From Telmatactis stephensoni (taxonomy: Eukaryota > Cnidaria > Anthozoa > Actiniaria > Isophelliidae), in NCBI GenBank assembly GCA_029948255.1, contig JALIZF010001577.1, forward strand, positions 310,001-374,000: a stretch of 64,000 bases of DNA, given 5' to 3'. The position numbers and the translations under genes are program-made. The notes under the pieces are model-generated. The model worked only from the letters and a program-made list of their open reading frames with translations. It was not told the DNA's origin and searched no databases. Positions 1-64,000 of this stretch are shown in pieces. Positions within the stretch are counted from its first letter, which is position 1, and every line of letters begins with the position of its first letter.

Positions 1-351
1 AAATTACAGCATGATCTGAAGTAATGCAGATGTTGATAAAAATTCCTGGCATCAATCCTATATGCCATGCCTGAATGTGAAGGACTTAGAAATCAGACCT
101 AGAAATCTTCTAACAAGTCCTTCCTAATGGAGCTTTATGTAGCATTTTGGTGGCAATTATAAAGTGTACAAGTTATTTAATAATAAATCAAGTAGCAGCC
201 AATGCTGATAAAATGTTTTGATGCACATGTACAACTTACTACACAATTCAAACCTCAGTGAGACCTGATCTGCACATGTACTACTACAACCACCCTTATA
301 ATACTGAGCTATTACCATCAGGCAGGTGGAATCCTGATTTGTATAGGTAAT

Positions 352-503
352 CACATGATTTTGCGTTCAATTTAGAATAAATTAGGACAAGTAAAGTTTC
401 TGGTGTTTAACAAAAAATTGCACGAGCCATAGGCGAGTGCAATTTGTAAACATTGAAAACTTAATGAGTCCTAATTTATTCTAAATTGCATGAAAAAATC
501 ATG
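352..503. repeat. Foldback hairpin (MITE-like)
   Basis: The arms CAATTTAGAATAAATTAGGA (from about 370) and its complement (about 471-490) pair around a short spacer and extend outward into catgatttt / aaaatcatg. It is non-coding. Nothing else is recognised between positions 1 and 1026, the region downstream of the minus-strand HMGXB3-like gene. Confidence 0.7.
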
Positions 504-1026
504 TCATTATTTATTAATCATATGCATACAAAAATGTGTTGTTGTTGTTGGTGATGGTGGAAATCCATTCAAGTGCTACAGCCAACCAATCATAATCAAT
601 TTCAAAATTTGCACTCAAAATTTCAAAATATGCACACTTTGAACCAATTTAAAATAAATTGAGGTGCTCTCAACTGACCAGAATGCTTACATTTTTGTAT
701 GCATGTGATTACTACAAAAATCTGTTGTTATGAAGTTCACTACCAGTAGTATAAAGATGAATAGAATTGTTTAATATTTCCTTCCAGGAATGAACACTGA
801 TCAGGTCACTTAATGAATTTGAGAATTAAGACACATCAAAAACTCACACTTCATGTTTCATCAAATGGGTTTTGTATCCAGCAGTGCAGGCTAATTAAAT
901 GATCTAGTACTTTTAATTCAGCCTCTAACAGCTCTAAGTGTTTAGAATCCCTGATGATGTTTTTGATAAATTTAAATATATATTAAATTAAATATAAGTC
1001 ACCTTTGATTTTCCTGATGTGGGAAT

Positions 1027-4000
1027 TTAACAGTTTTGACATGCTTTGATGATATCTTTACTACCATAACTTCTGATCTTTTCCATTTCAAGGTCACCGC
1101 TAGATATCATCTTATGGAGGAGTGCTGGGTCTCCTAGGAGTAAAAACAATGTTTTTTAGCCATTGTATTTAAATACAGTCTTCTTCAGCACAACTACACA
1201 CAAGTACTGCATATGTTTTTAAATCCACATCCCTTTGAATTTTAATCATTGTTATTATTTTATTAGCTATAGCTAGCAATGCATAATGCAATGGAAACAT
1301 TTTTTACTGAAACTCCACCTTACACAATTATTTATATGAATATTCTTTGAGGTTTTTTATATTATTTTATTTTTTGGAAGGATTAATTCACTGAATTTTT
1401 CACATTTTAATGGTTCATTCATTAAACAGTCAACAGACTTCATGCATGAACACTATCTAATAAAAATTCAATTTTGGAAACAATATTTGAATATTCAAAA
1501 GAAATAAACTATTGAGTCTTTGTTTGAATATCTGGTTATGCAAATTAAGATTTGAATCTTCGTAAACAATTTCAAAATTTATATAATTATATACATATAT
1601 TCAAAAAATGGGAAAACTTATTCATATTTTGATTAACACCTTATTCTTATTTTCCCATGTCTTTAATTTTGAGATTGAAAAAAAATTGCAAAATTTAAGC
1701 CTTGAATAAAAAGCCTCAACTGTTTTCGAAAAATTTACTGCCTTTTTTCAAAATCCAAGTTTGGCAAATTAGTACATCATGGGCCTGGGCTGATTGACTC
1801 CTTTTGTTTTCTTTTCCCCTGGGGCCACAAAGAAGTCATCCCACTAAACCAGGCCTATATAAATGGTATTATTCTATGACTGAAGACAAGAATTGAAAAT
1901 TATTATGTCTCATTTTTGTTTTAATTTTATGTGAGCATATAGCATAGCATATTCAGTTGAGTCTATGAATCTTCATTTGAACCTACAAATATTTATTTTG
2001 ATAAGAATCATCCAATGTCTTCAAGAATGAAGTGTGTTGACTGATCGAAACCACAACATCCAAACAGAAAAAAGGGAAATAAAACAACTTTTCATATAAT
2101 TATATGTCAACTTACCAGTAGCAATGTTTTGCTGAAGATAAACACTTTTTTTGTTCATTTCTGTGTTTACAATTTTATCATTACCCAAACTTGGTGGTAC
2201 AAGTGGAGGCAACTGTTCAGGTGCTACTAAGAAACCAACTTGGTTTCTAGTATAGACCGTTCTCTCTAGCAAACGCCGCTTGATGATGGACAGGAAATTG
2301 TCTAGTGAGAACATGTCCTTTTGTGGTTCGTTTTTTTGTGTGTAATGGATCTGAAAATACCAAAATAATACATCAATACATATACAGTAAACATCTGCAA
2401 GTAAGAACCTTGTGGATTAAGAACCTCTTGGCAGACATTTGACATTTTAATGCCCCTTTATAAGAACCTGGATAAGGTAGCCATGAAGCAAGAAACTTTT
2501 TTGCAAGACTTCAAAAATGTAGGTTCTTATTTGCGGGTGTTTACTAAATTTATATATAACAAATAAAAGTTGTAGTTTGAGACTTTAGAGTAGACTCATT
2601 GTTTTATTGCCGTTTAAAAACTCATTGTGTAGTCCCAGAAAATATCTATACCCCACCACGGAGGTAATTTCGTATTACATCCCCCCTACCCAGGGCTCAG
2701 AATTTCAATTTTTTGCATTATGATATTGACCTGCCACCCCTCTAAAATTTCCAAAAATTGAAGACCCACATTTCAATACCCCTGCAAAATTTGTAGTTAC
2801 AAATTTAGCAGTTTTATAGAGCTAACAGAAAAGTTAACAGTTCAGCAAGTAAATCAGTAATCGATCAAACAGCCATGTGCAGCCAGGTGATTCGTGTAAA
2901 GTATCATTTTTAAAACCATAAAATCAGACTTTTGATGTCAGTTCCGAGGCTATAGCAAACTTATTTGGGAGACTAGTTAACAACTGGCTTATTTCAAAAC
3001 TCTTTCAGTGTGAATAAAGCAGAGAATTTGACTGTAAATCTATGTGATCTTTATAGTTCTATGCTGATGAAGCAAAGTTTACGATTGTTCCTTAATGCCA
3101 TTCAACTGCGGTATGCTAAAATTTCTATCAGATCTTTAGATAAAACATGATCTCGAGTTCTTTAATTATACAGCTTAAAAAAACTCCAACACATATTTGA
3201 GTTGTTCTATAAAAGAAAATCAAAAACATCTTCATTTATCTTAGAGAAAATCGAGGTTAAAGTTGATGTAAATTTGCACGAATCTTTATCAGATATAAAC
3301 CACTCATCACGGTCGTGGTTTTCATTGTGTCTGCCTTATGAATTATTAATGATTTTTTTAATTATACATATATATACTCAACCATTTGCTTTCCAAACAA
3401 AATGAGAATTTGCAATACATATATACATATATATAAATATCCCTTAAGAAATTATGGAATAGCTTAAAAAACATATTTTGTGAGTCCCTGAACCATGTAA
3501 TTTTTTATGAAGCTATCCCATAATTTCTGTTATAATTAAGGATATCTTTTATATAATATATACATGTATATATATTTCAAATTCTATTTTTGTAAATGGA
3601 TGCTGAAAATCTGTAATCAAAGAGATACTTTGAGATCTAAGAATGTATATTTAGTCACCTGATTATTTGAACAACAATTTTTTTCATTCCCATCACCCAG
3701 ACATATCTCAGGGCAAATACCACATATGCCGCATACAACATCATCTAAGCTTCTTTCAGTTATGGCTTCAAAACAAAAGAAGCCATTGTAAAGAAGGTCC
3801 TCAACATAGAGTATTTCACCATCAGATGGATTGTCTTCCTAAAAAAAAGCAAAGAAATACAAAGTCAATCCACTGTAAGCAATAGCATGTATTACTTTAA
3901 ATTGATTTTGGTTCAAAAATTTTCAGACTAGTTGGAACATCTGCTGACATTATTCATTATGATCATATTTTAGAACAACAGGAAAAAATCAAACTGGTTT

Positions 4001-5746
4001 GAAAATATTGAAAACAAAAGTTATATTCCAAACTATAACACATACACCCTCGTGAATTCATATGTAAAATAAACAAATAGACTCCATTTTTTGCTGGGTC
4101 TGTACTCTAAAAGATGCACAGACAGGCCTGTCGGCAAAATTTTGGAAAAAAATGGGGAAGTTGTCTATCCTAAAGGAGTTAATTTCCCCCGTCTTCCCTC
4201 AATCCACAACCCCCTGCTCCGCCATCCCTCTCCATTGGAGCTAAAAATGTAGGGTTACGTGGGTGATGTCGTGCATAAATATAATTATTGATTACCTCTC
4301 TACATTTTAATCTTAAAGAAGCCATCTTGGCAGAAATGACATTTCCAATGGGGTGACCTTTTTTTAAAGAATTCTCTGAATTCCAGCATGATATCAATAG
4401 ATATCAATACTTTGTCACTTATGTTGAACAAACCTAAAATGAAAACAACTCATGAATATCTTTTCTCCTTCCATCTAATACAGATGCACTTTTTGAAATA
4501 ACATAACCTGACTGTTAAGTCTGCTTTAAACGGGTGCACAAGTAAGTGGAAGCACATTTCCGAGCTGCTTCACAGGTTTTAGTGCGATTTGAAGTAGTAT
4601 AAAATCAGAGTTTACAACAATCTCCTGAAAACATGGTGTTGAAACCACAGCATACTTACCAATTTTCTGGACTGGAGCTTGGTGCATTGCCAAACAATCA
4701 GCAGATGTGCAGAACTTTACTTTAATAGAAACTCTTTTAAAAGGATTTAGTTCCGTAATGATATAGGACAGAGGGGATGAGTGCTGTCCTGGATGGTCTG
4801 TGGGGCTGCCCAAATCCTTTCCACAAAGTTGACAGTTTTCAACATCAGGAATATATTCCTCTGGCCAACCTCCTTCTCCTTTCAACAATGTGCAAGCATC
4901 TCTTTTCGAAATATCTTGGAGGACAGTTCGTGGGATAATATATGGCAGTTTTCTAGTTTGGAGAGCTAAGTTGATTGTTGAAGCTCGCTTAATTTGTGGC
5001 TTGTTGAAATGTTCAGCTGGCTCTGCAGTCACAGAGGATTGCTCGATAATCTGGGAAGTACCAGCTTGTTCGGTTTCAGGAGAGGAAGGTGGAAGGTCGA
5101 AGCACGAACGGAGTAAAATCACGTGTTGGCACATTGACTTTGTTTTTCTTTGTTTTCCCTTTGAGGAAAATCCACGGCAGTCTTTTCCGGAACATACAAA
5201 CTCTCCATGCTTCGAACTTTTTTTCACGTGGCAAAGTCCCAAAGGATTGCTCGCTGTGGCTTGACCCAAAACAACGAAAGAGTCATCGGATACTTGGGTC
5301 ACTGCATTGCGATCTGGGTTTGAGCTAATCAGTTCGTTGATTTCCGTCTTAACCGCGTCGCTACATGGGAATGTGTCCAGATGTGGACAAAGAATGGCCA
5401 ATGGTGGGTCAATGGCGTCTTTCGCTTCATCTACATGTGGACATGTGAAAGCCTCCAAGTTGGCCGAGTTTTGGAAGACTGACCGTTGGACTTTGCAGTA
5501 GTCCACGTTGCAGAACCAGAGCTTGTTGTTGTTCCTATTAACAAAGCAACGGTCATCTCTCTGGCTTGTCTTGACGCTAAAGGTCCCGTCTGCCACTTTA
5601 ACTGCCATTGGTGAAATTTTCTTTTTCTTGTGTGGCTCGAATTTTCCACCAATTTCAAAAGCACACATGGCACAATTCTTTGGCTTCGATCGGTTAAAAT
5701 ATTCCGCATCGCAACTGGGGCAACGTCCACGACCACGCTGACTCAT
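1027..5746 (-). CDS. HMGXB3-like cysteine-cluster protein, copy 1 (five exons, one frame-breaking base)
   Basis: Exons in order: 5746-4660, 4433-4296, 3838-3659, 2350-2116 and 1133-1027, all with GT-AG borders. The first exon starts at an ATG and has an N-terminal zinc ribbon (C9, C12, C25, C28), a Ser/Thr linker, RASTINLALQTRKLPYIIP and a further cluster CQLCGKDLG. Exon 3 has CGICGICPE followed by LGDGNEKNCC; exon 4 has VNTEMNKKSVYL; exon 5 ends in ACQNC-stop. The same exons recur in the copy at 25529-32586. The layout resembles HMGXB3-like proteins, which I recall as sharing CxC clusters with KDZ/Zisupton transposases; this family name is from memory. Exon 2 is 138 nt, whereas the paralogous exon is 137 nt. 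The extra base lies in a run of seven T (4359-4365) and shifts the frame after FRE-FFKK. With one base fewer the frame stays open for 581 aa. It is either a young pseudogene or an indel error. Confidence 0.72.
2386..2547. repeat. Short TIR element upstream of exon 4
   Basis: GTAAACATCTGCAAGTAAGA near 2388 is mirrored by an imperfect complement ending gcgggtgtttac near 2546. It is non-coding and lies in the intron between exons 3 and 4 of the HMGXB3-like gene. Confidence 0.6.
3405..3585. repeat. Foldback hairpin in intron
   Basis: The arms contain AGAAATTATGG-ATAGCTT and the matching AAGCTAT-CCCATAATTTCT, bordered by AT-rich tatata tracts. It sits in the same intron of the HMGXB3-like gene as the element at 2386. 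Confidence 0.6.
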
Positions 5747-5757
5747 TCTTTCGAAAC

Positions 5758-7682
5758 TTAAGAGCGAAGCTCTCTAATTTTCGACTCCGAGATGCAGGAT
5801 GAAAAAATTCAAAATTTTATTAATCATATCCGGATATAGGTCTAGGGCAACTATTACCAGAAATAATATTTTGACTTTCAATTTCTAATTTTTTTCCTGT
5901 GAACCAGGGCAATTTCAAATTTGAGCGTTTTCAGAGCACTTTCACCCAGCATGTTTCAGAAACGTCCTAAAAATCGAAAACTTAACCCACGAAAATACCA
6001 AAATCCAGTTTGAATAACTAGATAATAAAGATCATTTTCAAATGCTAACCATTGAATTCAGACCATTATTTAGTATTTTACAGATGTTTTAATTACGAGC
6101 AATTTTTGACCATCGAATACATAGACAACTTTGAAGGAGTATATCGCCACTTGGTACATGGCTTTCATTGATAATATCATATCCCAACAATAAAAAGACT
6201 TCTACTCTTTAGGAATATCCAATAAAATTTTGGGGCAATTCAAATTCCAACCCTTGAGAGCTCGAGAACTTAGTGCCGCTGAATGTCAAAAATTATGCAA
6301 TTTTCATACCTTTCGGTCACGGAGCAATCACTTCCCAGTTACATAATAAAATAAATTATTTCAAAGATTATAAAGCAAAGTAGACAATAATGAAGATAAC
6401 TGTACATACTTAATATTTCTTCAGTTTTCCAGCATTTTTGGTCATCTGAGATGGATTTTTTATCGGTTTAATTTGACATCTTTGAACTCAACGATCAAAA
6501 ACAGCCGTCGAAACACGCACTTTTCAGATGAATCTCCCAAAATACTTCCTTCGATAAGATGAGTAAATCATAGCGATCTTTCTCTGAGCGTAATTAAGGT
6601 AATTTTAAAGCAATTTTCTCTCCAATCAGCCATTTATAGCAAGGAAATAGGTAAGGTAACTCAACGAACACTCTTGCAAAGTAACGCAAGCGTGACATTT
6701 TAAACCCAAATCACGTGGTCAGTTTCAGTCGTATCTATGGTAACGGTATGCCTATGTGTCACGCTTGCGTTACTTTGCAAGAGTGTTCGTTGAGTTACCT
6801 TACCTATTTCCTTGCTATAAATGGCTGATTGGAGAGAACATTGCTTTAAAATTACCTTAATTACGCTCAGAGAAAGATCGCTATGATTTACTCATCTTAT
6901 CGAAGGAAGTATTTTGGGAAATTCATCTGAAAAGTGCGTGTTTCGACGGCTTTTTTAGATCATTGAGTTCAAAGATGGATAAAAAATCCATCTCAGACGA
7001 CCAAAAATGCTGGAAAATTGAAGAAATATTAAATAAGTATGTGCAGTTATCTTCATTATTGTCTACTTTGCTTTATAATCTTTGAAATATTTTATTATGT
7101 AACAGGGAAGTGATTGCTCCGTGACCGAAAGGTATGAAAATTGCGTGATTTTTGACATTCAGCGGCACTAAGTTCTCGAGCTCTCAAGGGTTGGAATTTG
7201 AATTGCCCCAAAATTTTATTGGATATTCCTAAAGAGTAGAAGTCTTTTTATTGTTGGGATATGATATTATCAATGAAAGCCATGTACCAAGTGGCGATAT
7301 ACTCCTTCAAAGTTGTCTATGTATTCGATGGTCAAAAATTGCTCGAAATTAAAACATCTGTAAAATACTAAATAATGGTCCGAATTCAATGGTTAGCATT
7401 TGAAAATGATCTTTATTATCTAGTTATTCAAACTGGATTTTGGTATTTTCGTGGGTTAAGTTTTCGATTTTTAGGACGTTTCTGAAACATGCTGGGTGAA
7501 AGTGCTCTGAAAACGCTCAAATTTGAAATTGCCCTGGTTCACAGGAAAAAAATTAGAAATTGAAAGTCAAAATATTATTTCTGGTAATAGTTGCCCTAGA
7601 CCTATATCCGGATATGATAATAAAATTTTGAATTTTTTCATCCTGCATCTCGGAGTCGAAAATTAGAGAGCTTCGCTCTTAA
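5758..7682. mobile_element. 1.9-kb palindromic foldback element bounded by TTAA
   Basis: The left arm runs from about 5762 to 6697 and the right arm from about 6756 to 7678. They are near-perfect reverse complements, leaving a central spacer of about 58 bp around 6700-6755. TTAA occurs on both outer edges (5758-5761 and 7679-7682), next to terminal GAGCGAAGCTCTCTAATTTT, as expected for insertion into TTAA. No coding capacity is visible. It begins 11 bp upstream of the start codon of the HMGXB3-like gene, so it may sit in or replace that promoter. Confidence 0.8.
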
Positions 7683-7785
7683 CTAAGCTTCTTATCTTTA
7701 GATAATTAAGAGAAAACTACTTATATAAAAACTACTATAAACTATATAAAAACTGCTATAAAATTTGGTATATAAAAACTACTAA

Positions 7786-10443
7786 CAGGGGTCAAACTGT
7801 TTTTGGACAGTCAAATTGTTTTTGGACTGAGATTAATAACCAACTTTGCCTGTCAAAGTTGCTTATGAACCAACTTTGCCTGTCAAAGTTGGTTATTAAC
7901 CAACTTTGCACGTCAAAGTTGGTTATTAACCAACTTTGCATGTCAAAGTTGGTTATTAACCAACTGACACACAAGACAAAAATCGACTTTCATCAGCCGC
8001 CATTACAGAAAAAACCTTTGAAGGACAAAAACTCACTAGAAGAGATTGGCTCCTCAAACTAAAAGTACACTACAGATAAATTGGAGGGTAAGCTCCAATA
8101 TGAACCCAAAGGTTGACGTGGTTTTATCTTTTCTGCGAAGATATTTTACATAATTCACAGCCACTTGGCGAAAGACGGCGGGGCCCTGCAGAAACACACA
8201 CAGCTAGTTATAAGTTTTCTAGCTTCAAAAATACTTGGCCAAAGTGATCAGTAACTTTAAAACAAGAAGAAAGTGTGCCTGGAAATCGAAAAGGTTGTCA
8301 AATTTAGATTTACTCTCTGATCTTTTTACATTATTTTTTGAACGGTTCTCTGTGAAATTACCTTATTAGTTACGGCTGAATTTTGTAATCTATCACGAGT
8401 GAGCAAGTTGACGCCCCGACTAGCTGCAGTCGTGAGTCACAGCGTACAAAAGAAGACAAAATGAAGACAAAATAACAATCTGACTTTCCTTTTTCGAAAA
8501 GATTTTCTTTGAAATTCATACTTCGAGAATCGCCGGACCCGGGCCGTCTCGTAGATCAATCTCCAGTTCGCTTGTTTGTTCAATTTTAGAATGTGAAAAG
8601 CGACAATTATTTTCTCTTAAATATGAAACACAATCTGTTGCTAGATGAAAATAACAATATCTATAAAAATAATTTATGTGCCATCTATAATTTAGGATGA
8701 AAAGTTTCGTTAAACAGTAATCGAGTCAGACTTGCAAATTGATTTATAATCTAAAAAGAGCGTCTTTTTGGAGTAAAATGATATGGTGAGCTGTTTTTAG
8801 AGTTTTCTACATTTCGGAAAAACTCCCTCGCGTTTAGGTTTGTGAGTGAAACCAAAACAATTGAAACTGAAAAAGAGCGTGAAAAATATATTCTGAATAT
8901 AGTTCAAAAAAAGTTTTGTGCTCATTAGTGCTCATTCAAAAAGCGGACCCAAAAAGTAGTTGAATGAATTTCGTAGTTGTTAAGAACAGAGCCAAAAACC
9001 AAAGCATCCAAAAGTAGAATTTTCATAAAACTTTAATTCTTTGTTCTGTAAAATGTGGTGTTGTGAGGATTTTTACTTTTTTTCAAAATTTATATTCACT
9101 TTGTTATCTGCTTATCTGGCTGTTGGGATCGTCTTCAGAAGTTTTTGGAAAGCCATTTTGAAGTCAGCTCTGGTCAGCTCATTTTTTGACCAATCATCGT
9201 TTGTTTACCTCTATTGACAGCCAATCATCAAGCGAGGAAAGCTTTCAGTTTCTCCGCCCACTTTTCCTCCCCTCATTTGCATATTGATCAAGTACGATTC
9301 AAAACTGCATTTTTGTTTTTTAAATGTAGCTTTATAACTCACAAATCAAACTTTCAGATGGGAGTTTTCCCGAACCTGAGAAAACTCTAAAAACAACTCT
9401 GTGTCGCTATCGATTAATAATCCAAAAAGACGGTCTTTTTGGATTATTAATTGAATATTTGCAAGTCCGACTAGATTAATAAATCTAAAAACAAGTTAAA
9501 GAAACTTTTCATCCTAAATTATAGATGACACAAATTGTCTTTATAGATATTATTTTTTGTTCGTTGGTTAGTTGATTTACATGTGAAATACTTGCTACTC
9601 AACTTTGGAAGCGAACTGTGATCTACGATCCGGCCTTGGTGTGGCGATTCTCGAATAGATGAATTTCAACGAAAATATTTTTGGAAAAGGAATGCCAGAT
9701 TGTTATTTTGTCTTCATTTTAAACTTTACCCTAGAATTATGCCGTGAAGCACTATATTTTTTGCTAATCATTCTGAGTTTGAGCTGTCATTTTTTGTACG
9801 CTGTGACTCACACCCGACTGCAGCTAGTCGGGGCGTCAACTTGCTCACTCGTGATTACGAAATCCAGCCGTAAATTTCACAGAGAACTTCAAAAATATAA
9901 AAAGATCAAAGAGTAAATCTAAATTTGACAACCTTTTCGATTTCCAGGCACACTTTCTTCTTGTTTTAAAGTTATTGATCACTTTGGCCAAGTTTTTTTG
10001 AAGCTGGAAAACTTATAACTAGCTGTGTGTAAGTTTCTGCAGGGCCCCGCCGTCTTTCGCCAAGTGGCTGTGAATTATGTAAAATATCTTCGCAGAAAAG
10101 ATAAAACCACGTCAACCTTTGGGTTCATATTGGAGCTTACCCTCCAATTTATCTGTAGTGTACTTTTAGTTTGAGGAGCCAATCTCTTCTAGTGAGTTTT
10201 TGTCCTTCAAAGTTTTTTCTGTAATGGCGGCCGATGAAAGTCGATTTTTGTCTTGTGTGTCAAAGTTGGTTAATAACCAACTTTGACGTGCAAAGTTGGT
10301 TAATAACCAACTTTGACGTGCAAAGTTGGTTAATAACCAACTTTGACAGGCAAAGTTGGTTAATAAGCAACTTTGACAGGCAAAGTTGGTTATTAATCTC
10401 AGTCCAAAAACAATTTGACTGTCCAAAAACAGTTTGACCCCTG
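7786..10443. mobile_element. 2.7-kb inverted-repeat element with tandem palindromic ends
   Basis: The ends are CAGGGGTCAAACTGTTTTTG and its complement. Just inside each end, about 7840-7970 and 10255-10400, are 30-bp tandem units containing CAACTTTG...CAAAGTTGG plus TTATTAACC; each unit is itself palindromic. The arms continue inward for about 1 kb (7786 to about 8835, and about 9360 to 10443) with many small differences. The unique middle (about 8840-9360) has no convincing ORF. Short open frames over the tandem units are products of the repeat. Flanks share tactaa/ttacta, but a clean target duplication could not be fixed. Confidence 0.78.
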
Positions 10444-11377
10444 TTTACTATAAACTATTTATAATATAGCTCAATTATAACACACGTTCTGATTGGCTGA
10501 GAGACCACCAAAATCTATGCTCTATTTCACCGGTAAAGACATGGTTTTCTGACGAATGATTATACCAAAACTTATATTTACAAATTTCACTTTAGTTAGG
10601 AAACCAAAACTTAGAAATAAACCAGAAAACACTTTCCATCATTCCAGTTATCGTTTAAATTTACAAACTAAGCCTCATGGTCGGACAATAACAATAAACG
10701 TAATTTAAGGAACTAGAATTCACAACATAGGACATTGTTTTTTCTCCCAGATTAGTTTCGATCAATAAGAGTTATTTTTCATTGAACAAAGTTTTGTTTC
10801 TTACTTACAAAGAGAGACGAAGGTTTCCAAAACTGACTGTCGCCACGAGACAACTTGTTCAATCTCTGTTGTTCAATCATCCTTCGTATGAACCAACTAC
10901 GCCAGTGTAGAGATGTTTTAACACAAGCTATCGGTGAACAGCCAACAGATAATTCAAGTTAACAGCTTCTTGTTTACCAGCAAAATCCTTATTCTGTAAA
11001 CCTCTTTTAAACTTCAACTTTTTCAAACCAAAAACACGGCTTTCAATTCACTATGTGGAACGCTGCTTGATTCATTAAAGCATGTAAACATTTCCAAATC
11101 TTGAAGAACTGCAAGTCATATTTAGCCTTTTCGCCTATTTTTGAGCCATTGTCAATTATAAAAACAGAAAGCTCTTAGTTCAGGATAATTTCTGCTGAAT
11201 TCCTTCGATGAAAGTTGTCAAACTATTCTCAAAAAACACCGCTTTGAGTCGTACTGATTACTCAGAAAGTACGACAAATGTGATTGGCTTATATTTGCAC
11301 AAGTTTTGAGAATTTTAGTTTTGATCAGGAAATAACACAACTTGATCGTTCTTAAAATACCTCTAGCTATATCATAA
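10444..11377. other. Non-coding spacer
   Basis: No gene is seen. It contains a ttctgattggctgagag motif (about 10488-10504) that recurs in other repeats of the window and a ctctatttcaccggt string (about 10521) shared with the hairpin at 11378-11552. It is therefore probably an older, decayed repeat. Confidence 0.5.
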
Positions 11378-11552
11378 AAGCAATAGAAGATAGATTTCTA
11401 TGACTCTACAGGTGAAATAGAGCACTTGTGATGTTGGGAGAAACACTCGAAAAAGTTTGAAAATCACGAGCCGTACTTTTCTCGTGTTTCTCCCAACATC
11501 ACGCGTGCTCTATTTCACCGGTAGAGTCATAGAAACTATCTTCTATTGCTTA
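11378..11552. repeat. Foldback hairpin (175 bp)
   Basis: AAGCAATAGAAGATAG at the left pairs with CTATCTTCTATTGCTT at the right. The inner arms also pair across GAAATAGAGCAC and GTGTTTCTCCCAACATCAC. Non-coding. Confidence 0.75.
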
Positions 11553-11732
11553 ATTAAAAAACAAGCAAACAAACAAACAACAACAACAACAACACTGGAC
11601 CCCCTCCAAAAAAAAAAACATAAGCGGACACCAACCCAGCCGTGGGCCGAAGAGTATATGCGCTTACGAATTTTTTGACTGTATTTCTTGTTTGAACACA
11701 GGCAGTTACACCAGTACGTCTGCGTTTGACTG

Positions 11733-11830
11733 TTAAGGTAGTTCCGGAGCATTAGATTTCATCAATGAATTTCCTTTAAAATCCTGTCATTTTAAGATAA
11801 TTGTTTGGCAATTCTAAAACCGAGCTTAAA
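11733..11830. repeat. Half element of a TTAAGGTAGTTC repeat family
   Basis: TTAAGGTAGTTCCGGAGCAT and the following roughly 95 bp match, in reverse complement, the segment ending at 48052. No opposite end is seen nearby, so this looks like a solo or truncated end. It is related to the complete element at 13697-14539, which begins TTAAGGTAGTTC. Confidence 0.65.
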
Positions 11831-12214
11831 TAAAAACTGCTATAAAAATTGGACTTCTTGCTTGTGAAAACTACTAGATATTGTGCTAAACGCATGCTCT
11901 GGATTCTGTGTTTTGTCAACTAGAAGTACTGTAACCATGGTCACAGTTTAGATCTCGGTCTGTCATTGGTCGACCACCAAGACCACCGGAAACAACTAGT
12001 CAGCCAATCAGAACCAACCTTTCAAATCGTGCAGTCTAACTGAACTCGGATCCTAACTAGAAAGTTAGATTATCTCGCTTTTTCACTTATTTTAAGACAT
12101 TTTAGTCCTTAAAATGAGAAACTTTTAGTTCTTAAAATTAGGCTTTTTCACTCTTACAATAAGTATCGAGAGATACTTATCTGGGGAACTTAAAATAAGA
12201 TTTCAGTTTACTTA

Positions 12215-13045
12215 AGGTATTGGCACCTATTCTCGACCGGAACCTATTCTCGGCCACCACGCCAAAAAAATACTTAAAGACGATGTTAAGTAATGCTTGT
12301 CTTGTCTTAGTGTTTATTTCATTGTTGTTGTTAAATTGGTGTCCGCTGTCTTCGTAAAAATTCTGTTAATGCAAGATTTTTTACTTTAACCGTTTACCCA
12401 CGTGCGTGTTCAACATTTGATAATGTTGCACGAGAATTTTCGATGTCAAAAAAATCGTTAAAATCCTGTGCGAAAATCAGTTTCATTGAGGTTTCCTCGC
12501 TCACGATCTCGAGCCAGCCATCTTGTATCCCATAGGGCTTTTCGATCTCTTGTTTTATTACATAACACCGCTTACCGATAACTCTTTTTAACGCGGTCTC
12601 AAGCAGATCTCCTGCACCTATTCTCGACACCTAATAAAAACTCCGAAGGTCTCAAATATTTTTGCTGTCGAACGCGCGCGCGCCGGAATTGAACTCAAAC
12701 TTGCAGCTAGAAAAGCGCTAATGGAGCAAAAATGACACCAACGATACAGAGGTCAAATAAATTATCTTTGTGGTATCGAAAAAAAACTTTTTGGCCGCTA
12801 TTTTGACGTGATTTTAAGGCTGGTCGACAATAGGTTCACGTGGCCGAGAATAGGTTCGCCAGATCACCTAAGTTGTTTACAAAAAAATCTCGCCAAATTA
12901 TACATTTGTTGAAAACAGTTCATCCATGAAAACACTTGAAAACTGTAGATAATCACCTCAGTGGTAAGTTTAAAATGTTAATCAATGAAGTCGCACGATA
13001 TTATCAATAATTTTCTAAAGTGGTCGAGAATAGGTGCCAATACCT
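12215..13045. mobile_element. 831-bp TIR element, TA-flanked
   Basis: The ends AGGTATTGGCACCTATTCTC and its complement are flanked by TA on each side (12213-12214, 13046-13047), the pattern of Tc1/mariner-type targets. The motif cctattctcg/cgagaatagg also repeats internally near both ends. A 78-codon open frame on the minus strand (12394-12630) lies inside, but no family was recognised and it may be chance. Confidence 0.68.
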
Positions 13046-13696
13046 TATTTTAAGAAATTATGCTTTTACAGTGATACCTGAGCCCGCTTTGGCCCGCTGC
13101 TTTGAAAAATACAATATCAAACAGCACAGAACTCAGAATGTCTAGGAGATATTTTGTACCGAAGAAAAGCGGGAAAAAGTACTAAAGTTATCTCAAGTTG
13201 AACTGACGAAAGTGATAAAGTTTCAGAGAAACGTATGTCTACTGTCAGAGAATTGGCGCCATTTGTCCTCTACGGTTGAAGTCGAGGGGATCGATGTTTT
13301 GGCCGACAATCAAGCAATTGTTCAGTAAAAACAAAACTAATGCTGTTCTTTAACACTTTCTAACCTGTATTTCGCTGAATATAATCCCCTTTTGTTCACA
13401 TTGCTGTGATTTAGATCCTCTCAGCTCAAAATTTAGATTACTTGTGCTACTTCACAAACAAACATGGCGTGTACTCAACCGTATCCCAGGAGGCATTGCA
13501 GTTCGACACAGGAAGTCCAATCATGGCGTACCACGTTGCACACACGTTGTTTTGCAACTGATACTCTAGTTTTGCGAAATAAAATTACAAAATACATTAT
13601 TATGACTTCCATGTGCCTTATATAATTATAACTTTCCTAAAAAGAATTTTAATTCAAGTTATTTTTTAATACCTTCCCTCTCCCTAATAACATCGG

Positions 13697-14539
13697 TTAA
13701 GGTAGTTCGGGATTCATGAATTTTTACGATAAACTTGCCTTCAAAATTCCTACAAAGAAAGAGGGGCATAGGAGGAAATAAAATGTAAAATAAAAATGGG
13801 GGGTCACCGAGGTCACTCTTGAGATATGAGGGGGGAGATGTGGGGTGTTTGGGGATTTTTTTACGAAAAATGGCCTCGCAATATTCGGTCAAATTATAAG
13901 AATTTTGGAACAACCAAATGTATTTAAAAGCAAACAAAATGATAGCCTGGGATGCAGAAAAACACTTGGAACTAAGTTGTTGCCGAACAATTTGCAAAGA
14001 AGCGAAATATCAACAATAATATGCGAAAAATGGCCTTCTAGAATACACGTTTTTGGAGGATCAGACAGAAAAATTAAAAATTTACTCAAAATCGAAACGA
14101 TAGAAGTATCATTTTTTTTCTTTATACGAAAAGTTTATAAAATTGCGAGCATAAATCATTCATAAAATCAGGGGGTCACCGAATTGTTTAAAGAGTTAGA
14201 GAAGAACAAAGGGTAAAAATCTTCGAAAACGAACACAAAAAATCAGCCATTTTAGCGTTGTTCTCTGCTCCTTTTCGACTCATAATATCCGCTAAATGTT
14301 ATAGTTCGAGCTTTTTCTCCTACTTTACACGGCGCACAACATGTTTTGATAAATTTGTTTGCAGAATCTGGTCGATAAAATACTATTTTTCTTCACCAAA
14401 AAACGAATTTCTTCGGTTTTCAATCGCTGACTCGCTAGTGCCCAGACTTCCCGCGGACAAGCGAATGTTCTTTAATAAAGTGCGCGCGCTCGAATGCGCG
14501 CGCGAGATGCGCAGTAGCAAGGGTCCCGAACTACCTTAA
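13697..14539. mobile_element. 843-bp TTAA-flanked TIR element
   Basis: It starts TTAAGGTAGTTCGGGA and ends TCCCGAACTACCTTAA. The TTAA copies are at 13697-13700 and 14536-14539. The interior is non-coding; the short open frames on both strands show no recognisable domain. It shares its first 12 bases with the half elements at 11733 and 47955. Confidence 0.75.
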
Positions 14540-14913
14540 AGTGGGACGAAGATGAAATTTGAAAATGGCTTGAAACTCGGTTGAACGATATGAATCACAC
14601 AGCAAGGCACACAGCAACATATTTTATTTCTATTTGAAAAGAGACAGAAAAAAATCATCAAGTATACTAGCATCTAAATTGTGAGTAAATGACGTCATTT
14701 ACTCAAACCTATTGTTCTTTTGGCTTTTAAATTCAAATTTTTCGTTGATAATGAAAAGTAATTCTTCATATATATAATGCATTATGACTAGATAATTTCC
14801 TGAATTCTGATTGGCTAACGCATGGTCTGTATTTTGCCATATCAGGACCGCTGTCCCGGATGAAAAGAAAAATTTGCGTTTGGCAATTGTTTTAGCGGGA
14901 CTTCTCAAAGCCA

Positions 14914-15078
14914 TATAATAAACAATTTATTAACCGAGCTGCTCGGTCTGTACGGGAAAATATCAGACCTCGGTCTTTTTTGTACGGACCTCGCCTACGG
15001 CTCGGTCCGTACTGTCAAGACCTCGGTCTGATATTTTCCCATACAGACCTCGCGCTCGGTTAATAACCCTTTATTATG
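14914..15078. repeat. Foldback hairpin with ctcggtctg/cagaccgag arms
   Basis: The arms carry TTATTAACCGAG...CGGTCTGTACGGGAAAATAT and the near-complement ending ctcggttaataa. It lies 93 bp left of the large transposon. Confidence 0.72.
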
Positions 15079-15170
15079 TCATCATTGAGTTACTTCAAAT
15101 AGGAAGAATCCATTTCCAAATTTAACCAATTTTGATCGTCGCCCCCTTTAAAGGTGTACTGACACATATC

Positions 15171-15577
15171 TATGGCGCGTTTTCCCTGACAAAATTCATG
15201 TTCATAAATCGAGCATACGTTTGTCTATTCGACCGTCTGATCAACTTAATCGAGCTGCTGGTCAGTTACAAAACGAGCATCGCTTGTCCAAATCGAGCGA
15301 CAGAGAAGTTGCCTCTTATCTCCACTTTGATAGTGACCCTTATTCGAGCGGATGTCTGACAAATCGAGCAGAAGAATGCTTTGCTACCCATCATGCATTG
15401 CTATCCCGGCCTACTTCCGCTGCCATTTGTGCCTGCGGGCTCACACTCTCCCTTTGCACGTGGAACAGGGACAACTCTTCTTCGAAGGTGAGTGCGAAGC
15501 AATATTTTATAGTACTTTTTTGCTCTATTTCTTGCATTTTTGCAAGGTTTTTTCCGTTTTAGGGTGGGGAGAATTGT
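15171..15577 (+). promoter_or_regulatory. Left terminal inverted repeat with leader exon and splice donor
   Basis: The repeat starts TATGGCGCGTTTTCCCTGAC. It contains a strong splice donor, CTTCGAAG/GTGAGTGCG, with the intron starting at 15488. The transposase exon begins after the acceptor at 15821-15822. I infer that the repeat supplies promoter, transcription start and a non-coding first exon. Several short ATG frames exist in it, but none is in frame with the transposase ATG. The frame that is in phase has no ATG, so translation most likely starts in exon 2. Confidence 0.65.
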
Positions 15578-15825
15578 ACATTTTCAAATACGTTCAATAC
15601 AGAACATAAACCAAAGAATCGGGACTTTAATATCGGCGGTTGGGATAGACACAAGCCTAAAATTTTACAGGTTTCTTTTCAGATTAAATAGCAATCAATG
15701 TTTAAGGTTACTTCAAAAACAAGCTTTGAACATTTTTACGTCTTTAAAAATACTTATAATTTTGCAGCTAAAGCTTAAGACTGCTTATAGTCATCACTAA
15801 AATTCTTTGTTTTATATATTAGATA

Positions 15826-18548
15826 ATGGACCATCAACAACATATGCATATCCTGAGAGGAATGAGAAATACTTTATTAGACATCTTGGGGAGACTGCAA
15901 AATATGGACTCTGAAGGACTTGACTCGATTATCTTCAGACTAGAACAACTTTCTTCTCATATCTTAAGACTGTGTGATGTTGACCTTGTAGATGACACCT
16001 TGCATAATTTGATTAGTGACACTATTTTTAAGTTACGCCAAGTAGAATATATTCATGATGATGCGCCATTTGAAGTTGGAGCTGTGCAAAGTGGTGGACG
16101 AGGCCGCCCAAGCTATGACATAACCTACAGCCAACTTAATTACCTGTTAAATTATGGGTTTTCAGTACCTGACATTGCTCAAGCTCTTGGTGTATCTGAA
16201 AGAACAATTTTCAGACGTATGGCACAATACAATATGTCAGTACAGCAATCCTTCTCTATACTAACAGATGATGAGCTTGATGACAAGATTAGAGAAGTAA
16301 TGCAAGAGTTTCCAGGTGCTGGATATAGACGCGTTATTTCACAGCTGATTGCTTCTGGAGTAAGAGTGGCACAAACCCGCGTTCGGCAATCATTACAAAG
16401 GATTGATCCTCAAGGTGTAGCTATGAGATGGCTTTGCTTAACACCAAGAAGAAAGTATAATGTATCGGGCCCTCTTGCATTGTGGCATATAGATGGGAAT
16501 CATAAGCTAATCAGGTAATACAGATGGTACTTCTAGATAATAAGTTGTATATATTTACAAATATTGGTCTTTTCTAAGACTCAAGGTGAATATAGTAATA
16601 CAGTCATCTGGGTGTAATGTAAACCTGTATCATGACTAAGCATCGTAATTGTTGCATAATTTATTTTAATTCATTTTAAGGTGGCTGGATATCCGTCTTT
16701 CACTTCACGAATTAAGCAACTTACTCTTGGCCAACCAAAATGGTTTTCCCACCAGTTATTGGACTTGAATCAAAGTTTAGATTTTTGTCTGTTTCACTTC
16801 TGTTTTTGATGCCTTAGTGATAGTAAACAAAGATTGCTGAAACAACTTTTCTTAAATATCTCTTGAACTCGAGCAGCTCTAGACAAGAGACTAAGTGGGC
16901 AATAAACTACACACCAAGGCAAGGAAATTAAGGCACAATTCAAAAATTTTTACCAAGTCATTTTTTAATAAATTACAAACAATTCAAAAAATGAAATTGA
17001 TTAGACCATTAAGTGATAAGCTTACCCTAGTTAAATCACAATGATTTTCCTGTCAGTAGATGAACTTAGGTCAAGGTTTTGTTTTATTGTTAGTTTCAGT
17101 GAAATTGGTGTTACCATGGCAACAATATAAAAATAAACCTGAAATCAGTTTTTCTGAAATATGTCTTGATTTCAAAGAATTCCAGGCACCCAAATACTAT
17201 GTAACAATGTACATACCAAGGCAAAGGAGAGAAAATAGAATTAAAACTCTTTGATTGAAGTGATTTGGAATAAAGGACTGGTAATAATTATTAGCAAATT
17301 AGCATTGGTATTTTTCTTTTTTTTTTAAACTTTTATTTAAGTCCAAATGCTAGTGTAAAAACCATTTTGGTTGGTCAAAAGTAGTTAATTCATGGGATGA
17401 AAAACAGAGGCATGGTCAATAAAAACTATATCAAACCACATTTAGTTATATTTTTCTTTGATGTTCCAGATGGAGACTAGTCATACATGGCGGTATTGAT
17501 GGCTTTACCAGGATTCCAGTATTCCTTAGATGCAGCACCAATAATAGAGCTGATACTGTACTGAATGCCTTCTTAGAAGCAACTGCAGAGTACGGCCTAC
17601 CTTCAAGAGTCCGTTCAGACAAAGGGCTTGAAAATACTGCTGTGTCACGTTATATGCTACAACACCCAATGAGGGGGCCAGGAAGGGGCAGTATGATAAC
17701 AGGAAGAAGTGTACATAATCAGAGGATTGAGAGGTTATGGCGAGACCTTTTTGAAGGAGTAACTTATATTTATTACCATTTATTTTATCACTTAGAGGAA
17801 AATGGTTCTTTAGATCCAACTAACCAACTGCACCTATTTTGCTTGCACTATGTGTATGTCCCAAGAATAAATAGACACATAGACAAATGGAAAAGTGGTT
17901 TTATACATCACAGGATCCGAACAGCTGGTAATAGAAGCCCTATGCAACTGTACATCCTTGGCCTTCTTAACTTGAGAAACTCTCAACATTTGGCTATCCA
18001 GGATGTTTATTCAGCCACTTCAGTGAGTATATTAGAGCAAATGCTATATAGTGGTTTTCATAAGCCCGTGAAACACACTTTAGTGCATCACTCACTAATA
18101 CACCCTAATTCCACAGTGTTCTTTTGTTATTATTTGACTATTACCCCACTGTAACTGATACATTTTGTTTCACCAGTTAAGGAAAACCACTCAATGTATG
18201 TCCTGTTGTGATGGCATAACCTTTGTGGATTATCAATATCATTGTCAATATCATTGTCAATATCATTTTACATTTTAGTACTTGGTATTAATCAGTAGCA
18301 AATAATCTTTTTTCCTGTTTTAGGACCCGAATGACTATCAAGAATATGGGATTGATTGGGATGGGCCTCTTCCAGAAGAAGCTGATTGTGAAGACATGGT
18401 AGAAGTTCCAGAAACAATTTGTCCATTGAATCAAGAGCAGTATCAAGAACTTGTTCATGCTATTGACCCCTTAGCACAGAGTGATTGTTATGGTATTGAT
18501 ATTTATATGGAAACTATAGCATTCACAGTTAATAAGGTATCTTCCTAA
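15826..18548 (+). CDS. IS3-type DDE transposase/integrase of the transposon (four exons counting the TIR leader)
   Basis: Coding exons 15826-16514, 17470-18022 and 18324-18548 join in phase to give 488 aa. A first helix-turn-helix lies at about 100-137 (SVPDIAQALGVSERTIFRR). A second, of the IS3 HTH_21 kind, lies at about 152-197 (FPGAGYRRVISQLIASGV). The integrase core follows, with likely catalytic D223 (LWHIDGNHK), D280 (VRSDKGLEN) and E317 (NQRIERLWRDL); D280 and E317 are 36 residues apart. The C-terminus is an acidic tail beginning DPNDYQEYGIDWDGPLP. The protein should cut and join the element's ends in the nucleus. All catalytic residues and splice sites are intact, so it may be active. 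Intron 2 carries a decayed MITE (16676-17450). Confidence 0.85.
16676..17450. mobile_element. Decayed TTAA MITE inside transposase intron
   Basis: The left end TTAAGGTGGCTGGATATC plus ccagttattggacttgaatc, and the right part with agtgtaaaaaccattttggt, match the complete element at 45987-46496. The right end has degenerated to aaaccacattta. It is an old insertion nested in the intron. Confidence 0.6.
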
Positions 18549-19010
18549 GTTATAACAGTACAGGAGGACACAGTGTGACTATTTGCTTAATTTGCAATCA
18601 AAATGTCAAGGTACCAACTTAAAACATGAGAAGGAGTAATCACTCTTAGTAAAATCTAAAAACTTTAGTATAATAGTGCCAAAAACACAAAGCCAGGCAT
18701 GACCAAAGTGTGTTGCATGTTTAAAATTTGTTTCCCATTTATGTGAATCTTAAGCTTTCTATTAGCTTGTTCAGCTGCAAAATTTACAGTGAATGTTTGG
18801 GAGGTCCAGGTACCTTGAATGTAGTTGACCCATAAAAAGAGTGGTGGCACACATACAACCAACAAACATTTTTATTGCATACATTGATAATTCATTAGAG
18901 TGAATGATCAGTACACTTAACCAATGAAAAATTACTATTAATAATAATTATCTAAATGGTACAAAATCCTTTGTTTGTCATTACATTTATTTAGTGTGTA
19001 GTTACTAAAA

Positions 19011-19730
19011 GGAGGAATGAGCTACAATGAGCTACTATGAGTTGTAATTACTAAAATCCAGACCCACTTCAATCCAAACAACCTTACAAAACTAGCCGAA
19101 CCCACCATATTTTACTCTTACCTCTGAATGCCACATTTTCTGAGACATGCTCTCTCTCATCTGCCATAAGCAAAATTATTTCTCATAGTAAATAAAAATA
19201 CAAGACTGCTTAAAATGATAGCATTTCACAGAGAAATAAGCTCAGATATCCAAATGTTCACGATTTGTTTCATACCGGGTTCCCTGTGGCTAAAAATATA
19301 AACAACCAGGCATTCCACTGTGCATTCCACTGCCTGGTTGAAATAAATGGTAGAAGAAGAAAAAGAGAATGTAAAAGAATATATAAATAAATATACGAAA
19401 TGACTATGATACCAGCATTCTCTTTTTCACCTTGTGTACAGGCGGCAGGGGAATGCCTGGTTGTTTATATTTTTAGCCACAGGGAACCCGGTATGAAACA
19501 AATCGTGAACATTTGGATATCTGAGCTTATTTCTCTGTGAAATGCTATCATTTTAAGCAGTCTTGTATTTTTATTTACTATGAGAAATAATTTATGCTTA
19601 TGGCTGATGCAAGAGAGCACATCTCAAAGAAAATGCGGCATTCGGAGGTAAGAGTGAAATATGGCGGATTCAGCTAGTTTTTGTAAGGTTGTTTGGATTG
19701 AAGTGGGTCTGCATTGTAGCTCATTCCTCC
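19011..19730. mobile_element. 720-bp foldback nested in the transposon
   Basis: GGAGGAATGAGCTACAATG at the left matches the complement at the right end. The arms run about 300 bp, including atgatagcatttcacagaga and its partner. The centre is about 19330-19440. It occupies the space between the convergent 3' ends of the transposase and HECT genes. Confidence 0.72.
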
Positions 19731-20323
19731 ATACTACAGTATTTAGTGCTACATAAGTGTTGCTACAGCAATATTCAATTATAAGTACCGTACCAGTACT
19801 TTTTACAGCAGCATGTTAGTTGATTAACAATTGTAAAATCACAAGATGCAAATCATATTCATTTTCTGGTACCCATTTTCTAACCATCACCAACAATAAC
19901 AATACTCAAGTATGAACTAACTTTGTTTGGCTAACACAACACTGTAAACTCAAACTTCTGTAAACTTCTGTTTTTGTTTACTATATTTCCCATCATTGCA
20001 GGATTGTAAATTAAAATGAAGCCAACAAAAAGTTTGAATCTCAGATGTTTTTTTAAATTACTTTCAGATATCAAAATCTCATTTTAACTCTAAGCTTCAA
20101 CTAGAAAAATTGACTAATTAGAAATACTTCCAAAAATAACTAAAAACTTTGCAAATTCAAAAATAAAAATTAAAACTTCACTAAAGTATAGTATTGATAC
20201 AAAGCTTAGAAGCTTGTAATAACTTCCATATGCACATTACCAAGAATGTCTTTAACATGAACAAAACGTACTAATATACTTTAAGAAAATATAGGTTGCA
20301 TATTCATATTATTGCAACAAAAT

Positions 20324-23300
20324 TTATGCACACCCAAATCCTCTGCTGTTCTCACATGCTTCTTGCACTTTTGCATGGAAATCATTGAAGTTATCATAAG
20401 TGGTCGGTACACGTAGCACTAGGCCACATGTTTCTGCAAATAGTAAGCTGCTATATTCATTGAACTCAACTTCAATCTTCTTTTCAAGTCCCAGAGGTGG
20501 AATTCTTGATAGGCCAGTCATAAAGTGCAAGAACTTTTCAAGCATACTTGGACCTGCATCTTTAAATCAAAAGAAAAAAATATACAAAACCCCTAATAAT
20601 TTAACTGTAAATTATTTACAGTTTTCTTTTGTAAATATCACGTCTGTGATGTACAATGGTAGTCCAATTTGAATACATCATAATATATAGTGTATACCAA
20701 ATTGAAAAAATAAACATTGCAGTATGTAAAACCATACATCATATAAAAAAATATTCCAGCTGTAATATTGAATGAAAGTGCTTGCAAGTTAAGTCATAAT
20801 TTTGTGCTTTTTGAAGCATGCATAAGTCTGATTTCTTGGAAATATATAAAAAAATGTACATTGTATTCTACATGTACAACTAATGTTACCATTTCCTAAA
20901 TTGAAATCTTCTTATCAAAAAGAACAACTGTATGTAAATGATGCTTCAAAATGAAATCATACTTATTTTTTATCTTTTTTAATCTTACCTTGCTCAAGCT
21001 TTTTGATACTGTCTACAAGGTAGCTATATGTCTTCTCTGCCTTTTCATCACCAATAGTTCTTGCAGAAAAAAGGTCAGTTATATGCTGACTTGTCAGTGG
21101 GTTTGACTTGTCAGACACAAAGTACTGTTCCATCAGCTCTGGATGAGTTTTGATGAGGTTCAGCACACCCAAGGTGTCGAGACCCTTTATGAGTTGGTCC
21201 AATGGTTCTTTTCTTTTCTTTATTGCAAAGTGGACTACAAGTGTTTGTATAGCCAATTCTTTGTTTTCAGTGTTCAGATCCCTTAACCAGCCAGCATTGA
21301 CAAGGTTGTCGAGAAGTACACCATCTCTGCTGAGGACATCCAGCTCGTCTTGTGATGAAGCAGCAATAACCTGTAATTTGAATGTTGCATTTTTATTGGT
21401 TAATACTTTTCCTATCCTAAGGTTTTTCTCATAGTTTATCACTGTTGACACAAATGGTGTAACAATACACTCAAAATCCACTCAAACTATTGGGGACTTC
21501 TCAAAAAAAATTTTTTTTTGTAAGCAAAGAAAGTCAATCTAACTTTAATCTGAAATGTAATATTTATTTCAAGAGGAAATTATGTTTATGGGACATTCCA
21601 CTGTACCTTCTCAGCAAGTTCTTTTATTTCTAGGTCACACAAATCATCCATGCAACAATAACTTGAGGCACTTTCAAGAGATGTGCTTGCAATATAATGG
21701 TACACACAAGGACTAAGGCAAGGAATGCCTATGTCCATGTGAATAATTATGTATGCTATCATTTTGCCAGCAAGTTGGAATAACCTTGATTGTATGGCTT
21801 CCATGGAGTATATAGGGAGTTTCCTGTCAATGTCTCCCTCAAACAGGTTGGCCTCAGCAGAGAAAATCTTCTCTCGTAACAGTGTTCCATATTCATTTCT
21901 TAACCCCCCAGCATCAATTCCTCTTTCGCCTTCAAAGGTTACAAAAGGGGGAGATGTGGTCTTGAACTTTGGGCTTTTGAAGGTTGCAATACTTTCCCTC
22001 CACAAATCTTCCCTTAAAACTGATATGCGCTCCATACCACTTAAGTCCAAACTTTTCTTATGTTTTGACATCAAATCTTCCAAACTGAGCTGGGAACTTT
22101 GTTCTTCTTTTATTTCAAACACACTCTCCATTAAATCAGCATCTGATGATGAATCTGTGTCATTACCTGTTTGAAAATTATTTTTTTGATTGAATGTACA
22201 ATTACAATGTTACATTTTAATCTGATTTGATTGAGCCATTGATCAGTATTTTGTCATGTACTGTAATGGCTATTTATATTAAAGAATAAAAAATTGTATA
22301 AACAACTTTTAAACACAGAATGTAGAAAGCATGGCACTGAAGCTGTAATGTGTCTTAAAAAATAAATTAATTTTAAAAAATTAACAAAAAGTACAATGTT
22401 GAGCAAATAAAGAACTTTATTGATACCTTTATCAACCTGAAGCAGCTCTTCAGCAGCAAGGTTGATATCCCCTAATGCACTTTCCAAAGCTTTTCTTACA
22501 CTATCCTGGTGTGTGTCAGGAAACATACTCTGCAGCTTTGTGATGTCTAAATGAGAGCATAAAGTTTGATTCCATGATAAGCACTCAAGTTTGCAGATGC
22601 ATAAAAATTCTTCATGTGCTAAAATATAGTTCAATGTATAATACCTTCTTGCAGTACTTTCTTGACAATATCATTTGGACTGTAAAAAGAGTTATTAAAA
22701 TGTTAATAAAGGTAGACTAATTTCATTCACTTAAGTTTTAAATATGCTAATGAATGGCAAAATGTCAGACAAAGCAATAGGAACAGGATCAACACTAATT
22801 TTGAAAGCAAGGTTTACTTAACATAGGGAAACAAACAATGTGCAATGTTGTGATAACACCTATACAAATGTAGCTAGGGTACAATTTCAATGTATATATT
22901 AAAAGGTCATTGTTAACAATTTTGTGGTGATGTACAGTGAAGAACACTTTTATATTACTCAATTAAATACACCTTAGCAGACGCTAATTTTGTTGGATTC
23001 TTTTGTGTCTATTATTGTAACATTACAGCTTGAATATTAGATTTTAGCTTCATGTGTTTAGTCTGCCTTCACAATGATAGAATGAACTGGGATGGAATAC
23101 ATGATTTACACAGTGAGCCATGAATCATGAAGAAAATATTAAGCCTTTGTGCACCTGGAGTTAGTAACTGTTACTGATGACAAAAAACCACTTCCACCAC
23201 CTCCACAAACATCCTGATGTTGCCTCATCATATTCATTGGAACATTTAATTTACAATTCAGGCATGGAACCTGTGGGCTCGAGTGGTTCTAAAGTAAGAA

Positions 23301-24553
23301 CATCCAAATTAAATAAATAATAAATCATTAAGAGAATGTTAGACATCTTAGCAAAGGGCCATAATTGAAGGGTTCCAAGTGAAAACAGCCTAAGTGACGT
23401 TTTGGTGGAGGTCCACACTTTTTTAGCATAGGAAAGTTTTAGTTGATATCATTTTAGGCAATTGAACAAAATCATCAAAAAGTCACTCACATCATTTTTA
23501 TAGGTAGCCCTTCAATAAGTATAATTACATTCAAGAGAAAAGTCAGTCAAATACATAAGTAAATCAAGTCCCCACCCATCTACTTTCTTACCCCTACACC
23601 CATTTTTTTAAAGTATTTACATCTGAAAGAATAATAGCATCAAGACTGGCAACGATGAGTTTGACATGGGACAACAAAAGGTGGAGGTAAAGAGGTGCCA
23701 TTACCCATTGGCATTTTTCATGTAACTTAGTCACTACCTAGGTCAAGGGTAGCCCCAGTGTATGGCTACTAGGTGTCTAATAAATTATTATTACTCACTT
23801 GTGACTGACAGACTGCAACTGTATTCATAATAAAAAAATTATATTGTTATTATTACTCACTTGTGACTGACTGACTGCAGCTGCATTCAAAACAATATCT
23901 TTCTGGAGAGGTCTTAAGTAGCCTTTGGCAGAACCCAAAGTGGTCTTTAAATATTCAACTGTGTAACCTCCTGGAGGAATTTCAAGAACCATTAACTTTC
24001 TGTTTCCCTTGTCTCCAGTACGGAGAATTTCATAACCACCAGCATCTTTAAGGCCTGTAAATGCATTTAAAATTTGGTTGTGCACATGATCACTATTGCC
24101 ATCTTTGTTGAAACAGATGCTTTTTTCTTGCATTCCACATAAAGCCATAGATGCTTTCTCTGATGCTGTTGGTACATTGGTAGAATTTGTTTTCATTAAA
24201 CAGAAAAAATTCTTTGTCCAAGTGTTTCTGATTGGAAAAGACATTCTTTTTCCCGTCGAGGAGATAACAGTGCGTCGCTTAGGAGGTGGAAAAGATGTGC
24301 TACCACGGCTACTTATTGGTATCCTGAATCCAAACAGACTTCTGTGTTCAGATGCTGCTGAAGAAGACTGAACATTGGTGGCTGCTTGTGGAGTTTGTGA
24401 TGTACTTGGTTGACTTGGTTGAGAAATATTCCCTGAATTTGGGCTTGAATTATTCCCGGAATTACTTCTAGATTGTGACTCCAGTTGATTTACAGCTTGC
24501 ATTAAGTTGTTTGCACAAGAGCGCAATAACTCTTTTGTCTCCTTGTCAGTCAT
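20324..24553 (-). CDS. UBZ-CUE-HECT E3 ubiquitin ligase-like protein of the transposon (seven coding exons)
   Basis: Exons 24553-23861, 23288-23155, 22679-22645, 22546-22427, 22166-21607, 21370-20989 and 20553-20324 join in phase to 717 aa with no internal stop. Residues 1-230 are a Ser/Pro/Asn-rich, then basic, N-terminal region without a recognised domain. A zinc finger C240-x2-C243-x11-H255-x3-C259 has the exact spacing of the Rad18-type UBZ ubiquitin-binding finger. Residues about 277-325 form a CUE domain (MFP at 295-297, LL at 322-323). From about 375 a HECT domain follows: FVTFEGERGIDAGGLRNEYG in the N-lobe and a C-lobe with T683-C684, LRVPTTY and a terminal GFG. C684 fits the catalytic thioester cysteine. 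Expected role: transfer of ubiquitin to unknown substrates, perhaps host proteins that control the transposon; the last point is inference. HECT proteins related to G2E3 are common in fish and cnidarian genomes (from memory). Confidence 0.83.
23794..23895 (-). repeat. Tandem duplication of exon end and splice donor
   Basis: tactcacttgtgactgac occurs at about 23794 and again at about 23853. It covers the last bases of the first HECT coding exon and its GTGAGT donor, so a spare donor copy lies some 59 bp into the intron. Confidence 0.65.
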
Positions 24554-24818
24554 CTATAAAAAAATATAAACAAACACACTCACATTTTAGGTTTATTTTA
24601 TCTGTTTATTTATCAAACTTTCACTGAGTAAACGATATAGCAAAAAGAAATACAAGAAATAAACAAATAAAGAACTCAATAACGTAATATAGACATTAAA
24701 AAAGAGAAAACTTAGCGAGGGACAATCACAACAGAGCATGAAAGCCCGAACTTCAATAATACGAAATATATGATGCACAAGATAGACATAAAAATATAGT
24801 TACAAAATCATTTCGACA

Positions 24819-25225
24819 ACAATTCTCCCCACCCTAAAACGGAAAAAACCTTGCAAAAATGCAAGAAATAGAGCAAAAAAGTACTATAAAATATTGCTTC
24901 GCACTCACCTTCGAAGAAGAGTTGTCCCTGTTCCACGTGCAAAGGGAGAGTGTGAGCCCGCAGGCACAAATGGCAGCGGAAGTAGGCCGGGATAGCAATG
25001 CATGATGGGTAGCAAAGCATTCTTCTGCTCGATTTGTCAGACATCCGCTCGAATAAGGGTCACTATCAAAGTGGAGATAAGAGGCAACTTCTCTGTCGCT
25101 CGATTTGGACAAGCGATGCTCGTTTTGTAACTGACCAGCAGCTCGATTAAGTTGATCAGACGGTCGAATAGACAAACGTATGCTCGATTTATGAACATGA
25201 ATTTTGTCAGGGAAAACGCACCATA
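24819..25225 (-). promoter_or_regulatory. Right terminal inverted repeat with leader exon and splice donor
   Basis: This is the reverse-complement copy of 15171-15577, with the first mismatch at base 6 (T for C). The same donor occurs here, with the leader exon ending at 24909 and the intron starting at 24908. The next acceptor (AG at 24555-24554) abuts the ATG of the HECT gene at 24553. Both genes of the element therefore appear to be driven by the same sequence and to share the same leader. Confidence 0.65.
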
Positions 25226-25961
25226 ACTTTGAGTCAAGCAATCTTAATCGATCTAGAAATTCAGAAGTAAATTAAAGTCGAGAGTTACTCAAGCTTCATA
25301 TGTTGTTAGCAATCATCTGGTAGTGAGTAAATAGATTTAAATAGACTATGAGTTTGTTAGGGGCTTCCAAAGTGTGAATTTTAAACAATTTGCCTGCCAA
25401 ATTTTAAACAATTTGTCTGATTGCTTACAACACATGAAACTTGAGTAACTAATTAATATGTTACATTTTTATTTTGTGTTTGGGATGTTACACTACAATA
25501 AACAGTTACAATTTTCAGCTACAAATACCTTTTGCTTCTGGAGCATCTGGATTTTCCTTTGACTTTATATAGATACTCTTCTTCTCCATTTCTGAGTTAA
25601 CAACTGTCCCCCTCATAGCTGGGGCAATTATGGGCGGAACCTCACCAACAATCACTTCATCACAGGCACTAACGCTGTCAGTGGTAAAGAGCAGTCTTTC
25701 GATCCACATGGTTTTTTCTCTCCGAAGGTATTCCTCAAGTGGAATAGGGACCCCATTTTCAGATTTTTCATACTTGACCTATAGAGAACAAATTTTACAG
25801 TGTGAATTTTACATCTGCGGTCATAGGGACCACCCTCATTCGAGAGAGTGCTTAGTCTTTAAGCCCCAGGTCTTGGGGTTGAGGCTAAGTGGTATTTTAC
25901 ACCTGTAGTGTGAATATCAGCTCCACTCGGGTTGTCTTATTCTGGAAATTCCTTAAATTCC

Positions 25962-26048
<87 letters not shown>
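25962..26048. repeat. (TTA)n microsatellite
   Basis: About 29 uninterrupted TTA units end immediately before the 5' region of the R4/Dong-like retrotransposon. The open frames through it on both strands are artefacts of the repeat. Confidence 0.95.
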
Positions 26049-26049
<1 letters not shown>

Positions 26050-29000
26050 TTTTTTTTTATTACATCGAGCAGAGGCGGTAAGACGTGCTCTGTACATGTA
26101 AGCAGTTTAATTGCTATTTTCATACTTGAATCGTCTTTTATTATATCCATTTAGTCATCAAACAAGTCTTCTCAAGTTTATGGATCATGATTCGTTCAAA
26201 TTTTATTTTAATGTTACTCGTTTGTGTCGTTTGTTCGTTTTGTGGCAAAGACTTCACTACGCTGGGTCGCCATTCTTGGCGTTGTAAACAACGGATTAAT
26301 CAAGCGGATCAAGGTCGCTCTGGTGTTAATGTCGCAAGGCAAATACCCGTAATTCACCCTCCAGTTGGTTCTGCAAACTCCAATGTTGTCAAATGTTGCT
26401 GTGGTAAGAACTGTAAAGGAGTGAGAGGTTTGAAGATGCACCAGCGAAGCTGCAGAACTGTACTTGGTCTCAACGACGAATTACGTGCTGATCTTGAAGA
26501 ACAAATTTCAAACGACTCTACAAATATCCCCTTAGATGATTTTATTAACGATGATTACTCTACTGACACTGATGAAACTCAACCACAATTAAAGAAAGGT
26601 ATAAATCTTCCAAAAAATGATTTCGACTGGTCAACGGCCAATGATTATTTCAAAATTGCCCTTCTTTTGAATGCGCCAATCGGATCACAAGATGTCAATT
26701 CAAACATCAAGCATCTGAATGAAGTTGTTTATAACTACTTTGTTGAAAATTGTGGCCAAATCGAGAAATCCAATAACAATGCCTTTGCTAGTAAATACAA
26801 AGACTATTCTGTAAAAGGGCTAAAGAACGTTTTAAAGCAGTTAAAGACTACTAACGGCGCTGATGTTAACGAGATTAAATTTGTGTCCCGTGTTTTGCGT
26901 GACAAGTTGCGTAAAGATGTCACTTCTGATTCAAACCAGGAACAATGCAACGAAGTTAATCACGACAAGGCTATTAATAACAGTTTTTGGGGATATGTTA
27001 AAAATATTCTCAACAAAAGTAAATCCGTTCTCCCCACCTTCAATATGGTAGAGTGTGCTTCATATTTCCGTAAAACTCTCTCTGCAGTCATCCCAAACAA
27101 GTTGTTTATTATTCCAAGCTGGATCCCTAGTCTACCTGCACCTGAAGTTCCTTATAACCTTGATCCTCCTACCTACGAACAAATTACTAATGTCATCCGT
27201 AAAATGAAAGCGTCTGGATCTCCATGTCCTCTTGATCAACTCTCCATTATATGCTTCAAACGCTGCCCTGCTTTGCGGTCTTATCTGGCTGAAATTATAC
27301 ACCAAATTTGGTCATCTGGTTCTGTTCCCTCTGAATGGAAAAAAGCGTGCACTATATTAATCCATAAAAAAGGCAACACTAATAATCCTGCAAATTTTCG
27401 CCCCATCACTTTAGAATCCATACCTTTAAAAGTGTTTACCTCGTGTCTCCGTAACTCGATCTTCCGTTTTCTCACTGTCAACAATTTAATTGAGCATAAC
27501 ATCCAAAAAGGTTTTACCCCTGGTTTATCAGGAACCTTGGAACACACTTCACAGATGGCAAACATCATCAACAAAGCTCGCATTAAACAACGCTCCTTGG
27601 TCATAACTCTATTAGATCTTAAAAATGCTTTCGGTGAAGTCCATCATAATTTGATCCAATCTGTCCTCGCTTATCACCACATTCCTGAACACATTAAAAC
27701 CCTTATCAAAAGCTTGTACACTGACTTTAAAACATCCATCATCACTCATGATTTTAATACTCCATTTATCACTGTTGGTCGTGGTGTCCTCCAAGGTGAC
27801 TGCCTTAGTCCTTTACTGTTTAATCTGTGTTTCAATACCTTCATCCAGCATATTAAAGCAGATAAATACCGTCAGTTTGGATTCTCCTTTAAAGATATTG
27901 GCCTGTTTTTAAACCCTATTCACTGGTTTCAATTCGCCGATGATGCTGCTGTGATAACTGGTCTGGAATCTGAAAACCAACATCTCTTAAATCGTTTCAG
28001 TATATGGTGTAAGTGGGCTGACATGATTGTTAGGGTGGATAAATGTAGCACTTTTGGAATAAAGAAATACGTCACTAAATCAGTTCAATACCTCCCGAAA
28101 CTTATTATTAACAATGCCCTCGTCCCTTGTGTTAAAATTGGAGAGTCTTTTAAATACCTGGGACGATATTTTGATTTTGATATGTCTAACCAAATGCACA
28201 AGTCTGAATTAACTACTCTTGTTGATGACCTGATGTCTGACATTGACCTCAAGCCACTTCATCCCAAGAATAAAATACTTCTATATAATCGCTATGTACT
28301 CTCTAAAATATCTTGGCATTTCACCTGTGCTGATCTGTCTAAAACATGGATCGTTGAAAACCTCGACTCAGTGGTTCTTCAATATATTCGTAAATGGCTA
28401 GATGTACCTATATCTGGAACACTCAGTAACGTTTTTCTTCCACATAACAAATTTGGTTTAAATATCTGCCCCCCTTCAATTAAATTCACGCAGTGCCAGA
28501 CAGTTCTACGTAAAGCTTTAAAAATGTCGCCAAATAATTCAGTAAGTGACCTTTGGAAATCAACAAGCTGTTTCACAAATCTCCAATATGACGCATATAA
28601 TTCAACTAAGGACGTCATTAAGGATTTCCAGAAGGATCAAGAAGATAAGCAATTAAATCGTCTCGTTTCTCAAGGTTTCTTTTTCCGTAGTGTCATTGAA
28701 AGCTCACTGTCCAAGATAAACTCCATTTGGTCTTCAGCTCAATCTAGTCTGCCAAAAAACATCTTTAACTTCACTATACGCTATATGAACAACACTCTAC
28801 CCACACGTAAAAATCTCACAAAGTGGGGATTGTCTTCTAGCCCTGAATGCACTTTTTGTCTACTGCCGGAATCTCTTCTACATGTCGTTTCTGGATGCAA
28901 AGCCTATCTCGATCAAGGCCGTTTTACCTGGAGACACGACTCTATCCTTAATTTCCTGGCCAAATCCTTACAAGGTGTTAATGGTTACTCTCTTTATGCT

Positions 29001-29605
29001 GATTTAGCTGGTTTTGTAAGCCCCTCTGTATTGACTGGCGATGATTATCGTCCTGATCTACTAATGTCAGCAGCAAATAAAACTTTGTACATTCTTGAAT
29101 TGACGGTTGGATTTGAATCTAACCTGCAAACTAATATAGCTCGCAAAAAAGCCAAATACAAAGACTGTGTAAATATGTTATCTAACCAATTTAGAAAAGT
29201 AATTTTTGTCAACTTGTCTGTCAGCGCGCTTGGTGTGTTTGCTAAAGACTCTGGCAGCTTTGTTACAATGTTAGATGATCTGGGCTTTGACAGCAAATGT
29301 AAGCAATATATAATCAAATCAGTGATAAAAATAGCAATACGATCAACCTACTATATCTTTTGCTGTAGGAACAAAGAATGGCAAAACCCAGACTTCATAA
29401 AATACTGAGAACGTGTTTTTGTTGTTGTTGTTGTTTTGTTTTCAATAGTATTTGTTTGTTGTCAAATTGTATCGTTAATTTCCCATTACTATAGTATTAA
29501 GTTTACGATTCAAGTAGCCAACTGTGAATTACCTACATGTAGTGAGATTCACAATTGTAGTTTTTAGGCAAAAACGTAATAAAGTTTCCATTATTATAAC
29601 AATAA
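26049..29605 (+). mobile_element. R4/Dong-like non-LTR retrotransposon, apparently full length
   Basis: A short 5' region follows the (TTA)n array, then comes a single 3.2-kb ORF and about 200 bp of 3' region ending near a tattataac tract. The element lies antisense in an intron of the HMGXB3-like pseudogene. The exact ends are estimates. Dong of Bombyx is known to insert into TAA repeats, and the adjacent array fits that habit. Confidence 0.65.
26187..29408 (+). CDS. Retrotransposon polyprotein: zinc fingers, reverse transcriptase, restriction-like endonuclease
   Basis: The ORF is 1073 aa and uninterrupted. Two N-terminal CCHC-like fingers (CSFCGKDF...GRHSWRC near residue 17, and CCCGKNCKG...KMHQRSC near 70) probably bind DNA. 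The reverse transcriptase shows PANFRPITLESIPLKVF, KGFTPGLSGTLEHT, LDLKNAFGEV, GVLQGDCLSPLLFN and FADD at 583-586. After it come a knuckle CTFCLLPESLLHVVSGC from residue 888 and an endonuclease motif RPD at 955-957, E971 and a downstream KKAKY. An endonuclease of this kind located C-terminal to the RT defines the R2/R4/NeSL-type elements, which reverse transcribe at a nicked target. The start is the first ATG in frame (26187). The intact ORF suggests a young copy. Confidence 0.9.
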   Translation: MIRSNFILMLLVCVVCSFCGKDFTTLGRHSWRCKQRINQADQGRSGVNVARQIPVIHPPVGSANSNVVKCCCGKNCKGVRGLKMHQRSCRTVLGLNDELRADLEEQISNDSTNIPLDDFINDDYSTDTDETQPQLKKGINLPKNDFDWSTANDYFKIALLLNAPIGSQDVNSNIKHLNEVVYNYFVENCGQIEKSNNNAFASKYKDYSVKGLKNVLKQLKTTNGADVNEIKFVSRVLRDKLRKDVTSDSNQEQCNEVNHDKAINNSFWGYVKNILNKSKSVLPTFNMVECASYFRKTLSAVIPNKLFIIPSWIPSLPAPEVPYNLDPPTYEQITNVIRKMKASGSPCPLDQLSIICFKRCPALRSYLAEIIHQIWSSGSVPSEWKKACTILIHKKGNTNNPANFRPITLESIPLKVFTSCLRNSIFRFLTVNNLIEHNIQKGFTPGLSGTLEHTSQMANIINKARIKQRSLVITLLDLKNAFGEVHHNLIQSVLAYHHIPEHIKTLIKSLYTDFKTSIITHDFNTPFITVGRGVLQGDCLSPLLFNLCFNTFIQHIKADKYRQFGFSFKDIGLFLNPIHWFQFADDAAVITGLESENQHLLNRFSIWCKWADMIVRVDKCSTFGIKKYVTKSVQYLPKLIINNALVPCVKIGESFKYLGRYFDFDMSNQMHKSELTTLVDDLMSDIDLKPLHPKNKILLYNRYVLSKISWHFTCADLSKTWIVENLDSVVLQYIRKWLDVPISGTLSNVFLPHNKFGLNICPPSIKFTQCQTVLRKALKMSPNNSVSDLWKSTSCFTNLQYDAYNSTKDVIKDFQKDQEDKQLNRLVSQGFFFRSVIESSLSKINSIWSSAQSSLPKNIFNFTIRYMNNTLPTRKNLTKWGLSSSPECTFCLLPESLLHVVSGCKAYLDQGRFTWRHDSILNFLAKSLQGVNGYSLYADLAGFVSPSVLTGDDYRPDLLMSAANKTLYILELTVGFESNLQTNIARKKAKYKDCVNMLSNQFRKVIFVNLSVSALGVFAKDSGSFVTMLDDLGFDSKCKQYIIKSVIKIAIRSTYYIFCCRNKEWQNPDFIKY

Positions 29606-31616
29606 AAATATAACTACTAATAACCAATATAAAAGTAAATATATACAAACCCCCTTTCTTGAGCAGCAATTTTTTTCATTCCCATCTCCAAGATAGAACT
29701 CGCCAATGATACCACAAATACCACATATGACACTATCAAGTGATCTTTCTGTAATGATTTCAAATGCATAGAAACCATTATACAGAAGCTTTACAAGGTA
29801 CCTCAGCTCAGATGGTGATGGCAATTGGGCCTGTTGATAAATATTTACCATATTTGATAAATAAACCATACCACACATTACAAAACGAAGATTATTTTCT
29901 TGTTTAAAATACCTGGATTAATTTAATTTATTATCATGCTATGCACAATAAGTATAAATTTTAGATTAACAAGCATTACTGCTCTTGTAGCTTGGCAGAA
30001 CATTATGTCAAATTCTCAAGAGGATTGTACATTAAAAGAAGCACCAGTTGTATTGTTACCAGTTGTATTGTCAGATTGCAGAATATTTCAAAATCAAGCT
30101 GAATATTGGTGGTTTTTGCAGTACACTGGAGACGAACAAATGACCACAAATCGTCTCCAAAAACAAACTTCAAGAAGAACAAATTGTCTAATTTGTTTTG
30201 TTTTGTTTGTCAAGATGAACAGGTCAACCAAAATCCGACCTAAATTATAAATTCATACAAGAGGAACCAATTTTACTAGATGATTTGTAAGTTGTTTCTA
30301 GTGTGAATTTGGCCAATATGTATTGTTGTGTCCTATCACTTAGTTTAACGAATTGCACCATGTATCACAACAGATGAAAATACATGAACGTTCAATTATT
30401 GTCAGTGGAGATTAATTTCACAAGCAACATTGGGCCCGTATTTAGTATTTTTTCATAAAAATTTGTGAGTAATTGACCTCATTTTAAGTAAAAGAAAACT
30501 TATGTTATTATTAATCAGTCAAACAAGTGCAAACTACTTAATTTCCTAGTATATATTGAGAAAGCACAAACTAATATAACACAGTATTGGTGATATCTAA
30601 CATCAGTTGTCTATGGTAGACTACAGTTGTCAAGTATTATTAAAGGTCCATTGAAAACTGTGTTTGATTGGAGGATTTAGACCACAGTTGTTCTACTGCC
30701 CTGTGATTGGTCAGTTTTAACAACACTGTCTATTCCATTTTCTTTTGGGTCATTCCAGTTTGTTTTTTGGGGACGTCTGTTTATAATACTGAATATTACC
30801 TACCTCGTCTTTCTGGTAACACCATGCTTGCATTTTGCTTTCGATGGCCAAGGAAATTGGAACTCCTCTTTTAAATTCTTCCCTCCATTCTAACAACACT
30901 TGAAATGTCACCAGAATTTTGTCACCGATGTTAAAGAGACCTTACATGTAAGAAATAAAGATAAAAAAGGATTACATTTCGAGTGTCTTAATTTGCACCA
31001 AACATACAACTAAACTAACCGATATTGAAGGGCCAAACTTGATGAATTGCTTTGCAATCCCTGTTCTTGCACTCCTTCACCTTTATGATGCACTCATGGA
31101 ATGGATTTAAGTTTGAAAGAAGATACGACTTTCCTCTACTACCAGGGTGCCTTATTGGATCTCCAAGGGCCGAGTTACAAAGGCGACACACACTTTCTTC
31201 TGGAATAAATACTGAAGGCCATCCACCCTGAATAAATAAATTAATAGTTAAAATATAAAAGGATCTGTTATTTCCAATTAACTTTTAATTATTTTTTCTT
31301 GACATTTTCCAGGTTACATAACTCCAGCTTGAGGTGCAATTCAGTTTGATTAATGTTACTTTAGGAAGTCACATTATTCAAAAATCCAATACAGAAAATA
31401 ATAAAAATTAAAGTAACACTAGAATTAAATCTTTTTTGATGAAGTCTCTTTACATACCAAACTCAAGTGGAGTACTGTACTTGCATCTAGATGTTGTGCC
31501 TTTTGAAGAACAGTGACTGGTATGACATATGGCAGTGAACGAGATAGGTTGGCAGCAATAGTTGACGCTCGTCTTATGTATGTGTAGTTTCCTGGGCCAG
31601 GTGGTGTGGTAGTGGA

Positions 31617-31880
31617 ATCTTGAGTATTGGTGGTACTGGAAGGTGGACTGGTGGTGGAAGCTTGCGTAGTGATGGTACTGGAAGGTGGCGTGATGGCGGA
31701 AGATTGCATAGTAACAGTACTGGAAAGTGGCGTGGTAGTGGAAGCTTGCATAGTGATGGTACTGGAAGGCGGCATGGTGGTGGAAGCTTGCATAGTAACA
31801 GTACTGGAAGGTGGTGTGGTGGTGGAATCTTGAGTATTGGTGGTACTGGAAGCTTGACGTGTGGTGATGGTGGTAGTTGA
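31617..31880 (-). repeat. 42-bp coding minisatellite
   Basis: Units of 42 bp (tggtactggaaggtgg...) are repeated about six times. Read on the minus strand in the HMGXB3-like frame they give 14-residue units such as ITMQASTTTPLSST, a Thr/Ser/Pro-rich linker. Because 42 is a multiple of three, the other frames stay open too, which explains several overlapping ORFs here. Confidence 0.85.
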
Positions 31881-33456
31881 AGGTGATGTAGCTGTGGTAC
31901 TTGGGTGTGGTGTTTGGTGAAGAACACAGAGAATAATATGTTGGTGGATACATAATTTTTTTCATCGGACTTGTTTCGCAGAGCCACTAAGGGTGTTGCA
32001 ATTTTTTAATGAACATCTGTAGAAGTTATCATGGGAAAAAACGTGAACCCATCCTAGTGGTGCAGAAGCCAAATGCTTTTGAAGCCACCTTAAGGCATGC
32101 AGGCATGCCTGATGAACACTTAACTATTTCCTCAAGGGCTTCTTTGGTGGTGATATCGCAAGGATAGTTTTCTACTAGCGAAGATATTAGTATCCACTCC
32201 TCTTCTGGAGCACTAGTGTTTGCTATTTTGGCTATATGACTACAGCAAAAATCCTTTACAGAAGAGCTACTGCTACCAACAGTCACATTTCTACCCTTCA
32301 GACATTTTTCTTGGTAACATATTTTTGTGTTTTCGCTTATTACGGCAAAACATCTTGATCCACAAGTATTTGTTAAGATGGAAAAGATGTTGGCCCTTAT
32401 GTAAACACACTCTGGGTTATTTAGTTTTATCCTCTTGTGTGGATTGGGTTGGTATGATCCACCAAGAAAGTGTCCACAACCAGGGCAATTCCTTGGCTTC
32501 CACCTGTTGTGGTACTTTTTGTTGCACTTTACACAGTGACCACTAGAACGTTCTGTCCACGGTTGGAGCTTTTCTATAGGAGCAGTCTGAAAAAAAAAGA
32601 TGATATATGATACATGTAGAATTCACCAACAATTCAATGGGACTGAAAATGTTTAAATTGAAATTCTTATTGAACCACCCTCTGAAGAATCCAAAAAAAT
32701 CAAATTTAGATTACAATCTTTCACAAAATTTGGGTGTACCATGAAAAAACTTTGAGCAAAAACAAATAGCACCACTGAACATTTCCATGAAATGGTGGGT
32801 ACCCTGTAGCCTCCAAGGAAAAACTGTGAGTACCCTGTAATCTCCAGCAAAGAAAATGCTTGATGCTGAAATAAATAAAAACTTAGTCCGTTTGGTGTGT
32901 CTCTGTTTTAACTTTATCAAACAAACTCAGAAAATTCTATTAAAGTACTGTTGGCTATCCAATTCAAGCGATGTAGTAATGACCGAAGGTATATAAAAGA
33001 TAGTTAAAATACTTACATTGCTCTCATACGCGCTGTTTATTTGAATTTTAAATTTTGAAAATCTATCCGAATACGGAATAAAGCTGAGTTACTGTGAATT
33101 TTGAATAATTTTGGCGCGTAATAGTCTGGGCTGTCGCGATTCAAAATGGAGGAACAGCGTGTTAGAACGGCCTGTGCATCATATTTATAAGGAATATTCT
33201 CCTACAGTCCCTACAGCTCGTAGAGATGGCTTAAAACGGGCTTCGAATAAAAATATTCGTTCCTATAATATTTGTTTGAAAGAAGCCCACATCCACAACC
33301 TATTATTTGAAAAGGAAACTGAAGTCAGAGCTGTTGTTTGAATTAGCGTTCAACTTATGATTTGAAAAGGAAACAACAGCTGTTGTCTGAAGCTTACAAG
33401 TTATTATTAAAAAGGAAACAATAACAGAAAAGAAGTACATACATAAGACTTACCAT

Positions 33457-33914
33457 TGATGAATAATCTGGAGCGAGTAAACTTTTCCTACAAGCCAACT
33501 AGGAATGTCTGTGTCCTGTGAATTTCAAAGTGTCACAACAATCTGGTACGTGACGTATGCGCCGATACCACGCTATACCATCTACCGAGTTGAAAAAGTC
33601 TGCAGAGTAAACTATTATACTGGAAGAAGCGTTATAGAAAATGATGAGAAAATGAAGCCGACTTAAAAAGCCCGCGTTACAGCTCTAGTAGTGTGAAGTC
33701 CGAAACTCATATGTGACAATTATTTGGTGACATAAGCGCAGTACCACGCTACGATTGGATAACCATCTTGGCTACATTGGCTACCGGAAACAAAATGTTC
33801 GACCAATGAGAAAGCAGCTTCGTAGAGTAAGGCCTTACTGCCATCTGCTGCAAAAACTGGGTAATGCCTTCATGATAACCGTCACGAAATTAGGCATCCG
33901 AGGGTTGTGCACCA
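33457..33914. other. Non-coding stretch
   Basis: No gene is seen. Short palindromic strings flank gtaccacgctac and similar motifs. The region separates the HMGXB3-like pseudogene from the minisatellite. Confidence 0.4.
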
Positions 33915-34850
33915 TTGAAGGCACCGATGCCCCAGCATTGAGGCACACTGAGACAATGCAGCATCGAGGTACCGAGGCACTGAGGCACAGAGGCATTGAG
34001 GTACCGAGGCACAGAGGCACCGAGACACTGAGGTAATGAGGCACTGAGGCACTGAGGCACTGAGGCACCGAGGTACTGAGGCACTGAGGTACCGAGGCAC
34101 TGAGGCACTGAGGCACCAAAGTATTGAGGCATTGAGACACTGAGGTATTGAGGCACAGAGGCACCAAAGTATTGAGGCACTGAGGCACCGAGGTACCGAG
34201 ACACTGAGGCACCAAAGTATTGAGGCACTGAGACACCGAGGCACTGAGGTACCGAGGCACCAAAGTATTGAGGCACTGAGACACCGAGGCACTGAGGTAC
34301 CGAGGCAGCACCGAGGCAGCACCGAGGCAGCACCGAGGCAGCACCGAGGCAGCACCGAGGCAGCACCGAGGCAGCACCGAGGCAGCACCGAGGCAGCACC
34401 GAGGCAGCACCGAGGCAGCACCGAGGCAGCACCGAGGCAGCACCGAGGCAGCACCGAGGCAGCACCGAGGCAGCACCGAGGCAGCACCGAGGCAGCACCG
34501 AGGCAGCACCGAGGCAGCACCGAGGCAGCACCGAGGCAGCACCGAGGCAGCACCGAGGTACTGAGGCACTGAGACACTGAGGCACCGAGGCAGCACCGAG
34601 GCAGCGAGGCACTGAGGCACCGAGGCAGCACCGAGGCACCGAGGCACTGAGGCACCGAGGCACTGAGGTACGGAGGCAAGGAAGCATTAAGGCAGTATCG
34701 AGGCATTGAGGCACCGAGGTATGGAGGCAAGGAAGCATTAAGGCACTGAGGCACCGAGGCACCAAAGTATTGAGGCACGAAGGCACTTCCGAGGCACGGA
34801 GGCACTGAAGCACCGAAGCACTGTAGCAATGAAGCATTGAAACTCTAAAG
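33915..34850. repeat. Large minisatellite of 8-bp units with an 11-bp-unit core
   Basis: The flanks consist of variants of cactgagg (8 bp). The core at 34302-34554 is exactly 23 copies of gaggcagcacc (11 bp, 253 bp). On the minus strand all three frames stay open because neither 8 nor 11 is divisible by three and no stop triplet occurs in the units. The long Cys/Leu/Ser/Pro-rich ORFs (up to 363 codons) are therefore not evidence of a protein. Confidence 0.92.
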
Positions 34851-35244
34851 CACTTTAGCAACGTAGCTATGTAGCAACGTTGCAGTGTGGCAGTGTTGCA
34901 AATTAGCAGTGTACGTAGCAATATAACAGTGAAACAGTGTAGCAATGTTGTAGTAGTAGCAATATAATGTACATTGTACAATAAACTTGTGCACTTTTGT
35001 GGTTACTGGCTTTTTTGTCAGACCCTTATCGATACTGAGGACACGTAAAATGGCCAAAATCAACATTGGAAGTCTTTTTTTCACTATATCACTTTTAACG
35101 TGTTCACAACTCTTTATTAAAGTTTTGATCTTTAACATTTAATGAAAAGGCATAATCATAATTGGGAGTTTTGTCACAAATCTTTATTAGAGTTTTGATC
35201 CTAGAAATTCCATTTTCGTGAAATGGCTATGTCTTTTTTCACTG
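34851..35244. other. Spacer grading out of the minisatellite
   Basis: The first 130 bp still carry degenerate tagcaa/gcagtg units. No gene or RNA was recognised in the remainder. Confidence 0.4.
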
Positions 35245-35535
35245 TATACACCTATTTCAATTAACGTTGTCGGCAAATAGACTCAAGTCTACGCGACTCA
35301 CCCGAAATGGAGTATGGGTAGGAATTACTAAAACTATGAAACTAAATAAATAGCACGACAATTCTCAACCAGCTAGTGTTGAGCTTATGCAACAAAGTCC
35401 TTTATTCATTGATGCTTAAATAAAGACCAATATGCCTAAAAGACAGTAAATTTTTTCAACTACCCATACACCTTTGCGGTCTAGTCGCGTAGGCTTGAAG
35501 CTTCTCGCCCGACAACATTTTCTGAAATAGGTGTA
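35245..35535. mobile_element. Foldback element (about 290 bp)
   Basis: CACCTATTTCA...CGTTGTCGG and TAGACT-AAG-CTACGCGACT at the left pair imperfectly with AGTCGCGTAGGCTTGAAG and CGACAACATTTTCTGAAATA at the right. Confidence 0.6.
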
Positions 35536-35537
35536 TA

Positions 35538-36163
35538 TAGTCAATTTAAGAAACGTTGTCGGGTCTAAAAACATAGAAGCCGAGACCGAAATGGTGCATG
35601 GGATGTCAATAATTATGTTTTGATTTATTAATTTCAGCTGCAAGCGATAAAAAAGCGAAGCCAAACGAACCGCCAACGCAGGTCCTCAACACGCTTTGGG
35701 CATTTTGCATTGAAGGCAAAGCGTAAATGAATAACTATCCGAATGGACACTAGTGAAAAACGTCTGCGCATGCTCGTAGTCAAGTCTTCGTGCTTTTGTA
35801 AACTTATGCAAATTTCGCTTTTACGCTTGCCTTCAACAATGGTTTTCACAAAATGTCAAAACTTAAGGTTATTTCTTGAAACTTAGGGCCAGTATTCATA
35901 TAATGTCTTCATTAATGCAACATCTTTGTCTTACAAAAGTATACAAGAGAAATTTTATGTATACACCGAGAACACGAACATTTCATTTCAAGCTAAAACT
36001 CACACATTTCTTAAGAAAACATCGTAATATGCACGCATGCGCAGACGTTTTTCACTAGTGTCATCCGAATGTTATTATTGACATCCCAAGCACCATTTCG
36101 GTGTCAGCTTCTATGTTCTATGTGTTTAGATCCGACAACGTTTTTCAATTGACTATATATAAC
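35538..36163. mobile_element. Foldback element (about 625 bp)
   Basis: atagtcaatttaagaaacgt...gacaaacat-type left arm sequence at 35538-35614 pairs with 36075-36163. Inner arms pair too (cactagtgaaaaacgtctgc at about 35749 with its complement at about 36040). It shares the aacgttgtcgg core with the element immediately to its left, so the two are probably related copies. Confidence 0.65.
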
Positions 36164-36272
36164 TTTCAACTCGGTTCACCACTCTTCGTTATCAAAGTTT
36201 TCATATCCTTAAAAGTTCATGAAATCGCCATAATCAAATTAAATAACTGTAACATAAGTCCCTATGTAAGAG

Positions 36273-36850
36273 TTAACAAGGGAAATCTCTTTTTTTTCTT
36301 TCCCTCTTTCGCAGACATTTCTCTATTTCATTTTCTTTTCGGTTGGGAAGATCTTTGGAAATAGATCTTGCTGCTTCATTAAACATCTCCGTTATTTCTG
36401 AGAGCCACGACTTGTCGCCAAACCTTACGGTGCAGGCAATAGAGAAGAGAATGCTTTCGAGAATTATCCATTCTATGTCAGAAAAGGAACCTAATTTTGG
36501 TGTTTCTCCTTGCGATCTGGTATATTCTTCTGAGGTAATATACTTTGCACGAGGTCTTTGCTGTGCTTTCAACTTACTTTTAAGGGATTTTCTTTTCTTT
36601 TTTGGTGGTGTTTTCTCAAAAGGTTTCCCGTTGTCGCAATGTTTACATCTACAAATTGAGGAACAAGCCTGTTTGCTTTTGAAACAAGGACATCTACTTC
36701 TATATTTCCGCTTCCTGTTCTGGTTGTCTGTGGTTGTCGTGAAGCAATTCTTGTTTTCCTTGCTGAGAACTGCATTTACTCCACATCGGCATGATATAGT
36801 TTGTGTGGTACTGAAAGTTTTCGGATTTTGTTTTGTAGTAGTTTTTGTGG
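36273..36850 (-). CDS. CXC (tesmin/TSO1-like) domain protein, 3' part
   Basis: The minus-strand frame reads CRCGVNAVLSKENKNC, then CPCFKSKQACSSICRCKHC, a basic stretch KTPPKKKRKSLKSK, and WIILESILFSIACTVRFGD before ending at a stop. The pattern CxC...CPC...C...CRC..C is typical of CXC domains, which bind DNA. The exon is open upstream into a gtatac palindrome at 36849-36880, and no start was identified. The OTU-like exon at 37590-38586 lies upstream on the same strand, so the two could belong to one gene, but the junction frame could not be proven. A protein with OTU and CXC parts might be a transposon ORF rather than a host gene. Confidence 0.6.
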
Positions 36851-37087
36851 TTACTGGCTTGTATACAAGCCAGTAACCATTATGTCATCGAGCGTGTAAG
36901 TAAGTGTGTAAGTGTGTATGTGCGTAAGTGTGTAAGTAATTCGGATTTCCCGAAGTCGTTCACGAAGAGAGAACGAAAAACGTACGGAATTGGCGCGAGG
37001 ATTACTTAACTCATTTTTTAGACAGCGGTTGTTATAATTTCATTAGATATTTCCTTTCGATGAAAAAATCTTAGAAGTTTTCGATAA

Positions 37088-37487
37088 ATATGGAGTCTAC
37101 GAACACACTCGGCATTCGCTTCGTCGATACCGCTGACAAAAAGGTCAAGCAGACTCGTTTTTCCATGTGGCTTGTGTAGACAATGATTTATCTTTATTTT
37201 TCTTATTTAACCAGGTACAGCTTTTATTTTACCTATCACTACACTACTGGGGGAAATATGCAAAAAAGATGTGAAATACACGTGAAAATTATTTTTGAAT
37301 TTAATTAGTCATTTAACAAAGAGCCAATGAGTCCAGATGTGACTACAAAGACTGTTCTGTTTGTTCAGTAACCTCAAAACATTTAGGAATAGAAAGTTGT
37401 GGTTTGCCTAGTTTGTCATTTTCTTTTTGTAATATATAATTTGGAGGACTTTTTGGAGCACTTTCATCATTCTCGTAGACTCCATAT
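37088..37487. repeat. Possible short-TIR element
   Basis: TATGGAGTCTACGA at 37089 and TCGTAGACTCCATA at about 37473 are inverted. Apart from the termini no internal pairing was seen. Direct copies of CCAGTAACCA lie further out at 36870 and 37602. Confidence 0.4.
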
Positions 37488-37589
37488 TGACAGAACAATT
37501 ATAATTATTTTTTCTCGAAAGCATTCTTTCTTTCTTTTCTATTTATTTTTGTTGGTTTGTTTGTTTAGTTTAATTGCTTTGCTTGTTTA

Positions 37590-38586
37590 TTTATCATTTG
37601 ACCAGTAACCACATGTCCTCTTAGAGGGCTTTTTCTGTTTTCTGTTTCAGTATTCATGCGAGGAATTAATATTGAATAGTGTTCGTTCTGAAGGTCAAGA
37701 AGTAGAGGAACTTGAGATAATTCTCTTGTTTCTGGAGTTATAAACACAGTTGGCCAGTTCAGTGCTGCGGTGATTAAAACAATTGGAATGGCCAAGGCAT
37801 TAGCTGCCCCTAGTCCAGTCCCAGACTCTCTTTCTTGCCGCTCCAGGACTCGTGGAGAAAGAGAGTCCAGTATAACTTGCATGCGCATGTCAGCTTAGTG
37901 ACCACGCGATCACCACATTCATGTGGTGCTCGCGTGGTTACAAATCCTAAAAGTCATCTAATGATTCAAGATGGTTGAAGAAGAAAGTGTTTTGTATACA
38001 CGATATCAGTCTCATTTCGGAAAGCCATTTGTTGATTCAGTGAGCTATGCACTTGGAAAAACCAACTATAATCTTTTACCAAAGTTTGAGCAGTTACTGG
38101 CTATTTACGGATGGACAGTTGGGAAAGACGTATTTGTGAATTTTTCGATACGCATCACTACCACTGCTATCAAACACTGACATGTACATTTGCATATTGC
38201 AAGCTCGCAAAATACTAATTAATCAATTGATTGGCTCATTTTGCACATGCGCATGCAAGTTATACTGGACTCTCTTTCTCCGCGAGTCCTGGAGCGGCAA
38301 GAAAGAGAGTCTGGGACTGGACTATAGCTGCCCCGAGAGGCATCGCATCCCCAAGCCCATGATCGCTGAAACATTGTTGCTTCAAGAATGAAAGTCTCCA
38401 TGGAGCTACTGGCAAAGTTATATCTATCTGGGTGTGATAGTCATTTTGATCAATGATCACACGTGTCACAGGGTCTGGAAGGGTTTCCGCTCGCCATCTT
38501 GAATACCGAGTGAAGACTGGGTTTCGTGGGTTCCTTTTTTGTCTCTTTTTCAACCCAAATAATTTTTTCCAACCTTGAATTTCCAT
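37590..38586 (-). pseudogene. OTU-like coding exon split by a MITE
   Basis: The coding sequence upstream of the insertion (38586-38325) reads AETLPDPVTRVIIDQNDYHT... to SDHGLGDAMPLGAA. It resumes after the insertion (37810-37590) with NALAIPIVLITAALNWPTVF and NEHYSILIPR. The pattern GxAxxLxAANALxIPIxLIT followed by HY resembles the end of OTU-type cysteine proteases or vertnin-like proteins, the H of HY being a candidate catalytic histidine; no catalytic Cys box is visible. The MITE at 37811-38324 plus one copy of its target duplication breaks the frame unless it is spliced out. The assignment rests on short motifs. Confidence 0.5.
37811..38324. mobile_element. 514-bp MITE with 10-bp target duplication
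   Basis: The termini are TAGTCCAGTCCCAGACTCTC and its complement. The 10-bp direct repeat TAGCTGCCCC flanks it at 37801-37810 and 38325-38334. The arms also pair in gcatgcgcatg. It interrupts an OTU-like coding exon. Confidence 0.85.
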
Positions 38587-39472
38587 TATTTAAATTTTTC
38601 CTACAAACTTGAACAATTTTTTCTTCAAAAAAAAAAGGAAAAAAGAAATTATCGAAAAAAATATTGTTTTACGGCCGCCATCTTGGATTTAGCTGAGCTC
38701 GCGCTATTCTGCGCAGTAAAAGTGCGCGTGAACAATGCCCGCGAACGTCCTTAATTCCAGATCGAATTTCGATAAGTAAGATTGTTCAGAGTAGCCTGAA
38801 CCAATGTCAGAATATAAAACGATTGTCAGACTACATATGAGCAAGCGATAAGGTTTAGTGCAGTTTTAATAGGAGATTTGTGGCCTGTTGGTCGTTGAAG
38901 GTCGTGCTTCGAAGAGGGCCGTTGGACTATCTATTCAAATTCACTTGACAGACTTCAAAACGTGAAATAAATCACAAATATCATTCTTTACCTCTGAGTA
39001 TATTTCTAAATATGGTGCATAAAAATAAGCTCTCGATCAGCAATTTTCTGTCACAGATAGAGCTTGACATGCGTAGTTGAGCCTAGTCCGTAAATAGCGA
39101 ACTAAAAATTTGTATTGGCGAGAGCCTTTCGTTTCTCGGTCGATGACCAAGAGGAACGCAGGCTCTGGGGACGAGATTGGGGACGAGATTTCACCATCAT
39201 TAGAGATAGTTCGGAGGACGTACATGCTCCAAAAGCATGCAACGTTCAGGAAATCGACAACACAACTACTTTGAATAAAGACGCTAAAAAAGGAAAGAAA
39301 AAAGAAAGAACAAAAGATAATTAAAACTTTTACTGAAATGAAAACATACTGAATAATAACAAGACAAGAAACGAAAAACAAAAAATTCAAAATGAAATAA
39401 TGTTTGAATGGCCACTGGAGACAATTATTCTCTATTCCACTCGAAATAAGATACCCTTCAAGGAAAAATAGT
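38587..39472. other. Non-coding stretch
   Basis: No gene was recognised. The open frame on the minus strand at 39037-39558 runs into the next element and has no domain. Confidence 0.4.
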
Positions 39473-40399
39473 TTAAGGATACACGGGACACAAAATCGCT
39501 TCAAATTGCTAATTTTTAGAAAACGTGCTGTAAGGTTGATTAGGGTATAATCTTTCATTTTATGAGAAAAGCAAACTAAAACGTTTTTTACAAAGCGAGT
39601 TATTTCAAAAAAATAATCACCCCTGTGTAAATAAACCTTAATCCTTTGAAAGTTAAAATCATGCTTTTCTCGGGAAGAGATTTTAGAGAAAAATGCAACT
39701 TTAAAAGGTTTATTCCCCCTTGGTAATCAATCAATTTCAACGATATTTGGCAGGTTGATTCAAAAGATATTCATCTTCCAAAGTGTGTCTGCGTTTCCTA
39801 TTTTTTCTATTCTTTCTTTAGATATGAGGCATTTTGTGAAGAGGGCCCCTAAAAACACGTATGAAGGCGTTCCAAACTAAATTGGCTTTTTCCATTTTAT
39901 TTATTTTTACTTCATTTTTGATCTTTTATTTTTTCATTTGGCGAATTTCTAATTAAAAAGCCTGATTGTCAGTTATCTGTTTATCCACTGGCAGTACGCG
40001 TACGATTTATCTAAAAAACGTTAACTTGGTAGAAATTTTCTAAAATGGAAAAAGCCAATTTAGTTTGGAACGCCTTTATGTCGAACTTCAAAATTCAATT
40101 AGAAAAGAATGGAGCGTTAATTAAAAAAACCAGACACACTTTGCAAAACAAGGTGGAATAAAAATTTGATCCATCCATACAAAACGGAAGGAGAATAAAC
40201 CTCAAATTCGGAGACTGCGCTTTTTCTTCGGTACTTGATAATTCCCAAATTAATCAGTTTTATCGGAAAAAGATATAAGATATGTAAATTTTGGTCTTTA
40301 GGCTTTTAGAAAATGTATATTTTATTAGGAGTTAACGTAAAGTAAGCGGGCCACTAGGGTTCAAAGTGAAGTACTCGATTGTGTCCCGTGTATCCTTAA
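39473..40399. mobile_element. 927-bp TTAA-flanked foldback
   Basis: TTAAGGATACACGGGACACA at the left and its complement at the right end in TTAA (39473-39476, 40396-40399). Inner arms pair too: ggcgttccaaactaaattgg with ccaatttagtttggaacgcc. Non-coding. Confidence 0.8.
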
Positions 40400-42038
40400 T
40401 AATCTAGCCATATGGCGTACTGATAATATTTAACAATTATTCTCTGAACTGGAGGTAAATATTCCTAAAACCGCTATTCACCGACAGTGAAGAGAATAAT
40501 TGTTTTAGTATATACCAACTCCACAACCCAACAAATAAAACTACAATAGTTTTAAAATGTTAATAGAAAAAAGCGCGCGAAAAATAAGCCTCGTTTGCAG
40601 ACACTGGGAACACGTTTAGTCTCTACAAATACTGTCAGTAACTGCAGTCTTTTACCTATTTTAGCATGTTTCTTAGTGCTTTTAAACGCATTATCGATTA
40701 GAGGACAACTGTAATCCTTGAAAACAATTGTTCAAGGGTGAAAAGGGATTTGATCAGAAACACTGGAGTCAAACTTTCTCTCGAGAGATCGAGGGTCAGT
40801 TCTACAACTCTTTCAAGCGCGCTTCAAGTGTTATTATCTTAAAATGCTGTGTTTGGTGGACAAACTTTTTCCGGGCCTTTTAAGGTCCTCTTGAGACGTC
40901 TCAAGATAATTTAGTTTGTCGTTGTCATAATCTTGTAGATGTGATCGCCAAATGCAAAATTAAAGCCACTCGAATCAACCGAGGTAAGACTATTATAAAA
41001 TTGATTCCGTCGCTTTTTTCGTATATATGTTAATTCTTTAAATTTTCTAATTACCTTCCTTTTATTTCTAAATCCATGTTGCTAAAAAAATACTATTTAG
41101 GAAATGAAAAAGCCGAGTAAATATTTAACAGAAAATTTGCAAAATCTTTGAATCACTTGGCATGACAACATGTGCAGCTCGTTTCTTTCTAAAATACTCT
41201 TCAAACCGGATAAATGTCGAAGCTTTCTTTAGTTTTAGAAGACTTCATGATTCTGTTGTAGTTTTTTTCTTTCATTTTCTTTCTTTTTTTCTTTCTTTTT
41301 TTTTTTTCTTCGTTAAAAGAGACCATGAAAAGCTCATTATCCCGAGCTTGGGAAGTAGATATGTGTTTCGCCCAGTCGCGCAATTACGAAGGCTTCAAAC
41401 TGGATTGTCTGACGGTCGTATTTATTACAATCTGTGCTGGTTCGAAGACTACAAGAAACGTAAATGTTAGATATTGATCGGAATAATACATTAATTTCGG
41501 TAAAGATTGAGCTTACCCATTGGCGCATCTTAGTTATGATGGCGACTAGACGAATGAATGATTCTTTACACTAATTATCTACTTATTATGTCACTAATTA
41601 CCGCGCGTGCATATGTCGTCATTTTGGACGAAACACTCGCCCCCGCCTTAAGAAAGTAAATGTAATTTCCCTTTTGTTCATTTCAATTGCTTTTTCCCTT
41701 ATTACAACTGAGATCTCGAATGGGCTCTTCGTTTTGCATCGACATTTCCCATGACAAATACAACGAATAATCTCAGAAAGTTAAGTTTACTTCAAATATT
41801 TCTGAAAATTGGCGCCAAACCTTTACGATGGCGCAATTATAGGACAGCGGTTTGAACAAAATTACGGTTTTTATTATTTTTTAAATGACGGTAAAAAGGT
41901 GTGATGATAAAAAGATTCAACGGTAGAAAGTTCTTATGGTAAAAAGTAAAAGGTAGAACGGTAAAAATGATGTATAACAGTAAAAAGGTAACAGAAAAGG
42001 ATTTTGACGCAATCTGCCACGGATTATATATCTTTCTT
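40400..42038. other. Non-coding stretch upstream of the receptor gene
   Basis: No gene was seen on either strand. It contains pyrimidine-rich tracts (about 41267-41310) and a run of aacggtaaaaa-like degenerate units (about 41885-42000). Confidence 0.45.
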
Positions 42039-42058
42039 TCTTTCTTTCTTTTCTTCTT

Positions 42059-42112
<54 letters not shown>

Positions 42113-42159
42113 ATTGATAAAATTCCGTGGTTAAATAAAGTTCTATATATATCTATCTA

Positions 42160-42192
<33 letters not shown>

Positions 42193-42193
42193 C
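42039..42193. repeat. (CTTT)n, (CT)n, (TATC)n microsatellite cluster
   Basis: tttctttctttc units are followed by an uninterrupted (CT)n at about 42069-42111, then a short (TATC)n and another (CTTT)n ending near 42193. Confidence 0.9.
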
Positions 42194-43441
42194 ATTATGT
42201 TTTTACCAACTTTGTTTGGAACAAAGATCACAGCGTTGGCCATTAATTAGCATGAAAGACGAAACACCTAACTGAGCTTTATCAGCGAGTAAATAAAGAC
42301 TCCATGTGCAACCTGCACTTCTCACAGCAACTCCCAAGGTCGAGGGATAACTGAATAAAAACAGTTTTACATCTGAAAAGTTCTCCATTTTCTCTGAAGT
42401 GAAGACCTTTTGTTTAAATGAAATAGGGATTATAGAAAAATAACGGAACTAATAAAATTTGACTAACAAAATACGTTTAGCTGTTTTACATAGAAAGTAC
42501 AATCATATTCCTCAGGGTCTGACCAGTCAAATGTTTCACATACATCATGCATTACTATAAGTCAATACCAAGTTCATTTTATTTGAACAGATCCTGGACC
42601 GTGTTAATTGTATGCTCATGTTTAAATTATGCAGCTGCTTAGTTCCAGTTGTGTCAATTAATCAGTCAGAACGTCCAAGGTAAATAATACTCCGTGTTGG
42701 CAGGTGACCATGAACTTGTAAAGAATCTTTAAAACTAATTTGTGGCGAAGGCTCAAGGACGAACGCATGACAAGCAAAGTTATTTACGCCGTCAGACAAG
42801 GTAAACTTCTTTTTTTTCAAACACAGATCTTCCGAAAATATAATATTTAAAATGATTTTTTTTTCAATATCGGTTAGTAATGGCTAAAGGTGCCAAAACC
42901 TAGCCTTTCTTACAAGTTTTAATCAGTCAAGTTTATGGTTTGGATTAACACTCAAATTCGATTTTTACCAGTTAAAAACTGATCTAATAGGATAAAATGC
43001 CTGTTAAAACTGTCTTTGGAATTGTACAAAGTTGTTATCCTGCATTTTTATTTAAATTTAGCAACTTTCAAGTGGAATGTAAAGAACATATATGGCAAAT
43101 GAGCGACTGGAGGCCTAAACCTAACTTTGGATTCAAATTTTCTCTTTGGATGAGCATTTTAATTCGACTTTATCGATCAAAACTACAAATCACCTAAATT
43201 TTATGAAAGAAATTACTCTAGCTTTATACAACACTTGTTTTTAGACTGAGAGGTTCTTGTTGCTTAATGCTTGAATATGAAAATGAAAAAAAAATCTCTT
43301 AAAAAAGAATTAAGAATGAGGTACTCGATCCACGGCTACATAGATGTGTTTTCGCTTTCGCTATGTTGCAGGAAATATTGCGTCGCGTTCCTGGCCTTAA
43401 AATGATACTTAGCTTGCATTGGTTTCATTAATTCAAATTAG

Positions 43442-46400
43442 ATGAAACGTATACTTAACTGGCTTGTCTTCGTCGCCATGGTAACACGTATCCAGGGGCA
43501 ACACACGAAATCACCTACACACCAGCTTCACGACTGTGCAGGAAAAGCCATTACAGCGATAGTGATGGAGAACCCACCTTATGTCATTTACAACAGCAGC
43601 AAAGGAGGAGAACCCGGTGGTGTAATGGTTGATTTCTTTACATCTTCGGTAAAGATGTGTTACGAAGAGTGTAATATCACGTGGAAGGTAATAGGACTTG
43701 TGGTTACACTGCCGGTACCAAACTTCAGTTAAGGTGGCTGGACCCTATTTCGCCAGTGCGCGGGTAGTCGAATTGAAGCGGCTATTAATTGCGTTACAGA
43801 ATTAAGTTGACCAAACTTTTTACGCACACCTACTACAAATGGACCAAATTTTATAATGATGCTAGTTTGGTTGAAATCGGAGCTTTTTTAACATCGAAAT
43901 TGTTATACACTTGATTTGAAATTTTGCCAATTTTCTCAAAATCCAGACCTCGACGAGCAAAACGATTTATGAGACTTTGTAAATCAAATGTTTGTCTATA
44001 ATGTGAGAGCGTTTCAAGAAATTCTATTAAGCCGATTTTGAGTAAAAACGGAGCAATTATTTAACTTTGAAGAAATTTAAAACCGCGGGTGCTCTACTAA
44101 ATTAATTTTATAACAATAATTTTCCAAAGAAAAGTTGCAATATTTTTGGTTCCAAATAATACCAAGGCATGGTTCTTTATTTTGTGAATATGTCATCGTA
44201 TTTGCAGTTTTTGATCGCCGTTGAGACGACTGTACGTAAAGCACTAAATTGCTGCGTTTATCTCGGAATTTCGACATCCACGTTAATAATACTGTTTCTT
44301 GAAAACTAGTAGATGAATTTTTTTTTATTTCTCGATATTGAATATTCAATCCTTTACCAGTAAGGTGTGTAAATTACAAAGGCATTGAAGTTTTTTAAGA
44401 ACATTAAATAATTTTTTAAACATTGCCATATGTGCATCTCTATTCTCCGAGTTGTTGCCGGTGTTTGATTATGCATGCCTGCATGCGTGTCGCTTTGGCA
44501 CCTCGTGCAAAAAATGCAAATACATGGAAGTCTTCCAAGTTACCTGGACTGGTGAACTACTTTTCTTCGCCTTTTTAGCCTTTAATGTGTTTTCCTGCAA
44601 TATTTCACTTCTCCGTTTTCTTTTTGTACAAGGAAATACCATAGTTCTAGAAACTGTAGTAAGGAACTGCTACGTACAGCGTTACTCTGGATATCACTGG
44701 CGTGACTTTCCATGTATATTTGCATTTTTTGCACGAGGCGCCAAAGCGACACCCATGCAGGCATGCATAATCAAACACTGGCAACAACTCGGAGAATAGA
44801 GATGCACATATGGCAATGTTTAAAAAATTATTTAATGTTCTTAAAAAACTTCAATGCCTTTGTAATTTACACACCTTACTGGTAAAGGATAGAATATTCA
44901 ATATCGAGAAATAAAAAAAAATTCATCTACTAGTTTTCAAGAACCAGTATTATTAACGTGGATGTCGAAATTCCGAGTTAAACGCGGCAATTTAGTGCTT
45001 TACGTACAGTCATCTCAACGGCGATCAAAAACTGCAAATACGATGACATATTCACAAAATAAAGAACCATGCCTTGGTATTATTTGGAACCAAAAATATT
45101 GCAACTTTTCTTTGGAAAATTATTGTTATAAAATTAATTTAGTAGAGCACCCGCGGTTTTAAATTTCTTCAAAGTTAAATAATTGCTCCGTTTTTACTCA
45201 AAATCGGCTTAATAGAATTTCTTGAAACGCTCTCACATTATAGACAAACATTTGATTTACAAAGTCTCATAAATCGTTTTGCTCGTCGAGGTCTGGATTT
45301 TGAGAAAATTGGCAAAATTTCAAATCAAGTGTATAACAATTTCGATGTTAAAAAAGCTCCGATTTCAACCAAACTAGCATCATTATAAAATTTGGTCCAT
45401 TTGTAGTAGGTGTGCGTAAAAAGTTTGGTCAACTTAATTCTGTAACGCAATTAATAGCCGCTTCAATTCGACTACCCGCGCACTGGCGAAATAGGGTCCA
45501 GCCACCTTAAGCAGCACGCAACAATGTTTTCAGAAACGCGCGGTCTAGAAAAAATGTTACAAATTGTAAAGTGAAAATTAAAGGCATCATGAAACATTGA
45601 TAACTGAATAACGATCATTAAACAGTAGAAAACAAATAATTTTGTACCTAGTATAGCTCCAGACTGCTTTATGGTTTTTGTTTATAAATTAGCCCAAGTG
45701 AGCTTAAGTGATTGTTATGTAAAGTGCTAACCAGAAATGTGTTGGCTAATTTCACAAAGCAGGATGACAAAACCATTTTGAAAATGGCTGGCACGTTAGC
45801 ATAATGTCAGTATTTAAAACATTATATCGATCCACCTGTAAAGCTCTAAAGCGCCTAATGTATCTTTCACCTGTAAAACGGCAAGATTTCTTTCTATAGC
45901 TAAAATACTTCCGTTCGAAATATGCCATTTTACATTCAAATTCAAATTCAGCCATATAACGCGCTTTCTCGTTCTTTATACATTACTTAAGGTGGCTCGA
46001 TATAGTTTTTTACACCAGTTATTGGACTTGAATCAAAGTTTTGATTTTTGTCTATTTCACTTCAATTTGTGTTTCCATAGCAACGGAAAACAAAGATGGC
46101 TGAAATTGATTTATCTAAAATATCTTTCGAACTCGAGCAGCTCTAGATCTAGACAAGGGACTATATGTTTTTGCGATTTATTCAAAAACGGCTTGGTAAA
46201 AGTTTTTGTATTAAGCCTTAATTCAGTCTTTGTTTTAGTATGTAGTTTATTGTCCTATGTCCCTTGTCTAGGGCTGCTCGAGTTCAAAAGATATTTTAGA
46301 AAAATTGATTTCAGCCATCTTTGCTTACCGTTGCTATGGCAATACAAATCGAAGTGAAATAGACAAAAATCAAAACTTTGATTCAAGTCCAATAACTAGT

Positions 46401-49400
46401 GTAAAAACCGTTTTGGTTGGTCAAGAGTAAGTTGCTCAATTCGTGGAGTGAAAAACGGTAGCATGGTCAATAAAAAACTATATCGAGTCACCTTAAAATA
46501 AAAAAATGTATGCACGGCTCCTTGTGAAAGTTATCCATTACATTTTTCTCAGGTTGTCAATGATACTTGCAAACTAGTGGAACATATCCTTAGCAACCAA
46601 GGCGACGTCGCGTTCCCTATTATGTCATCACTAGCAGGCAATTTGACCTGGCCATTATATAAAGGCACACCATACATGTTTCGTACCATAGTAACGGCTA
46701 AACACCGTGCAGTTATCGTCAATAAACACAGATATAACGAAAGGCTAAGGAACATGATGATGGCATCTGTGATGGAAAATTGGCCGATATTTGTGTACAC
46801 TATCGTGTTGGCTGGTCTATCGGGCATCTGCATATGGATTTTGGTAAATATTATTTTCTGGACTGAATCTTCCCCTAGATCTCCATACCACATCACGCAA
46901 AATCAAACCAAAAACAAACAACTGAACAAACAAACGAACAAACAAAAAGGCAACGAAACAAAGATATAAACAATTAAACAAACATATGAACGAACGAACA
47001 AACAAACAGTAAACAAATGAACGAACAACAAACAAACAGCAAACGAACGAATAATAAACAAACAAAAACGAGTGAGCGAAACGAATAAACAAACAAATAA
47101 ACGAATCACTGTAACTGTACTGGAACCAGCACGATTTGTCCGACTAAGAGAGGTTCAATTTGTAGGGAACGAGTTGAGCTTCTATTAGAATGCTCTTTGA
47201 ACGCATGCAAGTTTAGATTCTTATCTTGGATGTGTTTGAACACTAATCTACATTGTCGCATTTGAATACCATCCTATGTGGTTAATCGGGACTTTTGATA
47301 TAAGGCACATTTCAACCTCCAACACATAATGTGTATATGCTTCAGTCTTAAAGTGCTACTCTGATCAAAAAACGGCGAAATTCTATTTAGCAGATACTTT
47401 GTGAAATAAATCTTCAAGGGGCTATTGATCACCAGTTAAAATATCTTTTTAGAATTCAAAAGGGAAGTACTAGATTTTTAGCGTCCATTTTAGATGTCAG
47501 TGACGTCATCGACTTAACTCATGGATTTACTCCATACATTTCTTTGTATTTTATGACTTGAATTATTCTATTCATTTCTGCTCTAATAATTTTGCTTAAG
47601 AGTTTTCTTGCAGTTATTTTGTCAAGGATTAATTGCATGGTCAGTGATCTGCAATTGAAAAAAATTACACTAAGATATTTTGATTGCAAAATACAAAGAA
47701 ATGTATGGAGTGAGTCCATGAGTTAAGTCGATGACGTCACTGGCACCTAAAAAGAACGCTAAAAATCTAGTACTTCCCTTTTGAATATCAAAAAGATATT
47801 TTAACTGGTGATCAATAGACCCTTGAGGATTTATTTCACAAATTTTCTGCGAAATAGAATTTCACCGTTTTTTGATCAGAGTAGCACTTTAAATTGCATT
47901 ATCCTTATTACAAAGACATCTTATAGCTCAGAAACCAATACGGTGACCCCCTCTTTTTTTCTCGCTTTTAGAATTGCCAAACAATTATCTTAAAATGTTT
48001 GGATTTTAAAGGAAATTCATTGATGAAATCTAATGCTCCGGAACTACCTTAATGGAGGAAAATCACATTTTTTCATTCAAATACCTGGAAAAAAAATTAA
48101 TCAAGAAACATTGTTCACTGTATAGTGTAGGTATTTAACCTCGAACCTTTGGTTATTTCTACTTTATAGGAGTCACACACTAATTCCGACGACTTTAAGA
48201 AATCCTTCGTGAGGGGATCATATGATGGATTTTGGTGGGCTTTTGTTTCCATGACGACGGTTGGGTAAGTTTTCCAGAAGGAAAAGATGATGATGATGAT
48301 GATGATGATGAAAATGATGGTTATAATTATCATGCATGCGCCGTCCGGTTGTCTTCGATCGAGGCCGACGTCCTCGACTACGGGCTTTCACACGTCCTAA
48401 AACCTTATGAATTTGATGCGCACTTTAGTTCCTAAATGTTTTGATAAACAAACTCAGATGCCAACAAATTACTCTATCTTTAGGTATGGAGACAAGACTC
48501 CCAAAACAATAATAGGACGGGCGTTTGGTGTGATGTGGATACTCGTTGGTCTTGTCATGGTAGCCATGGTAACAGCTACAGCAACTAACGCTTTGACTAA
48601 CACTGAAAAAGGAATTGGAAATATCATGGTATTACTCTCTTTTGCACATTCATGAAAAGAACATATAATACAAGGCACATTTTTATATCGTTAATTTAAG
48701 ATATGAACGAAAGTTTCGGTAGCCAAAATATCATTTTCCTTTAGCTTCGAATATAAGCAAAATTTTCAAAGTAGATTTCTTCATTTAAGGCATTTTCAGA
48801 CACCCAAGGCGTCTCTTCCCCTTTTTCTAGACGCCCACAGCCTAAGAGATACGCCAAGACGCATTTGACACACATTCCCGCCCCAACCGTGCAGTGCAGT
48901 GACATTGACCGTGCCGTCTTCACAATTATACGAAATCCGCTCTGTTGCGAAGACAAGTAAATTGCGATGACTGCAGTTTAGCGTTTCAGATTTGCTATTG
49001 TCACTAATATCATCAACCTTGTATAAACAAGCCAGTTGCATCGGAGAAAATGTTGCATCGTGTGACACCTCCAAAACCAACCTGTTGCGCGTGCGCAACG
49101 TTGCAAAAGAAGTAGCCTGCGTCACATCCGAACAAATACTTCACGAGAGTATTTGTCCGGATGTGACGTAGGCTACAAAACAAGTTGTATCGTGCGTCCG
49201 GATGTTCAGTTTCCTTCTAAAATTTCTGGTTGACATAAATTATAGGGGTTACTGCCGCTTTGTTTTCAGGTTGCTGTATTGTCGTCTACTGATGCATCTC
49301 TTGTTGCTTCAAGTAAAGGGGCTCAAGCATTAGGTATTTCAAAAGCACCCCTCTAAAGCGACCACCTCCAACCAACCTCTGTTAAACGACCACACTGTAA

Positions 49401-51322
49401 AAAAAAGTTGCAAGAAAGTGTGGCAACAACATTTGTGAGGTTTTGGAGCTCGTTCAAAAACCGCCATCGTGTTGCCGCAACAGTTTTTGGTTTGCAACCA
49501 TTCCCAGGAGAGTGAATTGAACAAAAGTTATGGCAGATACGTTGGTCGTTTTGACCTTGGTTTTCTTTTGTCAAGACCACCAACATGTCTGTCATGTCTG
49601 TTGTCTATACATTTTCCGGGGAATGCTTGGCAATGTTAGCCGCGCTTGTACTGTTGTTCCACTACGCGAACGTTTAACACAACAATTTTGCACTTTAAGC
49701 TGTAGCTTAGTGTAACGTCACCTTCAAAACCACTGACTTTTAAACTACTGCTTTTCAGTTAAGCAGTGAAGGTGTTCGATAATGGATTAACATATATTCA
49801 TCTTTAACCATCTTTGTTATATTTTGTTCAGAATTTCAATCACTTGGTGATATGTACAAAGCATTACAAGCATCACAAGTAGATGGTATGTTTATCGACC
49901 AACACGTGGGTTCACACTACATGTACCAGCTATCAGATACTAATCTAAGAATACTGGCAAGTCTTCCATCAGACATTTTGTACAGAATAGCATTTATGAG
50001 CACCAAATCAAAGTTTTTGATGACCCAAAAGTGTTTTGAAGAAGCCATAGAACATGCATCTTTACAACATATTCTGCAAAAATACGTCACACCTTCTAAG
50101 GTAGGTATTTAAAATCTCGCACGTGTCACCCAAACGTCAAACGCGAAAGAGGACGCCGCACGCTATTGTGTACAAACGGGTCATTTTGCATTTGCCGTAA
50201 ACTGAAAAGTCACTCTCTCGTTTGAGTGCCAAACGCCCAATGCCAGCCGCGAAAGTCGGTCACTCGATCCTCTCCGATGTCTGCTTAAAATATCTAATAG
50301 CTTATTACTTTTGCTATGGATAAATTTGAAAAGGCGCAGACAAAAGAATTAAGAAGCCGTCAGTTTTAACGCGAGGCCTAAAAAAGTGTGAACGTAGCCA
50401 CAACACAATAGCACGATAGACACGTGCTAGAAATATTCTTTTCTCGAACGTACGTAACTGTGGTTATACTGAATGGTCATTTACCATTTCAGACGTTCGA
50501 CTTCAACAATGATTTCATTGGACTTTTCTCGAGCAGGGGCCACAAGAGCTTTCTGTTTTTGCTATCTCTCGCTTGGGTAGTGTCCTTGGCTGTTGGGGTA
50601 GGTTTGGAAATGTTCTTCTCAAGATTGGATATCAACTGTTTTGGGTGTTGTAAAAAGTGTGCGAATAGGAAAACTCGTGGAATGGACAGCATTGACAGAA
50701 AGTTGGAACTCAATGGTAAGAAGGGTAACATTATTGCTAGTTACATCAGCAAGAATCTAGCCCTGAATTTTGAATAGTGTTCGTCTGTATTTTTATTGGA
50801 ATTTCTTGGAACTGCAAAACATAGAATAGTCCCCTTCACAGTTCTCTGTGCCATATTGAAAGGTAGCCATGTCTTTGCATCGAAGCGAGTCGAACGGTGA
50901 GCTTGCAGTGATAGAAATCTGTGAATAATTATCCTAGGTGTTAAAAAAGGTCTCTATCATTGCACGCTCACCGTTCGTCTCGTTTCGATGCAAAGGCACG
51001 GCTACCTTTCAAGATGGCGTAGGGAACTGTGAAGGAGACCATTAACATTGATCTCATACATGGGGTTTTATATCAATATGTTTTATATCAATATTGATAT
51101 GTTAGTTTTATTATCAGGCCCTTCTTTTCTTTTTTAGATTGTCCTTCTGGGAGTTTGCCAGCAAAGGTGCGTCCTGTATCGCTCGACATAAAACCCAATG
51201 ACACAAGCACAGAAAACCTGCTTGAAGAATTACAAAGATTAAGGCTTGTAATCAATCATTTAACAGAGATTGAAGCCGAATTCCTAAGAAGTAAGTTCCT
51301 GTCCAGCGATTGTGCGGGATGA
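43442..51322 (+). CDS. Glutamate-receptor-like channel with potassium selectivity filter (eight exons)
   Basis: Exons 43442-43687, 46553-46843, 48170-48264, 48484-48628, 49270-49333, 49832-50100, 50493-50715 and 51138-51322 join in phase to 505 aa. An N-terminal signal peptide (NWLVFVAMVTRIQG) leads straight into the first ligand-binding half (IVMENPPYVIYNSS). M1 is IFVYTIVLAGLSGICIWIL at about 160-179. The pore loop is GFWWAFVSMTTVGYGDKTP with TTVGYGD at 208-214, split by an intron between G211 and Y212. M2 follows at about 223-247 (FGVMWILVGLVMVAMV), then the second binding half and M3 at about 389-409. The tail carries CFGCCKKC. There is no large amino-terminal domain and no SYTANLAAF gate motif. 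The layout recalls bacterial GluR0 and the rotifer AvGluR1, ligand-gated potassium channels at the membrane. The ligand is unknown: the usual S1 arginine could not be placed. A strong GTAAGT donor at 51293 could extend the C-terminus. Confidence 0.82.
43729..45510. mobile_element. 1.78-kb TTAA-flanked palindrome in receptor intron 1
   Basis: TTAAGGTGGCTGGACCCTAT at the left and its complement at the right. The arms are about 800 bp long and close to identical (out to about 44530 and from about 44708). The mirrored open frames on the two strands (44077-44349, 44962-45162) are the same arm read twice and are not genes. Confidence 0.85.
45987..46496. mobile_element. 510-bp TTAA-flanked MITE in receptor intron 1
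   Basis: TTAAGGTGGCTCGATATAG...CTATATCGAGTCACCTTAA. The arms include ccagttattggacttgaatc. A decayed copy lies in the transposase intron at 16676-17450. Confidence 0.82.
46900..47105. repeat. Degenerate (AAAC)n/(GAAC)n tract
   Basis: Long runs of aaacaaac and gaacgaac variants lie just after the second exon of the receptor gene. The Phe/Cys/Val-rich minus-strand ORFs here are repeat artefacts. Confidence 0.8.
47348..47892. mobile_element. 545-bp TTAA-flanked foldback in receptor intron 2
   Basis: TTAAAGTGCTACTCTGATC and its complement form the ends. The arms are about 190 bp and include gtcgatgacgtca and tactagatttttagcg. Non-coding. Confidence 0.82.
47955..48052. repeat. Half element of the TTAAGGTAGTTC family
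   Basis: It ends atgctccggaactaccttaa at 48052 and matches 11733-11830 in reverse complement over nearly 100 bp. No opposite end is visible. A (GAT)n tract at about 48287-48312 follows in the next intron. Confidence 0.65.
49112..49177. repeat. 66-bp hairpin
   Basis: GTAGCCTGCGTCACATCCG at the left pairs with CGGATGTGACGTAGGCTAC at the right, with aatact/agtatt inside. It lies in an intron of the receptor gene. Confidence 0.8.
50827..51046. mobile_element. 220-bp foldback in receptor intron 7
   Basis: Left arm agtccccttcacagttctct and tgcatcgaagcgagtcgaac; right arm gttcgtctcgtttcgatgca and aactgtgaaggagacc. Non-coding. Confidence 0.75.
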
Positions 51323-51489
51323 TCTTGTTGTGGAATATCCAAGCAGAAGCAGCATCGCCCAACACAATAAGGATCCGAACTTTGATGATCAATTTTGTTG
51401 AGCAAAAGGAACGCTTCAATGCAAGTTGCAACATGTTCAGTTAAAGTTGTAATACAAAGTTGTACAAGTCAATGATGAGTTTAAGCTCA

Positions 51490-51620
51490 GAATCATGATG
51501 CAACTTTTACTGCAACTTTTCTGCAATGGTATGTTGCATGCAACATGTTGCAGCATGTGTTGTGGTACGATGCATGCATGCAACATGTAACATGTATTGT
51601 GGCAGTTGCATGCAACATGT
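51490..51620. repeat. Palindromic tgcaacatg repeat cluster
   Basis: TGTTGCATGCAACATG-like strings occur at least four times within 130 bp. Related gcaacgttgcg/cgtgcaac motifs appear near 49090, 54005, 59465 and 61990. Confidence 0.6.
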
Positions 51621-51984
51621 TACGGCATGAGTCGACTCCTCCAACATTTGCAGGAATAGAATCAAGTTCAATTTCTGCAGGTTGAGAGCAACTGCTACGT
51701 AGATATACTCATGGTGCAACTGCTGTTATGAGCTGAATGTTGCAAGAAAAATTGCACCATGTGTCAATCTGTGCCTTTACTTTTACAAGAGTTACCCAGA
51801 ATTGCAAGAGTCATGACATTGACAATCTCTGTCACTACAGTCTTCTTCTGGAGAAAACCTAGACGTTCTCAAAGTTGTCAGTCCCGCTTTTTAATTTTTG
51901 GCTTAAGCGTAAAAAAATAAATAAATCCCGAAGAATAATGACTAAAATAAAGACTAAACATAAAGGCTTAACACGTTGTAACAA

Positions 51985-52350
51985 AAAAAGCTATTTCATA
52001 CAAGGTTGACGGGGGTGAATGGCAATCGGCAATTGGTGATTGCACGACCGAAAGGAAATTTGGGTAACAAGAATTGCTTCATTTTCATTAATTAAATACC
52101 CCAGCAATGCTGGTACCATGCAGTAAACGCGCGTTATCAACATGGTGAGTCGGCAAATACTACACAAGAAATGCTTGCATTTTGTAATTATAGTTCTATA
52201 GAAATAAGTCTGATTTGAATACGTATAACCAGCAGTCATTTCGGTCTTGGCTAAAACGTATTTTGAAATTAGTGTATAGAGCTATTTCAAAAAAGGTTGG
52301 CGGGGCGAACGGCGATCGGCGATTGCACGACCGAAAGGAACTGTGGTCAC
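51985..52350. repeat. Directly repeated segment (two copies)
   Basis: agctatttca...ggttg-cgggg...gattgcacgaccgaaaggaa occurs at about 51990-52060 and 52280-52345 with several substitutions. There is no coding function. Confidence 0.65.
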
Positions 52351-52585
52351 GCTATTAGACAGCTATCCGGCGCGAAGATATGAATCGCCTATCGACCACT
52401 TTGTCCAAAAAGGTCTTTAAAAAAACCCTGCAGAATAGTTATCGTCGTGCATAAGCCTAGTAAGCCAATTTAAGAATTAATACAGGACACAAAACTGAGA
52501 TTACTCAATACAATGCAGCCATGAACAAGTTTACTAGAAAGACATTATTAAGTTATTAGAATTATTGAATAGATATCTGAATCCC

Positions 52586-53834
52586 TCATAGACTTGATGT
52601 AGTAGTATTTTGGACGTTTTGCTCTGTCATAATACGTTGCAAGGAGTTATCAGAGTCTACTAGTAAAGACTCCAACGGTTCATATAAATCTTCAAGGTTC
52701 TCAAGGTGTTTTCGTCCCTGTCTGATTCCTCGTTCAAGGGTATCGATGAGTTTACTATCACCCTACAAAATACATACATCAGAGCCTTTAATGTTTAGTT
52801 TATGGTTTACATAGAGGATGGCATTGATGTGTGTGCCTCTCTACCTAAGAGTGATATTCCAGGTTGAAAACGTTGCGCCTTCTATGCCCTCCCTCCAACG
52901 GTGTGAGGGCATAAAAGGCGATATAACGCGCGCGCGCTGATTGGCCGGCTCGCACTCAAGAACGTCAAAAAATTTCATCAAATAATATAAAACGCGTGCG
53001 CATGTCTCTGTATTGCGATATAAACACTGGATCCTCTGGAAGATGTAGAGCACTCAAACAGCAAGAGAAATACTAGGCTACACCTCATGTTCCTAAGCTT
53101 GCTTTTCTTGTGCTCAACATCTCCCATTTTGTTTGTATCACGGTACAGAGACGTGCGCGCGTTATATGTTATTTATTATAAAATATTTGAGATAACGCGC
53201 GCGCTGATTGGCTGGCTACCATAAAACGCTCTGGAAGATGTAGAGCACTCGAAAAGCAAGAGAAACACTCGGCTACGCCTCGTGTTCCTAAGCTTGCTTT
53301 TCTTGTGCTCGGCATCTCCCATCGTGTTTATATCGCAGTACAGAGACAAGCGCGCACGTTTTATATTGTTTAATAAGCTACACATATTAGAGGGAAGCAA
53401 AAACGAGGATGTGAGGAATCACGACGGTGGAATGTCAAACTGCCATTATCGTTCATATCACAAACCACAAAATAGACGAAAAGTAAGCCTAATCCGAATC
53501 GAGAATTACATGCAGATACTGTAGACTTACGTTACGCCAAAACACGAACCTTATTAAAACTACTTTCGTTGTGAAGGTCACGTAACAAAGATCCTTGCAT
53601 TTCGAGCTTGAGCCTTAAATCCTGTCAGTAATAAAAGATAAACATAAACAATTAAATTTAACTTGCGAAGTTTAAACGTGGAGGAACAATTTAGGAGGAA
53701 CGACCAAGAGCCATTTGTGTATCTAGTGTATCATTCATTTAGTTCGTCACAGCTCAGTAAGACGGTGATGTGGTAGTTCTTTGGATTGATCTGTCATGCA
53801 GTCAGCCAGTGCATCACGGCCCTCCGTCCATGGA

Positions 53835-53872
<38 letters not shown>

Positions 53873-54820
53873 AGCCAGTCAGTCAGTCATCAGTCAGTCA
53901 GTCAGTTAGTCAGTCAGTCAGTCAGTCAGTCAGTCAGTCAGTCAGTCAGTCAGTCAGTCAGTCAAGATCCGAGCACAGGATACAACTTGTCTTGTTTTGT
54001 AACTTTCTGCAACGTTGCGTGCAACAGAGTTGTACCGTCTGTCTACCCCTGGAACAGTTGCGCCCAACAGATCGAGTTCCACTTCTGCATCTTTTTTTAC
54101 ACAAAGGGGTGGACACACGGTACAACTGTGTTCCGCGCAATGTTGCAAAAAGAGTCAGCCAGCCAGTTACCATTTCTCGTCTTACCTTGATTGCTGCTCC
54201 AATGTTGTCAATTCTTTTCTCGTCCTCTTTCCAGGAAACTTTACGATTTTGCGAAGATTTTCGATTTTCGATTTTTCTCAAAGCCTGTTTTGCTTTCCTC
54301 ATCGAAATGGCAAGTACACGTATCTTTTCTTTGTCTTCAAGACGACGCATCTCCAGACGAGACAAAATAGTTTTTAGACTTTTTAAATCCATTTCCTAAA
54401 ATATTGAGAATATATATTGAGAATATATACATGAAGCTCATCGACTATCCACGAGTTCAATATATTGCTCAAGAACTGTTTACACGCCTCGACGTTATCA
54501 ACTGAGCACAAATTACCATGTTTTCCCCTCCCGCAAACTTCACCTGCTCAATAACTCGTTCTTCAAGTATTATTAATCTTTTCAATAGTAGCTGTGTGTT
54601 GTCAGTTTTCTGATCTGCAGTGATATTTACAATTGTATAAAGAATTTAGTATCATTAGCAAAAAACAAAGGTTAGGCGCGTAGTACAAATGAAGTGGTTG
54701 ATTCATGAGTACTTTTTATCACAATTCTCGATAAACTAGTATAAACTTACCGTGTGGTTCACTTTTGGTGTCTTTCCTTCCATCTATACATTTTACAAGA
54801 CCATCTAAACAGTTCCCCAT
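52586..54820 (-). CDS. Small coiled-coil protein with MGNC acylation start (five exons)
   Basis: Exons 54820-54751, 54614-54544, 54395-54186, 53621-53550 and 52762-52586 join in phase to 199 aa. The start MGNCLDGLVKC puts Gly2 and Cys4 in the arrangement of N-myristoylated and palmitoylated proteins, so membrane attachment is likely. The rest is charged and helical, with heptad-like stretches (QLLLKRLIILEERVIEQEMD, then KSLKTILSRLEMRRLEDKEK, and LIDTLERGIRQGRKHLENLE). No domain family was recognised. An ESCRT-III-like helical bundle was considered because of the length and acylated start, but sequence support is weak. The donor of exon 4 (GTTCGT) is non-ideal. Confidence 0.65.
53030..53370. 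repeat. Tandemly duplicated palindromic repeat
   Basis: ctctggaagatgtagagcac occurs at about 53034 and 53229. Each copy is followed by ggctac-cctc-tgttcctaag and cttgcttttcttgtgctc, which pairs with the first string. Between them is cgcgcgctgattggctggc. It lies in the last intron of the coiled-coil gene. Confidence 0.7.
53828..53963. repeat. (TCTG)n followed by (CAGT)n microsatellites
   Basis: About ten TCTG units run directly into about 22 CAGT units. The two arrays are near-complements, so the junction can fold. Ser/Val/Gln-rich open frames here are artefacts. Confidence 0.92.
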
Positions 54821-55069
54821 TGTTGTGAAGTCTCTCTGCGCTCATTTGCACACAGTTCCACACAGTTCAGTTACACAATTCTAAGTCCCAAGGCTCTTAT
54901 AGTGACATCAAAAGCGCGTGCGTGTTGATGGCGACAACCTGTGGATTGCTCGCGCCCTTTGTAACGGCTTTGCGGCCATTCATCTTCCCGGAGTTTCCCA
55001 GAATTCCTTACGATTCAGCGCGTGCAAGTTAAAGCACAGGGAGCCCAAGCACAACTTTTGAGTGTTTTG

Positions 55070-55200
55070 TACTCTATATTGAGAAAATATAAAGAACTCT
55101 TAAACTAGAGTCGCTCTTAGTTTGTTAATCGTTCTTTATATTTTCTCTCGTGCGTCTATAACGCCATGGGCGCGCGGCTTTCTGTTGTCTAATTGATAAA
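55070..55200. repeat. Partial hairpin repeat
   Basis: gagaaaatataaagaactct and gttctttatattttctc pair. The right flank cgtctataacgccatgggcg...ctttctgttgtctaattgat matches the more complete copy at 58388-58570. It lies upstream of the coiled-coil gene. Confidence 0.68.
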
Positions 55201-55638
55201 TAAATGCTATCAAGATAGTATATGCTCTCTTTAGCATTATAAAAATTTTTTGTCCCTTGGCCCTTCTTCCGCGCGCAAAATTATAAAGAATTTTTGGGAA
55301 CTGCGGGAAGGTGAATAAACAAGAAAGACACGCAAGTGCGCTTGAACTTTCGAGTCTTGTGTGCGGATTTTCACAGACACGCAGAGTAAGTGGTGAGACT
55401 AGTTTTACTACTATAGTTTATTTAATGATATAACCAAAAACTATCAATATACTTACAATTGGTAGGAAGAACTATTTACATCAGTGGATAATGGCTGTAA
55501 AATGAAAGACGCAAAAAGAACAAAATGCAGCTAAAAGTACACCATGAATGCATGCATGAAATACTGAAAACGCACAGTACAGAAAACAAGCACAATACGT
55601 TGTTGCTATAGCTACACTATATACATTAGGGTATTCGC

Positions 55639-58600
55639 CTAGTTATCAGAACTCGTGCCAAAATGATCACTAAAGCGTCTGAACTTGTCGGCCAGCCTAC
55701 TAGATGTCTTACGCAAATTCCCAGACACACTTCGTACTATTTTGTTCCTCTTGACCTTCCTCTTTAAACCTCTGGTCCAGGAACCACACCCAGGCATACC
55801 AGAACGAGACCTTGTCTCAGGTCTTGCATTAGAAATTTCTTTGAGCTGGCGTCGTATTCTCCAGGGCCTGTTATCCTCTTCCCCGTGTATATACGGCATA
55901 TATTCAAGCTCGGAGACAGAAATGTCAGAGGTCAAGGAAGTGTTACTATATGAACGAGAATGGATCATGGAGGTATAGTGCCTGTCTAGCTTATTTAGAT
56001 ATTCAGATGTATCACCACTTGTGTCATGCTCGTAGTCTCTCGCCAAGTCTACTGCAGTACGCCCTTCAAAATCCTCTGAGTAAGGGTTGCCACCCATCTT
56101 GAGTAGTAACTTGAGGCATTCTTTTCTACCCCATACAGAAGCCACGTGTACAGGGGTTAAGCCATCTGATGATTTGATGTTGGGATTGCCACCAAAGTCA
56201 AGTAAAAGTCGTGTAAAGTGGAAGCATAATGATGATTTCATGCCAGCAGCAAGATGTAGAGGGCTGACCCCATCTATCACTAGGCTAGGATTGGCTCCTT
56301 CGTTGAGAAGCTGTATAGCCTGCCTAAATAAAACAAAATGTGGAATTTGTGTGTAGTTTTGAGGATGAGGTTTTATTAGTAAATAAAATCATATGTCCCG
56401 TCTCCTCTTCTCCCTCCCCATCCCCCCCCCCTCACCCCTCACCCCTCACCCCCCACCCCATCCGAGAGGGCGTGATACTCAGGTGAACTTAGATAACCGC
56501 ATCATTTTGTCCACTGGATAAGGTTTTATCCAACGAACAGAGATAACCAGTCATCGTGCAACCGACACTAAAAGGCCAACATACTTCTCCTAAACTACCA
56601 AAATAGCCACCCTTACACACAATGTTAGATAGAGTTGAGAGTTATATGTAAGAATGGATGCTACTTAGTACATGCTTCGAAATGAAAAGAGACTACATTT
56701 ATAAGCTAAACTGTTAATTACTTACTTCATGTCTTCTTCTTCGACTGCTGAAATCAATTTTCGAGTCAACAATTTGACGTCTTTACGTTCAATAACGTTT
56801 TCATCACTATAACATTTAAAGAAGAGCACCATTTTATAATAATCTAATGTTTGTTTTAAGGTGATTTGACACTAAACAACTTCTAACGCAACATTGTTGG
56901 GCTAAAACCTGCCATAGAACGCGCGGCTGAAAGAAATTAATGACAATAATGATGTGAGGCTCTACTGTGAGCTCATTCAAAAACCCCCAACATATTGCTG
57001 TAATATTGTTGTATAAAAACTAGCTCTAGCCGGGTGCCATGCTACCTTACGCCAACAATATAGAGCAGATTTCGTATGAGTGTGAAACGTGACCCTGTCA
57101 GTGTCATGATGAAATTTCTGCCGTACCCGTGCTGTGACCGTGCGGTGGCGTTTTCACAGTCATACGAAAACTACTCTATGGCAACAGAGTTACGTAAAAG
57201 TTCCCGTTCTGCGTTACATCATCTTTAAACCGTTGCTTTTGCATCGCTTAGAGGGGCGAGGGGCGCTTTGTTCACAAATACAGGATTAAAATCATTAGAA
57301 GGTGTTATTAGACTGGAGGGTTTCTTTCGTACCTTTTTGTATTGTCTGGATCTGTATACTCCTTAATGGATGGTCTGTTTTGGGGATGAGTAAATGACAC
57401 CTGTACCGCATTGCTTCTGGTGCTTCTTCTTCTCTGTTCTCTATCAGTTCTGTAGTTGTTCTCATCTATCAGCGTGCACTGCACAGCACTGTCCGTCGTC
57501 TCAGTAGCAACACTCTCACTATCAGTGTAAGTACCTTTGTACTGTCCCTCGTTTTGGAATTCATTATCCAATTCTGATTCTGTTGGCGCTTCACAACTGG
57601 ACGTGCTTGGAGTACGGTTGAGTGGCTTCTGATAAGATCTTCTACTGCGTCTTCTCACTTTGCTCTCGTCGTTATTTAGCTCGCTGTCTAAACTATCTGA
57701 ACTGGCTAACTGTGGTATTCTCTCTGGAGACTGTTAACAATTTACAAAGATTATTGTTTTGCTCTAGCTCTTTCTCAGTATTTAGCTGACTGTCTGTCTG
57801 CCTGCCTGCCTGCCCACCTGTCTGAAAATTTGTCTGTCTGTCGCCTAGTGCAGGTGCTCTCACCACTCGGCCAACCATGCCACCCACTACACAAACATTG
57901 AGCATTTCTATATATACGTACCTCTGATATTCTTTGTGCTTCGTTATCAAGTGCTGTGGGTATAACACCCTTAGTCGGTGTTGGTTGTCTAGGTTGCATT
58001 GTTTTAGGCGAAACACCTCTAGATGATGCTCCATTGCTCCTTGTTTCTGAACCACTTACAGATTGTCTACAGCGTCGTAACTGGACAGAAGAACAATAAA
58101 CATTAAAGGACAGTAATGGTAATACACTGATACCGATGTTATATAATATTAGTATTAGTATTTATAACATAGCTACAATTTTACGCGCGCTCTGATTGGC
58201 CAGAAAGCTATGAACTATTTGCCCATGGGCTACACTGCGCGCGCACTATCTTCGTCGTCGTCTTTTTCAAATCGTTCGTTTTTAAGATGGCGACACATAT
58301 AACGCGCGTTCTGATTGGCTGACAAATCTATGAACTATTTCCCCATGAGCTGCACGGCTCCGTTTTTAACGTTCTAGGCTCTGTTATAAATCAATTAGAC
58401 AACAGAAAGCCGCTTGCCCATTGCGTTATAGACGCACTTGAGAAAATATAAAGAACTCTTAACAAACTAGAGTCGCACTCGGCTACGCCTCGTGCCACTG
58501 TTACGTTTGTTAATCGTTCTTTACATTTTCTCTCGTGCGTCTATAATGCCATGGGCGTGCGCCTTTTTTTCTTTTTCTTTTTTTTTTTGTTAGAGAATAT

Positions 58601-61600
58601 GTCGTGAAAGATGATGGTGATGATAACTCGAAGAGAACAAAAACTGGTTGAGTGATAGGAATGACATCATGTACTGATGATGAAATGATTAGAGAGAAAT
58701 GAATGATGGTGATGAAGTATAAATCAGAATGATTTTTAGGGCGAAATTACCTGTTGTTCGATTGCTCGATAATATTCACACTGACTGCAATCACAGTGAG
58801 CAGGCTGATTCTGTTGATCCTCAGAATGGTTCTTAGCATAGCTTTCTGACAAGTGTGTAAAAAGACACAAATTAAACAACCAGCAAGTTTATTTGCCAAA
58901 CAGCTGCGGCAAGTCTAATGTTAAAAGGCTACCTTGAAAGTCTCCTACCTTTACACACTATCAAAATTGCTGAGCAAAATTTCAGAGGCTGGATATTCTA
59001 AAATTATGCCTAAGACTAAATAATTCAGCATCTTTTTTTGTAGTTACCTCTTTTCTCCTTACGACTGTTCCTCTTTGTAATTCTATAACAAATACAAATA
59101 CGACGCTTAAGAACAAGGCACACAATACGACAAGGCGCGCAAAATCATCTATAACGAAGGCGAGTGTTGCAAAAGTTGATAATGAATTGTGCATGACTTC
59201 TGCGACATCGCTCACAACAAACTACAACATGCCAGAATATAACGTAATCTATAACATGTAGGACAACACAATGCTGTATACGTGATAGATATGCTTTTAA
59301 GTCACGCACAGGTAAAATTTAAAAAAAGATTAGCGTTGCGTGCAAAGTCACCTGACTTCTTCTAGCCTTTAGATACATGTATTCCTTGTGAATGTGCAAT
59401 TCCCAACCCCCCCTTACCTACACACACACACGATGCAATTTCTACTGCAACTTTTTCTACAACATCGCGTGCAAAAATATTTTTGATGCCCTTCTTCCTG
59501 TCATACTGCGCGCAACTGGCTTTCCGTGGTCGCACGATTCAACTTTGCGCAATTCTAGTCCTGCAGCAGTTGCGCATGCTCACAACGTCGTTGTACGCAA
59601 AATGTTGCATGGGTGGACAAACGGTGCAACTTTGTAAGCACAATGTTACAAAAAAATGTTTGAATGATGAAATATGCCACAGTAAAATCAAAGTGTAATA
59701 GTTTGGGACAAAACAACATTAGGAAAATAAGGACTCGTAACTTACTGTTCTTTAGGAGTACTTGAGAGATCTCTGTTAGAATCAATCATTTCTAAAATAA
59801 ACAAGAAAACATAAGTCAAGAACTGAGAATAAGTAACAACTTTGAAAACAGTAACGACATTTGATCATCTATTCCATCATAGCTTGGCAATAAAAGTAAC
59901 AACAACAACAACAACAACATCCGTAATGCCAAGACACAAATAACGTCATTTCATATATTGCTTCGTTTATTACGCGAGCTCTGAATGGTCGAGAACCGTG
60001 TGTGATTACAGTACACATGCACAGACGTCACAGATCTTACGCGCGCTATGATTGGATAAAATATATCGAAAAAAATTGTATAAAGTAAATAATTTCCATT
60101 TTTCCTTGCGTCTATTAGTATACATTTTGGTTTTCTTCACATTTTGACGTCATCTGTGCATCTATTAACGTACAAACGCACGGAAAAATTGAATATATTT
60201 GTTAAATAATCATAATCACTTTCAACATCAGCAAAAGGGACCACAATTGTCACAGCTAGTCATCCCTGTAACTATGCTCATTTACCAGTAAAGATCCTTC
60301 AACAGATTTCATGATATTCATACCTTCACTTGGTGAATTAAGTGCGTCCAATGCCAATTCTAAATCAGCTTTCTGCTGAGCCGGCTTGCGCAGGAGTGAA
60401 AGTGAATCCTTGTTGTTTTCTGTTGAAGCTTTTCTATGCTGTAAACAAAACGGGTTACGGTTTAATGGAATTCATCCTTTACAGAAAATGCGCGATCTAG
60501 TTTTGATGGATTAAGTGCGTCCAATATCAATTCTAAATCAACTTTCTGTTGAGGTTTTCGCGGGAGTGAAACTTACTGAATCTTTGTTCTTTTCTGTTGA
60601 CGCTTTCCTATGCTGTTAACAAAAAGGATAAGGATTTAATGGAATCCATCCTTTAGAGAAAATGCGCAGTCTAGTTTTAATGGTAATGAAAGGGGGTTTA
60701 ACTCACCAGATGACCCTGGTCTTTAAGCTTTGATATAGAGTCAGTAGTGCTGCGCCTCTTGGTAAGATTACTGTTTGATGTCTGTATCGTGCTATGAAAG
60801 ATTATATACAAATAACGTAAATACTATGGTACATCAGGGGCGGATCCAGGGGGGTGTCCATAGGTGCACCGGACACCCCCTAGCGCCGTACGAGATGACG
60901 TCATCAGACTCCATTGTTAGGAGGCCGCCATCTTGGATGTGACGTCATCTCTCAGGAGGCCTATTTGGGACACCCCTTTGCAAAATCCTGGATCCGCCCC
61001 TGTACATCCAGGTAAATTTAGCAGATTAATCATCAACATACCTTTTGTTGTCAGTTATAGACGCACACAAAGAAGTACCTATGAATATAATAATTGTGTA
61101 ACATTTGATTACAACTGATCTCTGATAATAAATCTAATCGGATGCAGGTCTCTCAACGACCTTTTCTAAGCGAGAAAGTGAGTGGACTGTTGTTTTAACT
61201 TGGGACGACTTGTGGCGACTTGCAAAAATCTTTCAGTTCAACTGATTGATTTTTAAGTTACAGCAACAAAGCTTCATACAAAAGTAACTTGTGTCCCTCG
61301 TGCCCGCCACGGACATTGAATAGTTTCAATTTCATCAATTTAAATATGTAGAGAATTCCTCCTTTTGTAGTTTAGACATAAAGACATGTAAACCTAAGCA
61401 GATCAATTTTTCCAATTAACATCTTTTTGTTCACTCACTTGATCGTTTGTTGTAGAATAAGAGATAAGCGCTTGTTTGGCATGAAGAACTTGGGCATTCC
61501 TATGAAACATACAAGTTTAGACAGGGTATATGTATATTAAGAAATAAGCGCACTTATTGCTCACATGGAATATTATTAATGGAATAGTGGTTGCTACAGA

Positions 61601-63508
61601 AAGGACAATTTGAGACGTGTTAGAGGTAGATCATGCACATAGTTAGGTGTCTGTTCCTACCTCCCTTCCTTTTTACCCCTCTCCTTTCCCCTGTCCCTTC
61701 CTGCCTCCCCACCTCCCTCTCTCCCTCCAAAAGGACTATTTTATATACATCAAAATATAAATACCACGGTATACCTTAGAGACTTTATGATCGTCAAACA
61801 AGTGCCATTCTGCCTTGATTCCATGTCTAGTATACGCCTTGTAATGACCGCTCTCAAAATCTACATAAAAGTACACATTACAAAAATTTTTGAGCATGAT
61901 GAGTTGATGTTACTGACACTGACTTTTGTACCGTACCCATTGCTTTACAATGTCTATACCGTAAAGGACCGCATACATAAGGCAACCTTTGCAATGTTGC
62001 GTGCAACATAGGGTTGCATTGTGTCTCCACCCCTGCACCACTTGCGCGCAATGCCGCAGAAACGATTGTAAAAGTAGAATTCGATTCTAATCCTGCAACT
62101 GTTGCAACGTTGCGCGTACTATTACAGGGGTGGACAAGTGCAAGCCTTAGGGTCCGTTCACATGAGAAAGGGTGCGCATTTGTAGAGGGATAATTCTTTT
62201 GTTTTGTGTCCCCCAGGGAAAATGAAATAAAAGAGTTATCCCAACTACATAGGGGAACCTTCTCTCATGTGAACGGGCCCTAAGTTGCGCGTAACGTTCC
62301 AATGCAACAATAGTTTCATTGTGTATCTGGTTCTTACTTTTCCTATTCTTACAAATTCTACTCTATGCTCTCACCTCCTTCGTGACAGACGCAGCCTATA
62401 AGGTCATAGATATGGTCCCCAGCACCAAATGAATTGCGTGGTGAATTGATGCCATGCATAAACTCACTCATATCTAAGTCGTTTAAAGGAAATTCGACTG
62501 GAGTAAATATCTTTAAATAGCTTTGTCTGTACCTGTGAATAATAAACATTTAGATCAAACCAGAAATCGTTTTAAAACGGACTGAATAAGTTTTCTTCTT
62601 TGCAAAAGTTTCCTTTGTTGGTGAAAAGGGCAGAAATGATAAAGATTCTTCTGCCTTTATAAAAGGTAGATTTGGCAAAAGCGATGCGCAGTGATTACGA
62701 AAACGCGACACGACGCGAAAACAGGATGTGAGGGGACGAAAATATCACATTCGTTCTTTCGTTGAATACCATGACAAAGTCGCGATGCCATTTTCAGGAC
62801 GCCGTTTGGCTTGTTTTTACATCCTCTTCCTGACGTGCGTCGCCTACGTCAACGATCATTTCGTACAAAATTGGTCAGTGCGCGTGGAGTCCTCTTTCAC
62901 GTTGCGTCGTGTTTGCTCTATATTCTCATATCTGCCATTACGACCCACCTCTTAAGATGTATGATAAGGGTATCAGGATAGCGACAAATGGACATAGACT
63001 TGGTTGCACTTCGTTCCTGGTTACATTCTGGACACTCCCACAAGTCTTGTAATTCTTCCCTAATCAAATGATACATCAGAATCACAATATTGATCGCGAA
63101 ACCCTGGATCAAGGATCAACATATTTCAATAGGTTAGAGATCACAAGGTTTGAACACGTTTAGAGATCAGGTTTATGGATCAGCTATACTATGGGCTCGG
63201 GGATTGTAAAGCAGTTTGAAAATCTCGAGATAAACAATCTGTCGGGAAGAAAGTACCCTGGGGAGCAGGGGGGGTTCTCCACCTCGCTCTGTCGTTTGTA
63301 AATCTCAAAGAAAAAATCTCTGGTTCCCAGGGTGGGGTAAAAGCGAACGATTAGTCAGAAAACAAATAATCTTTGTCACGATCATGGTTTAGGAAAGTTG
63401 ATGTTATAGTAAATACCTTTCAACAAAGCTTCTTAGACAATCTTGTAGCTGGAGTTTACAGGTGAAATGTCTTATTCTCATTGACTCGTGGTCTGTATAG
63501 CGGCTCAT
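55639..63508 (-). CDS. USP deubiquitinase with C-terminal membrane segment and ankyrin repeats (5' part outside window)
   Basis: Exons: 63508-63417, 63059-62949, 62532-62375, 61860-61775, 61499-61439, 61078-61042, 60791-60707, 60612-60577, 60438-60324, 59791-59746, 59210-59048, 58845-58751, 58080-57922, 57730-57333, 56806-56726, 56323-55639. The first exons give the USP C-terminal half: KLQLQDCLRSFVER, zinc knuckle WECPECNQERSATK, RYPDTLIIHLKR, YDLIGCVCHEG, the histidine box SGHYKAYTRHG and AYLLFYNKR. The catalytic Cys box lies beyond the window. A Ser/Thr linker follows, then a membrane helix LVVLCALFLSVVFVFVIEL, a CDCSQC motif, and ankyrin repeats (DGVSPLHLAAGM, DGLTPVHVASVWGRKECLK) like those of ANKLE1. 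The end is basic and Ser-rich, without LEM or GIY-YIG domains. Phases close at every junction except 59048/58845, so two adjacent genes remain possible. Confidence 0.72.
56424..56460 (-). repeat. C-rich tract (G-quadruplex-capable on minus strand)
   Basis: Runs ccccccccc, then tcacccc three times, then ccccacccca. The minus strand has more than four G-runs of four or more. It lies in the intron just upstream of the ankyrin exon. Confidence 0.75.
58388..58570. mobile_element. Complete palindromic repeat
   Basis: agacaacagaaagccgc and cgttatagacgcacttgaga at the left, with ttctctcgtgcgtctataat and gggcgtgcgcc at the right, form long arms around actagagtcg...ttacgtttgt. A partial copy lies at 55070-55200. 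Just outside are two cgcgcg(t/c)tctgattggc motifs. Confidence 0.68.
60577..60612 (-). repeat. Duplicated linker exon of the USP gene
   Basis: HRKASTEKNKDS ends at a GTAAGT donor. The next exon starts HRKASTENNKDSLSLLRK, and the DNA similarity continues through this intron to about 60500. The exon and its flanks were tandemly duplicated; the first copy has gained a donor that trims it to 12 codons. Confidence 0.7.
60835..61002. mobile_element. 168-bp MITE with CAGGGGCGGATCC ends
   Basis: CAGGGGCGGATCCAGG at the left and its complement at the right, flanked by direct TACAT (60830-60834 and 61003-61007). CAGGGGCGGATCC-type ends are widespread hAT-like MITE termini (from memory). It contains two tgacgtcatc palindromes and gccgccatcttggatgtgac. 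Confidence 0.85.
62147..62283. mobile_element. 137-bp foldback MITE in USP intron
   Basis: TTAGGGTCCGTTCACATGAG pairs with CTCATGTGAACGGGCCCTAA. Non-coding. Flanked by gcaacgttgcgcg-type dispersed repeat strings. Confidence 0.8.
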
Positions 63509-63651
63509 CTGCAGATACAATAAACTGATAACTACCAAAGATATTTAAACCAACTTTTTTCTAACTACTGTTTTATAGTAGCTCCAATATTATCACTGCT
63601 TTCAAGTCGCCACGAATAGGCCATATGCACTAACAGGTCACGTGACCCTAT

Positions 63652-64000
63652 CTCCCCTAAATCAAGCAGCACCGTCGAAAAGAACGCCAGAAATAGAAAG
63701 AGCACCTCGATATTAGTAAAAGTGCAAATTTTCAGCTCCTAAGATGTAATACAGGAGAAATGACAGAAAATTTTAAATTGGATTTTTTCTTAAGATTCGT
63801 TCGGAAAAGCGTGTTGGATGGCACGAGCTTGCCATCCAACGCGCTTTTCCGAACGAATCTTAAGAAAATATCCAATCTTAAATTTACTGTCATTTTTTCT
63901 CATATTCACCTTATAAACTGAAGCTTTGCACTTTTACTAATATCGAGGTGCTCTTTCACTTTTTGGAGTTCATTTTGATGTGCTGCTTGATTTAGGGGAG
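63652..64000. mobile_element. Palindromic foldback ending at the window edge
   Basis: CTCCCCTAAATCAAGCAGCA at the left and its complement at 63980-64000. The centre is gcgtgttggatggca/tgccatccaacgcgc around 63815-63845. The arms pair almost throughout. The element may end exactly here or continue outside the window. Confidence 0.8.

Follow-up and report, generated by a model that had tools for sequence, protein, structure and literature searches.

An IS3EU-type DNA transposon of Telmatactis stephensoni with a predicted HECT ubiquitin ligase as its second gene

The element and its two genes

The window analysed here, a stretch of 64,000 nucleotides from one contig of T. stephensoni, contains a 10,055-bp IS3EU-type DNA transposon (15171-25225) in which two genes lie between terminal inverted repeats (Table 1). 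The transposase gene on the forward strand and the HECT gene on the reverse strand are convergent, and both start near the inner ends of the repeats. The element begins with TATGG and ends with CCATA, as do 5/5 complete families found in this genome, in agreement with the TA..TA termini of IS3EU. The outer part of the repeat contains six direct CGAGC motifs, possibly transposase-binding iterons.

Table 1. Positions in the window of the transposon, its genes and its flanks
Feature	Position	Strand	Evidence or remark
Left copy of target duplication, CATATC	15165..15170		right copy on contig C446, outside window
Left terminal inverted repeat, 407 bp, starts TATGG	15171..15577	+	406/407 identical to right repeat; also in 5 other long copies
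Six direct CGAGC motifs, outer part of repeat	15210..15369	+	sequence motif; putative iterons
AG/GTGAGT, predicted 5' splice donor inside left repeat	15486..15493	+	mirror 24903-24910, - strand
Transposase exon 1: N-terminal part with putative HTH; DDE core begins	15826..16514	+	gene model, Pfam
Transposase exon 2: remainder of rva_4 DDE core	17470..18022	+	gene model, Pfam, alignment
Transposase exon 3 and stop	18324..18548	+	gene model
Foldback (inverted-repeat) element, ~670 bp, nested between transposase and HECT	19051..19719		in 6/6 long copies
HECT exon 7: C686 (ETC motif, predicted catalytic cysteine); stop codon	20559-20324	-	gene model, alignment
HECT exon 6	21370-20989	-	gene model
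HECT exon 5: HECT domain begins	22166-21607	-	gene model, Pfam
HECT exon 4: CUE ubiquitin-binding domain	22546-22427	-	gene model, Pfam
HECT exon 3	22679-22645	-	gene model
HECT exon 2: zinc-finger-like CxxC-x11-HxxxC, UBZ-like, weak	23288-23155	-	gene model, Pfam
HECT exon 1: N-terminal region, no Pfam match above cut-off	24553-23861	-	gene model, Pfam
Right terminal inverted repeat, 407 bp, ends CCATA	24819..25225	-	406/407 identical to left repeat
ACTTTG, duplication of a different insertion (C426)	25226..25231		flank match to C426

The complete gene models, predicted from genomic sequence, are those of the window family. The transposase model has three exons with GT/AG introns and an unbroken frame of 488 residues. 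It matches the Pfam rva_4 integrase core (2.5e-81), and in a 16-row alignment D280 and E317 are invariant and D223 nearly so; together, the match and the D/D/E residues identify an IS3/IS481-related DDE transposase core. A possible N-terminal HTH (HTH_23), which in IS3EU stands in place of HHCC, scored 24.3 bits where the cut-off is 24.6.

The HECT model has seven exons, again with GT/AG introns, and an unbroken frame of 719 residues. The HECT domain (65.3 bits, cut-off 23.9) and the CUE domain (24.4 bits, cut-off 21.1) lie above the Pfam thresholds, and C686, in an ETC motif near the C terminus, aligns with the TC of E6AP and is the predicted catalytic cysteine. TC or AC stands at the equivalent place in five other loci (C110, C347, C216, C372 and C583). 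The zinc-finger-like region scored 11.9 bits as UBZ, below the cut-off of 25.6, and resembles it in C/H spacing only; by eye, a similar CxxC-x11-H..C pattern is also present in family C. Relatives of exon 1, 35-38% identical, were found at three other places (twice on C438, once on C255), and the structure model of this exon was too poor for use (mean pLDDT 46). An earlier note on this DNA had described two nearly identical 407-bp repeats around an IS3-type DDE transposase and a UBZ-CUE-HECT protein, both intact over all exons. The repeats (406/407 identity), the type of transposase and the integrity of both predicted models were all borne out, as were the HECT and CUE domains, with the UBZ left as a weak resemblance.

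Copies, insertion sites and further families

Six long copies are assembled in the genome, and all of them carry all exons of both genes; the HECT frame is open in 6/6 and the transposase frame in 3/6. An exact 6-bp target duplication was found at 5/5 insertion sites of these copies, read directly at C530, C428, C426 and C268 and rebuilt from C379 and C446 for the window site. Since five insertion sites, each with an exact duplication, hold this same 10-kb two-gene unit, chance is ruled out as its cause. Five short copies, non-autonomous and devoid of both genes, share only the outer 240 bp of the repeat, and all five have a 6-bp duplication. The repeat search further yielded remnants at C29, C15, C776 and C347:174500-184499, matching neither protein in the stretches tested, and one at C1075 with a transposase fragment only.

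As assembled, the window copy has no matching target duplication across its two ends (CATATC/ACTTTG), because the left half of this copy is joined to the right flank of the C426 insertion: the right flanks of the two copies are 99.8% identical over 5.1 kb, to the end of the C426 contig. This join can be explained as either an assembly error or a real recombination. The true right flank of the window insertion was found inverted on C446, and an empty site is present in C612, which overturned the missing duplication as a sign against simple insertion. At C268, the empty site matches the joined flanks over 594/594 bases at 99%, showing that the whole unit was inserted precisely and at once.

Four further families (at C110, C347, C216 and C372) have terminal repeats, TATGG..CCATA ends, a 6-bp duplication and a convergent HECT gene with open exons, whose identity to that of the window family is about 50% or less where compared. 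Among the 99 HECT loci listed, all 39 that lie within 15 kb of a listed transposase are convergent with it. With a smaller locus set, the chance expectation was ~0.14 HECT-transposase pairs within 12 kb, and 6/40 HECT loci were without a listed transposase within 30 kb. In the opposite direction, a search of 15 kb around each of the 68 listed transposase loci left 29 without a listed HECT; the three of these that were inspected (C216, C372 and C583) do have a diverged HECT, that of C583 falling just under the Pfam cut-off.

As the same convergent gene pair is present across families and copies, the HECT gene is a gene of the element and not a neighbouring host gene. This agrees with the earlier note, which had taken the HECT gene for a component of the element and had named copies without it, or orthologues at fixed non-TE loci, as evidence of a captured host gene. 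In this genome the transposase and HECT genes co-occur inside matched repeats in the six long copies and in the four further families; copies lacking HECT were sought and 6/6 long copies have it, and a search for orthologues of the window HECT gene at fixed non-TE loci found none. When viral contigs were scanned with the Acropora HECT protein P0001 and with an alignment of transposases, no relative was confirmed. Searches of the protein collection gave 3 and 9 hits for HECT relatives versus 3536 for the transposase, numbers that depend on shared 5-residue words and are no measure of abundance. The nearest relatives point to a likely cnidarian origin.

Gene histories and the proposed role of the ligase

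Between families A and B, pN for HECT is 0.36 versus a pS of 0.71, with synonymous changes near saturation. Among the six young copies, which are too recent to be informative, no purifying selection on HECT was seen: the differences from the window copy, non-synonymous to synonymous, are 4 to 1 in C530, 5 to 1 in C428, 3 to 1 in C268 and 0 to 1 in C426, with none in C446, and one of those in C428 (G415R) alters a residue that is invariant in a three-row alignment. Purifying selection on the HECT codons, put forward earlier as a check, is thus apparent between families (pN < pS) and not seen among the young copies, where non-synonymous differences prevail.

The two genes also differ in their histories. 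One pair of loci, picked once their identities were known, was compared: the pairing shown by the transposase is rejected by the HECT data (p-AU 8.9e-7), and that shown by HECT is rejected by the transposase data (p-AU 4.4e-5). The joining HECT clade has a support of 93/93, not starred. At C255, the genes are present as pieces, and a complete element with repeats was not seen. This conflict between the trees points to a probable exchange of the ligase among transposon lineages, and suggests that it is not tied to any particular transposase, favouring a host target over a role as a dedicated transposase cofactor.

We lean towards a reading in which the element is an IS3EU-type transposon whose second gene, a predicted HECT E3 ligase moving with the transposase, would likely ubiquitinate in trans the host proteins that restrain transposition. 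The near-identical repeats would drive transcription of both genes, probably with a non-coding first exon common to the two and spliced at the predicted AG/GTGAGT donor, which is present in 12/12 repeats of the six long copies; in three families the likely start codons are placed symmetrically, 656/673, 357/353 and 397/417 bp in from the ends. Transcription driven by the repeats would cause the ligase and the transposase to be made together. The ligase could then bind ubiquitinated or chromatin-associated proteins through its CUE/UBZ-like region and pass ubiquitin to a host silencing or repair factor. The earlier note had named host repressors, DNA-repair proteins and surplus transposase as possible targets.

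One alternative concerns the novelty of the arrangement, which could be real and already catalogued, for example in the annotations of Repbase animal IS3EU consensus sequences. Repbase has recognised the IS3EU superfamily since 2013 and in 2022 counted 45 families in it, 17 of them autonomous (PMC10045372). In the papers that the search covered, none on the topic joins IS3EU with HECT or ubiquitin, or reports a HECT domain in a DNA transposon with its transposase, and we regard prior cataloguing as rather unlikely. Slightly less likely still is a HECT protein directed at the transposase of the element itself, through turnover of that enzyme or its release from the strand-transfer complex, thereby limiting or completing transposition instead of countering the host. 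The start of both genes near the near-identical repeats, which would have them co-expressed, and the maintenance of the pair in five complete families are compatible with that; however, conflicting histories are unexpected for a tightly co-adapted enzyme and substrate, and the HECT frame is open in the three copies with a broken transposase, an observation of little weight in such young copies.

We find it very improbable that the HECT gene is a passenger, acquired from the host in a single capture and carried as chance cargo of no use to the element. The young copies differ in a near-neutral way, which would suit a passenger, as would the annotation of several HECT relatives as G2/M-phase-specific ligases, but in five complete families the HECT exons are still open and the catalytic cysteine motif is still present, at ~50% identity or less to the window family where compared, pN is well below pS between families, and the convergent orientation holds in every listed pair (39/39). 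Finally, that a host HECT gene and an unrelated transposon happened to lie together between the repeats of other insertions, which the mismatched ends of the assembled window copy might have suggested, is refuted by the six assembled copies at five sites, the window duplication recovered on C446 and the empty sites in C612 and for C268.

Cut-and-paste transposons are usually thought to carry little beyond the transposase. Ubiquitination is probably part of how the elements with a ligase gene persist in an animal genome, since all five complete families examined retain the ligase gene, each time convergent with the transposase. More tentatively, and with a little less than even confidence, animal IS3EU elements may as a rule have HECT as their second gene, with a promoter shared through the repeats and exchange between transposase lineages, and many of the coral and fish "G2/M-phase-specific E3 ligases" would be transposon-borne. 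Annotated expansions of G2E3-like ligases may be transposon genes and not host gene families, and which host factor restrains such elements becomes a testable question.

Comparison with known systems

Host G2E3-type ligases (from Chaetura and reptiles, among the matches listed) are the named relatives of the HECT domain, with 21-23% identity. PF13771, PF13832 and PF26054, which are zinc/PHD-type modules, are present in most of the ligases listed, whereas the window HECT protein matches none of these, and the two G2E3-type ligases placed in the tree lie apart from the element HECT.

Helitrons with VTD or OTU deubiquitinases, as described in PMC9741609, likewise encode a ubiquitin-system enzyme, suggested there to protect proteins needed for transposition. 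They differ in being rolling-circle elements, in that ubiquitin is removed rather than added, and in that the domains lie in the Helitron frame, with no second gene. The IS3EU/GingerRoot elements of PMC10045372 have in common with the window element the IS3/IS481/integrase-type DDE transposase, the TA..TA termini and, usually, the 6-bp target duplications; the HECT ligase as second gene sets the window element apart, the words 'ubiquitin' and 'HECT' being absent from the main text of that paper.

A parallel in layout is provided by the fungal IS3EU elements with TET/JBP dioxygenase and alpha-kinase genes (PMC12730594). According to that account, they share the TAYGG..CCRTA ends and the 6-bp duplications, a second enzyme gene (the alpha-kinase) oriented opposite to the transposase, and the exchange of an accessory gene (TET/JBP) from one transposon lineage to another, in that case across superfamilies. 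The enzymes differ, with a kinase and a dioxygenase in fungi and a predicted ubiquitin ligase in an animal here, so that IS3EU gains a recurring theme of a second enzyme.

The transposon and its copies in the genome

The element at window positions 15171-25225, the window being part of contig C379, had been described in an earlier note as a DNA transposon carrying its own HECT ligase, two intact genes lying between near-identical 407-bp inverted repeats. This description holds: one base differs between the repeats, and both genes keep consistent frames. The transposase is, as claimed, a DDE enzyme; it is of the integrase type, matching Pfam rva_4 at 2.5e-81, with D223, D280 and E317 identified by alignment. 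Of the proposed UBZ-CUE-HECT architecture, HECT (9.5e-18) and CUE (2.2e-5) exceed the Pfam cut-off, but the UBZ finger (E 0.19) falls under it. C686, the cysteine of the ETC motif, aligns with the TC of E6AP, and the protein is a predicted ubiquitin ligase. The element is real and complete.

Features of the window element, its surroundings and related elements in the same genome
Feature	Location	Size	Details
Inverted repeats	window 15171-15577 and 24819-25225	407 bp each	single mismatch between them
Transposase gene	window, + strand	three exons, 488 aa	splice sites and frames consistent
HECT-domain gene	window, - strand	seven exons, 719 aa	splice sites and frames consistent
Foldback element	window 19051-19719	arms ~270 bp (93%)	between the convergent genes; in 6/6 copies
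Short palindromic repeat	window 14783-15079		directly left of element; dozens of 93-98% identical genomic copies
Open frame	window 26130-29408 (+)	1092 aa	just past right repeat; LINE-type reverse transcriptase by eye; in flank common to C426 insertion
Further repeat	window 46007-46484		~83% identical to pieces of transposase first intron (element 1523-1809, 2157-2262), common to both
Short copies	C481, C388, C220, C178, C514 (L022-L026)	2.7-2.9 kb	no match to either protein
C110 element	379250-388214	8965 bp	duplication GACATT; identity 39% for transposase and, exon by exon, 50/33/46% for HECT
C347 element	315167-323829	8663 bp	duplication CATACT; HECT Pfam 9.4e-10
C216 element	97652-105698	8047 bp	duplication AGTAAA; HECT Pfam 4.3e-6
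C372 element	409717-415854	6138 bp	duplication AAACAA; HECT Pfam 1.5e-5
Two long open frames	C583 (L057) 802-6773		BEL/Pao retroelement by eye; beside IS3EU transposase and HECT fragment
HECT N-terminal exons	C438:325850-344313		two, ~10 kb apart, after one transposase locus; possibly nested or tandem elements

With the left repeat as query, 31 matches were obtained in the 483.5-Mb genome. Six long copies, on contigs C379, C530, C446, C428, C426 and C268, have both repeats and every exon of both genes. The HECT frame is open in all six and the transposase frame in three, the latter having a premature stop in the C428 and C268 copies and being broken by small gaps in C446. The C428 copy has an insert of ~15.8 kb in the HECT intron following the finger exon, and the C426 copy (L018) one of ~687 bp within the left repeat, directly adjoining the predicted splice donor. 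What five shorter copies have in common with the long ones is limited to the outermost 240 bp of the repeat; every one of the five shows an exact 6-bp duplication, and they are non-autonomous relatives. In C178, the short copy analysed with Tandem Repeats Finder, arrays of a 10-bp repeat in both orientations fill the element. Other copies therefore do not consistently lack the ligase, the check that had been proposed: all six long copies carry it, and the five short ones are without either gene.

Insertion sites and further families

As assembled, exact 6-bp duplications flank the C530 (GGTATT), C428 (CGAGTG), C426 (ACTTTG) and C268 (TCTTTT) copies, and comparison of the flanks of the six long copies found no matching target duplication at the window copy or C446. 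The window copy shares its right flank with C426 (99.8% over 5.1 kb), as C446 does with C530 (99.9% over 10 kb); no match was obtained for the left flanks compared. Contig C612 holds a homologue of the window left flank (86% over 571 bases, 98% over the last 102) and after CATATC reads on into GTTGCTGTG.., without the element. Because the letters following CATATC recur inverted beside the C446 copy (first 61 identical, 91% over 241 columns), C379 and C446 hold the two halves of one CATATC-duplicated insertion, most simply joined by the assembler to other insertions' flanks across near-identical elements. The flanks duplicated between C379, C426, C446 and C530 across near-identical copies are probable mis-joins. 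For C268 there is an empty site on C258, where the flanks joined at one duplication match over 594/594 bases at 99%. Empty sites and exact duplications show that the HECT gene and the transposase travel together in a single, precisely inserted unit of 10 kb, and near-identical copies together with empty sites indicate that the element is recent.

Four further elements (C110, C347, C216 and C372) were read end to end, complete gene models being those of the window family; all four have TATGG..CCATA ends. Transposase and HECT thus co-occur inside matched repeats, as the earlier note had asked, in six long copies and four further elements. The C110 HECT is considered kin because the window protein matches it at 50% identity and its C-terminal exon is conserved; its exon 5 stretch alone (L039:5880-6500) gave no Pfam match.

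Pairing, selection and probable exchange of the ligase

Genome searches gave at least 68 matches to the HECT protein (62/371 candidates scored) and at least 92 to the transposase (88/428 scored). Among the matches listed, a transposase lies no more than 30 kb away from 34 of 40 clustered HECT loci, always in convergent orientation; for 31 of these the distance is within 12 kb, versus ~0.14 expected by chance. A Pfam HECT scan (at least 125 matches, 129 of 186 candidates scored) brought the total to 99 HECT loci, 39 of them having a listed transposase at a distance of 15 kb or less, in convergent orientation in all 39; these counts include non-independent copies of the same family, five families being distinct. 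The 60 HECT loci located elsewhere presumably include host genes. Conversely, 29 of 68 listed transposase loci have no listed HECT within 15 kb. Three of these (C216, C372 and C583), selected for that reason, were inspected and all contain HECT, that of C583 scoring just under the cut-off (22.7 vs 23.9); no terminal repeats were seen within the stretch of C583 examined.

With synonymous sites near saturation between families, HECT pN was 0.36 vs pS 0.71 (families A and B) and 0.22 vs 0.76 (C444 and C211), and transposase pN was 0.36 vs 0.84 (A and B). Purifying selection on HECT, a check that the earlier note had proposed, is therefore seen between families, pN being well under pS, but the signal was not found among the young window-family copies. 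The ligase is one of the element's own genes.

In the transposase tree, C255 is the partner of the window family (100/99); a grouping of the family with C110 is rejected by the transposase data (p-AU 4.4e-5). In the HECT tree its partners are C110 and a protein of Acropora cervicornis (93/93, not starred), the C255 grouping being rejected by the HECT data (p-AU 8.9e-7); the compared pairs were picked after the identities had been seen, and C255 is known in pieces only. The simplest reading of these trees is that the ligase domain has probably been exchanged between elements, and a freely exchanged ligase would better fit a host target than a private transposase partner.

Proposed expression from the repeats and comparison with known elements

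In the three families where both could be placed, the likely start codons stand at nearly equal distances from the two ends of the element (656/673, 357/353 and 397/417 bp). In C372 both lie within ~50 bp of the 368-bp repeat, which is 100% identical, leaving little room for separate promoters. AG|GTGAGT is present in 12/12 repeats of the window family, and an acceptor-like TAG immediately precedes each start codon. Judging from these features, the repeats would drive transcription of both genes, whose transcripts perhaps have a common non-coding first exon. Positions 241-407, the inner part of the repeat, are absent from the short copies; this would fit a role of the outer part in transposition and of the inner part in expression.

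Among the paper listings and passages covered, on IS3EU and on HECT/G2E3 ligases and transposons, we found no report of the IS3EU-HECT arrangement. In the fish Cottus, a match to G2E3 occurs among candidate repeats left unclassified (PMC5638112), and Helitrons carry deubiquitinases (PMC9741609). IS3EU elements, with 45 Repbase families, have TA..TA ends and usually 6-bp duplications (PMC10045372); fungal ones carry TET/JBP and alpha-kinase genes, the alpha-kinase being oriented opposite to the transposase (PMC12730594).
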